Source: a virus. From it: a DNA stretch of 62,651 nucleotides. The first letter of the stretch is position 1, and the number at the start of each line of letters is the position of its first letter. The translations under genes and the position numbers were made by a program. Location of the stretch: the IMG/VR virus record IMGVR_UViG_3300027816_002956, positions 1 through 62,651 of that record, one strand, 5' to 3'. Under the pieces are notes generated by a model. It saw nothing but the letters and a program-made list of their open reading frames with translations. It had not been told where the DNA came from and ran no database searches. Below are positions 1 through 62,651 of the stretch, in pieces.

Positions 1-116
1 TCTCTTTCCCAAGGTAACATGTTATCCAATTCTGTCAAACTATATTTGTGGTGTTGCATCAATGCAAAATTAGTTTGATAGTAGTTACCTAAATTTTCAT
101 GACCAAAAATTAACCG
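1..116 (-). CDS. Partial ORF probably reached by -1 frameshift from the gp26-like gene
   Basis: On the minus strand the -1 frame relative to the gp26-like gene is open from its last codons to the window edge. It encodes RLIFGHENLGNYYQTNFAL and then an internal Met (ATG at 59-57) followed by MQHHKYSLTELDNMLPWER. The SLxxLxxMxPWER type of segment resembles short proteins that follow gp26-like genes in marine T4-type phages, as far as I recall; I could not verify this. The internal ATG has no Shine-Dalgarno-like sequence upstream, which favours expression by frameshifting at the slippery site at 116-122. The C-terminus lies outside the window. Independent initiation at the internal ATG remains possible. 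Confidence 0.55.
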
Positions 117-829
117 AAAAAACTTTGAATTCCTTCTACATCAATATCTTCTTCATGATTACATTTATTACATTTAAACTGTAGTTTCTTTTTGATCTTT
201 GGCATTGATTCGAAAAACAATTTAAGTTTCTCCAACTCTTTTGACTGCAAAGAATCTATAAATTCTTCAAGTTCTTGCCGTAGAGTATCTTTAGCATAGT
301 ACATATTTTCTGCATCATAAATGTAATCAATGCAATCAATAATTAAATTTACAATTACACTAGCATCTTTTGCATCTTTGTATTTCTCAATCATTTCAAA
401 ACTAGGATACTTCATAACAATACCAAGTTTGTCATTTATTTCTATTTTATTGGTGTGGTCATTTTCTTTTGTTGGTTTTATATCCAACAAATTCAGATCA
501 AATTGAACTATGTTACCACACTTCTTATCTTCTTCAACTGTATTATTGCATTTGTATTTTAAAGTAACTAATTCTGAAATAGATCTAGCCCTGAGATTTA
601 AAAACAAATATTCCAAATCAAAAACTGGCAATGAATCTACATTTATATCACTTAAAATACAATTGTTTACGACTTGTTTTATTGTATTCAATACAGACTC
701 GGCATCTTGAGATTCCGAAGCCATCAGAAACAATTTTTCTTCTTTAACTGTAAATGGTCTAAACCTAATCTTTTTGTCTACAGATAATAATTTCAAATCA
801 TAAATTGGTACATCAACTTTTGGTAACAT
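110..829 (-). CDS. Baseplate hub / tail assembly protein, T4 gp26-like
   Basis: The 239-residue protein resembles the T4 gp26/gp51 baseplate hub assembly family (Pfam T4_baseplate) in length and in its opening segment, a short amphipathic stretch followed by RFRPFTVKEEKLFLMA. A Cys pair near residues 94-104 and a C-terminal CNKC pair suggest a zinc ribbon. It is an assembly factor rather than an enzyme. The ATG at 829 is preceded on the minus strand by GAGGAAAT, a good ribosome binding site. It is the last complete gene of a leftward baseplate block. Its 3' end carries a slippery heptamer two codons before the stop, so a longer fusion product is likely, as in tail assembly chaperone pairs of other phages. 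Confidence 0.75.
   Translation of the reverse strand: MLPKVDVPIYDLKLLSVDKKIRFRPFTVKEEKLFLMASESQDAESVLNTIKQVVNNCILSDINVDSLPVFDLEYLFLNLRARSISELVTLKYKCNNTVEEDKKCGNIVQFDLNLLDIKPTKENDHTNKIEINDKLGIVMKYPSFEMIEKYKDAKDASVIVNLIIDCIDYIYDAENMYYAKDTLRQELEEFIDSLQSKELEKLKLFFESMPKIKKKLQFKCNKCNHEEDIDVEGIQSFFG
116..122 (-). other. Candidate -1 ribosomal frameshift site U-UUU-UUC
   Basis: Read on the minus strand, the last gp26-like codons are AGT TTT TTC GGT TAA. The last T of AGT plus TTT TTC makes a perfect heptamer of the X-XXY-YYZ class in the correct phase, two codons before the stop. A -1 slip continues in the frame that stays open to the edge of the window. No stimulatory structure was assessed. Confidence 0.5.
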
Positions 830-844
830 AATTTCCTCACTTAA

Positions 845-1621
845 TTAAAAGAATATTCTCCCTACTGTCTGATCTACATTTCTTCCAAGACCAGTAACTA
901 ATCTTTCACCAGCACTTCCAAATAATGCAGCAGCTGCCTGAGATAAGTTATATGTGCCAGAATAAATTGTTCTATATTTTTGATATGCAAACTGAACAGA
1001 TAGTCTATGCACACCGTCATCCTGCCAAGATAATTGTTGTGATGACACTCCAACTGGAAACGCATCAATCAATTCTACTGCATAAATCTGTTTAATAAAT
1101 TCATCATATTGAATGATTTTTATGTTTGTTAGATACCGAGTTTCTTCGTCTTTTGCATATCTTAAATTATTTGTGTCTGTTGGCATGATTGCTTCCATCC
1201 AACGGTCAAATAACTTTCTTTCATAGAACTCATTTGTACATAGAAAAGTCAATGTTGTGTCGGCATATTGAGTTTGATATGGTACTTTAAATGTTGGACC
1301 ATAGATTTTTACATCAGCTGTTGCAAGTGTTTTACCTGGAAGTTCAGCTGATTCACATTGAAGGGCCAAGTATCGTGAGATCGAAGCGTTACTTGTTTTA
1401 GATTGAGGATCTTCCGGCTGACTTCCAAAAACTCCACCTAATATATCAGAAACATTTGTAAAGATTGTATTTGGTAAATTAAACAATTGTTCGAATACAG
1501 AATTACCAATAAAATTGTTTATGTAACGAGGTATTGGTAGAACAACCTCAAATCGATTCGGCCGTGCAAGACCATCTTTTGCACGAATGTTTGATAGAAA
1601 TAAATTTGGTGCGAATGACAT
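845..1621 (-). CDS. Tail-tube-fold baseplate protein, gp54-like
   Basis: This 258-residue protein has the look of the T4 tail-tube fold family (gp19, gp54). It has the N-terminal GLARPNRFEVVLPIP, a central CESAELPGKTLATADVKIYG, the segment FLCTNEFYERKLFDRWMEAI and a C-terminal repeat of beta strands ending in QFAYQKYRTIY. These are hallmarks of proteins that polymerise or start the inner tail tube. Position next to the tube cap gp48-like gene argues for the tail-tube initiator gp54, but it could be a gp19-type tube subunit. The start overlaps the stop of the gene upstream by one base, which suggests translational coupling. Confidence 0.65.
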   Translation of the reverse strand: MSFAPNLFLSNIRAKDGLARPNRFEVVLPIPRYINNFIGNSVFEQLFNLPNTIFTNVSDILGGVFGSQPEDPQSKTSNASISRYLALQCESAELPGKTLATADVKIYGPTFKVPYQTQYADTTLTFLCTNEFYERKLFDRWMEAIMPTDTNNLRYAKDEETRYLTNIKIIQYDEFIKQIYAVELIDAFPVGVSSQQLSWQDDGVHRLSVQFAYQKYRTIYSGTYNLSQAAAALFGSAGERLVTGLGRNVDQTVGRIFF

Positions 1622-2199
1622 TAGAATTTGCCCTTTGATTCTGCGTAAACTTTACTTGTGCCGGCGCCAACAAATGTTTCCATAGGTAACATACAAGCTA
1701 TGTCCCATTCGTCAGCAAATATTTCGATGAAGCGTGACCTTACATGTGAATACAAATATCTTTTAATACATGGAATGGCTTCAAATGCTTTTGTTGCGCC
1801 TTTTAAATATTGATAATTAACTCTTAGTTCTGTGTTCAAATCGAACCTAGTATCTGTTGCTGTTTGACTGAGTTTATCCAATAAAGTGATTCTGTATCTT
1901 GGGTGAATGTAATGCAAATTCAAACCGAGAAAACCATCATTGTATGGTTCAACAGGTATCACTAAAGGAAATCTGTCAAAATACGGTAACTTATCTTTTG
2001 TCTTTGGATCATAATAGAAAAAGTACATGCGACCAATAAATGGTGATTTTACTGTTCTTTCTCTATCTCTAAAAAATTCTTTTTCTGAAGGATTTAATGA
2101 CCTAACTTTAGACTGCAACCAGGTTCTTGCTTGTTGAGTGCGGGGTCTCAAACCTTCTTTTGCGAGCGATGATTGTATTCTGTCGAGTAATGTAGCCAT
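1621..2199 (-). CDS. Conserved marine T4-type phage structural protein, unknown role
   Basis: The 192-residue protein has a basic N-terminal helix (about 1-50) and a core with FIGRMYFFYYDPKTKDKLPY, FPLVIPVEPYNDGFLGLNLH, and YLYSHVRSRFIEIFADEWD. I recognise this pattern from T4-type cyanophage and pelagiphage genomes, where it is usually unannotated or called a virion protein. I cannot name its role. It lies between the head-completion nuclease and the tube initiator, so a neck or tail-junction role is an inference. The start has no Shine-Dalgarno sequence; instead CATAAATA lies 4 bases before ATGGCT, as at several other genes here. Confidence 0.6.
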   Translation of the reverse strand: MATLLDRIQSSLAKEGLRPRTQQARTWLQSKVRSLNPSEKEFFRDRERTVKSPFIGRMYFFYYDPKTKDKLPYFDRFPLVIPVEPYNDGFLGLNLHYIHPRYRITLLDKLSQTATDTRFDLNTELRVNYQYLKGATKAFEAIPCIKRYLYSHVRSRFIEIFADEWDIACMLPMETFVGAGTSKVYAESKGKF

Positions 2200-2203
2200 C
2201 TAT

Positions 2204-2211
2204 TATTTATG
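2204..2211 (-). promoter_or_regulatory. Late-promoter-like CATAAATA, 4 bases before ATG
   Basis: On the minus strand CATAAATA is followed by ATAG and then the ATGGCT start at 2199. The 12-base gap between the stop of the gp4-like gene and this start consists almost wholly of the motif. It resembles the T4 late promoter TATAAATA. If it acts as one, the transcript would begin at about the start codon. Confidence 0.4.
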
Positions 2212-2643
2212 CTACAATCCCAAATCATTCTCCGTAAGTATTTTGAATTGCCAACCATGTTCTTTACAGAATATGTCGGCAGCTCTCCACTTTTCTTGGT
2301 TGATTGCGTATGTTGCAGCTTCCTGAATGAACTTCTTTGTGCGTCTTTTCTGTACAGGCATTTTGGTCTGAGATTCTGGTTTTACCTCTAAAATATATGT
2401 CATAACCAGACCATCTTTTCTCCGAACTTTTACTATAAAATCTGGAAAATACCTGTGAATTCGGTTGTCTATAGGTGAGCGATACGGTATGGGCAGTTCT
2501 TCAGATGCCCACCATATGACATTTGGATTTTCATCCAAATACTTCATTACTCTTACCTCCCAAGAAGAACGATATATGATATGATTAGGATCACCGTTGT
2601 ATTTCTTAGGATTGTTAGGTATAAACCTTCCTTTATATGACAT
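2212..2643 (-). CDS. Head completion nuclease, T4 gp4-like
   Basis: The 143-residue protein matches the T4 gp4 (gp50) head-completion protein in size and motifs. It has the nuclease-type RSSWEVRVMKYLDENPNV segment (residues about 25-42), a PDF motif near residue 68 and LEVKPE near residue 85, which together give a PD-(D/E)XK or TnsA-like active site. In T4 this protein acts on the filled head before tail joining. It is the first gene of the leftward block and is separated by 32 bases from the rightward gp48-like gene. The catalytic residues appear intact. Confidence 0.85.
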   Translation of the reverse strand: MSYKGRFIPNNPKKYNGDPNHIIYRSSWEVRVMKYLDENPNVIWWASEELPIPYRSPIDNRIHRYFPDFIVKVRRKDGLVMTYILEVKPESQTKMPVQKRRTKKFIQEAATYAINQEKWRAADIFCKEHGWQFKILTENDLGL

Positions 2644-2648
2644 AAATA
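2641..2648 (+). promoter_or_regulatory. Late-promoter-like CATAAATA in the divergent intergenic gap
   Basis: CATAAATACT overlaps the minus-strand start codon of the gp4-like gene and lies 27 bases before the gp48-like ATG at 2676. Spacing suits a late promoter for the rightward baseplate operon, with a short leader containing AAAGGC as a weak ribosome site. Confidence 0.45.
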
Positions 2649-2675
2649 CTATCTAGTCAACTTTAAAGGCAAAAA

Positions 2676-3905
2676 ATGTCTATTTTTAAATTTACGGATA
2701 TATCATTTAATAAAAACCCGTACACTCGACCTAGTGATTCAAGAGAGAATTTGGTTGGCGGAAAATATAATTCAAATACATTAAGATATCCTATAGACTT
2801 AGGTTCTTACGATAAAGGTCATTACATGGTAATTCATGTTAATGAGCAAAATAAAACGAGTTACAAAGGTATTACTGGCTTTGGAGATGAACCTTCAATT
2901 ATTACAAATAGAAGAAATCTAAATTCTTCGGTTGGTGGCACAGGAATAGGTGGATTAGATTCTGTTTTATCGACAGTATCAAATTTTGCAGAAAAATCAA
3001 CAAATTTTGCAAAAGAAGCTAACAGTAAATTAGAGCAAATTGAAAGAAAATTGGGAATAGGAAATATTCCTAGTTCTGCTGCGAAAGTAGGCTCTACAAC
3101 AATTTCAGAAGCATCATCATATAAATCTTTAGCTGGTGTGCGAACAATAAAAAGAACAACGGATACGATTGCTCTTTATATGCCAGATACTTTAAATTTT
3201 ACTCATCAGCAAGGGTATAACGAAGTAGCTTTAGGTGGTGGATTATTTGCTGCTGCTGGAGCCGCAGCTTCAGCTTTAAGGGATACAACTTCTTTTAAAG
3301 ATGCAATGGACATTATTGGTAAAAATGCAAGTCCATTTATTGCAAACGCCGTTGCAGGAATGTTTGGTGATGTTGGTCGTGCAGCTTTTGCTGGAGGATT
3401 TGGAGCCGTTGCTAACCCGCAACTTGAAGTTTTATATGTATCACCTAAATTAAGAAACTTTAGATTCGACTTTATGTTTTATCCTAGATTATCTAGAGAA
3501 GCGTCTGAAGTACAAAGAATTTTAGATAGATTTAGATTTCATCAAGCACCAGAATTATTAGGTTCAGAAAATTCAGGTGGTGTTGGAGGATTCTTTTTAG
3601 TTCCGCCTTCAGAATTTGATATTAAATTTTATTACAATGGCCAAGAAAATCCTAACATTCCAAAAATATCAACTTGTGTTTTAACGAATGTAGATATAGA
3701 TTATGCACCAAATGGTTTTGCTACATATGAAGTGCCGAGTGATTTGACGGCTAGAAAAGGATTTACAGGTATGCCTGTTGCAATTAGATTGTCTTTGGAA
3801 TTCCAAGAAACAGAAATGTTGACAAAAGCAAACTTTGCAAGAGATGAGGGACGATTAAGTTTGAGAGAGAACTTTGGTCAAATTAATAGTAGTGAGAATG
3901 AATAA
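2676..3905 (+). CDS. Baseplate tail-tube cap, T4 gp48-like
   Basis: This 409-residue protein begins with a segment typical of gp48 of T4-type phages: LRYPIDLGSYDKGHYMVIHV near residues 36-55. An Ala/Gly-rich middle (about 190-250) and a C-terminal half with FRFDFMFYPRLSREASEVQR, PSEFDIKFYY and YAPNGFATYEVP are also characteristic of the tube-cap protein, which terminates the baseplate end of the tube. T4 gp48 is about 360 residues, so this version is slightly longer. The stop overlaps the next start as TAATG. It opens the rightward hub and spike operon. Confidence 0.8.
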   Translation: MSIFKFTDISFNKNPYTRPSDSRENLVGGKYNSNTLRYPIDLGSYDKGHYMVIHVNEQNKTSYKGITGFGDEPSIITNRRNLNSSVGGTGIGGLDSVLSTVSNFAEKSTNFAKEANSKLEQIERKLGIGNIPSSAAKVGSTTISEASSYKSLAGVRTIKRTTDTIALYMPDTLNFTHQQGYNEVALGGGLFAAAGAAASALRDTTSFKDAMDIIGKNASPFIANAVAGMFGDVGRAAFAGGFGAVANPQLEVLYVSPKLRNFRFDFMFYPRLSREASEVQRILDRFRFHQAPELLGSENSGGVGGFFLVPPSEFDIKFYYNGQENPNIPKISTCVLTNVDIDYAPNGFATYEVPSDLTARKGFTGMPVAIRLSLEFQETEMLTKANFARDEGRLSLRENFGQINSSENE

Positions 3906-4552
3906 TGGCAAAATTTTTTAAATATTTTCCAAAAACACCATACACATTATCACCAGATAATATTGATTATCTAACCAATATTACATCAAAGGTTTCTTTT
4001 GAAAAAGAATTTAGAGACAATTCTGTGGTGTATTATGAATATTTAATTTCTGATGGAGAAACACCTGATATTATTGCACATAAAATTTATGGTTCATCTG
4101 AAAGGCATTGGATTATATTACTACTAAACGAAATTTTAAATCCACAATTTGACTGGCCTTTGAGTGATTCTTCACTTAAAAAATATATTGATGTAAAATA
4201 TCAATCAGAACAATATGCAAACAACTCAACCGAAGGTGCAGGAACAAATTGGGCTCAAACAAATATAAAGACCTATTTAAGAGTTGAAACCAAAACAAAT
4301 ACTAAGTTAAATGAAGTTTTGTCCATTGAAAAAACATCATTAACTCAAAATGCTTATGCAAATTTAACTTCTTCTTCATCTAATTATACTTTGCAAGATG
4401 GTACAGAATTGACGATTGATATAACAAAAGAATCTTTAAGTTATTACAATTATGAAGTTGAAGAAAATGAAAATAAGCGTTCAATAAAAATATTAAAACC
4501 AGAATTTGTACCTATAGTTGAAAATGAGTTTACTGAGGTTTTTAATTCATGA
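3905..4552 (+). CDS. Baseplate wedge protein, T4 gp53-like
   Basis: The 215-residue protein opens with FFKYFPKTPYT and carries the gp53-type segment DGETPDIIAHKIYGSSERHW (residues about 50-70) followed by IILLLNEILNPQFDWPLS. This is the LysM-like part of gp53, which joins neighbouring wedges in the T4 baseplate. The C-terminal third is variable and rich in Asn, Ser and Thr. It is coupled to its neighbours by a one-base overlap upstream and a four-base overlap downstream. Confidence 0.85.
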   Translation: MAKFFKYFPKTPYTLSPDNIDYLTNITSKVSFEKEFRDNSVVYYEYLISDGETPDIIAHKIYGSSERHWIILLLNEILNPQFDWPLSDSSLKKYIDVKYQSEQYANNSTEGAGTNWAQTNIKTYLRVETKTNTKLNEVLSIEKTSLTQNAYANLTSSSSNYTLQDGTELTIDITKESLSYYNYEVEENENKRSIKILKPEFVPIVENEFTEVFNS

Positions 4553-5898
4553 CAGTAAATGTTTCTGATTTTTTAATTAAAGAGTTGTCTTTAGTTTACA
4601 AAGAAAAAAAAGTAGATATTTCAGGTATATTTCAAGAATTAAATATCTACGATAGTATTTTATTACCTTGTATGCATGGCAATATTGTGATTTTAGACGC
4701 TAAAGGCCTAACAGATGAATTGTCACTTGATGGTTCTGAAAATTTAATTGTCAATATTCAAAAAAATGAGTTTGGTAGTGCTAGTGACCCTTTGACATTT
4801 ACAAAAGTCTTTAGAATTTTCAAACAATCAAATAGAAAAAATGTAAACTTAACATCGGAAGCTTACATATTACATTTCATTTCAGATGAATATATTTTAT
4901 CCGAACAACTTCGTGTAACTCAATCATATGAAAATACTTATGGAAATATTGCAACATCTATATTAAAAGAATACTTAAATGTTAATATAGACCGAGAAAC
5001 AAAAAATGGTGGATTATTTGCAGAAACAATAGGTATGAGAAAAGTTGTTATACCAAATTTACACCCATTAGATGCGATTGACTGGTGTGCAAAGAGAAGT
5101 TTAGATGAAAAAGAATCACCGACATTTTTATTTTTTGAAAATATAAAAGGATATAACTTTGTAAATCTTGCAAAATTGCTTTTAAATTCACCTGTTGCTA
5201 AATTAAATTTTATACCAAAGAATGTTGCATTAGGTGATAAAGCCGAAGAAACAACTTTTTTTGGTGTAAAGAATTTTAAAGTTTTAACACAGTTTGATTT
5301 CTTAAAGAATGTTCAAAATGGAGTTTATGCCGGTAAATTTATAGGATTTGATCCAATAACCAGAACAATAGCACAAAGAGAAATAAGTTTTGATGACCAC
5401 TATCACACTATGAAACACGGTAATAAAGTGCCTAATTTGACCGTTGTTAAAAATAAAAAAGGCAAACAAAATATTGAGATGTTTGATGCTAAACAATCTG
5501 TGTATGTTTTTGGATATTATCGAAATGAAAATGAATACATACAAGAAAACGATCCTGAGTCTTTAAATTTTGTTGATGACCCTTACAAGTATGTCTTTCA
5601 AAGAAAAGCAATTATTCAAAATTTTCTAACACAAAGAGTTCAAGTTTTAATTCCTGGTAATTTTTCAATTACATCAGGTGTGAATGTTGAATTATTAGTT
5701 CCAAAACTTGGAGAAAAATTAAAAGATGATGATAATTATGATAAAAGTCTTTATGGAAAATATATGGTCATAGCTGCACATCATTGTATAACTCCTACGA
5801 TACATGAGGTTGTTATCGAGTGCGCTAGTGATTCTTCTAACAGAGAAGCTGGAGTTATTCGAACAGCAACCGTAGATGATGCGAGGTATTACGCATGA
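4549..5898 (+). CDS. Baseplate hub protein, gp27-like
   Basis: The 449-residue protein starts with a beta-rich domain (LSLVYKEKKVDISGIFQELN) and contains YENTYGNIATSILKEYLNVN near 125-145 and LHPLDAIDWCAKRSLDEKES near 172-192, typical of hub proteins of the gp27/VgrG class. A C-terminal OB-like stretch ends in GKYMVIAAHHCITPTIHEVV. Such proteins form the trimeric hub that carries the gp5 spike. Its place directly before an OB-fold spike gene supports the call. It overlaps both neighbours by four bases. Confidence 0.7.
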   Translation: MTVNVSDFLIKELSLVYKEKKVDISGIFQELNIYDSILLPCMHGNIVILDAKGLTDELSLDGSENLIVNIQKNEFGSASDPLTFTKVFRIFKQSNRKNVNLTSEAYILHFISDEYILSEQLRVTQSYENTYGNIATSILKEYLNVNIDRETKNGGLFAETIGMRKVVIPNLHPLDAIDWCAKRSLDEKESPTFLFFENIKGYNFVNLAKLLLNSPVAKLNFIPKNVALGDKAEETTFFGVKNFKVLTQFDFLKNVQNGVYAGKFIGFDPITRTIAQREISFDDHYHTMKHGNKVPNLTVVKNKKGKQNIEMFDAKQSVYVFGYYRNENEYIQENDPESLNFVDDPYKYVFQRKAIIQNFLTQRVQVLIPGNFSITSGVNVELLVPKLGEKLKDDDNYDKSLYGKYMVIAAHHCITPTIHEVVIECASDSSNREAGVIRTATVDDARYYA

Positions 5899-6947
5899 TA
5901 GTTACACAAACTAAAAAGGATTATGGTAATTTTGACCCGATGAATTGGGTTGGTATTATTGAGAATGCTCACGATCCATTAAACATTGGAATGTACAAGG
6001 TGAGAATTATTGGATTACACTCACCAAATATTGAAGAAAGTCCAGTAGATAACCTTCCATGGGCTCACGCTGTCGTTCCTTTGTCAACAGGAAGTACAAC
6101 ATCGATAGCTCGAGAGGGTGAATGGGTCGTTGGATACTTTTTAGATCCCGAAACTTTACAATATCCAATCATCGTAGGTATTCTACCAGGAATACAATCA
6201 ACAAGTGTAATTAATATTACAAGTTCAGCATCAAGAAATGGTTCTTCAACATACGGCCAATCAGCAGGATTTGTACCTCAATTAACACAAGAACAAGCAG
6301 ATAAAACTCCTAAACTTCCTCCTGGTGTGGTAACAAGAGCTGACGGCCAACCAACCACATCTCCTTTAGCGAGAGGTGAAATTGCAAACAGTACGATAGC
6401 TCTAACAAATAATGCAATTGAACATGTTTGTGATTTTAAAAAGAAATTGAGATTTGATATTGCAAAAGAAAAAATGTTAACTTATCAATTTGTACAACAA
6501 GCTCGAGAGGCAATAAAACAATTTTTTGCTGGTCTTTCTAGTGGTCCTATGGGTACGGCTGTTCAAGTAACAATTAGACAAATAAAAGAAGTATTAAAAA
6601 TGATAAAGAAGGCAGCAGATTTTATAACTGATGTAGTTAAAGCTACAGCAGATTTCTTAAAGTATTGTAATCAAATTTTGGCATATATTGCTAGTTTACC
6701 TGCAAAATTGGCACAGATGTTGAAAAAATGTGTACAAGAATTTACAGACGCTTTATCTGAATTATTATCTTTTGACGATCCAAATTCACCATCAGGTTCA
6801 ATATCACCTTTTGGTGAAATAAAAGATCTTTTTATTGAAGTTCAAAATACTGCTCAATCTTTACAGAATGTTGTGAGTGCTACAACTGAAACTGTTGCTC
6901 AAGCTCAATCATTAGCATATACTGCTAGATCTTTTGGAAGAGTATAA
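5895..6947 (+). CDS. Spike OB-fold protein, gp5 N-terminal domain type, no lysozyme domain
   Basis: Residues about 15-110 form a gp5 OB-type domain (NWVGIIENAHDPLNIGMYKV, LPWAHAVVPLSTGS, REGEWVVGYFLDPETLQYPI). This domain of T4 gp5 links the hub to the spike. No lysozyme-like domain follows: residues 150-350 are instead helical and partly hydrophobic (QIKEVLKMIKKAADFITDVV and later AQAQSLAYTARSF). The beta-helical needle of gp5 is encoded by the next gene, so the T4 gp5 functions appear divided. Start and stop overlap both neighbours. Confidence 0.8.
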   Translation: MIVTQTKKDYGNFDPMNWVGIIENAHDPLNIGMYKVRIIGLHSPNIEESPVDNLPWAHAVVPLSTGSTTSIAREGEWVVGYFLDPETLQYPIIVGILPGIQSTSVINITSSASRNGSSTYGQSAGFVPQLTQEQADKTPKLPPGVVTRADGQPTTSPLARGEIANSTIALTNNAIEHVCDFKKKLRFDIAKEKMLTYQFVQQAREAIKQFFAGLSSGPMGTAVQVTIRQIKEVLKMIKKAADFITDVVKATADFLKYCNQILAYIASLPAKLAQMLKKCVQEFTDALSELLSFDDPNSPSGSISPFGEIKDLFIEVQNTAQSLQNVVSATTETVAQAQSLAYTARSFGRV

Positions 6948-7738
6948 TGGCCGTAAACAAACCTGATGGTAATGATTGGACTGAACCAGAATCATCTTTT
7001 AAAGGTGAATATCCTTATGCACATGTAACTGAAACTGAATCTGGTCATTTGTTTGCATTAGATGACACTAAAGATTCTGAAACAGTTCGTTTAGCACACC
7101 GTATAGGAACATTTACAGAAATACAACCAGACGGTACAAGAATAGATAAAATTGTTGGTGATGGTTATCAAATAGTTGCAAAAAATAATCATGTTTTAAT
7201 TAAAGGTGTTTGCAACATTACGATTGAAGGTGATTCTGTACTTCATGTATTAGGTGATGCAGACATGAAAGTTGATGGCGATGCTTACTCTTTAGTAGAA
7301 GGTGATTCAATTACAAAAGTAAAAGGTGATGCATCAATTTTTGCTGGCGGAGATTTAGATTTATCAGCTGGCGGTGAATTAGGTACAGTAACAATAAATG
7401 CTCCTGATGGCATAAATTTAAATGGAGATGTTACTGTAAACGGAATGTTAAATGCTGTGAACAGTATATACGCAGGAGATAACATTCTTGCAGGAAAACA
7501 ATTGTTTTCATATTTTGGAATACAGACACTTGGTGGTATAAATTCTGGATTTACATCTGAATCTCCGGTGCCGGCTGGAATAATCACAGCAACAGTACAA
7601 GTTGAAGCACCTGGCATTATAGGTTCTGCTTATGTAAGAGACTCTGTTGGAACAATGCAAATGATAAGAAACATTTATAACGTACATCGACATCCTGCAC
7701 CGAAAGGTCCAACAGGAACACCATTTAACCCAATGTAA
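6947..7738 (+). CDS. Tail spike needle, gp5 C-terminal type, with HxH tip
   Basis: The 263-residue protein contains short beta-helix repeats of the GDxxxxVxGD kind (residues about 85-150, for example VEGDSITKVKGDASIFAGGD), like the gp5 C-terminal needle. A second beta-rich part follows (about 150-235). The C-terminus ends in NVHRHPAPKGPTG; the His pair at 247 and 249 resembles the HxH iron site at the tip of phage P2 gpV. It probably forms the membrane-puncturing trimer below the OB-fold protein encoded just upstream. The lack of any lysozyme domain in either gene is notable. Confidence 0.75.
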   Translation: MAVNKPDGNDWTEPESSFKGEYPYAHVTETESGHLFALDDTKDSETVRLAHRIGTFTEIQPDGTRIDKIVGDGYQIVAKNNHVLIKGVCNITIEGDSVLHVLGDADMKVDGDAYSLVEGDSITKVKGDASIFAGGDLDLSAGGELGTVTINAPDGINLNGDVTVNGMLNAVNSIYAGDNILAGKQLFSYFGIQTLGGINSGFTSESPVPAGIITATVQVEAPGIIGSAYVRDSVGTMQMIRNIYNVHRHPAPKGPTGTPFNPM

Positions 7739-7740
7739 AT

Positions 7741-10506
7741 ATGGCTTTTATTAAAGATAGATTAACTTTAAATTTTGATACCAGCAAGTTTGGTAGCGGA
7801 CTGTTTTTAAGTTCTGAATCTCAAAACACTCTAAACAATTCTCCTAGCGGATTAAGTGAATGGCAAAGAAAAGAAATTGCTAATTCAGCAGTAGGTCTAA
7901 CAAATTACTATAAAAATCCTGTACTGTCACAATGTAATAGACTTTTAGCAAACACTACGAATATAAGAAATTTGTGTTTAGGTGATGTTGCTAACAATTA
8001 TCCTTTAGCATCAGCACAAATATTAAGTCTTGCAAACACAGCAAATAATTTAATAATTCAATTAAATGAATTTAAATATCATACTGATAATATTTCTGGT
8101 TTGACAGTAACTATCTCTGATTCTGAAGCTGCCGATACATCTAATATTCCAAACTTTCAAAGTGCAGTAAGTATAGGTGCAGAAGCAACAAGAATTTTAT
8201 ATACAACCGAATCATTTAAAACTACAACTCCAATATTAGGTAACTTTACTAGTATTTTTATTGGTGATGAATTAAATGCAAATAGCAATTCTCTTTACAG
8301 TAGTTATTCTTCTCTAAGTACTTTAGGGGCTTCAATCACAAGTACTCAAGTAAATAGTATTATTTCAAATTTGCAATCTGTAAATACTTTTATATACACT
8401 CGAAGAACATCAGATTGGAATTTTTTCAAAGAAGTAAAATCTGTTGTTAATGACTATTACACAGTTTCAAAATTAAACAATTTAGGTAACACAGAAAATT
8501 ATTTAATAAAAAATTATATTGGTACAGATGCTTTAAAAGCAAACTTAAATAATGCATCTTCAATAGTACCTACAACAAGTGATATTGCTAACTTTTTTGC
8601 AAATACTGAAGCTACTGTAACTCCAGCAACAGTATCAACACAACTTACTTCAGCAATAACTGCGGCAACTGAAGCATCTGATTCTGCTGCGTCTGCTTTT
8701 GATACTGCTAACGCAGCATACAATACAGCAAATATTAGTCTATCAATTGCAACATCAGCAATTAGTATTGCAAATAATGCTTTAGTGAATGCTTTAAATG
8801 CTGTTGATGGTGTTGCACGTTCAAGTGCTTTAGCTGCTTTTGACCAAGCAAATTCGGCCGCATCTTTAGCAAGTTCTGTACCTTCATTAGGCACTATTGC
8901 AACTGATGCTCAAATTTTATCTGCTAGTGCTTTTTCAAAAGCTAATGCGGCATCTTTTCATGCTGATAGTTCTTACATTCACGCCAACGCTGCTTTTAAT
9001 ACTGCTAACAATGCAACCGATACTTGGGTTCGCAATGCCGCCAATGCCGCAAGTTCTTACGCTAATGGTGCTTTTGCGGCTGCTAATGCTGCAAATACAT
9101 TAGCTTTATCTGCATTTAATGCTGCTAATAATTCAATAGATACTTGGGTTCGCAATGCCGCCAATGCCGCAAGTTCTTACGCTAATGGTGCTTTTGCGGC
9201 TGCTAATTCAGCGATAAGTTCTGGTGTTTATGCCAATGCGGCTTTTGCGGCCGCCAATTCTGCAGCTTCTTCGTCAATAGATTCTTACGCACGAAATCAT
9301 TCTAATGCTGCTTTCAATTTAGCCAATACAGCATCAACAAGTACTGATACATACGTTAGAAATCATGCTAATGCAGCTTTTGAGGCTGCAAATACAAAAC
9401 TATCTTTAAATGGTGGTTCAATAACAGGTAATCTAGTAATAACTGGAAATTTAACCGTATCTGGTAATGTAACAACAGTTAGTGCTAATAATCTTGTTGT
9501 TAATGATAATATGATTTATCTTAACAATAATAATACTGTTTCTAATCCTGATTTAGGCTTTGCTGGTAATTATAATGATGGAACTTATAAACATTCTGGA
9601 TTATTTCGTGATGCTACTGATGGAATGTGGAAATTTTTTGACGGTTATACTCCTGAGCCTGATGCATCCCCTTACATTAATACTTCACATGCCAGTTTTC
9701 AACTTGGTACAGTAAATGCTCTTATACAATCTGTTTCTGTTGTATCTAGAGGTATAGATTTATTAGATCATTCAAATGGCGCTTTTAACACAGCAAATAC
9801 ATCTGACCAAAAAGCTACATCATCTGGAAGTTACGCTAACTCATCTTACCTTCATGCTAATTCATCTTATTTTCACGCTAATGCATCTTTTGTTAGAGCA
9901 AATACGGCATCAAATACAGCAACTTCAGCTGGTTCTTATGCTAACGGAGCTTTTGAAACCGCTAACGCAGCTTCTGCTCATGCAACGGGAGCTTTTAGTA
10001 CTGCAAATTCTAGAGTCTCATCTGTTGCAATATCAGGAACAAATATAACGGTATCAGGAAGTCCTATAACTTCATCAGGAACAATAACACTATCTATACC
10101 TCAAGCAATAGATACAACATCATCAGTTCGTTTTTTAAGTTTAGGTATTGGAACAAATGCAAGTGGTACAACAGGAGAAATAAGAGCTACAAATGACATA
10201 ACTGCTTTTTATTCAGATGATAGATTAAAGGTTCGTTTAGGATTAATTGAAAATGCTTTAGATAAATTAAACACTCTATCAGCATTTTATTATGAGCCTA
10301 ATGATGTAGCTCAAAAATTAGGATATGAGAAAAAGAAATATGTTGGTTTATCAGCTCAAGAAGTGCAAAAAATATTGCCAGAAGTTATTAGAGAAGCACC
10401 AATTAGTTCTGAGTATCTAACAATTCAATATCACAATATGATACCTTTATTAGTTGCTGCTATAAAAGAGTTAAAAGAAGAAATTGATAATTTGAAAAGT
10501 AGATAA
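7741..10506 (+). CDS. Long tail fibre with Asn/Ala heptads and S74-type chaperone end
   Basis: The 921-residue protein has a unique N-terminal region (1-300) that may attach to the virion. A long stretch of Ala/Asn heptads follows (about 300-560: SYANGAF, AAANTAD and relatives). Next is a beta-rich module (GGSITGNLVITGNLTVSGNV, about 557-680) with the insert DLGFAGNYNDGTYKHSGLF, then more heptads. The C-terminus has SDDRLK at about residue 825, YVGLSAQEVQKILPEVI and a final coiled coil. This is the Peptidase_S74 intramolecular chaperone, which trimerises a fibre and then cleaves itself off. It follows the spike gene and precedes a glycine-rich adhesin. Confidence 0.85.
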   Translation: MAFIKDRLTLNFDTSKFGSGLFLSSESQNTLNNSPSGLSEWQRKEIANSAVGLTNYYKNPVLSQCNRLLANTTNIRNLCLGDVANNYPLASAQILSLANTANNLIIQLNEFKYHTDNISGLTVTISDSEAADTSNIPNFQSAVSIGAEATRILYTTESFKTTTPILGNFTSIFIGDELNANSNSLYSSYSSLSTLGASITSTQVNSIISNLQSVNTFIYTRRTSDWNFFKEVKSVVNDYYTVSKLNNLGNTENYLIKNYIGTDALKANLNNASSIVPTTSDIANFFANTEATVTPATVSTQLTSAITAATEASDSAASAFDTANAAYNTANISLSIATSAISIANNALVNALNAVDGVARSSALAAFDQANSAASLASSVPSLGTIATDAQILSASAFSKANAASFHADSSYIHANAAFNTANNATDTWVRNAANAASSYANGAFAAANAANTLALSAFNAANNSIDTWVRNAANAASSYANGAFAAANSAISSGVYANAAFAAANSAASSSIDSYARNHSNAAFNLANTASTSTDTYVRNHANAAFEAANTKLSLNGGSITGNLVITGNLTVSGNVTTVSANNLVVNDNMIYLNNNNTVSNPDLGFAGNYNDGTYKHSGLFRDATDGMWKFFDGYTPEPDASPYINTSHASFQLGTVNALIQSVSVVSRGIDLLDHSNGAFNTANTSDQKATSSGSYANSSYLHANSSYFHANASFVRANTASNTATSAGSYANGAFETANAASAHATGAFSTANSRVSSVAISGTNITVSGSPITSSGTITLSIPQAIDTTSSVRFLSLGIGTNASGTTGEIRATNDITAFYSDDRLKVRLGLIENALDKLNTLSAFYYEPNDVAQKLGYEKKKYVGLSAQEVQKILPEVIREAPISSEYLTIQYHNMIPLLVAAIKELKEEIDNLKSR
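9019..9087 (+). repeat. 69-base exact direct repeat, copy 1
   Basis: This segment, beginning GATACTTGGGTTCGCAATGC, is repeated exactly 120 bases downstream (9139-9207). It encodes DTWVRNAANAASSYANGAFA and the following heptads. Perfect identity at third codon positions suggests recent duplication or gene conversion inside the fibre gene. Confidence 0.9.
9139..9207 (+). repeat. 69-base exact direct repeat, copy 2
   Basis: Identical copy of 9019-9087. The sequence diverges immediately on both sides, so the unit is well bounded. Confidence 0.9.
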
Positions 10507-11583
10507 ATGCCTTTACAGTCATCTGGCCAAATATCAATGTCGCAGATCAATACTGAGCTTGGTCAATCCTCTTCAGCCCAAATTTCTTTAGGATCAGCTA
10601 CCGTTAGATCACTTTTGGGTGTTTCAAGTGGTGCAATTTCTTTAAGTAATGCATATGGCAAATCATCAAGTTTTTCTGCGCCAGCTGTTACAAGTAGTTT
10701 GACAAATGTGAACTTACGAACTTTACTTTTATCTCAGGGTTGGGATGGCACATCAGCAGTAATATTTACAGTTAACGCTGGAGTTTACATTTATTCAACA
10801 TCAACAGGAACACCAGCTTTAACTATTAGCGGTTCTTGGCCAGGTGGTCTTTCAATAGTTAATAATGGATTTATAATTGGTTGTGGTGGTCAAGGTGCAA
10901 GTTTCAGTTCAATTCCTGCTTCTCATCTTCCTGGAAGTCCTGGAGGAGATGCCATTTCCACAAGTACAAATCTTACAATTACAAACAATGGTTATATTTG
11001 TGGCGGTGGTGGAGGTGGCGGTGGATCTTCATTAGGTACATTAAGTGGAGGGGATGTAATATTCATAGCTGCTCTTGGCGGCGGCGGAGGCGCCGGAGGA
11101 GGTAGTGGTGGAAATACTGTTAGAGGACCCAGCACAGTAACATTTACGGGTGGAGCTGGAGGAGGTATTGGCGCCGCAGGATCAAACGGCCAGGGTGCAA
11201 CTGATTTTCAGAATACTGGTACAGCTGGCGGCGGCGGAGGCCGAGTTCTTCCAGGTAGTGGTGGTGTTTATTCTGCCTACGGCGGCCAAGGCGGTGGAGC
11301 CGGTGGAGCAGGAGGTGACGGAACTAGAATCCTTTCAAACAATTTTGGCGGAGGTTTTCCTGCCGGCAATATGGGATCGGGTGGTGGAGGAGGTTGGGGA
11401 GCTTCTGGAGGTAACGGAGGAAGTGCAACTCCAGCCGGATCAGGAGGAAGTTCTAACAATGCAGGCGGCAGCGGAGCTGGAAATATCACAGGATCAGGTG
11501 GTGCCGGTGGTCGTGCAATAAGACTTAATGGCAATTCTGTTACTTGGACGAATTTTGGTACAACTTGGGGTTCTGTAAGTTAA
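10507..11583 (+). CDS. Glycine-rich tail fibre adhesin, gp38-like
   Basis: The 358-residue protein has an N-terminal segment common in phage fibre tips (GQISMSQINTELGQ), then IYSTSTGTPALTISGSWPGG. From about residue 155 on it consists of glycine runs (GGGGGGGG, GGGGGAGGGSGG and others) separated by short variable loops. The layout is that of T2/S16 gp38-type adhesins, where glycine-rich motifs form a polyglycine II core and the loops bind the receptor. It directly follows an S74-terminated fibre gene, so it may cap that fibre. Receptor specificity cannot be read from the sequence. Confidence 0.75.
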   Translation: MPLQSSGQISMSQINTELGQSSSAQISLGSATVRSLLGVSSGAISLSNAYGKSSSFSAPAVTSSLTNVNLRTLLLSQGWDGTSAVIFTVNAGVYIYSTSTGTPALTISGSWPGGLSIVNNGFIIGCGGQGASFSSIPASHLPGSPGGDAISTSTNLTITNNGYICGGGGGGGGSSLGTLSGGDVIFIAALGGGGGAGGGSGGNTVRGPSTVTFTGGAGGGIGAAGSNGQGATDFQNTGTAGGGGGRVLPGSGGVYSAYGGQGGGAGGAGGDGTRILSNNFGGGFPAGNMGSGGGGGWGASGGNGGSATPAGSGGSSNNAGGSGAGNITGSGGAGGRAIRLNGNSVTWTNFGTTWGSVS

Positions 11584-11599
11584 ATTTTTGGAGAAAATG

Positions 11600-11854
11600 A
11601 TGAAGTATGGAGTTTTTAATCCTTTAAATGGAGAAACAACTTTACTGGATAGTAAAGAAGAAGCTATGCAACTTTTTTGGATTAGAATGATACAGTTAAC
11701 TTTACCTCATTTTCACAATACTCCTTATATGACAATTATTAAAAATGAAGATGGTTCCGAAACTTGGAAAAATATTAATGACCAAGAAATAGATAAACCT
11801 TTATCATATGAAGAATTGTCAAATTTATATTTGCGGTCAATAAACAACACGTAA
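11600..11854 (+). CDS. Small hypothetical protein, possibly fibre-associated
   Basis: The 84-residue product opens with MKYGVFNPLNGETTLLDSKE and ends with YEELSNLYLRSINNT. I do not recognise a family. The frame is also open upstream to a TTG at 11588, but GGAG at 11590-11593 places the best start at the second ATG (11600, spacing 6) or possibly the first (11597). It lies directly behind the adhesin gene, a usual place for fibre assembly factors, but that role is only inferred. Confidence 0.55.
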   Translation: MKYGVFNPLNGETTLLDSKEEAMQLFWIRMIQLTLPHFHNTPYMTIIKNEDGSETWKNINDQEIDKPLSYEELSNLYLRSINNT

Positions 11855-11879
11855 GTAAATAAAAAGTTTTAAATATAAA

Positions 11880-11887
11880 CATAAATA
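11880..11887 (+). promoter_or_regulatory. Late-promoter-like CATAAATA before the gp25 operon
   Basis: CATAAATA is followed by ACCG and ATGGCT (start 11892). No Shine-Dalgarno sequence lies before this start. The arrangement equals that at 2204-2211 on the other strand. Confidence 0.5.
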
Positions 11888-11891
11888 ACCG

Positions 11892-12296
11892 ATGGCTACC
11901 GTAACAACAAAAACAACAAGACAATATAAAGACTTAGACTTGTCTTTTAATGTTCATCCTGTTCGTAAAGATATAAACAAACATATTGACGAACAGGCAG
12001 TTATAAATTCATTAAAAAATATAATTTTAACAAATCATTATGAACGACCTTTTGAACCAGATTTTGGATCAAATATCCGATCAATGTTATTTGAAAATTT
12101 AGATTCAATAACAGCAATAACTTTAGAACGAGAGATATTACAGACTATTGAAAATTTTGAGCCTAGGGTAAGTGTGACCAAAGTAACTGCAATACCTGAT
12201 TATGACAATAACGGATATAATATAAAATTAGATTTTTTAGTAATTAACTTAACGAACCCAATAACAATTCAATTCTTTTTACAAAGAGTAAGATAA
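11892..12296 (+). CDS. 25: Baseplate wedge protein, T4 gp25
   Basis: The 134-residue protein is a GPW/gp25 family member. It has LDLSFNVHPVRKDI near residue 16, LTNHYERPFEPDFGSNIRSM near 49-68 and a C-terminal FLVINLTNPITIQFFLQRVR. The EPDFGSNI segment is the hallmark of the family. Gp25 is the conserved wedge core that initiates sheath assembly with gp6 and gp53. The length is close to T4 gp25 (132 residues). The gene starts the wedge operon gp25-gp6-gp7-gp8 and overlaps gp6 by one base. Confidence 0.92.
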   Translation: MATVTTKTTRQYKDLDLSFNVHPVRKDINKHIDEQAVINSLKNIILTNHYERPFEPDFGSNIRSMLFENLDSITAITLEREILQTIENFEPRVSVTKVTAIPDYDNNGYNIKLDFLVINLTNPITIQFFLQRVR

Positions 12297-14368
12297 TGGC
12301 TGATCGCTTAAATGTAACCGAGTTAGATTTTGATACCATCAAATCAAACTTAAAAACTTTTCTAAAACAACAATCAGAATTTTCAGACTACGATTTTGAG
12401 GGAGCCGGTCTTTCGGTATTGTTAGATATTCTGGCGTATAATACCCATTACAATGCATATTATATGAATATGCTGGCAAATGAATCTTTTTTAGACTCCG
12501 CCATTCTCCGAAATTCTGTAGTATCCCATGCGAAAAAATATGGGTACACTCCAAGGTCTACTAGATCTCCAATAGCAAAAATTAATTTTACTGTCAATTC
12601 ACAATCATCAACACCAGGATCTTTAACATTACCTAAAGGTTATATGTTTGTTTCTAATTTGATTGATAGTCGTTCTTATAATTTTATAACATTAGATGAT
12701 GTAACTGTATCAAAAACTGGTAATAATTTTGTTTTCAATAGCGTGTCAATTTATGAAGGCACACTTGTTAATTATAGTTACACCCATAGTCAAGCAACAA
12801 ACCCAAAACAGATTTTTTTAATTCCAGATGAAAATATTGACACTACAACATTAAAAGTTACTGTACGCCAATCTTCTTCTAATTTAAACTCAGTAGTTTA
12901 TAATTTAAATACAGATGCTCTGACGATAGATCCTACATCAACAGTTTATTACTTGCAAGAAGGCCAAAATGGTAAATATGAAATTTATTTTGGTGATGAT
13001 ATTTTAGGTAAAAAAATTCCTGATGGTGGTGTGGTCACTTTAAATTACTTAGTAACAAATGGTAGTCTTTCAAATAAAGCAAATAATTTTATTGCTACTA
13101 CACCAATAGAATCGTTTACTAATTTTACTGTTTCTTCAGTATCATCAGCTTCTGGAGGATCAGAAAAAGAAAGTGTTGATCAAATTAAATTTGCAGCACC
13201 TCTACAATTTACTTCACAGAATCGTGCAGTAACAAAAAATGATTATATCAAATTAATTCAACAAAAATACCCACAATTTGAAGCTGTTACAGTTTGGGGT
13301 GGAGAAGAAAATGAACCACCAGTTTATGGTAAAGTTTTTATCGCAGCAAAACCTCGATTAGGTTTTGAAATAACTGATGCACAAAAAGAATTTGTAAAAG
13401 AAGAAATTATAAAACCAATTAGTGTTTTAACAGTTACACCAGAAATTGTAGATGTTGACTATAATTATTTAAAATTAATATCAAAAGTTTATTATGATCC
13501 AACAAAAACTATTAGTAATGTAAATAATTTAAAAACAAGTATTGAAACAAAAATAACAAATTTTTGTGAAGATAATTTAAATACTTTTAATTCTATTTTT
13601 AGGTCATCTTTACTTAAAACTGAAATTGATAATTTAGATAGTTCAATTATTTCAAATGAAATTGAATTATTTTTAACTAAAAAATTTAGACCTGATTTAA
13701 TAAATTCAAATAGTTATATTTTAGATTATGGAGTAGCTTTAGATAAAGGTACAACTCTTGATAATTTATATTCTAACCCTGAATTCACAATGTTAGATGA
13801 AGATGGAATACAAAGACAATGTTTCTTTGAAGAAGTACCTTCATCATTTACTGGTGTAGAATCTATTACTGTAACAAATCCAGGTATAGAATTTTCTACT
13901 ACACCAACAATAGAAATAGTTGGTGATGGTGAAGGTGCAATAGCTTCAGCAACAATTGTAAATGGAAAACTATCAAAAATAACAGTAATTAATCCAGGCG
14001 TTGGTTATACTACGGCTACTGTTCGCATTACTGGAGGTGGTGGAAAGTTAGCTGCAGCTTCTGCTGTTTTAGAAGGTAGATTTGGACAGTTAAGAATAGT
14101 TTATTACAAACCAGATGAAGTTACAAATGAAAACACAAAAGTAATTTTAAATTCAGGAAGAAATAACGGTGTCATGGGATCGATTGATTATTTTTTAGGT
14201 AAGATTTATATTAACGAATTTAACCCTCTGGCTGTTGCAAATGCTTTTGGAGAAATATCAGTTAACATTCGACCAAAAATAACGGTCATTTCATCTGTTA
14301 GAAATAAAATGTTAGCTTTTGATTCTGAAGATCCTACTAGTATTGTCGTAGAAGTTTATAAAGTATAA
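12296..14368 (+). CDS. 6: Baseplate wedge protein, T4 gp6
   Basis: The 690-residue protein begins with LDFDTIKSNLKTFLKQQSEF and YDFEGAGLSVLLDILAYNTH, the strongest gp6 signature of T4-type phages, followed by NESFLDSAILRNSVVSHAKK. The central part contains TSQNRAVTKNDYIKLIQQKY (about 310-330), matching the conserved gp6/gpJ-like region. T4 gp6 has 660 residues. Gp6 dimers form the inner baseplate ring. A gap between the conserved core and the C-terminus holds two short beta repeats (VTNPGIEF and VINPGVGYTTATV), which also recur in the next genes. Confidence 0.92.
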   Translation: MADRLNVTELDFDTIKSNLKTFLKQQSEFSDYDFEGAGLSVLLDILAYNTHYNAYYMNMLANESFLDSAILRNSVVSHAKKYGYTPRSTRSPIAKINFTVNSQSSTPGSLTLPKGYMFVSNLIDSRSYNFITLDDVTVSKTGNNFVFNSVSIYEGTLVNYSYTHSQATNPKQIFLIPDENIDTTTLKVTVRQSSSNLNSVVYNLNTDALTIDPTSTVYYLQEGQNGKYEIYFGDDILGKKIPDGGVVTLNYLVTNGSLSNKANNFIATTPIESFTNFTVSSVSSASGGSEKESVDQIKFAAPLQFTSQNRAVTKNDYIKLIQQKYPQFEAVTVWGGEENEPPVYGKVFIAAKPRLGFEITDAQKEFVKEEIIKPISVLTVTPEIVDVDYNYLKLISKVYYDPTKTISNVNNLKTSIETKITNFCEDNLNTFNSIFRSSLLKTEIDNLDSSIISNEIELFLTKKFRPDLINSNSYILDYGVALDKGTTLDNLYSNPEFTMLDEDGIQRQCFFEEVPSSFTGVESITVTNPGIEFSTTPTIEIVGDGEGAIASATIVNGKLSKITVINPGVGYTTATVRITGGGGKLAAASAVLEGRFGQLRIVYYKPDEVTNENTKVILNSGRNNGVMGSIDYFLGKIYINEFNPLAVANAFGEISVNIRPKITVISSVRNKMLAFDSEDPTSIVVEVYKV

Positions 14369-17175
14369 TGGAACAATTACTCACTTCTACATTAGTTGAA
14401 AAACAACTTCCTGAATTTGTAAGGGAAGAATATCCAAAATTTGTTAATTTTTTGGAAAAGTATTATCAATGGTTACAAACAAATAATCAGATTTTAAAAG
14501 CAGTTCAATCTTTTTCAGATTCTAAAGATATAGATCTTGCTTCTGATTTTTATTTAAATATCATAAAAACAGAATTAACTCCATATTTTCCAGAAGAAAT
14601 ACTTCTTGATAAATCAAAATTATTAAAATTTGTTGGTCAATACTATAGATCAAAAGGTACTCCCGATTCTGTAAAATTTTTATTTAAAATTCTTTATAAT
14701 GAAGATATAGAAATTTATTATCCAAAAGAAGAAATTTTAAAAACTTCTGATGGTAAATGGGTTTTACCTTTAGCCTTACGAGTTGATACTGATGATGAAA
14801 ATATTTTTAATATTGTTGGTACAAAAATTACAGGATCTATATCAAAATCTACGGCAATTGTAGAAAGTGTGACACGATCAATTGATAGACAATTAGGTAT
14901 TGAGTATGTTGAATTGTTTATTTCTAATATTAAAAAGTTATTTCAAACTGGAGAAATAGTTCAAGCAAGTTATTATGATGATGATAATAATAAAATTGAT
15001 GTTAGTGCAAGATTAATTGGTTCTTTATCTGAAATAAAAATTAATCCAGAATTTAGAGGTTTATTTTATACTGCATTTGATCCTGAAACGGGTTATCAAG
15101 GAGATCCAGTCAGTATAGTTGGCGGTTTAAATCCTGTACCGCCTTCAGGATTAACACCAATTGGTGCTATAGCGACCGTTGGTGAAGTTACTAAAGGTTC
15201 TATTATTCAAGTTCAAGTTGTCAATGGTGGATTTGGTTTTAGAGATCCTACAATACAAAATTCTTCTTTAGTAGACTTTGTTGGAGGATTTAAAGATACA
15301 ATTTTAGGACAAGAATCAAGAGCTACAATACAACTTCTTGATCAAAGTACACATAGATTAGTAAATGTAAGTAATGTTGCTATAGAAACAATATATTCTT
15401 TAACTTTAGATGGTGCTGCAAATACAAGTAATATTGAAAATTGTCAAATTAATTTTGTTACAACAACTCAAACACTAAATGTTTTTCCAATTTCATTTGT
15501 TTCAACAGACGGTTCTGGAGGTGGTTATAAATCATTACCTGAATCTTTTTTCTACAGTTTTTACTTAGAAGATAATGATGATCTTTTGGTCATAGATTCT
15601 ACTGTTGCTATTAGAGACACTAGAGTATTAAGTGATTTCGACCAAGATTTAACTCTATCATTTGAAAAAGGTGATTTAATCAGATTGTTTTTAAATAATA
15701 AGTATGAAGAAATTAGAATAATTGAAAGTGTTTCAACAAATTCTATTACACTTGAAGGTTCTAATTTTGAAAATGATATTGTTGGATTAAGTGTATATAA
15801 ACTTTTAAGACGGCCAATAAATGATGTTGGTGCTCTTGGAAGAATAGAAATAACAAATGGCGGAGAAAATTATAACGTTGGTGATTATTTAATTTTTACA
15901 GGTGGTTCAGGATATGGAGCTAATGCACAAATTTCTGAAGTACATTTAGCAAACAATGGTATAAAATCTGTTGTATTTAATGACTCAGGCACACTTATAA
16001 AAGGTGGAGAAGGATACACACAAGATTCTTTACCTTTAATTACCATCAATAGTACAACAGGTGCGAACTCTCAACTATTTGTAAGAGAAATATTAGGTGA
16101 TGGTGTCGATGTTAATTTATTTACAACTCGAATTGGTTCAATAACAAAACTACGCATTATAAGTTACGGTTACGATTATGTAGAGGCACCAACAATTTCG
16201 TTAAGAAACGCTGATCTCGTTGTGTCAAATGTAACAGAAGGCCAGCTTTTCGTTTCGAATACAGTTATTTACCAAGGTGAATCGAGTAGCAATACTACCT
16301 TTAATGCCCGAGTTGAAAGGTATGAGCCATCAAGTGGACTACTAAGAATCTTTAATTACCGTGGTTCTTTAAATATTGCACTACCAATTACATCAAATAC
16401 CATTCCAGTCGTAACTGCTAATGTTTCATCGGTTGTTTATTATGGTGATGGAAAAGCTCGAGCAACTGCAAAATTTGAAAACGGACTTATTCGTTATCCA
16501 GGCATCTATTTAAATACAGATGGGCAACCAAGTTCAGACAAGAAACTACAGGATGATGAGAAATACCATAATTATTCATACTTAATAAAAACAGAGAACG
16601 ATTATAGTAAGTTCAAAAAATCTCTTAATGAAATTGTTCATCCATTAGGAACTAAAACTTTAGTTACTCGCATAAATTCAAATGTAGAAGATGTTACAGA
16701 TCCAGAAATTACTTCAATTCATTTGTCCAGAAAAACAATGGCTAACACCTTTAATGTAGTTTCTGGATCAAATAATATGGTTGCAACTGGTTCTACTCCT
16801 GATTTAGCAAATGTGGTAAACATTGGTGACATGGTAATTTTGACCAATCTTTATAAAGCAACTAACGGTACTATCAATGTAACACCTTCATCAAATGTGG
16901 TTACTGGTAATAATACTACATTTATTAATGATCTTCAAGATGGAGATACAATTTATATTAGTACAGGCAATACTGGATTAGTATCATCTATTTCCAACAC
17001 AACATCATTGGTTTTTGGTAACACTATAAATGTTACTGCAACTGGTCAAACAATCAATTTGATTTTCGATTCAGTCAAAACTGTCACTTTCGTTAATGCA
17101 AATACCATTATTGTTTCTGGAACATTCGAAGTTACTTCTAATTTAGTTACTACAATTCTTCAAAAAATCGAATAA
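14368..17175 (+). CDS. Baseplate wedge protein, probable T4 gp7
   Basis: The 935-residue protein follows gp6 and precedes a gp8-like gene, the place of gp7 in T4. Its N-terminus (QLPEFVREEYPKFVNFLEKY) and FYRSKGT-like segment YYRSKGTPDSVKFLFKILYN are shared by large wedge proteins of marine T4-type phages. Several NGGxxYxVGD-like beta units (residues about 285, 495 and 555) recur, related to those in gp6 and in the next gene. T4 gp7 has 1032 residues. I rely partly on gene order for the name. Confidence 0.65.
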   Translation: MEQLLTSTLVEKQLPEFVREEYPKFVNFLEKYYQWLQTNNQILKAVQSFSDSKDIDLASDFYLNIIKTELTPYFPEEILLDKSKLLKFVGQYYRSKGTPDSVKFLFKILYNEDIEIYYPKEEILKTSDGKWVLPLALRVDTDDENIFNIVGTKITGSISKSTAIVESVTRSIDRQLGIEYVELFISNIKKLFQTGEIVQASYYDDDNNKIDVSARLIGSLSEIKINPEFRGLFYTAFDPETGYQGDPVSIVGGLNPVPPSGLTPIGAIATVGEVTKGSIIQVQVVNGGFGFRDPTIQNSSLVDFVGGFKDTILGQESRATIQLLDQSTHRLVNVSNVAIETIYSLTLDGAANTSNIENCQINFVTTTQTLNVFPISFVSTDGSGGGYKSLPESFFYSFYLEDNDDLLVIDSTVAIRDTRVLSDFDQDLTLSFEKGDLIRLFLNNKYEEIRIIESVSTNSITLEGSNFENDIVGLSVYKLLRRPINDVGALGRIEITNGGENYNVGDYLIFTGGSGYGANAQISEVHLANNGIKSVVFNDSGTLIKGGEGYTQDSLPLITINSTTGANSQLFVREILGDGVDVNLFTTRIGSITKLRIISYGYDYVEAPTISLRNADLVVSNVTEGQLFVSNTVIYQGESSSNTTFNARVERYEPSSGLLRIFNYRGSLNIALPITSNTIPVVTANVSSVVYYGDGKARATAKFENGLIRYPGIYLNTDGQPSSDKKLQDDEKYHNYSYLIKTENDYSKFKKSLNEIVHPLGTKTLVTRINSNVEDVTDPEITSIHLSRKTMANTFNVVSGSNNMVATGSTPDLANVVNIGDMVILTNLYKATNGTINVTPSSNVVTGNNTTFINDLQDGDTIYISTGNTGLVSSISNTTSLVFGNTINVTATGQTINLIFDSVKTVTFVNANTIIVSGTFEVTSNLVTTILQKIE

Positions 17176-17178
17176 ATA
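17171..17178 (+). promoter_or_regulatory. Late-promoter-like AATAAATA before the gp8-like gene
   Basis: AATAAATAGACCC precedes ATGGCT at 17184 by five bases, overlapping the stop of the gp7-like gene. There is no Shine-Dalgarno sequence. Confidence 0.35.
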
Positions 17179-17183
17179 GACCC

Positions 17184-18524
17184 ATGGCTTCCTTACTCAC
17201 CTATCAATTTTCAACACTTTTAGCGGAAAGTATATACAATTTACTTGATGTAAGTGCTAATTCTTACCTACCTTTAAACAGAAGATCTTATGTTTTCGTC
17301 ACTTTAGGTAAAGAAACACCGTGGAATGCTGGAACAGAAGTTGCTCCTACTCCAGGCCAATCGATACAGAATCTTAATTCTTATTATGATAGAGCTATGG
17401 TTGCTAAGAGAGTAAGTCAAGAAAATGCATCATTCGTAGTACCAAGAGTAAATTGGACTGCAAACACATTATATACATTTGCTGCTTGTGGAGTATGCCC
17501 AGCAGGAACACCATTTTATGTTTTAAATTCAAAAGATCAAGTTTTTAAATGTCTTTGGAACAACGGCGGTACAAATTCTAATACTGAGCCGCAACTTTCA
17601 TTGTCATCCACATCTTTAGAAGAACCATTTTTTAAAACACCTGATGGTTATAAATGGAAGTATCTTTTCACATTAACCTCACAACAAAAACAAAAATTTT
17701 TAACACAAGATTTTATGCCTGTTAGTTTTAACAGGTTCGTTCGAGCTGCAGCCGTGAACAGGAGTATTGATATAGTAAGAGTTACTAATCAAGGGAATAA
17801 TTATGTAGACGGTACAGTACAAGATATTATCACAGTAAGTGGTGATGGAACAGATGCCGTTTTAAAAGCTAATGTGGCAAATGGTAAAATAATTGATATA
17901 GTTGTTCAAAATAGAGGTTCTGATTATACAAAAGCTAATCTAAGTTTTTCTGACGTTGCTGGTGGTATTGGTACGGCCGCAGCTGCTGAAGTGGTATTAT
18001 CACCACAAAATGGCCATGGATTTGATCCAATTGAAGAATTATATGCAAATACAATAATGTTTAATGTTGATTTTGATGGATCAGAGAATGGTGTTTTTCC
18101 AACAGACAATGAATATCGTGAAGTTACTCTATTAAAAAATCCTTATGAATTTGCAACTACTGAATTGGCTGGAGATTCTTTGTACACCATGTATACAAAA
18201 ATTAAAGTTTCTCCAGGTGTAGGAGATTTTAATAATGATGAGATAGTTTTTCAAGGAGTTAGTTTAGCCACTTCAACATTTAGTGCTGATGTTATTTCTT
18301 TTGATGAATTACAGAATTTATTGTATGTAAACAATATAAGAGGATCTTTATCAACAAACCAACCGATCAAAGGTCAAACAAGTGGTGCTATTCGAGTAGC
18401 TATAAATAAAACGGATCCAACATTAGAATTATACACAGGCAAAATTTTATATGTTTCAAATCAAACACCTGTTACAAGAGATGATGACCAGTTAGACAGA
18501 ATAAGATTTACATTAAAGTTTTAG
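17184..18524 (+). CDS. 8: Baseplate wedge protein, T4 gp8-like
   Basis: The 446-residue protein has the gp8-type opening: YVFVTLGKETPWNAGTEVAP near residues 35-55, VVPRVNWTANTLYTF near 85-100 and TPDGYKWKYLFTLTSQQKQK near 150-170. These match T4 gp8 features (ITFGRSEPW, PRRDW, DGYVWEYLFEI). It is longer than T4 gp8 (334 residues), with an insertion containing the same VTNQGNNYVDGT and VQNRGSDYTKANL beta units found in gp6 and gp7. Gp8 links the wedge arms at the baseplate rim. It completes the gp25-6-7-8 order. Confidence 0.85.
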   Translation: MASLLTYQFSTLLAESIYNLLDVSANSYLPLNRRSYVFVTLGKETPWNAGTEVAPTPGQSIQNLNSYYDRAMVAKRVSQENASFVVPRVNWTANTLYTFAACGVCPAGTPFYVLNSKDQVFKCLWNNGGTNSNTEPQLSLSSTSLEEPFFKTPDGYKWKYLFTLTSQQKQKFLTQDFMPVSFNRFVRAAAVNRSIDIVRVTNQGNNYVDGTVQDIITVSGDGTDAVLKANVANGKIIDIVVQNRGSDYTKANLSFSDVAGGIGTAAAAEVVLSPQNGHGFDPIEELYANTIMFNVDFDGSENGVFPTDNEYREVTLLKNPYEFATTELAGDSLYTMYTKIKVSPGVGDFNNDEIVFQGVSLATSTFSADVISFDELQNLLYVNNIRGSLSTNQPIKGQTSGAIRVAINKTDPTLELYTGKILYVSNQTPVTRDDDQLDRIRFTLKF

Positions 18525-18532
18525 AGGAATAA

Positions 18533-21500
18533 ATGACAACTTTTTTTAATTACGACCCATATTTTGACGATTTTGATGAAGATAAGAACTACATGCGAGT
18601 TCTTTTTAGACCTGGATATTCTGTCCAGGCTAGAGAATTAACTCAATTACAAACCATACTTCAAAATCAAATTGAAAAATTTGGTAACCATATTTTCAAA
18701 AATGGAAGTCCAATAACTGGTGGTAAAATTTCTTTAGATGACAGAGCATTTTATTTAATTCTCAATAGTCAATATGAAAATGAAGATATTGATGTATCTT
18801 TATTTTTAGATAAAACTATTATAAGTTATAATTCTTCTAAAACAGTAAGAGCAAAAGTTATTGCTGTTGATGACACCACAACAAATCCTATTCTCATTTT
18901 AAAGTATTTAAGTGCCGATTTTTTCAATGAAGAAGATGAAATCAAAATATTTGGTCAAAATATTTTTGCTCAAGTAAAAGATACAAGTGCGGTAGGTCGT
19001 TCTTACGTTGCAAGTATACAAGACGGTGTTTACTATTTTAAAGGTAATTTTGTTAAAATAGTACCTCAGTTTTTAGTGCTTGAACTTTTTTATAAGGTAG
19101 GTTATAACGCAACAACAATTAATAAAAAACCAACTTATAAAGTAGGTATCGAATTCGAAGAAAATATTGTAGATGAGATTGACGATACCACATTATTAGA
19201 TCCAGCTCAAGGTGCTTCAAATTATCAAGCACCTGGCGCAACACGTTATGAAATTGCTACTCGATTATCAAAAAGAACTTTAGACTCAGCTGACGAATCT
19301 TCATTTTTTGAAGTTATTCGCCTTGTTGATGGAGTTAAAACAAAAGAAATTGATTATCCAGTTTATAGTGAGATTGAAAAAACTCTTGCTAGAAGAACAT
19401 TTGAAGAATCTGGTAATTATACTGTAGATCCATTTGTTCTTTCTTTAGAAGAAGAAGCTTATGATGCGAACAACACTTTAGATTCAAATTCATTTACGGC
19501 GGTATTAGATCCAGGTAAAGCATATGTCGGTGGTTACGAAGTTCAAACTATTGCTCCAACTAGAATTCAAATACCAAGAGCACGACAAACATCTAATGTT
19601 TCAGATTATGATTTACCAACAAACTATTCTAGTTTTGTCGTTTTAGCTAATACAACTGGAACATTAGATATTTCTTCTTTTCCTGAATTAGATATTCATT
19701 GTACTCCACATACAACAATTGATTTTAGTTCTACGAATGCTTATAATTCAACAAAAATTGGAACATTAAGAGCTAATATGATGAAGTATAATGATGCTTC
19801 TTCATCAGTTCTTGGAAGTACTCATACATTTACAGTAAATGTTTTTGATGTGTCGTCAAAACCAATTACAGGAACAGTTTTAACGGTAGGATCTACAAAT
19901 ACAGTTATTGAATTAGATGCTGCTACGTCAACAGGATCACAGGCAAATTGTTATGCAAATATGTACTTTAGAATTACTGATGGTGCTGGACAATTTTTAG
20001 CTCCAATTTTAATTAGAGAGTCTAATAGTATATCACAAACAGTTACATTGTCGCAAGCTTTACCTTTTATTCCTTCATCAAACACATATTCTATTGAATC
20101 AGATTTTAAAGTTGCTAGATCGATTTCGCAAAAATCAGGTTCTTCAAAAATCTTTGCAGCAGATGTTGGAAGTGATTCGAAAGATTCTACAACTGGTTTT
20201 TCTTTTATTACTGAACCAACAAAAACAAGTTTAGTATTTGATACACCATTTGAATCTATGAAATCAGGTAGTATTTCTAATTTTGATTTTTATGCTCGAA
20301 AATTATATTCTGATAATTTGTCAGACGGTACAGGTCAAATGACGATCTCAACAACAGGTACAGATACATTTGATTTTGCTGGTTCACCTGGTACATTGTC
20401 TGACAACCAAATATTAAACAACATTATTTGCTTTATCAGATACAATTCAACATCAAATTCTACTTCTGGAATAGCACCAAATACGGTCGTAAGTTTAGCT
20501 AATAACTTATTTACTGTTACAGCAATAAGTAATACTTCAATTACTGTTGATTTTGATACTGCCGGTGTTAGAGCAGATTTTATCATCACAACTAAAGTAA
20601 ACAATGCAGAAAACGGTACTACAGGTGCGATTCGTGGAAAACAACTGTTACCACTTTCAAACACTTCACATGAAAAAGTACCTTACAATTTAGATACGGC
20701 TGGAGACTCATTAGATTTTGCAAATACTGGTAGTGTAATAAACATTACAGATGGTTTAGTATTTGAAGATATAGGTGCAACATTTATTAATGGCGCCAAT
20801 ACAATCGCACAACTTAAAACTCCTGGCACAGTTGTAAGCTTACAAGTACCTGACATTTATGAAATCGTCAGAATTACTGATTCAAAATCCACAACAACGA
20901 ATGTAACAACTGCAATGTTGACAAATGATGACCATGATGTTACAAGTCACTACGAATTCGATAATGGTCAAAGAAAAACTCATTACGATCACGCAACAAT
21001 AAAATTAAAAAGAGGATATAGTTCACCAACAGGTTCTTCTTTATTGATTCAATACAAATATTTAAAACATCAAGCGGCACCATCACCACAAAATGAAGGT
21101 TTATTTACTGTTGATTCTTATTTAAAAACAGGATCTAATTTTACATATAATGAAATGTCTAAGTTTTTAAGTAATGAAGATGGTAAATTAATTTCTCTAC
21201 GTTCATGTTTAGATTTTAGACCTACTAGAACGATTGCTTCTAATACTTTTTTTGGTGCTGTAAATGTTGACCCAGATAGAACAGCAGAACTTTCTTTTGA
21301 ATATTACCTTAGTAGAATTGACCGACTTGTTGTTAAACCGTCAAAAGAATTTTCTGTTTTGTCAGGCAAATCTGCTGTATCACCAATTCCTCCACCTGTG
21401 GATACTAATGATATGTTGATTTATACGTTAGATATTCCTCCGTATACTGAAACAGTTAAAGAAATAAAAGCAGAATTTAAAAACAATAAAAGATTTACAA

Positions 21501-24500
21501 TGAATGATATTGGATCTTTTGAAAAGAGAATCAAAGGTCTAGAATATTATGTTGCATTAACTTCGTTAGAAAAAAATGCAGCTGACTCAAAAGTATTAGA
21601 TGCTGATGGATTAGAAAGATCTAAGTACGGCATTTTAGTTGATAACTTTACTAATCGTGATGTTCAATCAACATATGGTGATGTTGGATTTGATAACAGA
21701 AACCTTATTGAAGAAGGCGAACTGAAACCTGCATCTTTAATGAGAACTTTTAAAATGAAATGGTCATCTGCCAATTCATCAGGTTCTTATGCGGCTATTG
21801 GTGTAAATGACCAAAAGTCTTTGATGTTGAATTATACAACAAGTTCTTTTGCTTCGCAACCATATGCCACCAAATTTGTACCTGTCGCAAATGCTTTATT
21901 TGCTAATTTTAAAGGTACAATGAGATTATTTCCAGAATATACAGGTGATGTAGATACTGGACATACTGCCAGAGTAACATTAAACTCTACTCAAGGTTTA
22001 GATAATGCTTTTAATTTTATTAATGAAGCATTTAAATTTATTTCTGATCAAAATCCAACATGGGTAAATGATAAAGACAATCCTTTTGCTAAAGTAGTTG
22101 ATACTAAATGGTTTGAGACCGTAACAACAGTAGATAACAGTACAGTACAATTAGGTCGCAGAGAATTTGGTAATTTACAAACTACAACAGATAGAGTTTA
22201 TATCTCAAAAGGTGCTGAATTAAACATGAAACAAATCAGTAGTTCAACATCGCAAGTTGATGTTGGTACTTTTGTTACTGATTTAGCAATTCAGCCATAT
22301 TTAAAACCAAGAGATATTACTTTTACAGCATCTTCATTAAAACCTAATGCAAGATACTATGCATTTTTTGATGGTGTTAATATCGACCAATACGTTGTAG
22401 TACCATCAAAAATTAAAGTTCTTTCAGGTGTTAATTCAAATTCCGTATTCATTTCTGGTGAATTAGCTATTATTGCTAATAATGGTACAGAGTTAAACAG
22501 TTTTATAGCGTCTTATCAAAGTGGTGGTACATCATATAGAATGGTTGTTGTTACGAATAGTGAAAGAGGTTCATCAAATGTTAGTGTTGTAAACGAAACA
22601 GGATTAGCTTTAACAGGCAGTAAAGTTATTTGGGGTGTAGACAGCAAATCAGTATATGGTATTGATTCTGTATTAGAACATAAATCAGGATTAACTAGAG
22701 GTATAACTTCTAGTACAATAACTTTGGCACCAGATGCACCTTCTGTAAATATTGCTGGAAATACAATAACATTTGTTCATAGATCTGGAAGTTCTGATGG
22801 TTATGGAGCTGTTTATAATGTTATTGCTTATAACACTTCTACAAAAGTGGCAACAATTCAAGAAACAACATCTTCTGTTGAACAATCTTCTACTTGGGTT
22901 TACAGTATCGGTGTTAATAGAGCAAATAAGTTAGGACAAGTTTCGGGAGTATTTTATCCTCCTGCAGCTACATTTAGAAACGGTGAAAGAGTTTTACGTT
23001 TAACAGAATCATTTAATAACACTTATGATGAAGATGCAATTTCGTTTGCTGAAAAATCATATGTTTCTTCTGGCATAAAAGTAAATAAAACTAATCTTGT
23101 AAATACAGTTTATAATGTTGATGTTGGTGTTAAATTTGTCGGAAATGCATCTTCACCATTATTGCAATCTACAGCTGTTAGGCAAGAAATTACTTCAACG
23201 TGGCGTGTTGATCCAATGGCTCAAACATTCTTCATTGATCCTGAAGTTTATCCAAATGGTTTATTTGTTGAGAATGTTAAATTATTTTTTGCAAACAAAG
23301 ATGAGGACAATATTCCTGTAAGTGTTCAAATAAGACCTACGGTTAATGGATTACCATCTTCTGACTTTATTTACCCAGAGTCTATTGTTACAAAATATCC
23401 ATTTGAAGTAAATACAACTACAAGTCCAAATTTCAATTCATCTTCAAATTATACTAAATTTACTTTTGCATCTCCTGTTTTCTTAAAGGCAGGTTTATAT
23501 GCTCTTGTTGTTTTAACAGACAGTCCTTCTTACTCACTTTGGGTTGCTGAAAAAGGAGCCACCACGACAGGTAACCAATATGTGTCCGTAAATCCATATG
23601 TTGGTACATTGTATAAATCTCAAAATGCAATGGAATATGTACCTTACTTAAATGAAGATTTGATGTTTGATATGGATCGTTGCATATTCTCAAGTTCACC
23701 TGCAACATTTATTTTAGAAAATGAAAGACAGAGTGCAAAATATAATATTGATAAATTCAGATTAATAACTAGACAATTAGAAACTCAATCTGATACACCA
23801 TTTACAATTGATTATAAGTTTAAATCAAAAATGGCAGGTGGTGCAAAAGAAACTGCTTATAGAGATCTAATCCCATTCGTCACATATTCTATGGGTGATG
23901 ATGATTTATATACTGTAGGCAATAGAAGAAAAGATATAGAAAATCAAGGAGATTTTTCAGTATCTTTAACTATCTCAACAACAGACAATGCTGTTTCACC
24001 ACTCGTTTCACTTGAAAGCATTTTTCTAAATGCTTGGGAAAACTTTGTTGATAATGCTGAAATTACTGTAGATGATTTTAATATTATTACACCAGGAGGT
24101 GGTTATTCTAACAGTAATGTCGTGACAATTACTTCAAATACTGGAACAGGAGCTCTTGTTTACTTAGTAACAAACGGTGCTCAAGGTAATGTTATTGGAT
24201 TAAATGTTGCTTCTTCTGGTTCTGGTTATTATGATGATTTTTCTATATCTGTACCCGGAACAGGATTTGGCACAATTACTTCAAATGCTGAAATTGTTCT
24301 TAATTCTGAATACGACAGTAGTGGTGGCCCATGTTTAGCAAGGTATATTACTAAACCAATTACTTTGGCAGATGGATTTGATGCTGGTGATTTGCGAGTA
24401 TTTTTATCTGCAAATCGAAGAGGTGTTTCTGATATCCATGTATATTATAAAATACTTTCTGGATCTGATTCCACAACATTTAAAGACCGTCCATATCAAA

Positions 24501-24730
24501 AGATGGAATGTTTTAACCCATCTACAACCGCATCTCTAACAGAAGATGATTTTAGAGAGTTTGAATATAGGCCGTCATTAACTTCTGATTCGGTAACATA
24601 TACTTCAACAAATGGTGGTACATTTGATTCGTTTAAAACATTTGCTATTAAAATTGTTTTAACAACAAGTGATCCATCAATTGTTCCAAAAGTAAAAGAT
24701 TTTCGTGTAATTGCTTTACCATCAGGTTAA
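18533..24730 (+). CDS. Giant virion structural protein, DUF4815 type
   Basis: The 2065-residue protein starts with FFNYDPYFDDFDEDKNYMRV and LFRPGYSVQARELTQLQTIL, which characterise DUF4815 proteins of marine T4-type phages. These replace T4 gp9-gp12-type peripheral baseplate proteins in position. The C-terminal half has WRVDPMAQTFFIDPEVYPNG (about 1560) and DIHVYYKILSGSD (about 1970), both beta-rich. Its role as a peripheral baseplate or fibre-attachment protein is inferred from order. The start follows AGAGGAATAA, a good ribosome site. It is the largest gene in the window and is uninterrupted. Confidence 0.8.
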   Translation: MTTFFNYDPYFDDFDEDKNYMRVLFRPGYSVQARELTQLQTILQNQIEKFGNHIFKNGSPITGGKISLDDRAFYLILNSQYENEDIDVSLFLDKTIISYNSSKTVRAKVIAVDDTTTNPILILKYLSADFFNEEDEIKIFGQNIFAQVKDTSAVGRSYVASIQDGVYYFKGNFVKIVPQFLVLELFYKVGYNATTINKKPTYKVGIEFEENIVDEIDDTTLLDPAQGASNYQAPGATRYEIATRLSKRTLDSADESSFFEVIRLVDGVKTKEIDYPVYSEIEKTLARRTFEESGNYTVDPFVLSLEEEAYDANNTLDSNSFTAVLDPGKAYVGGYEVQTIAPTRIQIPRARQTSNVSDYDLPTNYSSFVVLANTTGTLDISSFPELDIHCTPHTTIDFSSTNAYNSTKIGTLRANMMKYNDASSSVLGSTHTFTVNVFDVSSKPITGTVLTVGSTNTVIELDAATSTGSQANCYANMYFRITDGAGQFLAPILIRESNSISQTVTLSQALPFIPSSNTYSIESDFKVARSISQKSGSSKIFAADVGSDSKDSTTGFSFITEPTKTSLVFDTPFESMKSGSISNFDFYARKLYSDNLSDGTGQMTISTTGTDTFDFAGSPGTLSDNQILNNIICFIRYNSTSNSTSGIAPNTVVSLANNLFTVTAISNTSITVDFDTAGVRADFIITTKVNNAENGTTGAIRGKQLLPLSNTSHEKVPYNLDTAGDSLDFANTGSVINITDGLVFEDIGATFINGANTIAQLKTPGTVVSLQVPDIYEIVRITDSKSTTTNVTTAMLTNDDHDVTSHYEFDNGQRKTHYDHATIKLKRGYSSPTGSSLLIQYKYLKHQAAPSPQNEGLFTVDSYLKTGSNFTYNEMSKFLSNEDGKLISLRSCLDFRPTRTIASNTFFGAVNVDPDRTAELSFEYYLSRIDRLVVKPSKEFSVLSGKSAVSPIPPPVDTNDMLIYTLDIPPYTETVKEIKAEFKNNKRFTMNDIGSFEKRIKGLEYYVALTSLEKNAADSKVLDADGLERSKYGILVDNFTNRDVQSTYGDVGFDNRNLIEEGELKPASLMRTFKMKWSSANSSGSYAAIGVNDQKSLMLNYTTSSFASQPYATKFVPVANALFANFKGTMRLFPEYTGDVDTGHTARVTLNSTQGLDNAFNFINEAFKFISDQNPTWVNDKDNPFAKVVDTKWFETVTTVDNSTVQLGRREFGNLQTTTDRVYISKGAELNMKQISSSTSQVDVGTFVTDLAIQPYLKPRDITFTASSLKPNARYYAFFDGVNIDQYVVVPSKIKVLSGVNSNSVFISGELAIIANNGTELNSFIASYQSGGTSYRMVVVTNSERGSSNVSVVNETGLALTGSKVIWGVDSKSVYGIDSVLEHKSGLTRGITSSTITLAPDAPSVNIAGNTITFVHRSGSSDGYGAVYNVIAYNTSTKVATIQETTSSVEQSSTWVYSIGVNRANKLGQVSGVFYPPAATFRNGERVLRLTESFNNTYDEDAISFAEKSYVSSGIKVNKTNLVNTVYNVDVGVKFVGNASSPLLQSTAVRQEITSTWRVDPMAQTFFIDPEVYPNGLFVENVKLFFANKDEDNIPVSVQIRPTVNGLPSSDFIYPESIVTKYPFEVNTTTSPNFNSSSNYTKFTFASPVFLKAGLYALVVLTDSPSYSLWVAEKGATTTGNQYVSVNPYVGTLYKSQNAMEYVPYLNEDLMFDMDRCIFSSSPATFILENERQSAKYNIDKFRLITRQLETQSDTPFTIDYKFKSKMAGGAKETAYRDLIPFVTYSMGDDDLYTVGNRRKDIENQGDFSVSLTISTTDNAVSPLVSLESIFLNAWENFVDNAEITVDDFNIITPGGGYSNSNVVTITSNTGTGALVYLVTNGAQGNVIGLNVASSGSGYYDDFSISVPGTGFGTITSNAEIVLNSEYDSSGGPCLARYITKPITLADGFDAGDLRVFLSANRRGVSDIHVYYKILSGSDSTTFKDRPYQKMECFNPSTTASLTEDDFREFEYRPSLTSDSVTYTSTNGGTFDSFKTFAIKIVLTTSDPSIVPKVKDFRVIALPSG

Positions 24731-24731
24731 T

Positions 24732-24959
24732 ATGAAAATACCTGTAAAAGGAACAAACTTTGTTAAAGACACATCAAGTGGTGCTCTTTTAACGGTGAAT
24801 CGTGGAGTTTTGTTAGAAAATGAAGCCAGATTACGTTTGAAATCAAAATTAAATTCAAAAAATGATGAAATAAATAATTTAAAAATTCAAGTGGATTCTT
24901 TAAATAAAGATATTGGTGAAATAAAAAATATGTTACAACAGTTAATTAAGAGAGATTAA
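24732..24959 (+). CDS. Small coiled-coil protein
   Basis: The 75-residue product begins MKIPVKGTNFVKDTSSGALL and ends in a heptad-rich helix (residues about 35-73: INNLKIQVDSLNKDIGEIK). I chose the ATG at 24732, directly after the stop of the DUF4815 gene and behind CAGGTT; the frame is open slightly further upstream, but that would overlap the giant gene. It is probably a trimeric or dimeric connector for the fibre encoded next. No family is recognised. Confidence 0.65.
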   Translation: MKIPVKGTNFVKDTSSGALLTVNRGVLLENEARLRLKSKLNSKNDEINNLKIQVDSLNKDIGEIKNMLQQLIKRD

Positions 24960-24967
24960 AGTACCAA

Positions 24968-27900
24968 ATGACTATTCCTATCATAACAAGAACGAATACC
25001 ATTGATGAATGGCGAATTCAAACAAATTTGTCAGCTATAGAATTAAATAATTTAAAAGCTAACAATTATACAAAATCAAATGGTACTTTAGAATTAGCTA
25101 ACAACTCTGTACTTTTAATAAGTGCAAACGGTACCGCACTCCAAGTTTCAAATAGTGCTTTTATCGGTAGAAATTTAGCAGTAACAAATAACGTTTCTGT
25201 TGGTGCAGTTGGTTCTGGTGTTGGTAATGTCTCTATAGGTAACTCTGTTTTGATTGCTGGACCCGGAGAAGCAGTTAACGTTTCAAATAGTGTTTATGTT
25301 GGTGGCAATAGCAATGTTAGAGGCAACGTGTATGCGAACAATGCAGTTGTCAATAATTCTGTTTATGTTGGTGGTACTGCAAACATTGCTGGTATTGTTA
25401 CACTATCAGGAACAGGTAAAGTATTGGAAGCAAATACTGGAACTGTATATGTTAATAATGCATATCTAACTACTGCAACACTAGATCAAGCAAACGTTGA
25501 ATTGATCTATGCTCTTGAAGCTAAAATTGACAACCTTTCTGATATTGCTTCTGCTGTAATTGGTATTTTGCGTGTAACAACAGGTAATATTTATTATCTA
25601 ACATCGAACACTTTATATGCTAATACTGGAACGATCAGAGATTTTGTTGCAAACAGCACAGGTAATGTAGTAACACTTATATCAAATGTTGCAACAATTA
25701 ATACCGCAACTATTGGTAACTTAAACGCAACAAATGGTACGATTATCAATGGTAATGTAGTAACACTTATATCAAACAATGCTACTTTAAATACATCTAC
25801 TTTAGTTAATATAACAGTAACTAACGCTGCAATTGCAAATGCCGTTATTTCTTCGGCTGCAATTACGACTGGTCAAATTACAAATGGTACAATTACAAAT
25901 GGTACTATCATTAATGGTAATATAGTTACTTTAATTTCAAATAGTGCAACACTTAATAATTCTACATTGTTAAGTTCAAATGTTGTTTCTGCAAATATTA
26001 TAAATGCTAATGTTTCTGGTAATGTAAACTTTACCAATGGATCAACATTAAGATTTAATTCTGGATCAGCAAATGATGCTCTTGTTGTAGATTCAGGTAT
26101 AACTTCTTTACAGACTGTCGTTGTTGAAGGAAACTTAACTGTTGCAGGATCATTTACTCAAACAGGTAATATTAATTTTGAAACAGATAGATTCATTTTC
26201 AATGCAAATACACCTGATAATAAAGATGCTCTTATAATAAACCGTAGAGTTGCTGGAAATAATGCTCAAATTATTTGGAATGAAACAAATGATCGTTGGG
26301 AAGTTTCAACAGGTAATACTTGGACAACAACTTATAAGATTTTAGATGGCGCAGACATTTATACAGGTGTTGATTCTGATAGTACAACACTTGTAGCTTC
26401 TGCGAGTGCTGTTAAATTTGCATATCAAGCTGGTGGTGTTGTAGCCGGTGGCTATGCTAATGCAGCTTATAGACATGCCAATTCTGCATTTGTAAGTCAA
26501 AATACAACAGGTGTTTATGCCAATACTGGATATGCTCATGCAAATTCAGCACATGATGTGGCAAATTCTGCTTTTAGTGGAGTAAGTGGTACACATGCAA
26601 ATGCGGCCTACAGACATGCAAATTCATCTTATGCACATGCAAATACGGCTAATGTATCTGCTCAAGCTGCCTTTGATGCGGCTAACAATGCTTTTGCAGC
26701 TGGTGGTCAATTTGCTTATAGACATGCTAATTCAGCACACGATATTGCAAACTCAGCTTTTGCTGGAACAACAGGTACTCATGCCAACTCAGCATATTTT
26801 ACTGCAAATACCGCTTTAACAAATGCTGAAATTGCTGACCAAAAAGCTGTAGCAGCTAATACTAGAGCCGCTTTAGCTAACGTTCATGCAAATGCCGCAT
26901 ATAATTTTTCAAACACAATAAACAACTTTGCTTTTCATGCTTATACTCATGCTAATGCAGCGTTTGCTCGAGCAAATACAGGAATTACATCTACTGGAGG
27001 TACTATAACAGGTGATTTAACAGTTAATGGAACATTGAATGCTACTGGAGCTTCAATTTTTGCAAATGATATGAAAATTGCAGATGGAATTATAACACTT
27101 AATTCTGACATATTACAAACTGCATCACCAATTGAAAATGCTGGATTAGAAATAGATCGAGGCGCTTCACCTAATGTATTCTTTTTATGGGATGAAACTT
27201 CCGATAGGTGGAGATTTACAAATGATGGTACAAATTATCAAGACGTTGCAGGTCAAACAACAATTAATTCATCTTTAGCCGCATATGTACCTTTAGCAGG
27301 TGGAACCATGACTGGTTTCTTGACTCTGAGTGCAAGTCCATCAAGTGCGATGCATGCTGCTACAAAAGCTTATGTTGATGCTACAATAGGATCAGCAGAC
27401 CTAACAAATTTAAATGCTTCAAATTTAACAAGTGGTACTGTTCCAGTTGCTCGCTTGAGTGGATTATATAATATCAATGTTAATGGTAATGCTAACTATG
27501 CAACAACAGCTGGATCTGCCACAAGTGCAACGACCGCTAGCACCGCTTCCAGTTTAAATGGTGGTAATATTCAAAACTGTACTGGTTTCGCACAAAGTAG
27601 TGGAGCATTTTCAATGACCGGAAGTTCTTTCGGTGTAAATCCCTATGCACAATTTTATGGAGGCATAAGATCTTTTGCTGATATAAATGCATCTGGAGCA
27701 AATATAACAGCAAGTACTTTTTATGGTAATTTAAGTGGAACAGCAACACGAGCTCTTTATGGTGACTTGGCAGAAAAGTATCTAGCTGACGGCGAATACG
27801 ATGAAGGTACCGTAATGGCCATAGGCGGCGAAAAAGAAATAACAGCAGCAACAATTGCCAACTTTAGAGCTCTAGGTGTAGTATCATTGAGACCTGCACA

Positions 27901-28111
27901 CTTAATGAATGCTGATTTGGAAAACGGAACAATTGTTGCTTTAAAAGGTAGAGTTCCTGTAAAAGTTATAGGCAAAGTAATCAAAGGTCAACCTTTAGGA
28001 TTAAGTAACATAGCAGGAGTAGCAAGTGTTAATGAAATGAATTACTTTGCATTATCTCTGATAGATAAGAACGATGATGGTGAAGGTATAGTCGAAGCAG
28101 TTATTTTATAA
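24968..28111 (+). CDS. Tail fibre with Asn/Ala heptads and a DLAEKY-type tip domain
   Basis: The 1047-residue protein opens with TRTNTIDEWRIQTNLSAIEL, a virion-attachment segment common in marine T4-type fibres. A region of repeated NGTITNG/NVVTLISN strands (about 60-360) looks like a beta-helix. Modules of the type GNLTVAGSFTQTGNINFETD with DALIINRRVAGNNAQIIWNE follow, as well as heptads (about 490-680) and a second module (NGTLNATGASIF, WDETSDRWRFTND). The C-terminus has YGDLAEKYLADGEYDEGTVM and resembles the Peptidase_G2-like tip domains of phage fibres. It lies directly before the radical SAM cassette. Confidence 0.8.
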   Translation: MTIPIITRTNTIDEWRIQTNLSAIELNNLKANNYTKSNGTLELANNSVLLISANGTALQVSNSAFIGRNLAVTNNVSVGAVGSGVGNVSIGNSVLIAGPGEAVNVSNSVYVGGNSNVRGNVYANNAVVNNSVYVGGTANIAGIVTLSGTGKVLEANTGTVYVNNAYLTTATLDQANVELIYALEAKIDNLSDIASAVIGILRVTTGNIYYLTSNTLYANTGTIRDFVANSTGNVVTLISNVATINTATIGNLNATNGTIINGNVVTLISNNATLNTSTLVNITVTNAAIANAVISSAAITTGQITNGTITNGTIINGNIVTLISNSATLNNSTLLSSNVVSANIINANVSGNVNFTNGSTLRFNSGSANDALVVDSGITSLQTVVVEGNLTVAGSFTQTGNINFETDRFIFNANTPDNKDALIINRRVAGNNAQIIWNETNDRWEVSTGNTWTTTYKILDGADIYTGVDSDSTTLVASASAVKFAYQAGGVVAGGYANAAYRHANSAFVSQNTTGVYANTGYAHANSAHDVANSAFSGVSGTHANAAYRHANSSYAHANTANVSAQAAFDAANNAFAAGGQFAYRHANSAHDIANSAFAGTTGTHANSAYFTANTALTNAEIADQKAVAANTRAALANVHANAAYNFSNTINNFAFHAYTHANAAFARANTGITSTGGTITGDLTVNGTLNATGASIFANDMKIADGIITLNSDILQTASPIENAGLEIDRGASPNVFFLWDETSDRWRFTNDGTNYQDVAGQTTINSSLAAYVPLAGGTMTGFLTLSASPSSAMHAATKAYVDATIGSADLTNLNASNLTSGTVPVARLSGLYNINVNGNANYATTAGSATSATTASTASSLNGGNIQNCTGFAQSSGAFSMTGSSFGVNPYAQFYGGIRSFADINASGANITASTFYGNLSGTATRALYGDLAEKYLADGEYDEGTVMAIGGEKEITAATIANFRALGVVSLRPAHLMNADLENGTIVALKGRVPVKVIGKVIKGQPLGLSNIAGVASVNEMNYFALSLIDKNDDGEGIVEAVIL

Positions 28112-28130
28112 TCTAGGAAAAAAATAAATT

Positions 28131-29555
28131 ATGAATCAGCCTTTAAATTTTTATGCAAAAAAATCTATGAAAGGAAATCCTCATGTTTTTGATGATTACT
28201 TTCAATTGAGTGCTTTAACAATTACTGTAACGAGCGCATGTAATTTACATTGCGATTATTGTTTTGAAGAACATGAAAGTAGGTTAATAAAACCCGATGA
28301 AGTAGTTGACATTATTGATGTTGCATATAAGAATTTTAGAAAAAATAATCCTACTGGTTCAATGCCATTATCTTTTTTTGGTGGTGAACCTTTTATCGCA
28401 TGGAAAACTATTCAAAGATGTATTGAACACGCTAAAGAAAAAGGTTATGATCTTTCTGTTGGCATAACAACAAACTTAACTTTGTTGACTGATGAACAAA
28501 TGGAGTTCATTGATGAGAATGATATTGGTTTGTTAGTTTCAATAGACGGCACCAAAGAAGTTCATGATAGATTACGTGATAATTCTTATGATGTTGTTTC
28601 TAAAAATGTCAAAAAACTAATAGACAATGGCATGAAAAGGTTAATAGAAGCTCGGATGACAGTTCCGCCAGGTGAATTTCATAATCTTTTAGCTGGAGTT
28701 CAAAACATTTTTTCTTTAGGTGTTGATAACATTGCTCCTGTTCCTGTTACCGATCAAGTTTGGACTAAAGATCAAGTTAAATTATTAGAAAATGAACTTG
28801 ATAAATTGTATGAATGGACAATTTCAATATACGAAGATCCAAACAATAAAAGAAACATTAGTGTGAAAATGATTGATGATTATTTGTTTCAATGCATACA
28901 TGACGAATTTGATATGAAAGGTACACCTTGTAGTTTTGGAAGTAATAAATGGCTGAGTATAGGTCCTAGTGGTGAAATGTATCCATGTCACCAAATACAT
29001 ACACGAAAAGATCAACAAGAATTGTTTTACATGGGAAATATTTTAAAAGGTGAAATACTTCCACATAGAATTTTAGGTCAGGTTTTGCCACATTCATGGA
29101 AAAAAGCTGACGATCCAGAATATACATGCGACACATGTGAGGCATATAATATTTGTAGAGGTTCTTGCCCAAGTGAAAACTATGATTTAAATAAAGATTA
29201 TTTAAAAACTCCAGATGAATGGTGTGATTGGGTTAGAATGTCAAAACGAATCACGAAAAAATACCAGAATCAACTTTTAAATAGTAAAAATTTGAGAAAT
29301 AAAAGATTAAATTCTATAAAACTAAATTTAGAGATTATGGAAATGATTGATAGGGTGAGAGAATATAATGTATACTCCCGAGAATTTCCTCTTGTTGTTC
29401 TTGATTTATATGAAAAAGTTTTAAGTTGTGAACATAATTTGTTACCTGGTTTTTCTGACTTATCAAAAAATAAATTAGCAAAATTTAGAGAACAACTAAC
29501 ACAAATTAGAGATGAATTAATTAAAAAAGAATCAATGCAAAAGGAAACAGTTTAA
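28131..29555 (+). CDS. Radical SAM/SPASM protein 1
   Basis: The 474-residue protein carries an intact radical SAM motif CNLHCDYC (Cys 37, 41, 44), which holds the [4Fe-4S] cluster that cleaves S-adenosylmethionine, and FFGGEP near residue 82-87. A SPASM-type C-terminal Cys array follows: GTPCSFGSNKWLSIG, MYPCHQ, then CDTCEAYNICRGSCP and a final Cys near residue 367, which would bind auxiliary clusters. SPASM enzymes modify peptides or proteins, for example in sactipeptide, quinone-cofactor or sulfatase maturation. About 90 residues after the SPASM part form extra helices. The start follows AGGAAAAAAA. The stop overlaps the start of the Cys-tailed protein gene (TAATG). Confidence 0.9.
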   Translation: MNQPLNFYAKKSMKGNPHVFDDYFQLSALTITVTSACNLHCDYCFEEHESRLIKPDEVVDIIDVAYKNFRKNNPTGSMPLSFFGGEPFIAWKTIQRCIEHAKEKGYDLSVGITTNLTLLTDEQMEFIDENDIGLLVSIDGTKEVHDRLRDNSYDVVSKNVKKLIDNGMKRLIEARMTVPPGEFHNLLAGVQNIFSLGVDNIAPVPVTDQVWTKDQVKLLENELDKLYEWTISIYEDPNNKRNISVKMIDDYLFQCIHDEFDMKGTPCSFGSNKWLSIGPSGEMYPCHQIHTRKDQQELFYMGNILKGEILPHRILGQVLPHSWKKADDPEYTCDTCEAYNICRGSCPSENYDLNKDYLKTPDEWCDWVRMSKRITKKYQNQLLNSKNLRNKRLNSIKLNLEIMEMIDRVREYNVYSREFPLVVLDLYEKVLSCEHNLLPGFSDLSKNKLAKFREQLTQIRDELIKKESMQKETV

Positions 29556-30154
29556 TGGGTACCTCTGTACATCAATCACAAAATACGATCATCGAAAACG
29601 ATGATTATAATCCAAATACTGAAAATGATGCTTGGAATATTCGAAGAAGATATGTTGGATTAGCTGCCATTTGGAGTAATCCAAACGCTGGAGATACTGG
29701 TTGTGCTAGAACGCAAACATATAGTACGTCCATAAGAGTTAGAAAATTTTCAGATGCTGGAAGACCTTATAGTGATGGTACTATTCTTGGTCTTACTGTA
29801 AGACAGCCTGTAGACAATCAAGAAATTTTAGCTACAGATTTAGATAATGCAAGACGAATTATCAATGAAGGTGTTGCAGCTGTAAATCAATCTTTTTTAA
29901 ATTCAACAACTGGATTTATTAATCCAGCTTCTGGGTATGCAAGTCGAGATCAAGAAATTTTAGCTTCACACATCAATAATTTAATTAATACTATTATAAT
30001 CACAGAAACTAAGTTAGACATATACAATTCATATTATGATGGAGCTGACTTATGTCAAAGAAGTTGCCAAATACAATGTCAGACAGCATGCCAAACAAGT
30101 TGTCAAGGATGTAATACTTCACAATGCCACAATCAAAAATGTGGAGTGCATTGA
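29555..30154 (+). CDS. Protein with eight-cysteine C-terminal tail, candidate radical SAM substrate
   Basis: The 199-residue product has a folded-looking body (about 25-165) and a C-terminal tail with Cys at 167, 171, 175, 179, 183, 186, 191 and 196, i.e. four CxxxC steps followed by CxxC and two CxxxxC. One further Cys lies at 50. The body has two related segments, NQEILATDLDNARRIINEG near 88 and RDQEILASHINNLINTI near 131. I infer a substrate role because it lies between two radical SAM genes, overlaps the first by one base and is followed by the second after one base. The tail resembles Cys-rich RiPP cores, but the large body is unlike a short leader. It could instead be a virion protein or bind metal. 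Confidence 0.75.
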   Translation: MGTSVHQSQNTIIENDDYNPNTENDAWNIRRRYVGLAAIWSNPNAGDTGCARTQTYSTSIRVRKFSDAGRPYSDGTILGLTVRQPVDNQEILATDLDNARRIINEGVAAVNQSFLNSTTGFINPASGYASRDQEILASHINNLINTIIITETKLDIYNSYYDGADLCQRSCQIQCQTACQTSCQGCNTSQCHNQKCGVH

Positions 30155-30155
30155 T

Positions 30156-31481
30156 ATGTTTGATGTAATTTCCAAAGTAACATTAAAACTCAGCACATAT
30201 TGTAATTTAGCTTGTGAGTATTGTCATCAAATGACTGATGATAAAAAACATCATGTTACTTTTGAAAAATATAAAGAAATGTATGACTTTTTACTAAAGA
30301 CAAATTTGTCTGATGTTGTTGAAGTAACTTTAACTGGTGGAGAAATTTCCCTTTTAGAAGAAGAATATGAAACAGCTGTAAAATGGTTCAGAAAGATTGA
30401 AAGACAGAGAGATGTAAAGTTTACTTTTGCTGTTGTTTCAAATGGTACAAATATAAAACAATTATTTAAATTAATAAAACAAGGTGATTTAAATCCTAAA
30501 AGAACAACAATTAGTTGGGATGGATTATACACCATGTCAAAGAGTCGTAAAAGTAAATTTGAAAAATTCAATGATGATTTCTTTAAAAATGTTGTTACTG
30601 AAATTGGCCAAAGTCCATGGGCAAAGCAATTAAACATTACACATGCAATAACACCTACTACCATCCCTTATTTACACGATAGTTTAGTTTTTGCTTTAGA
30701 TGCTGGTGTAAAAAATTTTGGTTTTTATTATATACATGAAGCCGATTATAGCGACAAAGAATTTTTAAAAATTTATGATGAACAAGTTACAAAATTAGGT
30801 GAAGAATTTGTAAAACGATATGAAGATTTGTCAACAAGATTTGTTTATTATAATTGGCAATTATTATATGCTAAAGAAAATTTGCCAACAGATAACAAAG
30901 AATTAATGAGAGCCACAACTCTTTGTCACAAATTAGGAAGAACGGTGCATTTTGACCCATTAGGTGACATTTATGGTTGTATTTATTTTGGAGACCATAG
31001 AGCTCTAAAACTAGGTGATTTGGAAAATGGTAATATAGATAAAACGAAATATCAAAAATTTAGTGATCAATACTTCGAAATGCCAGGTTGCAAATTAGAT
31101 AGTTGTGGCAATTCACATTGTTTTGAATGTCCAGCAAGTAACTATGTACATAAAGGAAAAATGGCGAATAGATTTAGTAACACATGCGAAATGTTATCTA
31201 TTGAAAAAAGAATTTACTATGATTTAAAACCTAAACTTAAAATAGATGAATTTGATAAAGCTTTTTATTGGATGGAAGAAGATCATTTAGAACAAAAAAA
31301 CTATGATGATAAGTATGAAACATATTTAAATGATATAGTAGGTATACCTTTAACTGAGGAAGCTTATGTTGAAGATGATGAGTACTCAAATAGATTAAGT
31401 CCAACGTATAAAAATGTTGTTACTTGGATGAAAAAAACTCCTAAGAAAAAAGAATTTACTCTAAATTTAGAAACCATATGA
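30156..31481 (+). CDS. Radical SAM/SPASM protein 2
   Basis: The 441-residue protein has CNLACEYC at Cys 16, 20 and 23 and TLTGGEISLL near residue 58, so the glycine-rich motif is GGE-I rather than GGEP. The C-terminal Cys array includes TTLCHKLG, IYGCIYFGD, MPGCKLDSCGNSHCFECPAS and NTCEM, consistent with SPASM clusters. I chose the ATG at 30156, which has GGAG at 30143-30146; an in-frame upstream extension would cover the Cys tail of the preceding gene in another frame and looks accidental. It lies one base after the stop of the Cys-tailed gene and overlaps the next start by ATGA. Confidence 0.88.
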   Translation: MFDVISKVTLKLSTYCNLACEYCHQMTDDKKHHVTFEKYKEMYDFLLKTNLSDVVEVTLTGGEISLLEEEYETAVKWFRKIERQRDVKFTFAVVSNGTNIKQLFKLIKQGDLNPKRTTISWDGLYTMSKSRKSKFEKFNDDFFKNVVTEIGQSPWAKQLNITHAITPTTIPYLHDSLVFALDAGVKNFGFYYIHEADYSDKEFLKIYDEQVTKLGEEFVKRYEDLSTRFVYYNWQLLYAKENLPTDNKELMRATTLCHKLGRTVHFDPLGDIYGCIYFGDHRALKLGDLENGNIDKTKYQKFSDQYFEMPGCKLDSCGNSHCFECPASNYVHKGKMANRFSNTCEMLSIEKRIYYDLKPKLKIDEFDKAFYWMEEDHLEQKNYDDKYETYLNDIVGIPLTEEAYVEDDEYSNRLSPTYKNVVTWMKKTPKKKEFTLNLETI

Positions 31482-32767
31482 AAAAGAAGTTTTCAAAAAT
31501 AGGTTCTAATATCAATCATGTTTATCTTATGATGACAGAGGCTTGTCCTTTAGATTGTGAATACTGTTACATAAAAGATAGAAAAACAAAAAACAATGTA
31601 AGTGATGAAGATATTGATACTTTAATAAATGCTTTTGAGTATCATACTCCTAGAATAATTTATTTTGGTGGAGAACCTTTACTCGAAGTTGAACATATAA
31701 AAAGAGTTACTGAAAGATGGAAACATAGGTGTCAGTTTCAAGTTATAACTTCTGGATTAGTAAACTTCGATAAATTTGTTGATGAAGTTTATTTACCTAA
31801 TAAAGAAAAATTTGATATTCAAATATCTTGGGATGGTTTCGAAAATGACAACCGAGTTTTAAGAAATGGTAAAAATAAACAAGATAGAGTTATGGCCACC
31901 ATATTAAGTACCTTAGAAATGGGTATACCTCTACAAGTAAGAAGTGTTATAAATGACGAAAATGTTGATAATCTCGTTAAGATTTATGAGACCTATAGAT
32001 ATTTAAAACTTCAGTATCCACATTTGACGGGTGATATAACTATTGCTCATCAAAAACATTTCAAAGATGATTTTCCAGAAAAGTTTAGGCAACAATTTAA
32101 AACAACACTTGAAATAATTGAAGATGATATTAATAATGGTATAGAGCCTTATTTTCCATTAGAGTACATGAAAAAAATGACTAGTGCGTTAAATGGAAGA
32201 CATGTTAGTTCGTGTGATGCTGGAAATTATTTGGTTTTAAAACCAAGTGGCGCACTATATCCTTGTACAATATTAAGTCAACAAAATGATGATGTTGATT
32301 TTATCATGGGTCATATTTCTGATAGAGACTTAGATTATGATATGATGGATAAAATGCGAAAGCCAAGTGAAGCTGAAATTTGCAAAACTTGTGGAGTTAG
32401 ATCTGTATGTGATGGTGGTTGTCGATATGAAAGAGTTGCAAATTATGGTAAAGATTGGATGGGAAAAGTTTGTGGTTTTACCTGTGGTGTTTCTGAAGCC
32501 TGGTTTCATGAAACAAAAAATTGGGTTTTAAACATGAATGAAAATGTTTATGAAAAAGTAATTCAGAGATTGGTATTATTTAATAATTGGGTTATTCATT
32601 ATGATACTGGTCACCATGACGAAGCAAAAAAACACCAGACTTTTGATAGAGAACAATTGAAATTAGGTAAAAGATTAGATTTTTATAATTTTTATAAAGA
32701 CACTACTGAGAAAAAGATTATACCTATTTTGCCATTGAGTAAAGAAAAAAATGTCTTTGTCACCTAA
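31478..32767 (+). CDS. Radical SAM/SPASM protein 3
   Basis: The 429-residue protein has TEACPLDCEYCYIK with Cys 23, 27 and 30, and YFGGEPLLEV near residue 66. Its SPASM-type array includes VSSCDAGNYLVLKPSGALYP, then CTILSQQ, CKTCGVRSVCDGGCRYER and CGFTCGV. SWDG in the barrel fits the family. All cluster ligands expected for a SAM cluster and auxiliary clusters appear present. The start is the ATG in the ATGA overlap with protein 2; the stop overlaps the start of protein 4 by 17 bases. Substrate is unknown; the preceding Cys-tailed protein is a candidate. Confidence 0.9.
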   Translation: MKKKFSKIGSNINHVYLMMTEACPLDCEYCYIKDRKTKNNVSDEDIDTLINAFEYHTPRIIYFGGEPLLEVEHIKRVTERWKHRCQFQVITSGLVNFDKFVDEVYLPNKEKFDIQISWDGFENDNRVLRNGKNKQDRVMATILSTLEMGIPLQVRSVINDENVDNLVKIYETYRYLKLQYPHLTGDITIAHQKHFKDDFPEKFRQQFKTTLEIIEDDINNGIEPYFPLEYMKKMTSALNGRHVSSCDAGNYLVLKPSGALYPCTILSQQNDDVDFIMGHISDRDLDYDMMDKMRKPSEAEICKTCGVRSVCDGGCRYERVANYGKDWMGKVCGFTCGVSEAWFHETKNWVLNMNENVYEKVIQRLVLFNNWVIHYDTGHHDEAKKHQTFDREQLKLGKRLDFYNFYKDTTEKKIIPILPLSKEKNVFVT

Positions 32768-33983
32768 TTTTAAAAAATCTGTTGATGGTATCGCTAAAGT
32801 AGGTAGACAAAATAAAAGATTTGAAATATTTTTAAATCTTACCTATAAATGCCCTTTGAGATGTACTTATTGTTATGTGGATTACAATAGGGCTCCTCCA
32901 ATGACACAAGAGCAGGTTGATTATGTCATTGAAAAACTTCTCATTGAACCTAAAAAAACTGATATAAAGCTTGTCACCTTTTTTGGAGGTGAACCTGCTT
33001 TAGAGATGGACATCATAGAAAATACCTTAGACAAATATTCTCATGTTGAGAAAATAAAAAATGTTCATTTTGGAATCATAACAAGTTTTTCTGTCAATCA
33101 AGATAGACTTTTAAAGTTACAAAAAAAATATCCAAAATTAGAAATAGCTATAAGTTTTGATGTTGATATGAAAGAAAGAGTCTTTATCAATAAAAAACAA
33201 TTTGATTTATTAGGTGTGGCTAAGAAAAAATTTGATATTGATTTAGAAAAGATGAAAGAAAATAAAAATAATATTTTCTTTAATAAAGTTATTACAGGGC
33301 AAGAAACAGATTTATTTGGTGATTTGAAATGGCTTCACGATACTTATAGGGACTATAAATTATTTTATAGTTTATCGTTTACGAAAACGCCTAAGTTTCC
33401 TTTTCATCCAGAAGGAAGAATAGAGGAAGGTTGGTATAAATATTTAAACTATATTTTTTCTAAGTATTTAACTAATGAAGTAGTATTTTTACCTATGTTA
33501 GTTTTACAATACTTAGATCGTTATTGGAAACAAAAAAAGAACACAGCCACTTCTGGTTGTGGTTTGGGTGGTGAATATTTTATTGATAGTAATGGGACAG
33601 TTAGTCCATGCAGTATAAGTCATCATAGAACAGATTTAATGCTTTATCATGAAGGAAAGTTTCTCGACAATAATGAACACTTTCAAGAATTAGAAGATAG
33701 TTATTGGAACAATCCTACATGTCAGAAGTGTGAATATAAAGGTTTTTGTCCTGGCGGTTGCATGGTTTTTAGGTATACTGAAAATAACGATTACAATATA
33801 CCAAATGAGGGCCAATGTATTTTGATGGAAGAAATTTTTAAGGCCTATGACAGATTTTTAAATGAACGTACAGAAAAAGAAATAACTGAGTTAACTTTTA
33901 TTCTAGCAAAAGATTTACAGAAATATCATTCGTATTGTCATCATGATGATGAACATATAGATTTACAAGCAATTTATAACTAA
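32751..33983 (+). CDS. Radical SAM/SPASM protein 4
   Basis: The 410-residue protein has CPLRCTYC with Cys 34, 38 and 41 and TFFGGEPALEM near residue 82. The C-terminal array has TSGCGLGGEYFIDSNGTVSP, CSISHHR, CQKCEYKGFCPGGCMVF and GQCILM, typical of SPASM. It differs substantially from the other three, so the set looks like four specialised enzymes rather than recent duplicates. The start lies inside the end of protein 3 (17-base overlap). It is followed after 11 bases by two unknown paralogous genes. Confidence 0.9.
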   Translation: MSLSPNFKKSVDGIAKVGRQNKRFEIFLNLTYKCPLRCTYCYVDYNRAPPMTQEQVDYVIEKLLIEPKKTDIKLVTFFGGEPALEMDIIENTLDKYSHVEKIKNVHFGIITSFSVNQDRLLKLQKKYPKLEIAISFDVDMKERVFINKKQFDLLGVAKKKFDIDLEKMKENKNNIFFNKVITGQETDLFGDLKWLHDTYRDYKLFYSLSFTKTPKFPFHPEGRIEEGWYKYLNYIFSKYLTNEVVFLPMLVLQYLDRYWKQKKNTATSGCGLGGEYFIDSNGTVSPCSISHHRTDLMLYHEGKFLDNNEHFQELEDSYWNNPTCQKCEYKGFCPGGCMVFRYTENNDYNIPNEGQCILMEEIFKAYDRFLNERTEKEITELTFILAKDLQKYHSYCHHDDEHIDLQAIYN

Positions 33984-33994
33984 GTGAGAACATT

Positions 33995-35146
33995 ATGCAC
34001 ATTTTTTTACCTGAATTAATATACAATGAAATAAAAGAAAATGATAAATTTAAATCTATTTACAATTCTTTAAATGATTTTTTTGATACAAAAACTAAGT
34101 GTTTAATTGATTACAATAATGAAATCAATAATGATGATTATTATAAAGATTTGAATGATTTTTTAAAGAAAAATTTATCAGAAAAAAATAATAAAATATG
34201 GAATTGTTTTAAAGTCTGTGTAGATTTTGATGAAAAAGATAGTAATAAAGATTGGGAAAAAATTAGAGAAGTAATTGATTCGTGCAAAAAAGACGATGAT
34301 TTAGAAGTAAAATTGTATGCGTACTATATGGAAATGGCAAATACTGCTGATCATGAATCTGAAAAATGGATAGAAAATGTTGAAGAATCTTTAAAATTGT
34401 TCGATCAAAATAAAGATAAAGTTTTTGATACAAGATTGTATACAAAATTTTATTGGGATGTACACGAAAAAAATAATTTTTATTTAAAAAATAAAAAAGA
34501 AAAAGATTTAATTGATGAATTTAAAAATTATCAAAAATTAGATTTAGAAACTAAAGATTTTATATTTTCAAAACATAATGATACATACACTAAAGATATA
34601 ATTAACCATAAAACAATATATACTGCAATTCAATTCTGGCATGCAAATTTAAATTCGGCGGAAAACGATCAAAAAAGTGCTGAATATGTTCTAAAAAAAT
34701 TAGATGATAAAATTGCAAATTTAGATTTCAAATATAATTCTTTTAACATGCATTTAATGGAATGGCTATGGTTAAATTTTAAATGGCATTTAGATAGAGA
34801 TAATATTCTAGCGGTTGATGTGGTAGAAATTATGATACAAATTGTTGAAGAAACATTAAAAAATAAAAATTACATGATAAGATCTTTACGTCATCATAAT
34901 TTTAATTATATTTCTAATTTTTTAATTTTAATGCAAAATTTAAATGAAGTTGAAAAAATCTTTGAAAAAGTGTTAGTAAACTATGAAAGAAAATTAAACA
35001 AATTAAATTGGACAGAAAAAGAATATAAAGTTATTATTGATAATGATCTATCAATTACTAATAACTGGTGGAACGAAAGAAGTAGAACACTCAACAATTA
35101 CAAAGAAAATATGATTTCTTCTATAAAAAATAAATTTTTAGGATAA
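33995..35146 (+). CDS. Unknown protein A of a tandem paralogous pair in the radical SAM cassette
   Basis: The 383-residue protein is rich in Lys, Asn, Asp and Glu and looks mostly helical. I do not recognise a family. It shares with the next gene an N-terminal FLPELIYNEIKENDKF (next gene [16 protein letters not shown]), a middle DFKYNSFNMHLMEWLWLNFK (next: [20 protein letters not shown]) and a similar C-terminal region ending in KNKFLG/KNRFYG. No Cys cluster or membrane segment is obvious. Location between radical SAM enzymes and an Fe-S carrier suggests a helper or recognition role, which is only inference. The gene is visibly more AT-rich than its surroundings. Confidence 0.8.
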   Translation: MHIFLPELIYNEIKENDKFKSIYNSLNDFFDTKTKCLIDYNNEINNDDYYKDLNDFLKKNLSEKNNKIWNCFKVCVDFDEKDSNKDWEKIREVIDSCKKDDDLEVKLYAYYMEMANTADHESEKWIENVEESLKLFDQNKDKVFDTRLYTKFYWDVHEKNNFYLKNKKEKDLIDEFKNYQKLDLETKDFIFSKHNDTYTKDIINHKTIYTAIQFWHANLNSAENDQKSAEYVLKKLDDKIANLDFKYNSFNMHLMEWLWLNFKWHLDRDNILAVDVVEIMIQIVEETLKNKNYMIRSLRHHNFNYISNFLILMQNLNEVEKIFEKVLVNYERKLNKLNWTEKEYKVIIDNDLSITNNWWNERSRTLNNYKENMISSIKNKFLG

Positions 35147-35149
35147 AAA

Positions 35150-36355
35150 ATGTTAGTTTGGCTACCAGAAAATATCTATCAATTAGTAAAAAATAATTCT
35201 GAATATATTTCAATAATTGAAGAATTAGAAAAAGTTTCTTTTGACGGAGAACTTTCTTCTACTGTACCTGAAAATACTCCAGAAACATGGCCTATCTATA
35301 GAAAATTATATTCATTTTTAAATTCTGTTGAGAAAAATGAGTACGAACAGATTACTTGGGAGTTGAATAAAATTCTATTTGATAAGTTGTTTCTCGAAAT
35401 AGATAATGAAAATTTTTCATATACAGACAAATTATTATCTTTAAAAGATACCTTAGTAAACATAAAAAATAAAATAGATTCTTTAGATGATTCTGTTATA
35501 AAAAACCTTCTAAAAATTAATTTTTTACAATATGAAATTTTAGCTTTGTCTGAAAATAATAGTTTTTTTTCTGCTGATTTGATTGCAAAAAGGCAAGAAT
35601 TGTTATCAACATTTGATTCGATTAAAAAAGAAAATGTGACTTATGATTCTGTAATAGATTATTTTGAAAATTATTTTAATCTATACATGGTAAATTTAAT
35701 AAAAAATGAAAGTTTGGTGGTAAAATCTTTTAATGATTTACAATTAAATTTTAATAAATTTAGAATGGATCTTGATTTAAAAATTGATGAAGTAAAAAAT
35801 TCATCAATTGAACACAACTACTTTAAACTTTTTGATGTTCTAAATTATTTAAAATTGTACTTTATAAACTTTTATTATGAAAGTTTTATACCAATGGTTA
35901 ATTTAACTGATGATGAAAAATTGATAATTGACAAAAATATTGTAAAATATGCAAAGAGTGTAGATTTTAAATACAAAAATTTCAATATTATTACCTTACA
36001 TTTTTATTGGATAAGAATGAAAATGTTTTTTTCATTTAAAGACTATGATCAGTTTTTAAAAGTTTTTAATGAAATGTGTCTATATTTAAAGTTAAATTTA
36101 GATAATAATAAAAAAGATGTGATTAAATCTATAATTTTTCATACGCAATCTGACCACATAGATTTTTTAATTTTGATCAAAGTTTTATTAGAATTAGATG
36201 AGGAAATGAGTAAATTTTTTAAACAAGAAAAACAATTAGAAAATTTAAATTTATCTGAAAAAGATATTACTTTGATAAATGCAAATAATGATAACTATAA
36301 AAATTCATCTTACTTTTTTGATATTAATTTCATAAAGAATAGGTTCTATGGATAA
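35150..36355 (+). CDS. Unknown protein B of a tandem paralogous pair
   Basis: The 401-residue protein is a divergent paralogue of the one encoded immediately upstream; three shared segments align in order at the start, at about residues 275-300 and at the end. The rest is too different for simple recent duplication. It is helical and has few cysteines. It starts three bases after the stop of protein A, and its own end overlaps the start of the Fe-S carrier gene by eight bases, which ties the pair to the Fe-S enzymes. Function unknown. Confidence 0.8.
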
Positions 36356-36683
36356 TTCTCAAATTACGATAACAGATAATGCTGCCTTTAAAATTGCAGA
36401 AATTATAAAAGATTCTGAAGCTGAAGGTCAATTTATTAGAACTTTTGTTCAAGGAGGCGGTTGTTCTGGTTTTCAGTATGGTTTTACTTTTGAAAATGAA
36501 ATAAATGATGATGATTTTGTGGTTGAAAAAAATGACATAAAATTACTCGTTGATAGTATGAGTATGACATATTTAACTGGTGCAAAAATAGATTACAAAG
36601 AAGATTTAAATGGATCACAATTTGTCATTGAAAATCCTAACGCTCAGTCCACATGCGGTTGTGGGAGTAGTTTCTCAGTTTAA
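36348..36683 (+). CDS. A-type iron-sulfur carrier (IscA/ErpA/HesB family)
   Basis: The 111-residue protein has the complete A-type carrier signature: [11 protein letters not shown] with Cys 39 and the C-terminal STCGCGSSF with Cys 103 and 105. These three Cys bind an Fe-S cluster and hand it to target enzymes. Length matches the bacterial family. The gene overlaps the preceding paralogue gene by eight bases and closes the cassette that holds four radical SAM proteins, each likely to need several [4Fe-4S] clusters, so it probably supports their maturation during infection. HesB-like genes are known from some marine T4-type phages. Confidence 0.93.
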
Positions 36684-36696
36684 ATTGCCAGTTTGA

Positions 36697-36703
36697 CTAA
36701 ATA
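36697..36703 (+). promoter_or_regulatory. Late-promoter-like CTAAATA before the fibre array
   Basis: GACTAAATAGACG lies 28 bases before the TTG start at 36732, in the 48-base gap that separates the cassette from the fibre genes. Spacing leaves room for AGGAG at 36721-36725. It would give the fibre array its own late transcript. Confidence 0.5.
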
Positions 36704-36731
36704 GACGATAAATGTCTTTTAGGAGTCTCAA

Positions 36732-37064
36732 TTGGCCGAATTTGTCGAACTAACCCTCGAACAGGGTGCAACTTTCAATACAGTAATTAATGTAAATGAT
36801 GGTACCGGCTCTCCTCAAAATCTAGTTGGATACACGGCACGCTCAATGATGCGCCGGTCCTACTATACTTCCTCATCCAAAGAATTTCAAGTTTCTGTTT
36901 CAACACCAGCCTTAGGTGAAATAACCATGTCTATGTCTGCGGCCAATACTGCAAATTTGACTCCAGGAAGATATGTTTATGATGTGGAGATAGATGATGG
37001 TGCAGGTGAAGTTACAAGAATTTTTGAAGGTATTATTACCGTTTTGCCTAACGTAACGAGATAA
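36732..37064 (+). CDS. Small beta-rich virion protein with TTG start
   Basis: The 110-residue protein (MAEFVELTLEQGATF, LTPGRYVYDVEID, RIFEGIITVLPNVTR) looks like an Ig-like or BppU-type beta domain present in virion proteins of marine phages. The start is TTG with AGGAG six bases upstream; no in-frame ATG lies near. It is the first gene of the large fibre array and may be a fibre-attachment or collar component. Confidence 0.65.
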   Translation: MAEFVELTLEQGATFNTVINVNDGTGSPQNLVGYTARSMMRRSYYTSSSKEFQVSVSTPALGEITMSMSAANTANLTPGRYVYDVEIDDGAGEVTRIFEGIITVLPNVTR

Positions 37065-37066
37065 AA

Positions 37067-37267
37067 ATGGCTATCACAGTACAAGTAAAACCTAGAAAAA
37101 CTACTATATCTTCTGTAACTGTTGCAAGAACAGCTAACCTCAATCTTGCACAAATTAATAATGTTGATATTATTACGCCTGCAAATAATCAAGTTTTGAT
37201 GTATGAGACTGGTACTGAACGTTGGGTAAATAAAGAAATTCCAACAATTAGTGGCGGTACATTCTAA
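37067..37267 (+). CDS. Small fibre-associated protein
   Basis: The 66-residue product begins MAITVQVKPRKTTISSVTVA and has the segment NNQVLMYETGTERWVNKEI, a phrase often found in the N-terminal part of phage fibres. It may be a detached N-terminal fibre module. The stop overlaps the start of the following fibre gene by one base (TAATG). A related MAITVQ opening occurs in the gene at 45013. Confidence 0.6.
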   Translation: MAITVQVKPRKTTISSVTVARTANLNLAQINNVDIITPANNQVLMYETGTERWVNKEIPTISGGTF

Positions 37268-40200
37268 TGACAATAATTCAGATAAAGTATTCAACAGCGA
37301 ATACTGAACCAGCTAATGGACAACTATCTGCTGGAGAATTAGCTTACTCTGAAGTATCTAAAAAATTATTTATTGGTAATGATTTTGGTACTGCCAATGT
37401 TATTGGTGGCCAAAAATATATTGACCTTCTTGAATCAAATACTTCTTTTGCATCACCTGGTGCAATTGTAATTCGTGATTCTCAAGGTTCTTTTTTTGGA
37501 AATGTAATTACAGCCAATTCTTTTGTTGGTAATCTTGCTGGAAATTTAGATGGTAATGCTGCAACAGCTTCACGACTAGCAAATAACTTTACAATTACAT
37601 TGACTGGTAATGCAAACGGTAATGTAAGTCTCGATGGTTCTTCAAATGTAACTTTAAATGTTACACTTGTAAATACATCGGTTACAAGTGGTTCATACGG
37701 CAATACAAGATTTATTCCTACATTTACTGTTGGATCAGATGGTCGTATTACAGGCGTAACAAATGTCGCTATAGACTTTCCAGATTCAGCCGACTTTTCT
37801 CAAGATTCTTATAATCAAGCAAACTCTGCATATGCACATGCTAATGCAGCTTATCAAACTGCTAACACAGCAATTTACTCTAATGCACATTCTAATGCAT
37901 CATTTAATGTAGCAAATTTAGCTTTAACTACTGCAAATTCAGCATCTTCATATGCAAATAGTGGTTTTGCGGTAGCTAATGTTGCAAATATTAACGCAAT
38001 TTCGGCATCATCTTATGCCAATTCAGCATATCAAACAGCCAATTCTGCAAGTTCGTATGCAAATAGTGCCTTTATGGCCGCAAATACAGGATTATTATCA
38101 TTCAATACTGCAAATGCGGCTTTTAATACTGCAAATACAGCATTAACTACTTCTATTAATACTGCTTTATTGTTAGTAGAAATATTTGCTAATGTCACTT
38201 CGACCGAAGAATCTATTGCAACAGCTGGCAGATATGCTAATTCAGCTTATCGACATGCAAATGCTTCATTTAATACGGCAAATACTAAGTTTAATACTTC
38301 TGGTGGTACAATTTCAGGTGATGTTAATGTTACTGGTAATCTTACAGTTACAGGAAATGTAACTTATGTAGCAACAAATCAATTGAATTTAGGTGATGCA
38401 GTTATAACTTTAAATGCAGATTTAGGACAAGCTGCTTTACCAACAGAAGATGCTGGTATAGAAATAGAACGTGGTAGGTATCAAAATTCTTCCATACTTT
38501 GGAACGAAACTTTAGACCGGTGGCAGTTTACTGATAATGTTTCAACAAGTAACATAGGTTCGGCTGCGGCTGAAGTCTATGCTAATGCGGCTTATGATGC
38601 CGCCAATGCTGCATATGCTTTTGCTGGTCAAGCGACTATTGCTGTTTCAGGTTCAGCTTTAGCTGCTAACGCTGCGGGGTCATATGCTAATGCGGCATTT
38701 TTAAGAGCCAACGCTGCATTTAGTGGTACAACTGGAACACATTCTAATTCTGCATATGCTCATGCTAATGCAGCTTTTGCGGCGGCAAATTCTGCAACAC
38801 CTCAAGCCGTTCAATCAGCTTTTGATAAAGCCAATTCTGCTTTTGATGCTGCAAATAATGCTTTTATTGCAGGTGGTCAAATTGCAGGATCATATGCTAA
38901 CTCAGCATACATTCAAGCCAATGCTGCTTTTAATCGTGCTAATTCTGCCAATAACTTAGTATTAGAAACCAGAACACATGCTAATTCTGCATTTAGTGAA
39001 GCAAATAATGCTACGTTGATTGGTCTTGCTGCTTTTGCTCTTGCAAATAGTATTCAGTTTTCTCAAGGTACTGAAATTGCAACATATGCTTGGGTCAATA
39101 GTAATGCAGCTTATAATCATGCAAACGGAGCTTTTGTACAAGCTAATACCGCTAATGTACAATCTGTAGTATCGGGAATATATGCTAATGCCGCATTTGC
39201 TTTAGCTAATACAAAGTTTAATAACTCTGGTGGTACGATCTCTGGTGATGTGGTTGTTTCAGGTAATTTACGTGTAGATGGAGATAGAGCACAATTTTTC
39301 GTTTCTTCTATTTCCATTGAAGATAACTTAATTGATATTGCAACAGATCAAACTGGCGCACCATCATTAAATTCAGGCATTCGAGTTATTCGTGGTGATG
39401 AATCGCCAGTTTTATTACGTTGGAATGAATCCAACGATTATTGGCAGTTTACAAATGATGGTATATCATATTCAAATATAGGTTCTTATGCAGCCGAATC
39501 GTATGCCAACTCTGCATTTGGTGTTGCAAATACCGCCAATGCACATTCAATCTCTGCATTTAGTTTAGCAAATACAGTAAATGCAATCGCACAGGCCGCA
39601 TATGATACTGCTAACAACGCTGGTAGTAGTGCAATCTTACAAGCAGCTTTTAATACTGCTAACTCTGCTGGTTCATATGCAAATGGAGCTTTTGGTGCCG
39701 CAAATTCTGCTGGATCATTTGCAAACTCCGCACTAGGTGCCGCAACTACCGCAGATCAACGTGCTGTAACTGCTGGTGTATTTGCTAATGCTGCATTTGA
39801 AATTGCTAATGTTTCAAACGAAAAAGCTGCATCAGGTTATAGACACGCAAACGCATCTTTCAATTGGGCAAATTCTGCTTACAATGCAGCCAATTCTAAA
39901 CTTGATTTAAGTGGTGGTACTCTGACAGGACCATTGACTGTACAGGGTGGTGTGACCATCGTTGGTGGTTTACTGTATGCAAATTCAAGTACTGTAATTC
40001 TTGCAGACAATATCATAACTCTTAACGCTGCAATTGATCAGGCATCAGCACCTGCATTTAATGCTGGTATTGAAGTTGATCGTGGTACTTCAGATAATGT
40101 TGCTTTTATTTGGAATGAATCTGATGATCATTGGCAGTTTACAAATGATGGTACAAATTATATAAATGTCGCTTCTGAGGCTGCTGAATTCTATGCTAAC

Positions 40201-41019
40201 TCTGCATTTTCAAAAGGAAATGCTGCAGCTTCACACGCAACATCCGCATACGATCAGGCAAACTTATCAACAACCATAGTTCAATCGGCTTTCAATAAAG
40301 CAAACACAGGTAATATAACCGCTCAAGCTGCTTTCGATAGAGCAAATTCTGCATATGATTTGGCAAATGGAAAAAGTACCTTCTACTTCAGTTCATTCCC
40401 ACCAGGTAGTGCCAATGAAGGTGACCGTTGGATTGATGCTGATTTAGGACAAGAATTTATCTATGTGAACGATGGTGATTCTCTGCAATGGATTGAACTA
40501 TCAGCCTTTGTTGATCAGAATTTAGTAGATGATAACATTTACTATGTTTTAGGAAGTGATGATGCTGGTAGTGATTTGAATACCGTACAAAGTATTTTCG
40601 GTGTTGCTGTCAATCTGGCTGCTAATACGGTATATGAATTTGAAGCATCATTCGCACTAAAGAAAACTGGTGGTACTAATTCACACAGTTTAGGTCTTGG
40701 TTTTGCAGGTTCTATTGGTGTAAATCATATACTATATCATGTAACTCATACAAGTTCTGCATTGAATAGTCCATCAACACCAACCTTAATTATGATAAAT
40801 ACCGTATCAAACACGACAGTTTCATCGAATACCAATGTGGATAACCACAATGTGTTCTTGAAAGGAATGATTTCTGTTGGATCCGCAGGTAGTTTTGTGC
40901 CGCAATATAGATTATCGGATGCACCTGGCGCCGCATTTAGCACTTTGGCTGGATCATATTTTAAAATGGAACCAGTAGGTTCATCTAATACAAACATAAA
41001 CGTAGGATCTTGGTCTTAA
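37267..41019 (+). CDS. Very long tail fibre with Asn/Ala heptads (1250 residues)
   Basis: The N-terminus (IQIKYSTANTEPANGQLSAG, ELAYSEVSKKLFIGN) is a common virion-anchor segment of marine phage fibres. Ala/Asn heptads occupy residues about 180-350, 440-660 and 740-890. Three beta modules of the GGTISGDVNVTGNLTVTGNV kind interrupt them, each followed by an IEIERG/IRVIRGDE segment and a WNE-DRWQFT box. The C-terminal 230 residues (GSANEGDRWIDADLGQEFIY, then a beta-rich domain) probably form the receptor-facing head. The heptads fit a trimeric coiled coil. Confidence 0.85.
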   Translation: MTIIQIKYSTANTEPANGQLSAGELAYSEVSKKLFIGNDFGTANVIGGQKYIDLLESNTSFASPGAIVIRDSQGSFFGNVITANSFVGNLAGNLDGNAATASRLANNFTITLTGNANGNVSLDGSSNVTLNVTLVNTSVTSGSYGNTRFIPTFTVGSDGRITGVTNVAIDFPDSADFSQDSYNQANSAYAHANAAYQTANTAIYSNAHSNASFNVANLALTTANSASSYANSGFAVANVANINAISASSYANSAYQTANSASSYANSAFMAANTGLLSFNTANAAFNTANTALTTSINTALLLVEIFANVTSTEESIATAGRYANSAYRHANASFNTANTKFNTSGGTISGDVNVTGNLTVTGNVTYVATNQLNLGDAVITLNADLGQAALPTEDAGIEIERGRYQNSSILWNETLDRWQFTDNVSTSNIGSAAAEVYANAAYDAANAAYAFAGQATIAVSGSALAANAAGSYANAAFLRANAAFSGTTGTHSNSAYAHANAAFAAANSATPQAVQSAFDKANSAFDAANNAFIAGGQIAGSYANSAYIQANAAFNRANSANNLVLETRTHANSAFSEANNATLIGLAAFALANSIQFSQGTEIATYAWVNSNAAYNHANGAFVQANTANVQSVVSGIYANAAFALANTKFNNSGGTISGDVVVSGNLRVDGDRAQFFVSSISIEDNLIDIATDQTGAPSLNSGIRVIRGDESPVLLRWNESNDYWQFTNDGISYSNIGSYAAESYANSAFGVANTANAHSISAFSLANTVNAIAQAAYDTANNAGSSAILQAAFNTANSAGSYANGAFGAANSAGSFANSALGAATTADQRAVTAGVFANAAFEIANVSNEKAASGYRHANASFNWANSAYNAANSKLDLSGGTLTGPLTVQGGVTIVGGLLYANSSTVILADNIITLNAAIDQASAPAFNAGIEVDRGTSDNVAFIWNESDDHWQFTNDGTNYINVASEAAEFYANSAFSKGNAAASHATSAYDQANLSTTIVQSAFNKANTGNITAQAAFDRANSAYDLANGKSTFYFSSFPPGSANEGDRWIDADLGQEFIYVNDGDSLQWIELSAFVDQNLVDDNIYYVLGSDDAGSDLNTVQSIFGVAVNLAANTVYEFEASFALKKTGGTNSHSLGLGFAGSIGVNHILYHVTHTSSALNSPSTPTLIMINTVSNTTVSSNTNVDNHNVFLKGMISVGSAGSFVPQYRLSDAPGAAFSTLAGSYFKMEPVGSSNTNINVGSWS
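37800..40350 (+). repeat. Heptad-coding repeat blocks in the 1250-residue fibre
   Basis: Units such as SYANSAF, HANAAFN and AANSA occur dozens of times in three blocks, separated by two beta modules. The same DNA words recur in six other fibre genes of this window. Confidence 0.85.
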
Positions 41020-41036
41020 AATAACGAGAGAAAAAT

Positions 41037-42959
41037 ATGCCAACAATTAATTTTCCAACCGGTCCAACCCTAAATGACGAATATTCCTTCGGTGGTAAAA
41101 CGTGGAAGTATAACGGTACTGCATGGGAATTAATTTCTACCGGTGTAACCTCAACAATACGACTACATGCAAATGCAGCCTTTGAAGCGGCCAATACCGC
41201 AGATCAAAAAGGAGTAAGTGCAGGTAGTTACGCAAATAGTGCCTTTACTAAGGCCAATAGTGCAACTACTTTAGCGCAAGCTGCGTTTGATGCAGCTAAC
41301 GTTGGTGCGAGTGTCGTTGCAGCTGCGGCTTTTAATGCGGCAAATTTAGCTTCTTCTAATGCGGCTAGTGCTAGTTCATATGCAAATAGTGCTTTCTTAG
41401 CCGCAAATACAGCCGATCAAAGAGCAGTAACTTCTGGATCATACGCTAATTCAGCATTTGGTGTTGCCAACTCAGCATCTTCATATGCAAATGGTGCCTT
41501 TGCAGCTGCCAATACAGCTGATCAAAGAGCAGTAACTTCTGGTGACTATGCTAACTCAGCTTTTGGTGTTGCCAACTCAGCATCTTCATACGCCAATGGT
41601 GCCTTTGCAGCTGCTAATACCGCAGACCAAAGAGCAGTAACATCAGGTACATATGCCAATGCGGCCTTTGCTGCTGCCAATACAGCAGATCAGAAAGCAA
41701 CTTCAGCGGGATCATATGCTAATGGTGCTTTTGCTGAAGCCAATCTTAAATTTAATACTTCTGGTGGTACAATCTCTGGTGATGTAACGATTACTGGTAA
41801 CTTAACAGTTGAAGGCAATACTTTAATTGTTAATGTATCTACATTGGCTGTTGAAGATTCATTAATTCAATTAGCTCGCAATAACATTTCTGATGCAGTA
41901 GACATTGGTTTCTTAGGCCACTATGATGCTGGTTCTGGTAATGTTCATGCTGGTCTTATTCGCCGAGCAGCTGACGATAAATTCTATCTCTTTGAAAATT
42001 TACCAACAGAAACATTAACAAATGTTGTTGATGTTGCTAATGCTTCAATTGCAACAATTTATGCAAATGTAATTGCAACATCTATTTTATTAAGAGATAA
42101 TGATCCATTAACACAAGCAAACGCCGCTTTTGCAGCTGCCAATGTTGCTGATCAAAGAGCAGTTACATCTGGATCATATGCGAATAGTGCCTATGCAGCT
42201 GCTAATACCGCAGATGAGAAAGCAACTTCGGCAGGATCATATGCTAATGGTGCTTTCTTAGCGGCTAATACCGCAGACCAAAGAGCAGTAACATCAGGTA
42301 CATATGCCAATGCATCCTTTGATGTTGCTAATTCGGCGTCTAGTTATGCTAACGGTGCATTTTCAGCTGCTAATACAGCTGATCAACGAGCAGTAACATC
42401 AGGTACATATGCTAACTCAGCATTTTCTGCGGCTAATTCTGCCAGCTCATATGCAAATGGAGCGTTTCTCGCTGCTAATACCGCAGACCAAAGAGCGGTA
42501 ACTTCAGGTGATTATGCAAATTCTGCTTACGCATGGGCAAATGCGGCTTACAATGCTGCGAATAATGCGTTTACTGCTGGTGGCACAATCGCAGGTTCTT
42601 ATGCTAACTCTGCGTTTATTAAGGCCAACTCTGCATTTGATGCTGCAAACTCTGCTGCTTCTAATGCTGCAAGTGCTTCAAGTTATGCTAATGGTGCCTT
42701 TGCAGCCGCTAATACTGCTGACCAACGTGCAGTAACAAGTGGAACATATGCTAATGCTGCATATCAAACTGCCAATTCAGCATCTTCATATGCTAACGGT
42801 GCTTTTGCATCTGCTAATAGTAAAGTTAGATTCTACTACCAAGATACTCCGCCAAGTGGAGTTAACGCAGGAGATCAATGGTATGAATCTGATTCAGCAA
42901 TTTTATTCACTTACATAAATGATGGTGATACTTCGCAATGGGTACAAGTTAGTCTGTAA
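41037..42959 (+). CDS. Tail fibre, Asn/Ala heptads, INFPTGP N-terminus
   Basis: The 640-residue protein opens with INFPTGPTLNDEYSFGGKTW and KYNGTAWELIS, a module shared with the next gene and present in many phage fibres. Heptads (SYANGAF, AAANTAD, QRAVTSG, i.e. 21-residue units) occupy about 40-235 and 355-600. The central beta module (about 240-350) has ISGDVTITGNLTVEGNTLIV and DIGFLGHYDAGSGNVHAGLI. The C-terminus ends in PSGVNAGDQWYESDSAILF. The start follows ACGAGAGAAAAAT. Confidence 0.83.
   Translation: MPTINFPTGPTLNDEYSFGGKTWKYNGTAWELISTGVTSTIRLHANAAFEAANTADQKGVSAGSYANSAFTKANSATTLAQAAFDAANVGASVVAAAAFNAANLASSNAASASSYANSAFLAANTADQRAVTSGSYANSAFGVANSASSYANGAFAAANTADQRAVTSGDYANSAFGVANSASSYANGAFAAANTADQRAVTSGTYANAAFAAANTADQKATSAGSYANGAFAEANLKFNTSGGTISGDVTITGNLTVEGNTLIVNVSTLAVEDSLIQLARNNISDAVDIGFLGHYDAGSGNVHAGLIRRAADDKFYLFENLPTETLTNVVDVANASIATIYANVIATSILLRDNDPLTQANAAFAAANVADQRAVTSGSYANSAYAAANTADEKATSAGSYANGAFLAANTADQRAVTSGTYANASFDVANSASSYANGAFSAANTADQRAVTSGTYANSAFSAANSASSYANGAFLAANTADQRAVTSGDYANSAYAWANAAYNAANNAFTAGGTIAGSYANSAFIKANSAFDAANSAASNAASASSYANGAFAAANTADQRAVTSGTYANAAYQTANSASSYANGAFASANSKVRFYYQDTPPSGVNAGDQWYESDSAILFTYINDGDTSQWVQVSL
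41160..42830 (+). repeat. 21-residue (63-base) heptad repeats in the 640-residue fibre
   Basis: The unit SYANGAF-AAANTAD-QRAVTSG recurs many times with near-identical DNA, on both sides of the central beta module (about 41750-42110). Confidence 0.85.
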
Positions 42960-42988
42960 CGGACTAATTGAAGGGTGTGTGTTAGATA

Positions 42989-45004
42989 ATGCCAAGTATA
43001 AACTTTCCTACAAGTCCAGCTTTAAACGACCAGTATTCGTTTGAAGGTAAAACCTGGACTTATAATGGAACAGCATGGGTATTAACATCTAGTCCTACAA
43101 CGATTAGATTGGATTCGGCTTTCTCTAAAGCCAATGGTGCCTATCTTCATGCAAATGCGGCATTTGATACTGCCAATAATTCTAATGGTGTTCTTGCACT
43201 ATCTACAGCAAATTCTGCCTTAAACTTATCTTCTTTTGCGGCAAATACTGCAAACGCAGCCTCAAATACTGCAAACATCGCTAATAATACTGCGAACGTA
43301 GCAATACTAGTTGCTCATACAGCAAATGTTACGGCTCAAATAGCATATACACATGCAAATGCATCATTTAATGCTGCAAATTTATCTTTTACTAATAGTG
43401 TAGTTGCTGAATCATTTGCCGCTGAAGCATTGAGTGGAGTATATTTTGCTTTTACTCATGCAAACTCAGCATATGACAAAGCAAATTCTGCAAATGTACT
43501 AGCACAAGCTGCCTTTAATGCAGCTAATACTGGTGCTCCAGATTCTTGGGCTAGAAGTTCTGCTAATTCAGCATCTTCATATGCTAATGGAGCTTTCACC
43601 AAAGCCAATTCTGCAAATGTATTGGCTCAAGCTGCTTTTGATGCAGCCAATAATGCAACTGATACATGGGTAAGAAATGCTACAAATGCGGCCAGTTCTT
43701 ATGCCAACTCGGCATATCAAACTGCTAATAGTGGTTCATCTTATGCTAATGGTGCCTTTGCGGCAGCTAACACAAAATATAGTTCTTCTGGTGGTACAAT
43801 CTCTGGTGATGTAACGATTACAGGTAATTTAACGATTGAAGGTAATACAGTAATAGTTAATGTGTCTACATTGGCTGTTGAAGATTCTTTAATACAACTT
43901 GCAAAAAATAATACTTCAGATGCAGTAGACATTGGATTTTTAGGGCATTATAATACTGGTTCTGGTAATATTCATACAGGTCTTATTCGGCATGCTTCAG
44001 ATGATACTTATTATTTGTTTGATAATTATCCAATTGAACCAACTACAAATGTAATTGATACTTCAAATGCTCAATTTAGAATTGCAACACTTAAAGCAAA
44101 TTTAATCTCTGATGTTTTAACCATACGTGGTTATGATCCCCTAAATCATGCAAATAATGCTTATCAAGCGGCTAACTCTGCTGGTTCTTATGCAAATTCA
44201 GCCTTTGAAGCTGCCAATAATGCTACAGATACTTGGGTAAGACAAGCTGCCAATTCAGCATCTTCATATGCTAACGGTGCTTTTGCAGCCGCAAACGTTG
44301 CGGATCAACGAGCTTTAACTTCTGGATCTTATGCAAATAGTTCTTACCTTCATGCAAATGCAGCCTTCAATGCAGCTAATAATGCTACTGACAGTTGGGT
44401 AAGAGATGCGGCTAATAGTGCTAGTTCTTACGCTAACGGTGCTTTTGCAGCCGCCAATACGGCCGATCAAAGAGCAGTAACATCTGGTTCTTATGCGAAT
44501 AGTTCTTTCTTAAAAGCTAATTCTGCAAACGTATTGGCTCAGGCTGCTTTTGATGCAGCTAATAATGCTGTAGATACTTGGGTTCGTGATGCTGCAAATA
44601 GTGCTTCTAGTTACGCTAACGGTGCATTTACAAAAGCCAATTCTTCAAATGTTTTGGCTCAGGCTGCTTTTGATGCAGCCAATAATGCTACAGATACTTG
44701 GGTAAGACAAGCTGCCAATTCAGCATCTAGTTATGCAAATGGTGCCTTCGCAGTTGCTAATACAGCCGACCAAAAAGCAGTCACATCGGGCACTTATGCT
44801 AATGCTTCTTATATTCACGCTAATGCTGCTTTCAATGCGGCCAACACGGCAGTATCAGGTACAATAGATGTATATGCAAGAAATCATGCAAATGCCGCAT
44901 ATGATAAAGCTAATACGGCACCAACCCCTGTAAGCGGTATTTTTGATTACGGATTAGTAACAGAAGTAACAAGTTATACAGCTTACGATTATGGAACACT
45001 ATAA
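42989..45004 (+). CDS. Tail fibre paralogous to the preceding gene
   Basis: The 671-residue protein shares its N-terminal module (INFPTSPALNDQYSFEGKTW) and its central beta module (GDVTITGNLTIEGNTVIVNV, DIGFLGHYNTGSGNIHTGLI) with the fibre at 41037. The heptads are richer in DTWVRNAANSASSYANGAF units. The C-terminus is different and short: FDYGLVTEVTSYTAYDYGTL, a stretch with no recognisable tip domain. Gene duplication with replacement of the tip is the likely origin. The start follows GAAGGG. Confidence 0.83.
   Translation: MPSINFPTSPALNDQYSFEGKTWTYNGTAWVLTSSPTTIRLDSAFSKANGAYLHANAAFDTANNSNGVLALSTANSALNLSSFAANTANAASNTANIANNTANVAILVAHTANVTAQIAYTHANASFNAANLSFTNSVVAESFAAEALSGVYFAFTHANSAYDKANSANVLAQAAFNAANTGAPDSWARSSANSASSYANGAFTKANSANVLAQAAFDAANNATDTWVRNATNAASSYANSAYQTANSGSSYANGAFAAANTKYSSSGGTISGDVTITGNLTIEGNTVIVNVSTLAVEDSLIQLAKNNTSDAVDIGFLGHYNTGSGNIHTGLIRHASDDTYYLFDNYPIEPTTNVIDTSNAQFRIATLKANLISDVLTIRGYDPLNHANNAYQAANSAGSYANSAFEAANNATDTWVRQAANSASSYANGAFAAANVADQRALTSGSYANSSYLHANAAFNAANNATDSWVRDAANSASSYANGAFAAANTADQRAVTSGSYANSSFLKANSANVLAQAAFDAANNAVDTWVRDAANSASSYANGAFTKANSSNVLAQAAFDAANNATDTWVRQAANSASSYANGAFAVANTADQKAVTSGTYANASYIHANAAFNAANTAVSGTIDVYARNHANAAYDKANTAPTPVSGIFDYGLVTEVTSYTAYDYGTL
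43130..44900 (+). repeat. Heptad-coding repeats in the 671-residue fibre
   Basis: DTWVR-type and SYANGAF-type units alternate; several 40-60 base words match other fibre genes of the window closely. Confidence 0.8.
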
Positions 45005-45007
45005 ATA
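45000..45007 (+). promoter_or_regulatory. Perfect late-promoter-like TATAAATA
   Basis: TATAAATA overlaps the stop of the preceding fibre gene and is followed by GAACT and ATGGCT (45013). It equals the T4 late consensus. With the usual start point the mRNA would begin at about the ATG, and no Shine-Dalgarno sequence is present. Confidence 0.55.
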
Positions 45008-45012
45008 GAACT

Positions 45013-46941
45013 ATGGCTATAACAGTACAACATCGCAGAGGTAATACAGCACAAACCGCATCTTTTACTGGTGCTCTTGCTGAACTTACCGTAGATACAG
45101 ATAAAAAAGTAGTAGTTGTCCATGATGGTACAACTGCTGGTGGATTTGCACTTGCTAGGGAAACAGCAGTAACATCTACTGGTAATTATGCAAATTCTTC
45201 ATACATTCACGCAAATGCAGCTTTTGATTTTGCAAATACATTAGTTGTTTCTGGTGGAGCAATTGATAATACTGCAAGAGCGTTAGCCAATGCAGCACAG
45301 ATTCATGCTCAAGGTGCCTTTGAGTTAGCAAATTCTATAGATTCTTTTGTAACATTTTCAGCAAATGGAACAAACGTTGTTGCTGATGCAAGAAATGATA
45401 CAATCACATTAACACCTGCAAACGGTGTCACTCTATTAGCAAATGCCACAGCAGATGGAATTACATTTGGCCTTACAGAACTTGCACAAGGTAATACAGG
45501 ATCACAAGTTTTCGTTGCACCAAATGGTGATGACAGTAATGACGGTTTAGCATTTAGTAGACCAAAGAGAACGATTCGAGCAGCTATGAATGCTGCAAAA
45601 CCTTTTCAACAAGTTACTATTGCATCTGGCATATATGAGGAAGTTACACCAATTATTGTGCCACAATTCGTTCAAGTAAAAGGTGATGGTGAAAGAACTT
45701 GCGTAATCAAACCTGCAAATACAAGTAAAGATGTATTTTGGGTTAACAATGGATGTTGGATTAGTGGTCTTAAATTTGAAGGGTATTTGGCAAATGGAGT
45801 TGCTTTCCCGGCCGAAACCATTTCTTCGAATACTGCTCAGTCTGGTGGTGCATCAACAATTACACTTGCAACGAGTGAAGAAACATTAAGTGATTATTAT
45901 AAAGATATGGAAATTACCATCACAAGTGGTACAGGTTCCGGTCAAACAAAAACAGTTAGTGCTTATAACGGATCGACAAAAGTTATTACTGCAAATTCTG
46001 CTTGGGCAACACAACCAGATAATACATCGGTATATGCAATTAAGATTCCATTAAGAACATCACCTGCAGCCAATACTGCAAGATGGTCAACATATATTAC
46101 TGCATCACCATATGTTTATGTTTGTTCTTCTGGTACAACAACAGGCACAGGCCTTCGTGTGGATGGTTCAAGAGCAACAGGTAATAAAAGTATGGTGTCT
46201 GCTCAGTTTACACAAATTAATATTGGCGGAAAAGGTTTTCATGTTTCAAATGATGGCTATGCACAGTTGGTTTCCATATATGCAATTTTCTGCGATACTG
46301 GATTCTTAGCAGATAGTGGTGGTACTGCTTCAATGGGTAACTGTAACGTCAACTTTGGTAATAAAGGCTTAGTTGCAAATGGTAAAGGTGCCTTAGCAAT
46401 GTCTGCCACATTTAACGGCGCAACTTCGATAGGATCATTTACAGCCAATCTAAATAATGTGGCAGCAAATACAGACCCTTATTTCAATATTTCTGCCACA
46501 GAACCATATGTTGGTTTAATTGGAATTGTAAATGGTGATACATCAGGAACATATTACTATGTTACAAGTTCAACACCAATTGCTGGTGGTCAAACGATTG
46601 TAACATTTAGAGAATCACTTGATAATGTATTCTCAAACGGAACAACAATTAATTTTTATCAACAAAGTCAACTTAGAGCTTCAGGACAAACTTTTGAATT
46701 TGTTGGTGCAGGAACAAGTTTAAGTACCGCATTACCAAGAAATGGTGGTGTGCCAAATACTCAATTACAAATTATAAGGCAAAATGAAGGTGCTGTGTTC
46801 TGTACATCAACCGATCAAGACGGTAATTTTTTAGTATCAGACTTGACAATTGACCAAGCAACAGGTACAATTTCAGGTACAACATTTTCCAAGAGTTTGT
46901 TTGCTCAGATGACACCATTCATACTTGCACTAGAAGGCTAA
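45013..46941 (+). CDS. Fibre protein with pectate-lyase-like beta-helix
   Basis: The 642-residue protein opens with MAITVQHRRGNTAQTASFTG and ELTVDTDKKVVVVHDGTTAG, a virion-anchor module. After a short heptad region (about 55-110) comes VFVAPNGDDSNDGLAFSRPK, RTIRAAMNAAKPFQQVTIAS, GIYEEVTPIIVP and VKGDGERTCVIKP. This is the start of a right-handed parallel beta-helix as in pectin lyase-like phage proteins. It may bind or degrade polysaccharide; catalytic residues cannot be assigned. Starts without a Shine-Dalgarno sequence. Confidence 0.8.
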   Translation: MAITVQHRRGNTAQTASFTGALAELTVDTDKKVVVVHDGTTAGGFALARETAVTSTGNYANSSYIHANAAFDFANTLVVSGGAIDNTARALANAAQIHAQGAFELANSIDSFVTFSANGTNVVADARNDTITLTPANGVTLLANATADGITFGLTELAQGNTGSQVFVAPNGDDSNDGLAFSRPKRTIRAAMNAAKPFQQVTIASGIYEEVTPIIVPQFVQVKGDGERTCVIKPANTSKDVFWVNNGCWISGLKFEGYLANGVAFPAETISSNTAQSGGASTITLATSEETLSDYYKDMEITITSGTGSGQTKTVSAYNGSTKVITANSAWATQPDNTSVYAIKIPLRTSPAANTARWSTYITASPYVYVCSSGTTTGTGLRVDGSRATGNKSMVSAQFTQINIGGKGFHVSNDGYAQLVSIYAIFCDTGFLADSGGTASMGNCNVNFGNKGLVANGKGALAMSATFNGATSIGSFTANLNNVAANTDPYFNISATEPYVGLIGIVNGDTSGTYYYVTSSTPIAGGQTIVTFRESLDNVFSNGTTINFYQQSQLRASGQTFEFVGAGTSLSTALPRNGGVPNTQLQIIRQNEGAVFCTSTDQDGNFLVSDLTIDQATGTISGTTFSKSLFAQMTPFILALEG

Positions 46942-46944
46942 ATA
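46938..46944 (+). promoter_or_regulatory. Late-promoter-like CTAAATA
   Basis: CTAAATA overlaps the stop of the beta-helix gene and stands four bases before ATGGCA at 46949. Confidence 0.35.
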
Positions 46945-46948
46945 AAAA

Positions 46949-47290
46949 ATGGCACAAAATATTCCTTTAAATACTTTTAAAACCGTTGCATTACCGGTGA
47001 CAACAGTAGCAAATACTGTTTATACATGCCCAGCAGGTGTGACTACTGTTGTTCTTCTTGCTCAAGTTTCTAATATTAATACTTCAAGTACAGTAGATGT
47101 TACTGCTTCACATGTTAGAAATGGTAACACAACAAGATTAATTGCAAACACCGCAATACCTGTTGAGGATGCAGCATCGTTGCTGTTAGGTAAATTAGTT
47201 TTAGAAACAGGTGATGGATTTTCGATTTCAGCAAGTGCAAATGGAAGCGCAGAATTAGCATTATCAATACTAGAAACTTCAAATGGCTAA
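46949..47290 (+). CDS. Small beta-rich virion protein
   Basis: The 113-residue product (NTFKTVALPVTTVANTVYTC, PAGVTTVVLLAQVSNIN, GDGFSISASANGSAELALSI) has a pattern of beta strands found in small virion proteins of marine T4-type phages. It may form a collar or joint between fibres. The last codons overlap the start of the next fibre gene by eight bases. Confidence 0.65.
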   Translation: MAQNIPLNTFKTVALPVTTVANTVYTCPAGVTTVVLLAQVSNINTSSTVDVTASHVRNGNTTRLIANTAIPVEDAASLLLGKLVLETGDGFSISASANGSAELALSILETSNG

Positions 47291-50200
47291 ACATAAATTA
47301 CTAAGTGGTCGAGTTAAGACAACACCGGCAGCTAATGTAACTGCTGATCGTTATGATTTTCTCGGTCTTGAACAAGCAGAACCAAATTTAGGTACAGCTG
47401 CACAAGATGGTTATGTTCTGATATATGATTCTAATGCACCAGGTAAAAGAAACTGGTCATCATCTTCATTACTTTCTGGTGGTATAACAGCTCAGTCAGC
47501 TTTTGAATCTGCTAACTCTGCAAGTTCGTATGCAAATAGTGCTTTCATTGTAAGTAATTCAGCTGCAATTTACGCCAATTCAGCTTTTGTTTCTGCCAAC
47601 TCAGCATCTTCATATGCTAATGGTGCGTTTATAACTGCTAATTCTGCATCTAATTATGCAAATGCTTCTTTTGAAACTGCTAACTCGGCTGGAGTTTATG
47701 CTAATGCTGCTTTTGATAAAGCCAATTCTGCAAATATATTAGCTCAAGCTTCATTTAATACTGCCAATTTAAAATTTAATACTTCCGGTGGCACAATCTC
47801 TGGTGATGTAACAATTACTGGCAATTTAACGATTGAAGGTAATACAGTAATTGTCAACGTATCTACATTGGCTGTTGAAGATTCAATCATTCAATTAGCT
47901 CGCAATAACACTTCTGATGCCGTTGATATTGGTTTTTTAGGACACTATGATGCTGGTTCTGGTAATGTTCATGCTGGCCTTATTCGTAGAGCATCAGATG
48001 ATACATTTTACCTATTTGACAATTTAACAACAGAAACATTAACAAATGTTGTTGATATTGCTAATTCTTCTATAGCAACTCTTAGAGCAAATTTAATTTC
48101 AAATAATGTTTTAATTCGTGGTTATGATCCAGTTAATCATACGAATAACGCATATCAAGTAGCAAATAGTGGTTCTTCTTACGCTAATGGTGCTTTTGCT
48201 GCTGCTAATACCGCAGATCAAAGAGCCGTTACATCAGGCACCTATGCCAATGCGGCCTTTGTTGTTGCTAATTCTGCATCTTCATACGCTAATGGAGCTT
48301 TTGGTGCAGCCAATGTTGCAGACCAGAAAGCTGTAACATCTGGTGATTATGCTAATTCAGCTTTCTTAGCTGCAAATACTGCCGATCAGAAAGCAGTTTC
48401 AGCAGGTTCATACGCCAACTCTGCATTTGGAGTGGCTAATTCTGCCAGTTCTTATGCGAATGGTGCCTTCACAGCTGCAAATACAGCCGATCAAAAAGCG
48501 GTTACATCTGGTTTATATGCTAATAGTGCTTACATTCATGCCAATGCGGCCTTTAATGCGGCTAATGCAGCTAGTTCTTATGCCAACGGTGCTTTTGCGG
48601 CGGCCAATACGGCCGATCAAAGAGCAGTAACTTCTGGATCTTATGCGAATAGTGCATACCAAACTGCTAATAGTGGATCATCTTATGCTAACGGTGCCTT
48701 TGCTGCCGCTAACACCGCAGACCAAAGAGCTGTAACTTCTGGAATATATGCTAACTCAGCTTTTGCAGCTGCTAACTCAAATTACACAAGTGCTGTAACA
48801 AGATTAACCGTCACAAATAGTGGTGCTTCGGCATTTTTAATTGATCAATATACAGGAAATAATCCAACAATTTACGTATCAGCTGGAGAAACAATTGCTT
48901 TCCAGTTAAGTGGTATTACTGGTCATCCATTTATGATTCGTGTATCATCAGGCGGATCAAATTACGATACTGGATTAACTCATGTATCTACAACAGGAAC
49001 AGTTTCAACAGATTCAAGTGCTCAAGCTAAAGAATCTGGCACTTTATATTGGAAAGTTCCTTTTGACTTAGTTGGATTAACTTATGTTTATCAATGTCAA
49101 GCTCATTCAGGAATGGTTGGAAGTATTGTTATTCAACAACCAGCTTCTTTTGTCGCATCAAATACTCAATTAGCATTTACAGCAGCCAATACCGCAGATC
49201 AAAGAGCAGTAACATCTGGTTCATATGCTAATTCTTCTTATATTCATGCTAATGCTGCTTTCAATGCCGCTAATAGTGCAACCGATACATGGGTACGTAA
49301 TGCGGCTAACGCTGCTTCAAGTTATGCCAACTCAGCATATGCTCAAGCGAATACCGGAACAACACTAGCACAAGCCGCCTTTGATCAAGCAAATACAGGT
49401 GGTGGTGCAGGTACAGATTCTTATGCTAGAAATACAGCAAATGCGGCATCTTCTTATGCTAATTCTGCATATCTTCATGCTAATGCTGCGTTCAATGCTG
49501 CAAATACTGGTGGTGCCGCAACGGATAGTTTTGCTAGAACGCAAGCTAATGCTGCTTTCAATCAAGCAAATTCAGCCGCATCTGGTGGACAAACAATTTA
49601 CGTTGCTGCTATAGACACATTTACAAGTAACGGTCAAAATACAACATTTACTTTAAGTACTACACCAACATCTGCAAACCAAATTATGGTGTATATTGAT
49701 GGTGTTTACCAACAATCATCTGGATATACATTAAGTGGTGCAACACTTACAATGTCTGAAGCTGTTGATGCAAATTCATCACTACAAGTTAGAACATTTG
49801 CTAACACAGCAACTTCACAACTTGGTGTTACAATTGATACATTTACTGGTACTGGTGCATGTACTACATTTACATTATCTACTGTACCTACAAGTAAAAA
49901 TCTTACATCAGTAATTGTTGGTGGTGTACCACAACTTAAATCCGCTTATAGTATTACTGGTACTTCTTTAGTATTTACTGGCGCTCCTGCAAACAACTCT
50001 GTTATTGAAGTGGCCACATACAAAGGTGGTGGTTCATACGCAACATCGTTTACAGCTGTTGTTGATAAATTTACAGGTAATGGTGCTCAAACAACATTTG
50101 GTCTATCAACAATACCTAATTCTGAAAATGAAACCTTTGTTTATTTAAATGGTGTTTATCAAAATAAAGATACATATTCTGTATCAGGTGCAAATGTCGT

Positions 50201-50486
50201 ATTAACTGGTACTGCAACATCAAATGATACGATTGAAGTCGTAACAGTTGCTGGTTCAGAGATGAATGTAACATCTTCTCGTTACAATAGTAGAGTTTAT
50301 ACTGGTACAGGTGCATGTACTCAATTTACAATTTCTTCAAGTCATAGTGCAAATTCTGTTCTTGTATTTGAAAATGGTATTTGCCAAGAACCAATTACAG
50401 ATTATACAGTTTCAGGTACAACATTAACATTTACAACTGCACCAGGAAATGGTTTTAAAATTCAAATTAGAGAGCTACCAGTTTAA
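47283..50486 (+). CDS. Tail fibre with cupredoxin-like domain and four tandem beta repeats
   Basis: The 1067-residue protein has an N-terminal anchor (LLSGRVKTTPAANVTADRYD), heptads (about 70-160, 290-500 and 635-770) and the DIGFLGHYDAGSGNVHAGLI module. Residues about 500-620 look like a cupredoxin: GHPF with His 548, then YQCQAHSGMVG with Cys 605, His 608 and Met 611. The C-terminus has four tandem units of about 65-70 residues (FTGxGxxTTFxLSTxPxSxN, VxxxGVxQ), most likely beta sandwiches that face the host. The start overlaps the small gene upstream. Confidence 0.83.
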   Translation: MAKHKLLSGRVKTTPAANVTADRYDFLGLEQAEPNLGTAAQDGYVLIYDSNAPGKRNWSSSSLLSGGITAQSAFESANSASSYANSAFIVSNSAAIYANSAFVSANSASSYANGAFITANSASNYANASFETANSAGVYANAAFDKANSANILAQASFNTANLKFNTSGGTISGDVTITGNLTIEGNTVIVNVSTLAVEDSIIQLARNNTSDAVDIGFLGHYDAGSGNVHAGLIRRASDDTFYLFDNLTTETLTNVVDIANSSIATLRANLISNNVLIRGYDPVNHTNNAYQVANSGSSYANGAFAAANTADQRAVTSGTYANAAFVVANSASSYANGAFGAANVADQKAVTSGDYANSAFLAANTADQKAVSAGSYANSAFGVANSASSYANGAFTAANTADQKAVTSGLYANSAYIHANAAFNAANAASSYANGAFAAANTADQRAVTSGSYANSAYQTANSGSSYANGAFAAANTADQRAVTSGIYANSAFAAANSNYTSAVTRLTVTNSGASAFLIDQYTGNNPTIYVSAGETIAFQLSGITGHPFMIRVSSGGSNYDTGLTHVSTTGTVSTDSSAQAKESGTLYWKVPFDLVGLTYVYQCQAHSGMVGSIVIQQPASFVASNTQLAFTAANTADQRAVTSGSYANSSYIHANAAFNAANSATDTWVRNAANAASSYANSAYAQANTGTTLAQAAFDQANTGGGAGTDSYARNTANAASSYANSAYLHANAAFNAANTGGAATDSFARTQANAAFNQANSAASGGQTIYVAAIDTFTSNGQNTTFTLSTTPTSANQIMVYIDGVYQQSSGYTLSGATLTMSEAVDANSSLQVRTFANTATSQLGVTIDTFTGTGACTTFTLSTVPTSKNLTSVIVGGVPQLKSAYSITGTSLVFTGAPANNSVIEVATYKGGGSYATSFTAVVDKFTGNGAQTTFGLSTIPNSENETFVYLNGVYQNKDTYSVSGANVVLTGTATSNDTIEVVTVAGSEMNVTSSRYNSRVYTGTGACTQFTISSSHSANSVLVFENGICQEPITDYTVSGTTLTFTTAPGNGFKIQIRELPV
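48781..49140 (+). other. Cupredoxin-like domain within the fibre
   Basis: Encodes about residues 500-619 of the fibre protein. The spacing Cys-x2-His-x2-Met equals that of amicyanin (C92, H95, M98), and an upstream His lies in GHPFMIR. All four type 1 copper ligands are present. Copper binding itself is inferred. Confidence 0.6.
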
Positions 50487-50495
50487 GAGATAACT

Positions 50496-52223
50496 ATGGC
50501 ATTTACACAAATATCAACTACAAATATTAAAGAAAATACGGTAGTTTCTTATGCCGAATATGCAGCATTTACGGCGAATGTTTTGCCCAAAATTTCGTCT
50601 GTTCAGTACGCAGACGAAACTTTTACTGCACTTGATGATACTGCTGCCAATACTTCTGGTACTGCAAGATTGGTTATCAATGGAAGTGGATTTCAAACTG
50701 GTGCAACTGTTATTGTAGGAACAACATCAGCTTCAAGTACTGCAAGAGTAAGCACGGAACAATTAAGAGCAAACGTAACTGCATTAAGTTCTGGTAGTTA
50801 TACTTTGTATGTACAAAATCCAGATGGCGGCACAGCTATTCGTGTAAATGGAGCTACATTTTCAAATACTCCTGTTTGGAGTACTGCAGCTGCATTAAGC
50901 AATCAAGAGGCTAATACTGCCTTTGCTGTAAGTATTAGTGCAAACTCTGATTCTAATGTAACTTATTCTAATACTACATCATTACCTGCTGGTACCACAT
51001 TATTGGCTAACGGACTATTTTATGGTACTGTTACAGTTGGAGTAGAAACAGCCTTTACTTTTGGTGTTAAAGCTACTGACGTTGAATTACAAGATGAAAC
51101 AAGAACATTTAGTTTGACGGTGACAGTTGGACCCCCAGCAGGACAATTGTTTGCTTTTGGCCAAAATAATCGTGGCCAATTAGGATTTAATGATACAACG
51201 TATAGATCTAGTCCAACTCAAGTTGGTTCTTCTACAAATTGGATTTCATTAAATTTAATAGGACCAACAGGTTATTCAGGTTTTGGTATTAAGTCTGACA
51301 ATACTTTGTGGTCATGGGGACAAAATGGACACGGTCAATTAGGACTTGATGATACAACATATAGATCTAGTCCAGTTCAAGTTGGATCTGCTACAAACTG
51401 GAATTTAATTTCTTCATCTACTAATTACCATGTTTTATTGACAAAAACGAATGGAACATTGTGGGGTATGGGTAGGAATACATTTGGCAATTTAGGATTA
51501 GGAAATAGTACATATAAATCTAGTCCAACTCAAGTAGGAACTGATACTAATTGGAATAATATATCTCAAGGAACATTTCGTTCAGCAGCGACCAAAACAG
51601 ATGGTACTTTATGGTTGTGGGGACGTAATAATTATGGAACTTTAGGTTTAAATGATACGACAGACAGAAATAGTCCAACTCAAGTAGGAACAGGAACTAA
51701 TTGGAGCAAAGTTGCAGTAACCGGAGCAGATGCACTTGCAACTAAAACTGATGGCACATTATGGGCCATTGGTGGATCTAATGATGGAGGAAGATTAGGA
51801 CTTAGTGAAATACCTTATTCTTCACCTGGAGCAATATTTAGATCAAGTCCAGTTCAAATAGGAGCTAATACTAATTGGAATTTACTAGTACCAGCAGGAG
51901 AATCTTTTGCAGCTACAAAAACGGATGGAACATTGTGGTCTTGGGGACCAAATATTAACGGCCAATTAGGACATAATAATTCTTCATATAAATCCAGTCC
52001 AGTACAAGTAGGAACAAATACTAATTGGAGTAAAATAGATGGTGGTTCTACTAGTTTTGGTGGAATTAAAACAGATGGTACTTTGTGGTTATGGGGAAAT
52101 AATGGTCAAGGACAGTTAGGACTTAATGATAGAGTTAATAAATCAAGTCCTACTCAAGTAGGATCAGGAACTACTTGGGTTTTAGTTGCGACTGCTCGTA
52201 GTACTCTTGCAATAAGACAATAA
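50496..52223 (+). CDS. Fibre protein with IPT/TIG-like domain and RCC1-type propeller
   Basis: The 575-residue protein has an N-terminal region (1-45) ending in KISSVQYADETFTALDDTAA, an IPT/TIG-like domain (about 35-128: LVINGSGFQTGATVIVG, LYVQNPDGGTAIRVNG), then an Ig-like putative-Ig domain (about 130-212). Seven or so RCC1-type repeats fill the rest: DGTLWxWGxNxxGQLGLxDTTxRSSPxQVGxxTNW. RCC1 repeats make a beta propeller, probably a receptor-binding head. It has a paralogue at 57293 on the other side of the modification cassette. Confidence 0.85.
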   Translation: MAFTQISTTNIKENTVVSYAEYAAFTANVLPKISSVQYADETFTALDDTAANTSGTARLVINGSGFQTGATVIVGTTSASSTARVSTEQLRANVTALSSGSYTLYVQNPDGGTAIRVNGATFSNTPVWSTAAALSNQEANTAFAVSISANSDSNVTYSNTTSLPAGTTLLANGLFYGTVTVGVETAFTFGVKATDVELQDETRTFSLTVTVGPPAGQLFAFGQNNRGQLGFNDTTYRSSPTQVGSSTNWISLNLIGPTGYSGFGIKSDNTLWSWGQNGHGQLGLDDTTYRSSPVQVGSATNWNLISSSTNYHVLLTKTNGTLWGMGRNTFGNLGLGNSTYKSSPTQVGTDTNWNNISQGTFRSAATKTDGTLWLWGRNNYGTLGLNDTTDRNSPTQVGTGTNWSKVAVTGADALATKTDGTLWAIGGSNDGGRLGLSEIPYSSPGAIFRSSPVQIGANTNWNLLVPAGESFAATKTDGTLWSWGPNINGQLGHNNSSYKSSPVQVGTNTNWSKIDGGSTSFGGIKTDGTLWLWGNNGQGQLGLNDRVNKSSPTQVGSGTTWVLVATARSTLAIRQ

Positions 52224-52233
52224 GTATGCCTCA

Positions 52234-52240
52234 CTAAATA
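52234..52240 (+). promoter_or_regulatory. Late-promoter-like CTAAATA before the sulfotransferase cassette
   Basis: CACTAAATACTTG lies 41 bases before the ATG at 52282 in a 58-base gap. A further AT-rich AATATAATAATG stretch follows. It would give the cassette its own late promoter. Confidence 0.45.
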
Positions 52241-52281
52241 CTTGTAGTACAATATAATAATGTTTTTGATGGAATTTTAAA

Positions 52282-54051
52282 ATGAAAAATATATACTTTC
52301 TTGCCGGATTGCCACGGTCTGGTTCTACTTTACTTGCGGCAATTCTCAACCAAAATCCAAAGATTCACGCATCTTCTACCTCAGGTCTTTTAGACACAAT
52401 GGTAGGCACACTTCGTGCATGGGCAGATAGCTTCAACACTCTTGCTCAAAAAGACCGTGATGCTTCTGAACAAGAAATTCAGCGTATACTGAATAACATT
52501 ACGCAAACCAAATATGCACACATAGACAAACCAATTATTCTTGATAAGGCTCGTGGTTGGGCAGATGATACTAACATTCGCACAATGACCCGAGTGTTTG
52601 AGCGTAAGCCTAAAATTATTGCTACGGTTAGGAATGTCGAAGATTGTGCTGCATCATTTGTTCGTATTGCCAAACCAACCGATTTAGATGATTTCTGTGT
52701 CAATGGTGAATTAATGGGACACCTTAAAGAATCATATCAAACATTTCAAAAAGGATATTCATTTGCACCTGAATGTTTTTTAATTGTTGACTATGATGAT
52801 TTACTATCAAACCCCAAAAAAGAAATTGAAAAAATACATCAGTTTCTAGAAATTGAAAATGATTTTGAATATGATTTTGATCATATAGATGGTTCAAATT
52901 TACAAGAACGTGATGAAGAAATTTGGATGGTACCTGGTTTACATGATGTAAAGCCAAAACTAGGGTACCAACACAAAAAAGATTCACAAGAAATACTTAA
53001 ACATCGTTTCTATGATTTTGTTCAACCAAGATTCTGGTTAGGTGAAGAAAAGGCTAATAAACCAGCCCACAAACTAGACACGCAATTAGCAGCCGGACTC
53101 ATGGGTGATTTCCAGTTAGGTCTTAAAATTGCAAATGAATTAGAAGCAGAAGAACCATGGAATAATCGTGCTGCGTTTAATCGTGGTTGGTACAGAATGT
53201 ATGAAGGTAAATTGTTAGAGGGTGAACAATTACTTTTCCGTGGACGATTAGAGAAAGTATTTGGTAATGAACCGCCAAGGTCACCAATGCCAATGTGGGA
53301 TGGCGAATCAAAAGGAACAATACTCTTAAATCTTGAAGGCGGTCTTGGCGACCAGATTCATGGTGTAAGATATGCAAGAGAGTTTGCAAAAAAAGGATGT
53401 GAAACTATTGTTGCGTGTTCTGGCCCGTTGGCCACTATGTTTAGGGATGTTGAAGGTGTTGTTGCCGTATGCCAGCATGAAGCAACATTTGGTATTGTTC
53501 ATGACTTTTGGGTACCATCTATGTCAACAATACCTATTCTCAAGTATGAATATAAAGACATTTCTGGAAAGCCATATATAAGTAAATCAGAAGTGACACC
53601 ACATAAAGGTCTAAGAATAGGCCTAAGATGGCAAGGAAATCCACAGTTTGAACATGAACAGCATAGGATTTTCCCACCTAAATTATTATTTGATGCAGTA
53701 GAAGATATTGATGCTGAATTTATTTCTCTCCAGCGTGATGAAGGTTCACAGTATTGTCCTTATTGGGTCAAGAAAGTTCCTTTGGGTCATTGGGAAGAAA
53801 CAAGAATGGCAATTGCATCATGTGATTTGGTGATTACTTCTTGTACATCTATTGCTCACTTGTCTGGTGCGATGGGTGTACCAACTTGGATTATTCCACC
53901 AGTTTTACCTTATTACTTGTGGGCTTATCCAATTAACAAAACAGTATGGTATAATAGTGTGAGATTGTTTAGACAAAAAATGTATGGTTCTTGGAATGAA
54001 CCATTTAAACAAATTAAACTAGCATTACAAAAAGGAGAAATAAATGCCTAA
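52282..54051 (+). CDS. Sulfotransferase fused to TPR-like and GT9-like glycosyltransferase region
   Basis: Residues 1-255 are a sulfotransferase: GLPRSGSTLL at 9-18 is the 5'-phosphosulfate loop and KIIATVRNVEDCAASF near 111 the 3'-phosphate region with Arg 117. It would use PAPS. Residues about 265-330 form TPR-like helical pairs (LMGDFQLGLKIANELEAEEP). Residues about 345-560 resemble GT9 (heptosyltransferase-like) proteins: LNLEGGLGDQIHGVRYAREF, GLRIGLRWQGNPQFEHEQHR, and ITSCTSIAHLSGAMGVPTW. A phage-encoded fusion of the two activities suggests a sulfated glycan as product. The donor sugar is unknown. Confidence 0.8.
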   Translation: MKNIYFLAGLPRSGSTLLAAILNQNPKIHASSTSGLLDTMVGTLRAWADSFNTLAQKDRDASEQEIQRILNNITQTKYAHIDKPIILDKARGWADDTNIRTMTRVFERKPKIIATVRNVEDCAASFVRIAKPTDLDDFCVNGELMGHLKESYQTFQKGYSFAPECFLIVDYDDLLSNPKKEIEKIHQFLEIENDFEYDFDHIDGSNLQERDEEIWMVPGLHDVKPKLGYQHKKDSQEILKHRFYDFVQPRFWLGEEKANKPAHKLDTQLAAGLMGDFQLGLKIANELEAEEPWNNRAAFNRGWYRMYEGKLLEGEQLLFRGRLEKVFGNEPPRSPMPMWDGESKGTILLNLEGGLGDQIHGVRYAREFAKKGCETIVACSGPLATMFRDVEGVVAVCQHEATFGIVHDFWVPSMSTIPILKYEYKDISGKPYISKSEVTPHKGLRIGLRWQGNPQFEHEQHRIFPPKLLFDAVEDIDAEFISLQRDEGSQYCPYWVKKVPLGHWEETRMAIASCDLVITSCTSIAHLSGAMGVPTWIIPPVLPYYLWAYPINKTVWYNSVRLFRQKMYGSWNEPFKQIKLALQKGEINA

Positions 54052-54466
54052 GATTAATACTGGATATTGGGTTCGTGTTGTAGACGGCCGAGTATATGAT
54101 GTTTGGGATTCCGCACCTGATGAAAGACCAGGTTGGAGAGAAGCTATTGAGGTTGTGCCTGATGTTATTGGTCGTGACCGTGAAGTAATTGAAGGACATA
54201 TTTTTGATTTGGAAAAAACGCCTGTTGAGATTGTATATCAGAAGCGTCCTGTTTCTTTTGAAGAACGCCAAGGTTCTTACATTTCTCATGCAGAATTCAA
54301 AGCAAAGATGGTTGAGCGTGACCAAGAAATGCGTCAGAACTTAAACAATCCAGAAATGCCATTTGATCAGTCTGCCATTGATGCTGCAAATGCTGAGCGT
54401 GATGCTCGTGTTGCCGCACTCAGAGCATGTAATAATCACGATGATTTGGATGCACTAGACGCTTAA
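54044..54466 (+). CDS. Hypothetical protein in the modification cassette
   Basis: The 140-residue product opens with PKINTGYWVRVVDGRVYDVW and has a charged C-terminal helix (SHAEFKAKMVERDQEMRQNL, AANAERDARVAALRACNNHD). No family is recognised. It overlaps the preceding gene by eight bases and is followed by the GT25-like gene after 15 bases. The mix of a beta-rich N-terminus and helical C-terminus resembles small fibre-assembly proteins, but this is not certain. Confidence 0.65.
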   Translation: MPKINTGYWVRVVDGRVYDVWDSAPDERPGWREAIEVVPDVIGRDREVIEGHIFDLEKTPVEIVYQKRPVSFEERQGSYISHAEFKAKMVERDQEMRQNLNNPEMPFDQSAIDAANAERDARVAALRACNNHDDLDALDA

Positions 54467-54481
54467 CTTTAAAGGTTTGTT

Positions 54482-55201
54482 ATGGATTCGTTATTTTTTA
54501 AATATGATTTGGCAGTAGAAAAGGCTTATATTATTCGGGTCAAAGAGAATGAAAGATCCGAAAGTATGGCCAAAAGGTGTTCTGATTCTTGTAACTCTGT
54601 AGGCATGCCATGGGAATATTGGGATGCCTACAATGGTTATAATCGCCGCATTAAAGAGCCTGATAATTCCAAAAACAACCCTCTGATGAAGATGATGAAG
54701 GTAACAGATCATTATCTCACCAGAGGTGAAGTTGCTTGTGCGTTATCACATATCTCTCTTTGGTCACATTGTGCTGAGATTGATAAACCAATTGTAATTT
54801 TAGAACATGATGCTATAATGATACAATCATATCCTTTGCATCAAGTTTATAATTCAATTTGTTATCTTGGTGGTAATGAACAGGTGAACCTTGGTTGGAA
54901 ACAATTACCAACACCTCCACATGCTTCAGAAGGACCAAACTATCATTTTATTTGCCGTGCTCATGCATATGCAATTGATCCTTGTGTAGCAAAAAATCTT
55001 CTTTCACATGCACTTAAATTTGGTATCTGTGCGCCGCTTGACATTATGATCCGTGCAGATATATTTCCTATTCACCAGATGGGAGTGTTTGCGTATGATA
55101 TGAAAGAAACTGAAGAAGATAATAAAACTCTTAAAACAACCATACTTGGCCGGCCATTAGAAGGCCGTTCAACAGTTCGAAACGATGATCTAAGTATCTG
55201 A
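54482..55201 (+). CDS. Glycosyltransferase family 25-like protein
   Basis: The 239-residue protein has the GT25 layout: KAYIIRVKENERSES near residue 14, PWEYWDAYNG near 43, then LTRGEVACALSHISLWSHCA near 79-98 and PIVILEHDAIMI near 103. The usual metal site of the family is ED-D; here the residues are Glu-His-Asp (108-110). The family transfers sugars in LPS or collagen-type glycosylation. Activity with the altered motif is uncertain. It overlaps the next gene by one base. Confidence 0.75.
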   Translation: MDSLFFKYDLAVEKAYIIRVKENERSESMAKRCSDSCNSVGMPWEYWDAYNGYNRRIKEPDNSKNNPLMKMMKVTDHYLTRGEVACALSHISLWSHCAEIDKPIVILEHDAIMIQSYPLHQVYNSICYLGGNEQVNLGWKQLPTPPHASEGPNYHFICRAHAYAIDPCVAKNLLSHALKFGICAPLDIMIRADIFPIHQMGVFAYDMKETEEDNKTLKTTILGRPLEGRSTVRNDDLSI

Positions 55202-55818
55202 TGTACCCATTAAACATAGATGAACGAATGTATATTGTCGATGGATTTTATACAAATCCTGATGGTATTCGTCAATATGCTATCAATGAACAAAAAGAAC
55301 CTGAAAGCGGTGGAAACTATGCAGGTGTAATGACCGAAAGCAGATTCATTACAGATGAGCATTTAGAAATACTTGGTCGTTTGGTTGGCCATTTTGTAGA
55401 ACCAAGTACAGGTTTATCTGGTAAATTTAGATTCACAAAAGAAGGTGACACATACAGTCAAGATATACATTTTGATGCAGGTGATAATTTATGGGCAGGT
55501 GTTTGTTATCTCACGCCAAATATTGAAACTGATGGTACTATTTTTTGGCGGCATAATCGAACTGGTCTTGAATCTATACCGCATACGCAAGAAGGTATAG
55601 AAAAACATGGTTGGTATAATGTTGATGACCTTAAAAAATTCCTTGAAACTGACGGTATAAATCATTCTTTATGGACAAAAACATTGACAATTCCTTTCAG
55701 ATATAATAGACTAGTATTGTTTAGGCCTTGGATGTTTCATTCACCAGGCAAAGCATTTGGTGATACTTTACAGAATTGCCGACTTATACAAACATTTTTT
55801 CTTAAAGGAAAGTTGTGA
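55201..55818 (+). CDS. 2-oxoglutarate/Fe(II) oxygenase-like protein (DUF6445-like)
   Basis: The 205-residue protein has the double-stranded beta-helix pattern of this superfamily. The iron triad would be His 90 and Asp 92 (DIHFDAG) with His 180 (PWMFHSPGKAFG), and Arg 194 (NCRLIQTFF) could bind 2-oxoglutarate. LWAGVCYLTP and TIFWRHNRTG are typical of the DUF6445-like group. It would hydroxylate an unknown substrate in the cassette. It overlaps both neighbours. Confidence 0.75.
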   Translation: MYPLNIDERMYIVDGFYTNPDGIRQYAINEQKEPESGGNYAGVMTESRFITDEHLEILGRLVGHFVEPSTGLSGKFRFTKEGDTYSQDIHFDAGDNLWAGVCYLTPNIETDGTIFWRHNRTGLESIPHTQEGIEKHGWYNVDDLKKFLETDGINHSLWTKTLTIPFRYNRLVLFRPWMFHSPGKAFGDTLQNCRLIQTFFLKGKL

Positions 55819-56396
55819 AATTTACAGTTCGTTTTCATGATCATATAATTACAAGTATTGAAAGTATATGCCGACAAGTAGGATATCCAAAAACTGTAAT
55901 TGAAATTGGAGTATTTCAAGGTGAAACAACCTTTAATATGGTCAATCAAATATCTAAAAAAATTAATGATTATAAGCATTATGCTATCGATACATTTGAT
56001 ACAAGTACCGATTTACCAGAAGAAAACATTGAATCGACAAAAGAAATTTTCTTAAACAATCTAAAAGAATCACCACCAGGATTGGTTGAGTTTATGAATA
56101 TGAAATCTTTTGATGCTTTAATTGAATTGAGAAACCGTGGTGTCAAAGCTGATTTAATCTATGTAGATGGTGATCATAGAGCACCAGAAGTATTACAAGA
56201 TGCGGTTCTTGGTTTTGAGTTACTCAGTATAGGTGGTGTTATGTTGTTTGATGATTCTGTAACTTGGAGATATAAAGGTGATATTACAAACTCCCCTAAA
56301 ATTGCAGTAGATAATTTTATACAATGTTATTGGGATCGTTTAGAAGTGATAGAAGTGTCTAATGGTTACCAATTAGCAATAAGGAGAAAAAAGTGA
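55815..56396 (+). CDS. Class I SAM-dependent methyltransferase (Methyltransf_24-like)
   Basis: The 193-residue protein has the SAM-binding motif VIEIGVFQGETTF near residues 28-40, then HYAIDTFDTS and a DLIYVDGDHRAPEVLQDAVL segment near 115, characteristic of Methyltransf_24. GVMLFDD completes the fold. The start is GTG in GTGA overlapping the previous stop, with AAAGGA upstream. Its substrate is unknown; O-methylation of a sugar would fit the neighbours. Confidence 0.83.
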   Translation: MKFTVRFHDHIITSIESICRQVGYPKTVIEIGVFQGETTFNMVNQISKKINDYKHYAIDTFDTSTDLPEENIESTKEIFLNNLKESPPGLVEFMNMKSFDALIELRNRGVKADLIYVDGDHRAPEVLQDAVLGFELLSIGGVMLFDDSVTWRYKGDITNSPKIAVDNFIQCYWDRLEVIEVSNGYQLAIRRKK

Positions 56397-57223
56397 AAAA
56401 GATTTTAATTATGGGTTTACCTGGTTCAGGTAAAACTATGTTGGCATCAGCATTACAAAAATATTTACAAGATCATAGTATATTGTTTCATGTAAATTCA
56501 GAATCAATTGATGCAAGTAAAGCAGTAGTTAAATGGATTAATGCTGATGATGTACGTAAAAAATATAATGATTGGGACTTCTCTCATGAAGGTCGTATCC
56601 GTCAATCTATTCGTATGCGTGAATTAGCTGATAGTTTTCTAAATGATTTTGTGATTGCAGATTTTGTTGCACCATTACCAGAAATGCGTAATAATTTTAA
56701 GGCTGACTGGACAATTTGGGTTGACACGATTGATAAAGGTCGTTTTGAAGATACAAATAAAATGTTTGTGCCGCCTGAAGTATATGACTTCCGTGTGACA
56801 GAACAAAACTGTGAAAAATGGGCTGAGTTTATTGGCAACCATATTTTAGAAAATCGCCGTAGACCGGTATTTGATTGGAAAAAAGAAACTGTTGAAATGT
56901 TAGGTCGTTGGCAACCATGGCATCCTGGCCATCGTGCATTATTTGAGCGTGCGATTGCAAAAACTGGTCAGGTTTGCATTATGATTCGTGACTGCCAAGG
57001 TTGGAATGGTTCAAATCCTTTTGCTGCGAATCAAGTAAAAGAATTAATTAAACGTGACCTTGATCCACTTTTTCAGGGTCAATATGAGATTCTTTTGGTA
57101 CCAAATATCGTCAATATAACTTATGGTCGTGATGTAGGATATAAAATTGAACAAGAGGTTTTTGATGATCAAATACATGCCATCTCTGCTACGAAAATTC
57201 GTGAGCAAATGGGTCTAAAATAG
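56393..57223 (+). CDS. APS-kinase-like P-loop domain fused to nucleotidylyltransferase domain
   Basis: Residues 1-155 resemble adenylylsulfate kinase: GLPGSGKT at 8-15, then NADDVRKKYNDWDFSHEGRI near 50-69 and FVAPLPEMRNNF near 91. Residues about 165-276 form an HxGH nucleotidylyltransferase: GRWQPWHPGH with His 177 and His 180, and ISATKIREQ at 264-272. APS kinase makes PAPS, the donor for the sulfotransferase four genes upstream. The second domain may act as an adenylyl- or cytidylyltransferase; its role in making APS is only a possibility. The start is GTG in a GTGA overlap, with AAGGAG upstream. Confidence 0.8.
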   Translation: MKKILIMGLPGSGKTMLASALQKYLQDHSILFHVNSESIDASKAVVKWINADDVRKKYNDWDFSHEGRIRQSIRMRELADSFLNDFVIADFVAPLPEMRNNFKADWTIWVDTIDKGRFEDTNKMFVPPEVYDFRVTEQNCEKWAEFIGNHILENRRRPVFDWKKETVEMLGRWQPWHPGHRALFERAIAKTGQVCIMIRDCQGWNGSNPFAANQVKELIKRDLDPLFQGQYEILLVPNIVNITYGRDVGYKIEQEVFDDQIHAISATKIREQMGLK

Positions 57224-57231
57224 TAACCTGA

Positions 57232-57288
57232 AATCGACCAGAGGGAATAAATTATAAATAGACTATAAAACACCCCTCAGGATCGATT
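57232..57288 (+). repeat. Imperfect inverted repeat enclosing a late promoter
   Basis: AATCGA (57232-57237) and GAGGG (57241-57245) pair with CCCTC (57274-57278) and TCGATT (57283-57288), leaving a loop that contains TATAAATA. It could be an operator, a leader hairpin or an attenuator for the following gene; the internal loops are unequal. Confidence 0.4.
57253..57260 (+). promoter_or_regulatory. Perfect late-promoter-like TATAAATA
   Basis: TATAAATAG lies 32 bases before the ATG at 57293 in a 69-base gap between the modification cassette and the second propeller fibre. It is the clearest late-promoter match in the window with a normal leader length. Confidence 0.65.
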
Positions 57289-57292
57289 CAAA

Positions 57293-59005
57293 ATGACAAC
57301 AAAAATTTCTGGCGCACAGATTCAAAATTATACAGTTGAAACAGAACAACTATCTAATACCGCAGTAGCTGCCTTTGCAAAATCTCTAGCACCAAAAATT
57401 ACCACAGTTAATGTTGCAAATAGTTCTTATACTGTACTAGACGATACAGCTGTAAATGTAGGTGGTGGTTACATTGTCATTACTGGTGCTGAATTTCAAT
57501 CGGGAGCATCCGTATTAATTGATGCTACTCCTGCAACTTCTGTAACATACATAAACTCAACAACACTTAGAGCAGAAGTTCCTTCAAAGTCTGCTGCATC
57601 ATATAATCTCTACGTGGTCAATCCAGATGGAGGCACAGGTATTCGTGTTGCTGGGATTACTTATTCAGCAACACCAACTTGGGTTACTGCAAGTCCATTA
57701 TCAAATCAACCTGCTAATGTATCATTTAATGTATCTTTAAGTGCTACATCAGCAACATCTTATTCTAATACCACAGCATTACCAGCAGACACTCAATTAT
57801 TAAGTAACGGTTATTTTTATGGTACAGTTACAATTGGTGCCGAAACTACTTATACATTTACTGTAAGAGCAACTGATGCTGAATTGCAAGATGCGGATAA
57901 GACATTTCAGGTTACGGTGACGGTTGGGCCGCCACCTGGATCTTTGTATATTTTAGCATGGCTATCTGAATTTGGAGGTTCTGGCTTAAATGATACAGTA
58001 AGTAGATCCAGTCCAGTTCAACTTGGATCTAGTACAAATTGGTCAATTCTTGCTACAAGAAACTATAGTGTAGCAGCAATTAAAACTGGTGGCACGCTAT
58101 GGACATGGGGTTACAATGGCCAGGGCCAGTTAGGACTTAATGCTATAGTAAATATATCCAGTCCAGTTCAAGTAGGAGCCAGTACTAATTGGAGTTCAGT
58201 TAGTGAGGCAGCTCAAACTTATTGTTCAATTAAAACCGATGGCACTTTATGGGTCTGGGGGACTGCTGATAGCGGTAAGTTAGGACTCAACTCAATTACA
58301 GTACATAGATCCAGTCCAACTCAAGTAGGATCTGCTACCAATTGGAGTAAAGTAGTAGGTGATTATAATACAAGATTTTTAGCACTTAAAACGGATGGTA
58401 CATTGTGGGGATGGGGAAATAATACCTGGGGCGAGCTAGGACTTGGAGATAGAATCAATAGATCCAGTCCGACTCAAGTAGCTGGTATTACTTGGAATAA
58501 TATTTGGGCCGGCCGCAATCATGTAATGGCTTCAAAAACAGATAATACTATATGGGGTTGGGGATATGTTGCGGCAGGCTCATTAGGAAATAATTCTATT
58601 GTCAACAGATCCAGTCCAGTTCAAGTTTTGTCTACAATTGATTGGAGTAAATTAGTTTTAGGTGATTATTTTACGGTTGGTTTAAAAAGTAATGGCACTC
58701 TTTGGTCTTGGGGTAGTGATACTTATGGAAATTTAGGATTAAATAGTCGAAATGTTTATAGATCTAGTCCAACTCAAATTGGAAGTAACACGACATGGAG
58801 AAATGTTTTTCTGGAACCAGGATCATCGAGTCCAATAGCCATTAAAACTGATGGCACTTTATGGGTATGGGGTGGTAATATGGGCACTCTTTTAAATTTA
58901 CCATTGGCAACTCATAGATCCAGCCCCGTTCAAATAGGAACACAAACATATTGGGCAAATACTAATATCTTCGGAACTAATTATGCATATTTAGCCAAAT
59001 TTTAA
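57293..59005 (+). CDS. Fibre protein with IPT/TIG-like domain and RCC1-type propeller, second copy
   Basis: The 570-residue protein is a full-length paralogue of that at 50496. It has KISGAQIQNYTVETEQLSNT at the start, ITTVNVANSSYTVLDDTAVN, the IPT/TIG-like unit (LYVVNPDGGTGIRVAG), an Ig-like domain ending in QVTVTVGPPPGSLYILAW, then RCC1-type repeats (DGTLWVWGTADSGKLGLNSI and so on). The N-terminal domains are more similar than the propeller loops, so the two may target different receptors. The cassette of sugar-modifying genes lies between them. Confidence 0.85.
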   Translation: MTTKISGAQIQNYTVETEQLSNTAVAAFAKSLAPKITTVNVANSSYTVLDDTAVNVGGGYIVITGAEFQSGASVLIDATPATSVTYINSTTLRAEVPSKSAASYNLYVVNPDGGTGIRVAGITYSATPTWVTASPLSNQPANVSFNVSLSATSATSYSNTTALPADTQLLSNGYFYGTVTIGAETTYTFTVRATDAELQDADKTFQVTVTVGPPPGSLYILAWLSEFGGSGLNDTVSRSSPVQLGSSTNWSILATRNYSVAAIKTGGTLWTWGYNGQGQLGLNAIVNISSPVQVGASTNWSSVSEAAQTYCSIKTDGTLWVWGTADSGKLGLNSITVHRSSPTQVGSATNWSKVVGDYNTRFLALKTDGTLWGWGNNTWGELGLGDRINRSSPTQVAGITWNNIWAGRNHVMASKTDNTIWGWGYVAAGSLGNNSIVNRSSPVQVLSTIDWSKLVLGDYFTVGLKSNGTLWSWGSDTYGNLGLNSRNVYRSSPTQIGSNTTWRNVFLEPGSSSPIAIKTDGTLWVWGGNMGTLLNLPLATHRSSPVQIGTQTYWANTNIFGTNYAYLAKF

Positions 59006-59036
59006 GTAATTATAACAAGTATAATACAGGACTATT

Positions 59037-59987
59037 ATGGCCGCTCCAGCTACCAGACAACAATTCAAAGATTACTGCCTACGTAGGTTAGGGTTTCCAG
59101 TAATTCAAATTAACGTTGATGATGATCAAGTAGAAGATCGTATTGACGATGCACTTCAGTTTTTTCATGACTATCATTTTGAAGGTTGTGAAAAAATTTA
59201 CATGAAGCATAAATTTATACAAGAAGATATTGATAGACAATGGATATATTGTCCTGATCCAGTTCTTTTTGTAATTGGTGTTATGCCATTCGATGATTCT
59301 AATTCATCGGTAAATATGTTTGACTTGCGTTATCAATTGCGCCTGCATGACCTCTATGACTTTACATCAGTATCTTATGTGTCATATGAAATTACTATGC
59401 AACACATTCGTACATTAAATCTGTTGTTCTCAGGTACTCCACAGTTTCGTTTCAATCGTCACCAAAACAAACTCCATCTTGACATTGATTGGGAAAGAGA
59501 TGCGACAGTTGGTGAATATGTTGTCATCGAATGTTATCGTAAAATGAATCCAGATACCGTGTCAATTACAGGTTCAGTATCGGCCACAAATGCAGCCAAT
59601 ACACTTACAGGTACAAATACTAAATTTGACCAGGAATTATTAGAAGGTGATATTGTAACGGTCAATGGTACTGATCTACAAATCAAAAGAATTTTATCAC
59701 CAACAGAAATACAATTAACAAAAACACCAACAGAAGGCATTTCTGGTACAGCAACGATTGCTGGACTTTCAGATGTTTGGGACAATCGTTTTATGAAAAG
59801 ATATACCACCGCTCTTATCAAAAAACAATGGGGTGAGAACATGAAAAAGTTTGGTGGTATACAAATGCCAGGTGGTGTAACATTAAATGGTAAAGAAATT
59901 TATGATGAAGCAGTTGAAGAAATTACAAAGATAGAAGAAGAAATGATTGCAAACAATGTTCTGCCATCAGACTTCATAATGGGATAA
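59037..59987 (+). CDS. 13: Neck protein, T4 gp13
   Basis: The 316-residue protein has the gp13 hallmarks: RQQFKDYCLRRLGFPVIQIN near residue 7 and VDDDQVEDRIDDALQFFHDY near 27-46. The C-terminus has YTTALIKKQWGENMKKFGGI and MPGGVTLNGKEIYDEA. The gene lies next to gp14, as in T4. An insertion of about 60 residues (TGSVSATNAANTLTGTNTKF and further) between the body and the C-terminus is a beta unit of the same kind as in the wedge proteins. Gp13 joins the head to the tail. AGGA precedes the ATG by five bases. Confidence 0.92.
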   Translation: MAAPATRQQFKDYCLRRLGFPVIQINVDDDQVEDRIDDALQFFHDYHFEGCEKIYMKHKFIQEDIDRQWIYCPDPVLFVIGVMPFDDSNSSVNMFDLRYQLRLHDLYDFTSVSYVSYEITMQHIRTLNLLFSGTPQFRFNRHQNKLHLDIDWERDATVGEYVVIECYRKMNPDTVSITGSVSATNAANTLTGTNTKFDQELLEGDIVTVNGTDLQIKRILSPTEIQLTKTPTEGISGTATIAGLSDVWDNRFMKRYTTALIKKQWGENMKKFGGIQMPGGVTLNGKEIYDEAVEEITKIEEEMIANNVLPSDFIMG

Positions 59988-59990
59988 TGT

Positions 59991-60941
59991 GTGGCTACAA
60001 ACTTTTATTTCCAACTTTTCCCACAAGAGCAGATCACCAATGAACAACTGCTTGTTGAAGATTTAGTGATTGAAGCTATGGGAATCTATGGCATGGATGT
60101 TTACTATCTGCCAAGATCCAGTCGAGCAACAGAAGATTATTTGTATGGTGAAGATACAGTAAAACAATATCGTTCAGCACATCCAATTGAAATGTACCTT
60201 GAAAATGTCACAGGTATGGATGGCGAACAAGATTTTATTTCTAAATTTGGTTTAGAAATTCGTGATGAAATTACATTCTTAGTTTCTCGCCGCAGATTCA
60301 AGTATACTGTAGGCGCCACAAACTTTCAAACACCTATTCTTGGTGATATTATACCAGAAGAAAACAGAGCACCAACTCGACCAAGAGAGGGAGATTTAGT
60401 TTACATTCCTCTCATGAGGAACTTCTTTGAGATTACATTTGTAGAACATGAAAACGATCAGGCCATGTATTATACTTTAGGCCGTGGTCGTGGCGGTAAT
60501 GTTTATGTCTATGCACTAAAATTAAAACAATACGTATTCTCTGAAGAAATTATTTCTACAGGTATACAAGAGATTGATGATGAAGTATTTGACCTGTACA
60601 AGAGAACAAGACTTACAGTACAATTAACTGGGGGTTCTGGTACATTTACACCAGGAGAAATAGTATATCAAGGTGCAGATTTGGCCAATGCAAGTGTTCA
60701 GGCAGTTGCACATACATGGAAACAAGGCCAATGGCTTGATGTAATTAAAACACAAGGTACATTTGTTGCCAATGTTCGTGTAAAAGGTGCAGACAGTAAT
60801 GCATCTTGGACAATGGCAAGTACAGATGATAAAGTTAATTTTGATACCGCATTTGAAGATATTGCAGATAATAATCGTATAGAAACTGAGTCTGATTTAA
60901 TTGTAGATTGGACAGAAACAAACCCATTTGGTGGTGATTAA
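59991..60941 (+). CDS. 14: Neck protein, T4 gp14
   Basis: The 316-residue protein begins with ATNFYFQLFPQEQITNEQLL and has VEDLVIEAMGIYGMDVYYLP and RRRFKYTVG near residue 105, typical of gp14. The conserved EGDLVYIPLMRNFFEI lies at about 132. The C-terminal part is beta-rich. Gp14 binds gp13 at the neck. The start is GTG at 59991; no in-frame ATG lies near. Its stop overlaps the gp15 start. Confidence 0.92.
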   Translation: MATNFYFQLFPQEQITNEQLLVEDLVIEAMGIYGMDVYYLPRSSRATEDYLYGEDTVKQYRSAHPIEMYLENVTGMDGEQDFISKFGLEIRDEITFLVSRRRFKYTVGATNFQTPILGDIIPEENRAPTRPREGDLVYIPLMRNFFEITFVEHENDQAMYYTLGRGRGGNVYVYALKLKQYVFSEEIISTGIQEIDDEVFDLYKRTRLTVQLTGGSGTFTPGEIVYQGADLANASVQAVAHTWKQGQWLDVIKTQGTFVANVRVKGADSNASWTMASTDDKVNFDTAFEDIADNNRIETESDLIVDWTETNPFGGD

Positions 60942-61768
60942 TGTTAAACAACCCTTTTTATTATAATCGAACAATAAGAAAGGTGGTTGTTGCCTTTGGT
61001 ACTTTGTTTAATGATATACAGGTACAAAGATTTGTAAACAATACACCAAAAGAAATTTTTAAAGTGCCGTTGTCATATGGTTCTAAAGAAAAATATATGA
61101 CACGACTGGCTGCTGACCCCAATTTGACCAAGTCGGTTGCAACAGTTGTACCGAGAATTTCATTTGATCTTACAGGTATAAGTTATGATACTAGCAGAAA
61201 ACAAATTACAACACTAAAAAACTTTTCTGCAAATACTTCTACGGCTTTCAATAGACAGTATGTTCCTGTACCATATGATTTTAATTTTTCTATGTCGATC
61301 TATGTTCGGAATACAGAAGATGGTACACAGATATTAGAACAGATTTTACCATTCTTTACACCAGATTTTACGGTAACTGTAGACTTTATTCCTACAATGG
61401 ATCAAAAATATGATTTGCCTATCATATTGAATTCTGTAAATACGATCACAGATTATGAAGGCGATATGATGAGTACTCGTTTAATTACATGGGACTTAGA
61501 GTTTACTGCAAAAGGATATATTTGGCCAATTCTTAAAACTGGTAAAGTTATTCGTCAGGCCAATACCAATATATACTTACAGGCTAATACAACAACATAC
61601 AATTTGGTGCAGTCATATATTATAACACCTAATCCAATTGATGCTGAACCTGATGATGAGTTTGGATTTACAGAACAAACTAGTGAAGAATTAAATTATA
61701 CGTATTTGGTTGATTCAAATGGTAATTATATTATAACCGAAACCGGATTAAAAATAAGAGAAGAATAA
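60941..61768 (+). CDS. 15: Tail sheath stabiliser, T4 gp15
   Basis: The 275-residue protein has the gp15 start NNPFYYNRTIRKVVVAFGTL and FNDIQVQRF, and the central YVPVPYDFNFSMSIYVRNTE. Gp15 forms the hexameric ring that closes the tail tube and sheath after assembly. The length is close to T4 gp15 (272 residues). It completes the gp13-14-15 group. It is followed directly by a fibre-like gene. Confidence 0.93.
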   Translation: MLNNPFYYNRTIRKVVVAFGTLFNDIQVQRFVNNTPKEIFKVPLSYGSKEKYMTRLAADPNLTKSVATVVPRISFDLTGISYDTSRKQITTLKNFSANTSTAFNRQYVPVPYDFNFSMSIYVRNTEDGTQILEQILPFFTPDFTVTVDFIPTMDQKYDLPIILNSVNTITDYEGDMMSTRLITWDLEFTAKGYIWPILKTGKVIRQANTNIYLQANTTTYNLVQSYIITPNPIDAEPDDEFGFTEQTSEELNYTYLVDSNGNYIITETGLKIREE

Positions 61769-62140
61769 ATGGCAACAAAAACCATACCACAATTATCAGC
61801 ATTAGATAATGTTTCGTCTAATTTAGCAACTACACTTTTTGTTGTATATGATACTACATCAGGTACTACAAGAAAAGCCACATTATCACAAATAGATTCT
61901 GCGATTGAATCAGAATTAGGTCAAGCAATTTCAGGTGCTGTTTATGCTAATGCAGCTTTTGAAGTTGCTAATACTGCATATGCAAGCCCTATTATGTTAG
62001 AACCACTTAGTGGTTTAACAATTACTCAAAACTATACTATACCTAATAATTACAGAGGTGTTAGCAGAGGCATTGTTACTATCAATAGTAATGTTGTTGT
62101 AACTGTTTCTGAAACTGCTGAATGGGTTATCGATAACTAA
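61769..62140 (+). CDS. Small virion protein with short heptad stretch
   Basis: The 123-residue product opens with MATKTIPQLSALDNVSSNLA and has one short copy of the fibre heptads (SGAVYANAAFEVANTAYA, about residues 53-70). The C-terminus (GIVTINSNVVVTVSETAEW) is a common terminal beta segment of phage tail proteins. It may be a truncated fibre or a fibre connector. It starts directly after the gp15 stop. Confidence 0.65.
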   Translation: MATKTIPQLSALDNVSSNLATTLFVVYDTTSGTTRKATLSQIDSAIESELGQAISGAVYANAAFEVANTAYASPIMLEPLSGLTITQNYTIPNNYRGVSRGIVTINSNVVVTVSETAEWVIDN

Positions 62141-62153
62141 AAAGGAATAAAAA

Positions 62154-62651
62154 ATGAGTTCAATAGTTCTAAAAGGATCAACATCAGGTACAGTAACATT
62201 ACAACCTGCTGCTACGATTTCACCTAACGTAACATTTATTTTACCGTCAACTGATGGTAGTGCAGGACAAGTTCTTGCAACAAACGGTTCAGGTACACTT
62301 TCATTCATTACAAATGATGGTAGTGCATCATATCAGGCAGCAAACTCGGCTGGTTCATATGCTAACGGTGCCTTTACATCTGCCAATACTGCTGATCAAA
62401 AAGGTGTAAGTGCTGGTTCATATGCTAATTCTGCATTTGGTGTAGCTAATTCAGCTTCAAGTTATGCTAATGGTGCCTTTGCAGCAGCTAACACCGCAGA
62501 CCAAAGAGCTGTAACTTCTGGTGACTATGCTAATTCTGCATTTGCCAAAGCTAACACACTATTTAATGCCACAGCTGTAATTCATGCAAATACGATTACT
62601 GCAAATACTATTTCTTCGATAAATTTAGTTTCATCAAATACTGTTGTAGCA
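62154..62651 (+). CDS. Tail fibre, 5' part only
   Basis: The frame begins with MSSIVLKGSTSGTVTLQPAA and TISPNVTFILPSTDGSAGQV, a frequent N-terminal anchor module of marine phage fibres. From about residue 60 it has the same heptads as the other fibres (SYANGAF, TSANTAD, QKGVSAG). The coding frame stays open to the window edge, so the C-terminus is missing. GGAATAA lies before the ATG. Confidence 0.85.
   Translation, partial: MSSIVLKGSTSGTVTLQPAATISPNVTFILPSTDGSAGQVLATNGSGTLSFITNDGSASYQAANSAGSYANGAFTSANTADQKGVSAGSYANSAFGVANSASSYANGAFAAANTADQRAVTSGDYANSAFAKANTLFNATAVIHANTITANTISSINLVSSNTVVA

Follow-up and report, generated by a model that had tools for sequence, protein, structure and literature searches.

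We hypothesize that a virion protein of a T4-like phage carries a Cys tag which is cross-linked by adjacent radical-SAM maturases, probably via thioethers. Judged from sequence comparison, this overall explanation appears probable to us. The window, i.e. the whole stretch of DNA analysed here, is a virus record of 62,651 bases in which baseplate-wedge and long-tail-fibre families are matched. We read it as a fragment of a T4-like phage, with the operon of the Cys-tail gene located in the tail-fibre region.

The Cys-tail protein (29555..30154, plus strand), proposed as substrate on the grounds of its translation and tail homology, comprises 199 amino acids followed by a stop codon. It contains nine Cys at residues 50, 167, 171, 175, 179, 183, 186, 191 and 196, and the segment QEILA at residues 89 and 133. 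The Cys positions and the duplicated QEILA given in a preliminary description of this DNA are exact on re-translation. The conserved Cys tag (DLC-QRSC-QIQC-QTAC-QTSC-QGC-NTSQC-HNQKC-GVH; 30047..30151, plus strand) covers residues 165–199. When the residues of the protein were shuffled 200,000 times, a run of five Cys at spacing four came up three times, and no second run of this kind is present among the window ORFs of at least 50 amino acids. The gene is not a simple DNA repeat, because its Cys codons alternate between TGT and TGC. The body of the protein displays no match to any Pfam, PHROGs or NCBIfam family. Searches of these databases accordingly yielded no recognised virion or tail domain, and also no known non-substrate family of the kind that the preliminary description had named as a counter-argument. 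No match to the protein was obtained in the phage collection.

The Cys-tail gene is placed between r1 and r2, followed by r3, r4, u1, u2 and the gene of an ErpA-like protein, all on the plus strand. This operon encodes four radical-SAM enzymes, two accessory proteins and one ErpA-like Fe-S carrier, and the G+C content of the cluster is 27%, as compared to 34% in the window. The radical-SAM/SPASM enzyme r1 (28131..29555, 474 amino acids) displays the motif CNLHCDYC, a complete 7-Cys SPASM motif set and a Pfam Radical_SAM match (2.6e-17). Domain searches and motifs identify r2 (30156..31481, about 441 amino acids) as a radical-SAM enzyme, while r3 (31478..32767, 429 amino acids) and r4 (32751..33983, 410 amino acids) are radical-SAM/SPASM enzymes. 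The SPASM pattern CX3CX2C plus CX9-15GX4C...CX2CX5CX3C...C is complete in r1, r3 and r4 if the CX9-15 step is allowed as 9–16. In r2, CX3CX2C and the first auxiliary motif are present; its auxiliary-cluster motif deviates from CX2CX5CX3C, which is absent. The ATG at 30036, listed as start of r2 among the ORFs, was rejected, as it falls within the Cys-tail gene; a start at 30156, with GGAG about 10 bases upstream, is likely.

The accessory protein u1 (33995..35146, N-terminus MHIFLPELIY) is a paralogue of u2 (BLASTP 6e-5). The second accessory protein u2 (35150..36355) is predicted to be all-helical, and similar N-termini occur in three other clusters. Its structural model is helical throughout at low confidence (pLDDT 62.7) and has no significant fold match in the PDB. 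The A-type Fe-S carrier (36348..36683) reaches 165 bits against NF010147 at a cut-off of 117. This ErpA-like protein probably feeds Fe-S clusters to the radical-SAM enzymes.

Other parts of the window encode long proteins with ANAAF/ANSAY-type repeats (7741-10506, 24968-28111 and 37267-50486), which are likely tail fibres; tail PHROGs were obtained for two of the three searched. By eye, two proteins of the tail-gene region (50496-52223 and 57293-59005) display repeats of the type KTDGTLWSWGxNxxGQLGL, which resemble those of RCC1-like propellers. A protein of 589 amino acids (52282-54051), located among the tail-fibre genes and starting MKNIYFLAGLPRSGSTLLAAILNQNP, appears sulfotransferase-like at its start, again by eye.

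A scan for CxxxxCHNQxCG returned 11 matches, 7 of which are chance frames. Clusters with the CHNQxCG tail are found in the window, G033, L481 and L486, adding up to four clusters with five tails, and all of these Cys-array ORFs are flanked by radical-SAM genes; the preliminary description had considered tails lacking such neighbours as evidence against its proposal. The near-identical relative of the window was also matched. Single-protein scans with the Cys-tail protein, r1 and r3 retrieved a near-identical contig (IMGVR_UViG_3300008264_000842) as sole relative. Contig G006 was rejected as an independent case, being a mosaic relative of the window whose DNA is 78–89% and then 97% identical across the cluster.

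The tails share the pattern C-x3-C-x3-C-x3-C-x3-C-x2-C-x4-CHNQxCG and are 49–65% identical; in local alignments, the homology of the window tail amounts to 45–62%. All eight tail Cys are kept in 4 of the 5 tails, and the last two are missing from the tail of a protein of 521 amino acids. Since the tail and all eight of its Cys are kept in independent phages, the arrangement is beyond chance. Upstream of each tail, a helical-looking segment and an aromatic/Asn-Gly linker are discernible by eye. The carrier bodies of the four clusters are unrelated to one another.

Enzyme identity between the clusters amounts to 28–39% (r2 28–38% and r3 31–39% against the three other clusters). G033 encodes homologues of r1 (33%), r2 (31%) and r3 (31%), two u-type proteins and two Cys-tail proteins (203 and 521 amino acids); the same tail is thereby found on two different proteins of one phage. 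Each of the four clusters has a homologue of r1 directly 5′ of the Cys-tail gene or genes; that of L481 is truncated at the end of the locus. Homologues of r2, r3 and the u-proteins follow downstream, with varying order of r2 and r3 and varying position of the u-proteins, and alignment places homologues of u1 adjoining the related clusters. The doubled u gene is not common to all clusters, no dedicated counterpart of r4 was seen in the stretches examined of the three other clusters, and a search of the three other contigs revealed no ErpA gene. Conservation of the Cys spacing jointly with the neighbouring radical-SAM enzymes, a check proposed by the preliminary description, is observed across the four clusters. 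Because the same tail and the same enzymes recur with unrelated bodies, the tail amounts to a portable tag which travels with the enzymes.

An association between Cys arrays and radical-SAM genes, seen in both directions, holds for viral contigs at large. Viral contigs were scanned for C-Q/E-x-x repeats and sorted by the diversity of residues between the Cys. Most matches to the array pattern were simple DNA repeats or wrong frames; these were rejected and served as controls. A radical-SAM gene was present in 27 of 34 contigs with heterogeneous arrays versus 3 of 48 contigs with simple repeats or spurious matches (p 4e-12), where the counts are our own tally and some radical-SAM calls derive from our own HMM in place of Pfam. 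The radical-SAM gene was mostly nearby and on the same strand. The seven array contigs without a detected radical-SAM gene are mostly short fragments, one being 54 kb in length. In the reverse direction, loci were chosen only by the radical-SAM signature TxxCNLxCxYC[FY]. A Cys-array ORF was found in 33 of 119 such loci; 114 viral control loci, matched in summed length, contained one (p 4e-10). The controls were contigs with artefactual matches as opposed to random ones, and the loci are not all independent. Array flavours include CQxx, CSGx, CTGLC, CQTCDVC and CTCNCNYC. No single acceptor residue is apparent, because the flavours, such as CQxx, CSGx and CTCNCNYC, differ greatly in what separates the Cys.

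Several further loci were recorded in the course of these scans. The phage of L486 encodes a second, different Cys-array protein CSGNCTGTCQTGC and two more radical-SAM-like genes (L494 10410-10793, contig G048); the N-terminus KITYDELAPSLQNLINSKA of this protein recurs in other proteins of these phages. In L138 (4169-6706, 172-kb contig G003), a radical-SAM gene with an apparent intein (TIGR01445, 62.3 bits) is located 3′ of three Cys-array proteins. The gut contig MT837480 (L490 2222-2743 onward) encodes a Cys-array protein with a likely export signal and a radical-SAM enzyme, followed by genes that by eye resemble TatA and TatC; this array is probably of the bacterial CXXX-repeat kind. A Cys-array ORF together with a PapB-like radical-SAM gene is also found on a Bathyarchaeota MAG contig (L281 5108-8000).

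Tail domains are recognised in some of the array carriers: Tail_P2_I and TIGR02242 in L163, and Phage_Tail_Tip in L180. Tail PHROGs match the carriers of L163, L473 (the protein of 521 amino acids) and L475, and PHROG 6085, of unknown function, matches three carriers. Other carriers have no recognised domain. Carriers of more than 1,000 amino acids occur. The array of the L187 carrier scores 35.2 against TIGR04117 ("Cys-Xaa-Xaa-Xaa repeat radical SAM target"), under the cut-off of 50. The preliminary description had suggested a structural protein with a modifiable tail; this reading gains support from a tail that travels with the enzymes and from arrays of relatives that sit on proteins with phage-tail domains.

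Cys arrays are also encoded by cultured phages. Each of the nine sampled SPN3US-like jumbo phages (SPN3US, CR5, Phobos, Caitlin, phiEaH2, Huxley, Asesino, EarlPhillipIV, Wellington) contains two tandem Cys-array ORFs of 127–155 amino acids as listed (L346 3094-3898, with ORFs at 3094-3483 and 3497-3898; L341 3130-3953; and similar positions in L347–L353). Conserved ORFs and two radical-SAM genes come next, and a virion structural gene adjoins. Relatives of the Wellington radical-SAM enzyme occur in 66 records. According to the coordinates, several SPN3US-like records annotate the region of the array ORFs in a different frame or strand. Databases built from such records would lack the array proteins, and earlier mass spectrometry may have missed them. 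Campylobacter phage CP220 gp140 (L488 2134-3738, 534 amino acids) contains a CTCDCNYC-type array with 13 Cys within 30 residues; a radical-SAM gene is located about 2 kb away, and an RNA ligase/tail-fibre attachment gene adjoins.

PapB (NF047865), the ranthipeptide maturase of freyrasin, is the top NCBIfam family for r1, r2, r3 and r4, and for 8 of 9 further enzymes tested. r1 reaches 180.5 bits under the PapB cut-off of 340, and r2–r4 score lower. The next-best families for r1 are the QHNDH maturase, a ScfB-related family and the SCIFF maturase, all under their curated cut-offs; r1 scores 124.6 bits against the SCIFF maturase TIGR03974 (cut-off 425) and 84.3 bits against TIGR04115 (cut-off 350). 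The best solved relative of r1 by sequence is 5wgg_A (E 6e-25), which we take to be the SCIFF maturase CteB. By profile scores, the best-scoring families are thioether-forming maturases, namely PapB, SCIFF maturase and QHNDH maturase. The reaction is not readable from family membership, because the enzymes are below every equivalog cut-off.

The system resembles SCIFF in that Cys occur mostly at every fourth residue (CGECQTSCQSACKTSC in the SCIFF-type peptide of gut record MT835472, which adjoins a radical-SAM gene, and CQRSCQIQCQTACQTSC in the window tail), and in that a SPASM maturase adjoins the substrate gene. However, SCIFF is a free bacterial peptide of about 46 amino acids with six Cys, whereas the viral array is a C-terminal tag on proteins of 199–521 amino acids, accompanied by three or four enzymes of which none is above the SCIFF cut-off. 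The Cys-tail protein, with 199 amino acids and nine Cys, has no match to the SCIFF precursor in NCBIfam. CXXX-repeat radical-SAM targets (TIGR04115, TIGR04117, TIGR04119) share the Cys-x-x-x repeats beside a radical-SAM enzyme. These targets are bacterial as described, whereas the viral arrays are virus-encoded and in some cases located on tail proteins, and the window protein has no match to the models. The acceptor motif of PapA is CX3D, which is absent from the window tail. QhpD (TIGR03906) is a SPASM enzyme which cross-links Cys in a protein subunit and not in a small peptide. It provides a precedent for a protein-subunit substrate and is the second-best family for r1, but it is a single dedicated enzyme acting on a bacterial enzyme subunit, which is not viral and has no Cys array. 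By cut-offs, the Cys-tail system is placed outside the SCIFF, PapB and CXXX-repeat families, and would work like them if our inference is right. With regard to RiPPs in general, the putative substrate gene adjoins the enzymes, the tail is conserved and both are co-inherited, while a modification confined to the tail is proposed; the bodies are large. Our best reading, by analogy, is an equivalent of SCIFF/ranthipeptide and CXXX-repeat RiPPs that is borne by the virion.

Cys-rich tails can bind metal, and the preliminary description had offered a metal-binding or disulfide-linked tip as an alternative to a modified tail. In that case, the tail would form a metal- or Fe-S-binding or disulfide-linked tip, and the radical-SAM genes would act elsewhere, in host or nucleotide metabolism, merely sharing the operon. 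The Fe-S carrier gene within the operon is consistent with this, as are published papers that assign phage radical-SAM genes to Fe-S or host metabolism. However, the tail stays with its enzymes while the carrier bodies change, and the link between arrays and enzymes is general and two-way. Moreover, peptide maturases give the highest scores with the enzymes, and MoaA, QueE and NrdG types far lower ones. We therefore consider such a tip quite unlikely, and less likely than before this analysis.

The closest known enzymes make free peptides, and the SCIFF-type peptide of MT835472 likewise lies beside its radical-SAM gene. This may suggest a secreted or cytoplasmic RiPP-like effector, with a matured and perhaps cleaved tail that targets the host or competing phages in place of becoming part of the particle. 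Such an effector appears very unlikely to us, as no protease or exporter gene is seen in the window cluster, the large carriers include some with tail domains, and the arrays of SPN3US-like phages are located within virion gene blocks. A small but real chance is given to a tag modified by chemistry other than thioether formation, e.g. epimerisation, C-C cyclophanes, C-O links or Cys oxidation. Several of these reactions are known from the SPASM group, and this versatility together with equivalog cut-offs that are not reached leaves room for them. On the other hand, regularly spaced Cys prevail in the substrates, and the families with the best scores form thioethers.

Our preferred explanation, a virion-protein tag cross-linked by the adjacent maturases, may be outlined as follows. 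The Cys-tail protein would be a phage protein, most likely a component of the tail or tail fibre, with the last ~33 residues serving as a transferable Cys tag. The conserved core of r1, r2 and r3, and here also r4, would modify this tag either ahead of virion assembly or in the course of it. Most likely, thioethers would form that connect Cys sulfur to carbons of the adjacent backbone or side chains, and would stiffen the otherwise flexible tail into a stable tip. Substrate presentation may fall to the helical u1 and u2, and Fe-S loading of the enzymes to the ErpA-like protein. The tip might serve stability or receptor contact. That this represents a widespread class, with many unrelated tailed phages cross-linking Cys-array tags on their own tail proteins to form RiPP-like particle tips, seems to us about as probable as the opposite.

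Phage radical-SAM genes have been known since at least 2010, with guessed metabolic roles. For a Pseudomonas jumbo phage with six such genes, roles in DNA repair and host metabolism were proposed. In T4-like marine genomes, where up to 12 radical-SAM genes occur together with an A-type carrier, they were interpreted in terms of Fe-S metabolism (PMC5332604), and the 11–12 radical-SAM genes of Campylobacter phages CP220 and CPt10 as possible metabolic help at low oxygen (PMC2853527). These phages resemble the window in being T4-like and rich in radical-SAM genes, and the marine ones also in the A-type carrier. However, the sections of these two papers considered here propose metabolic roles and do not mention a Cys-array substrate. 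No description of Cys-array virion substrates of radical-SAM enzymes was found among titles and opening lines of abstracts in the open-access literature, and cross-linked Cys tails on phage virion proteins have apparently not been described before; their novelty seems likely. If our explanation is true, a Cys-array virion substrate would provide a common purpose for many phage radical-SAM genes, and radical-made cross-links would join the known routes of virus particle maturation.
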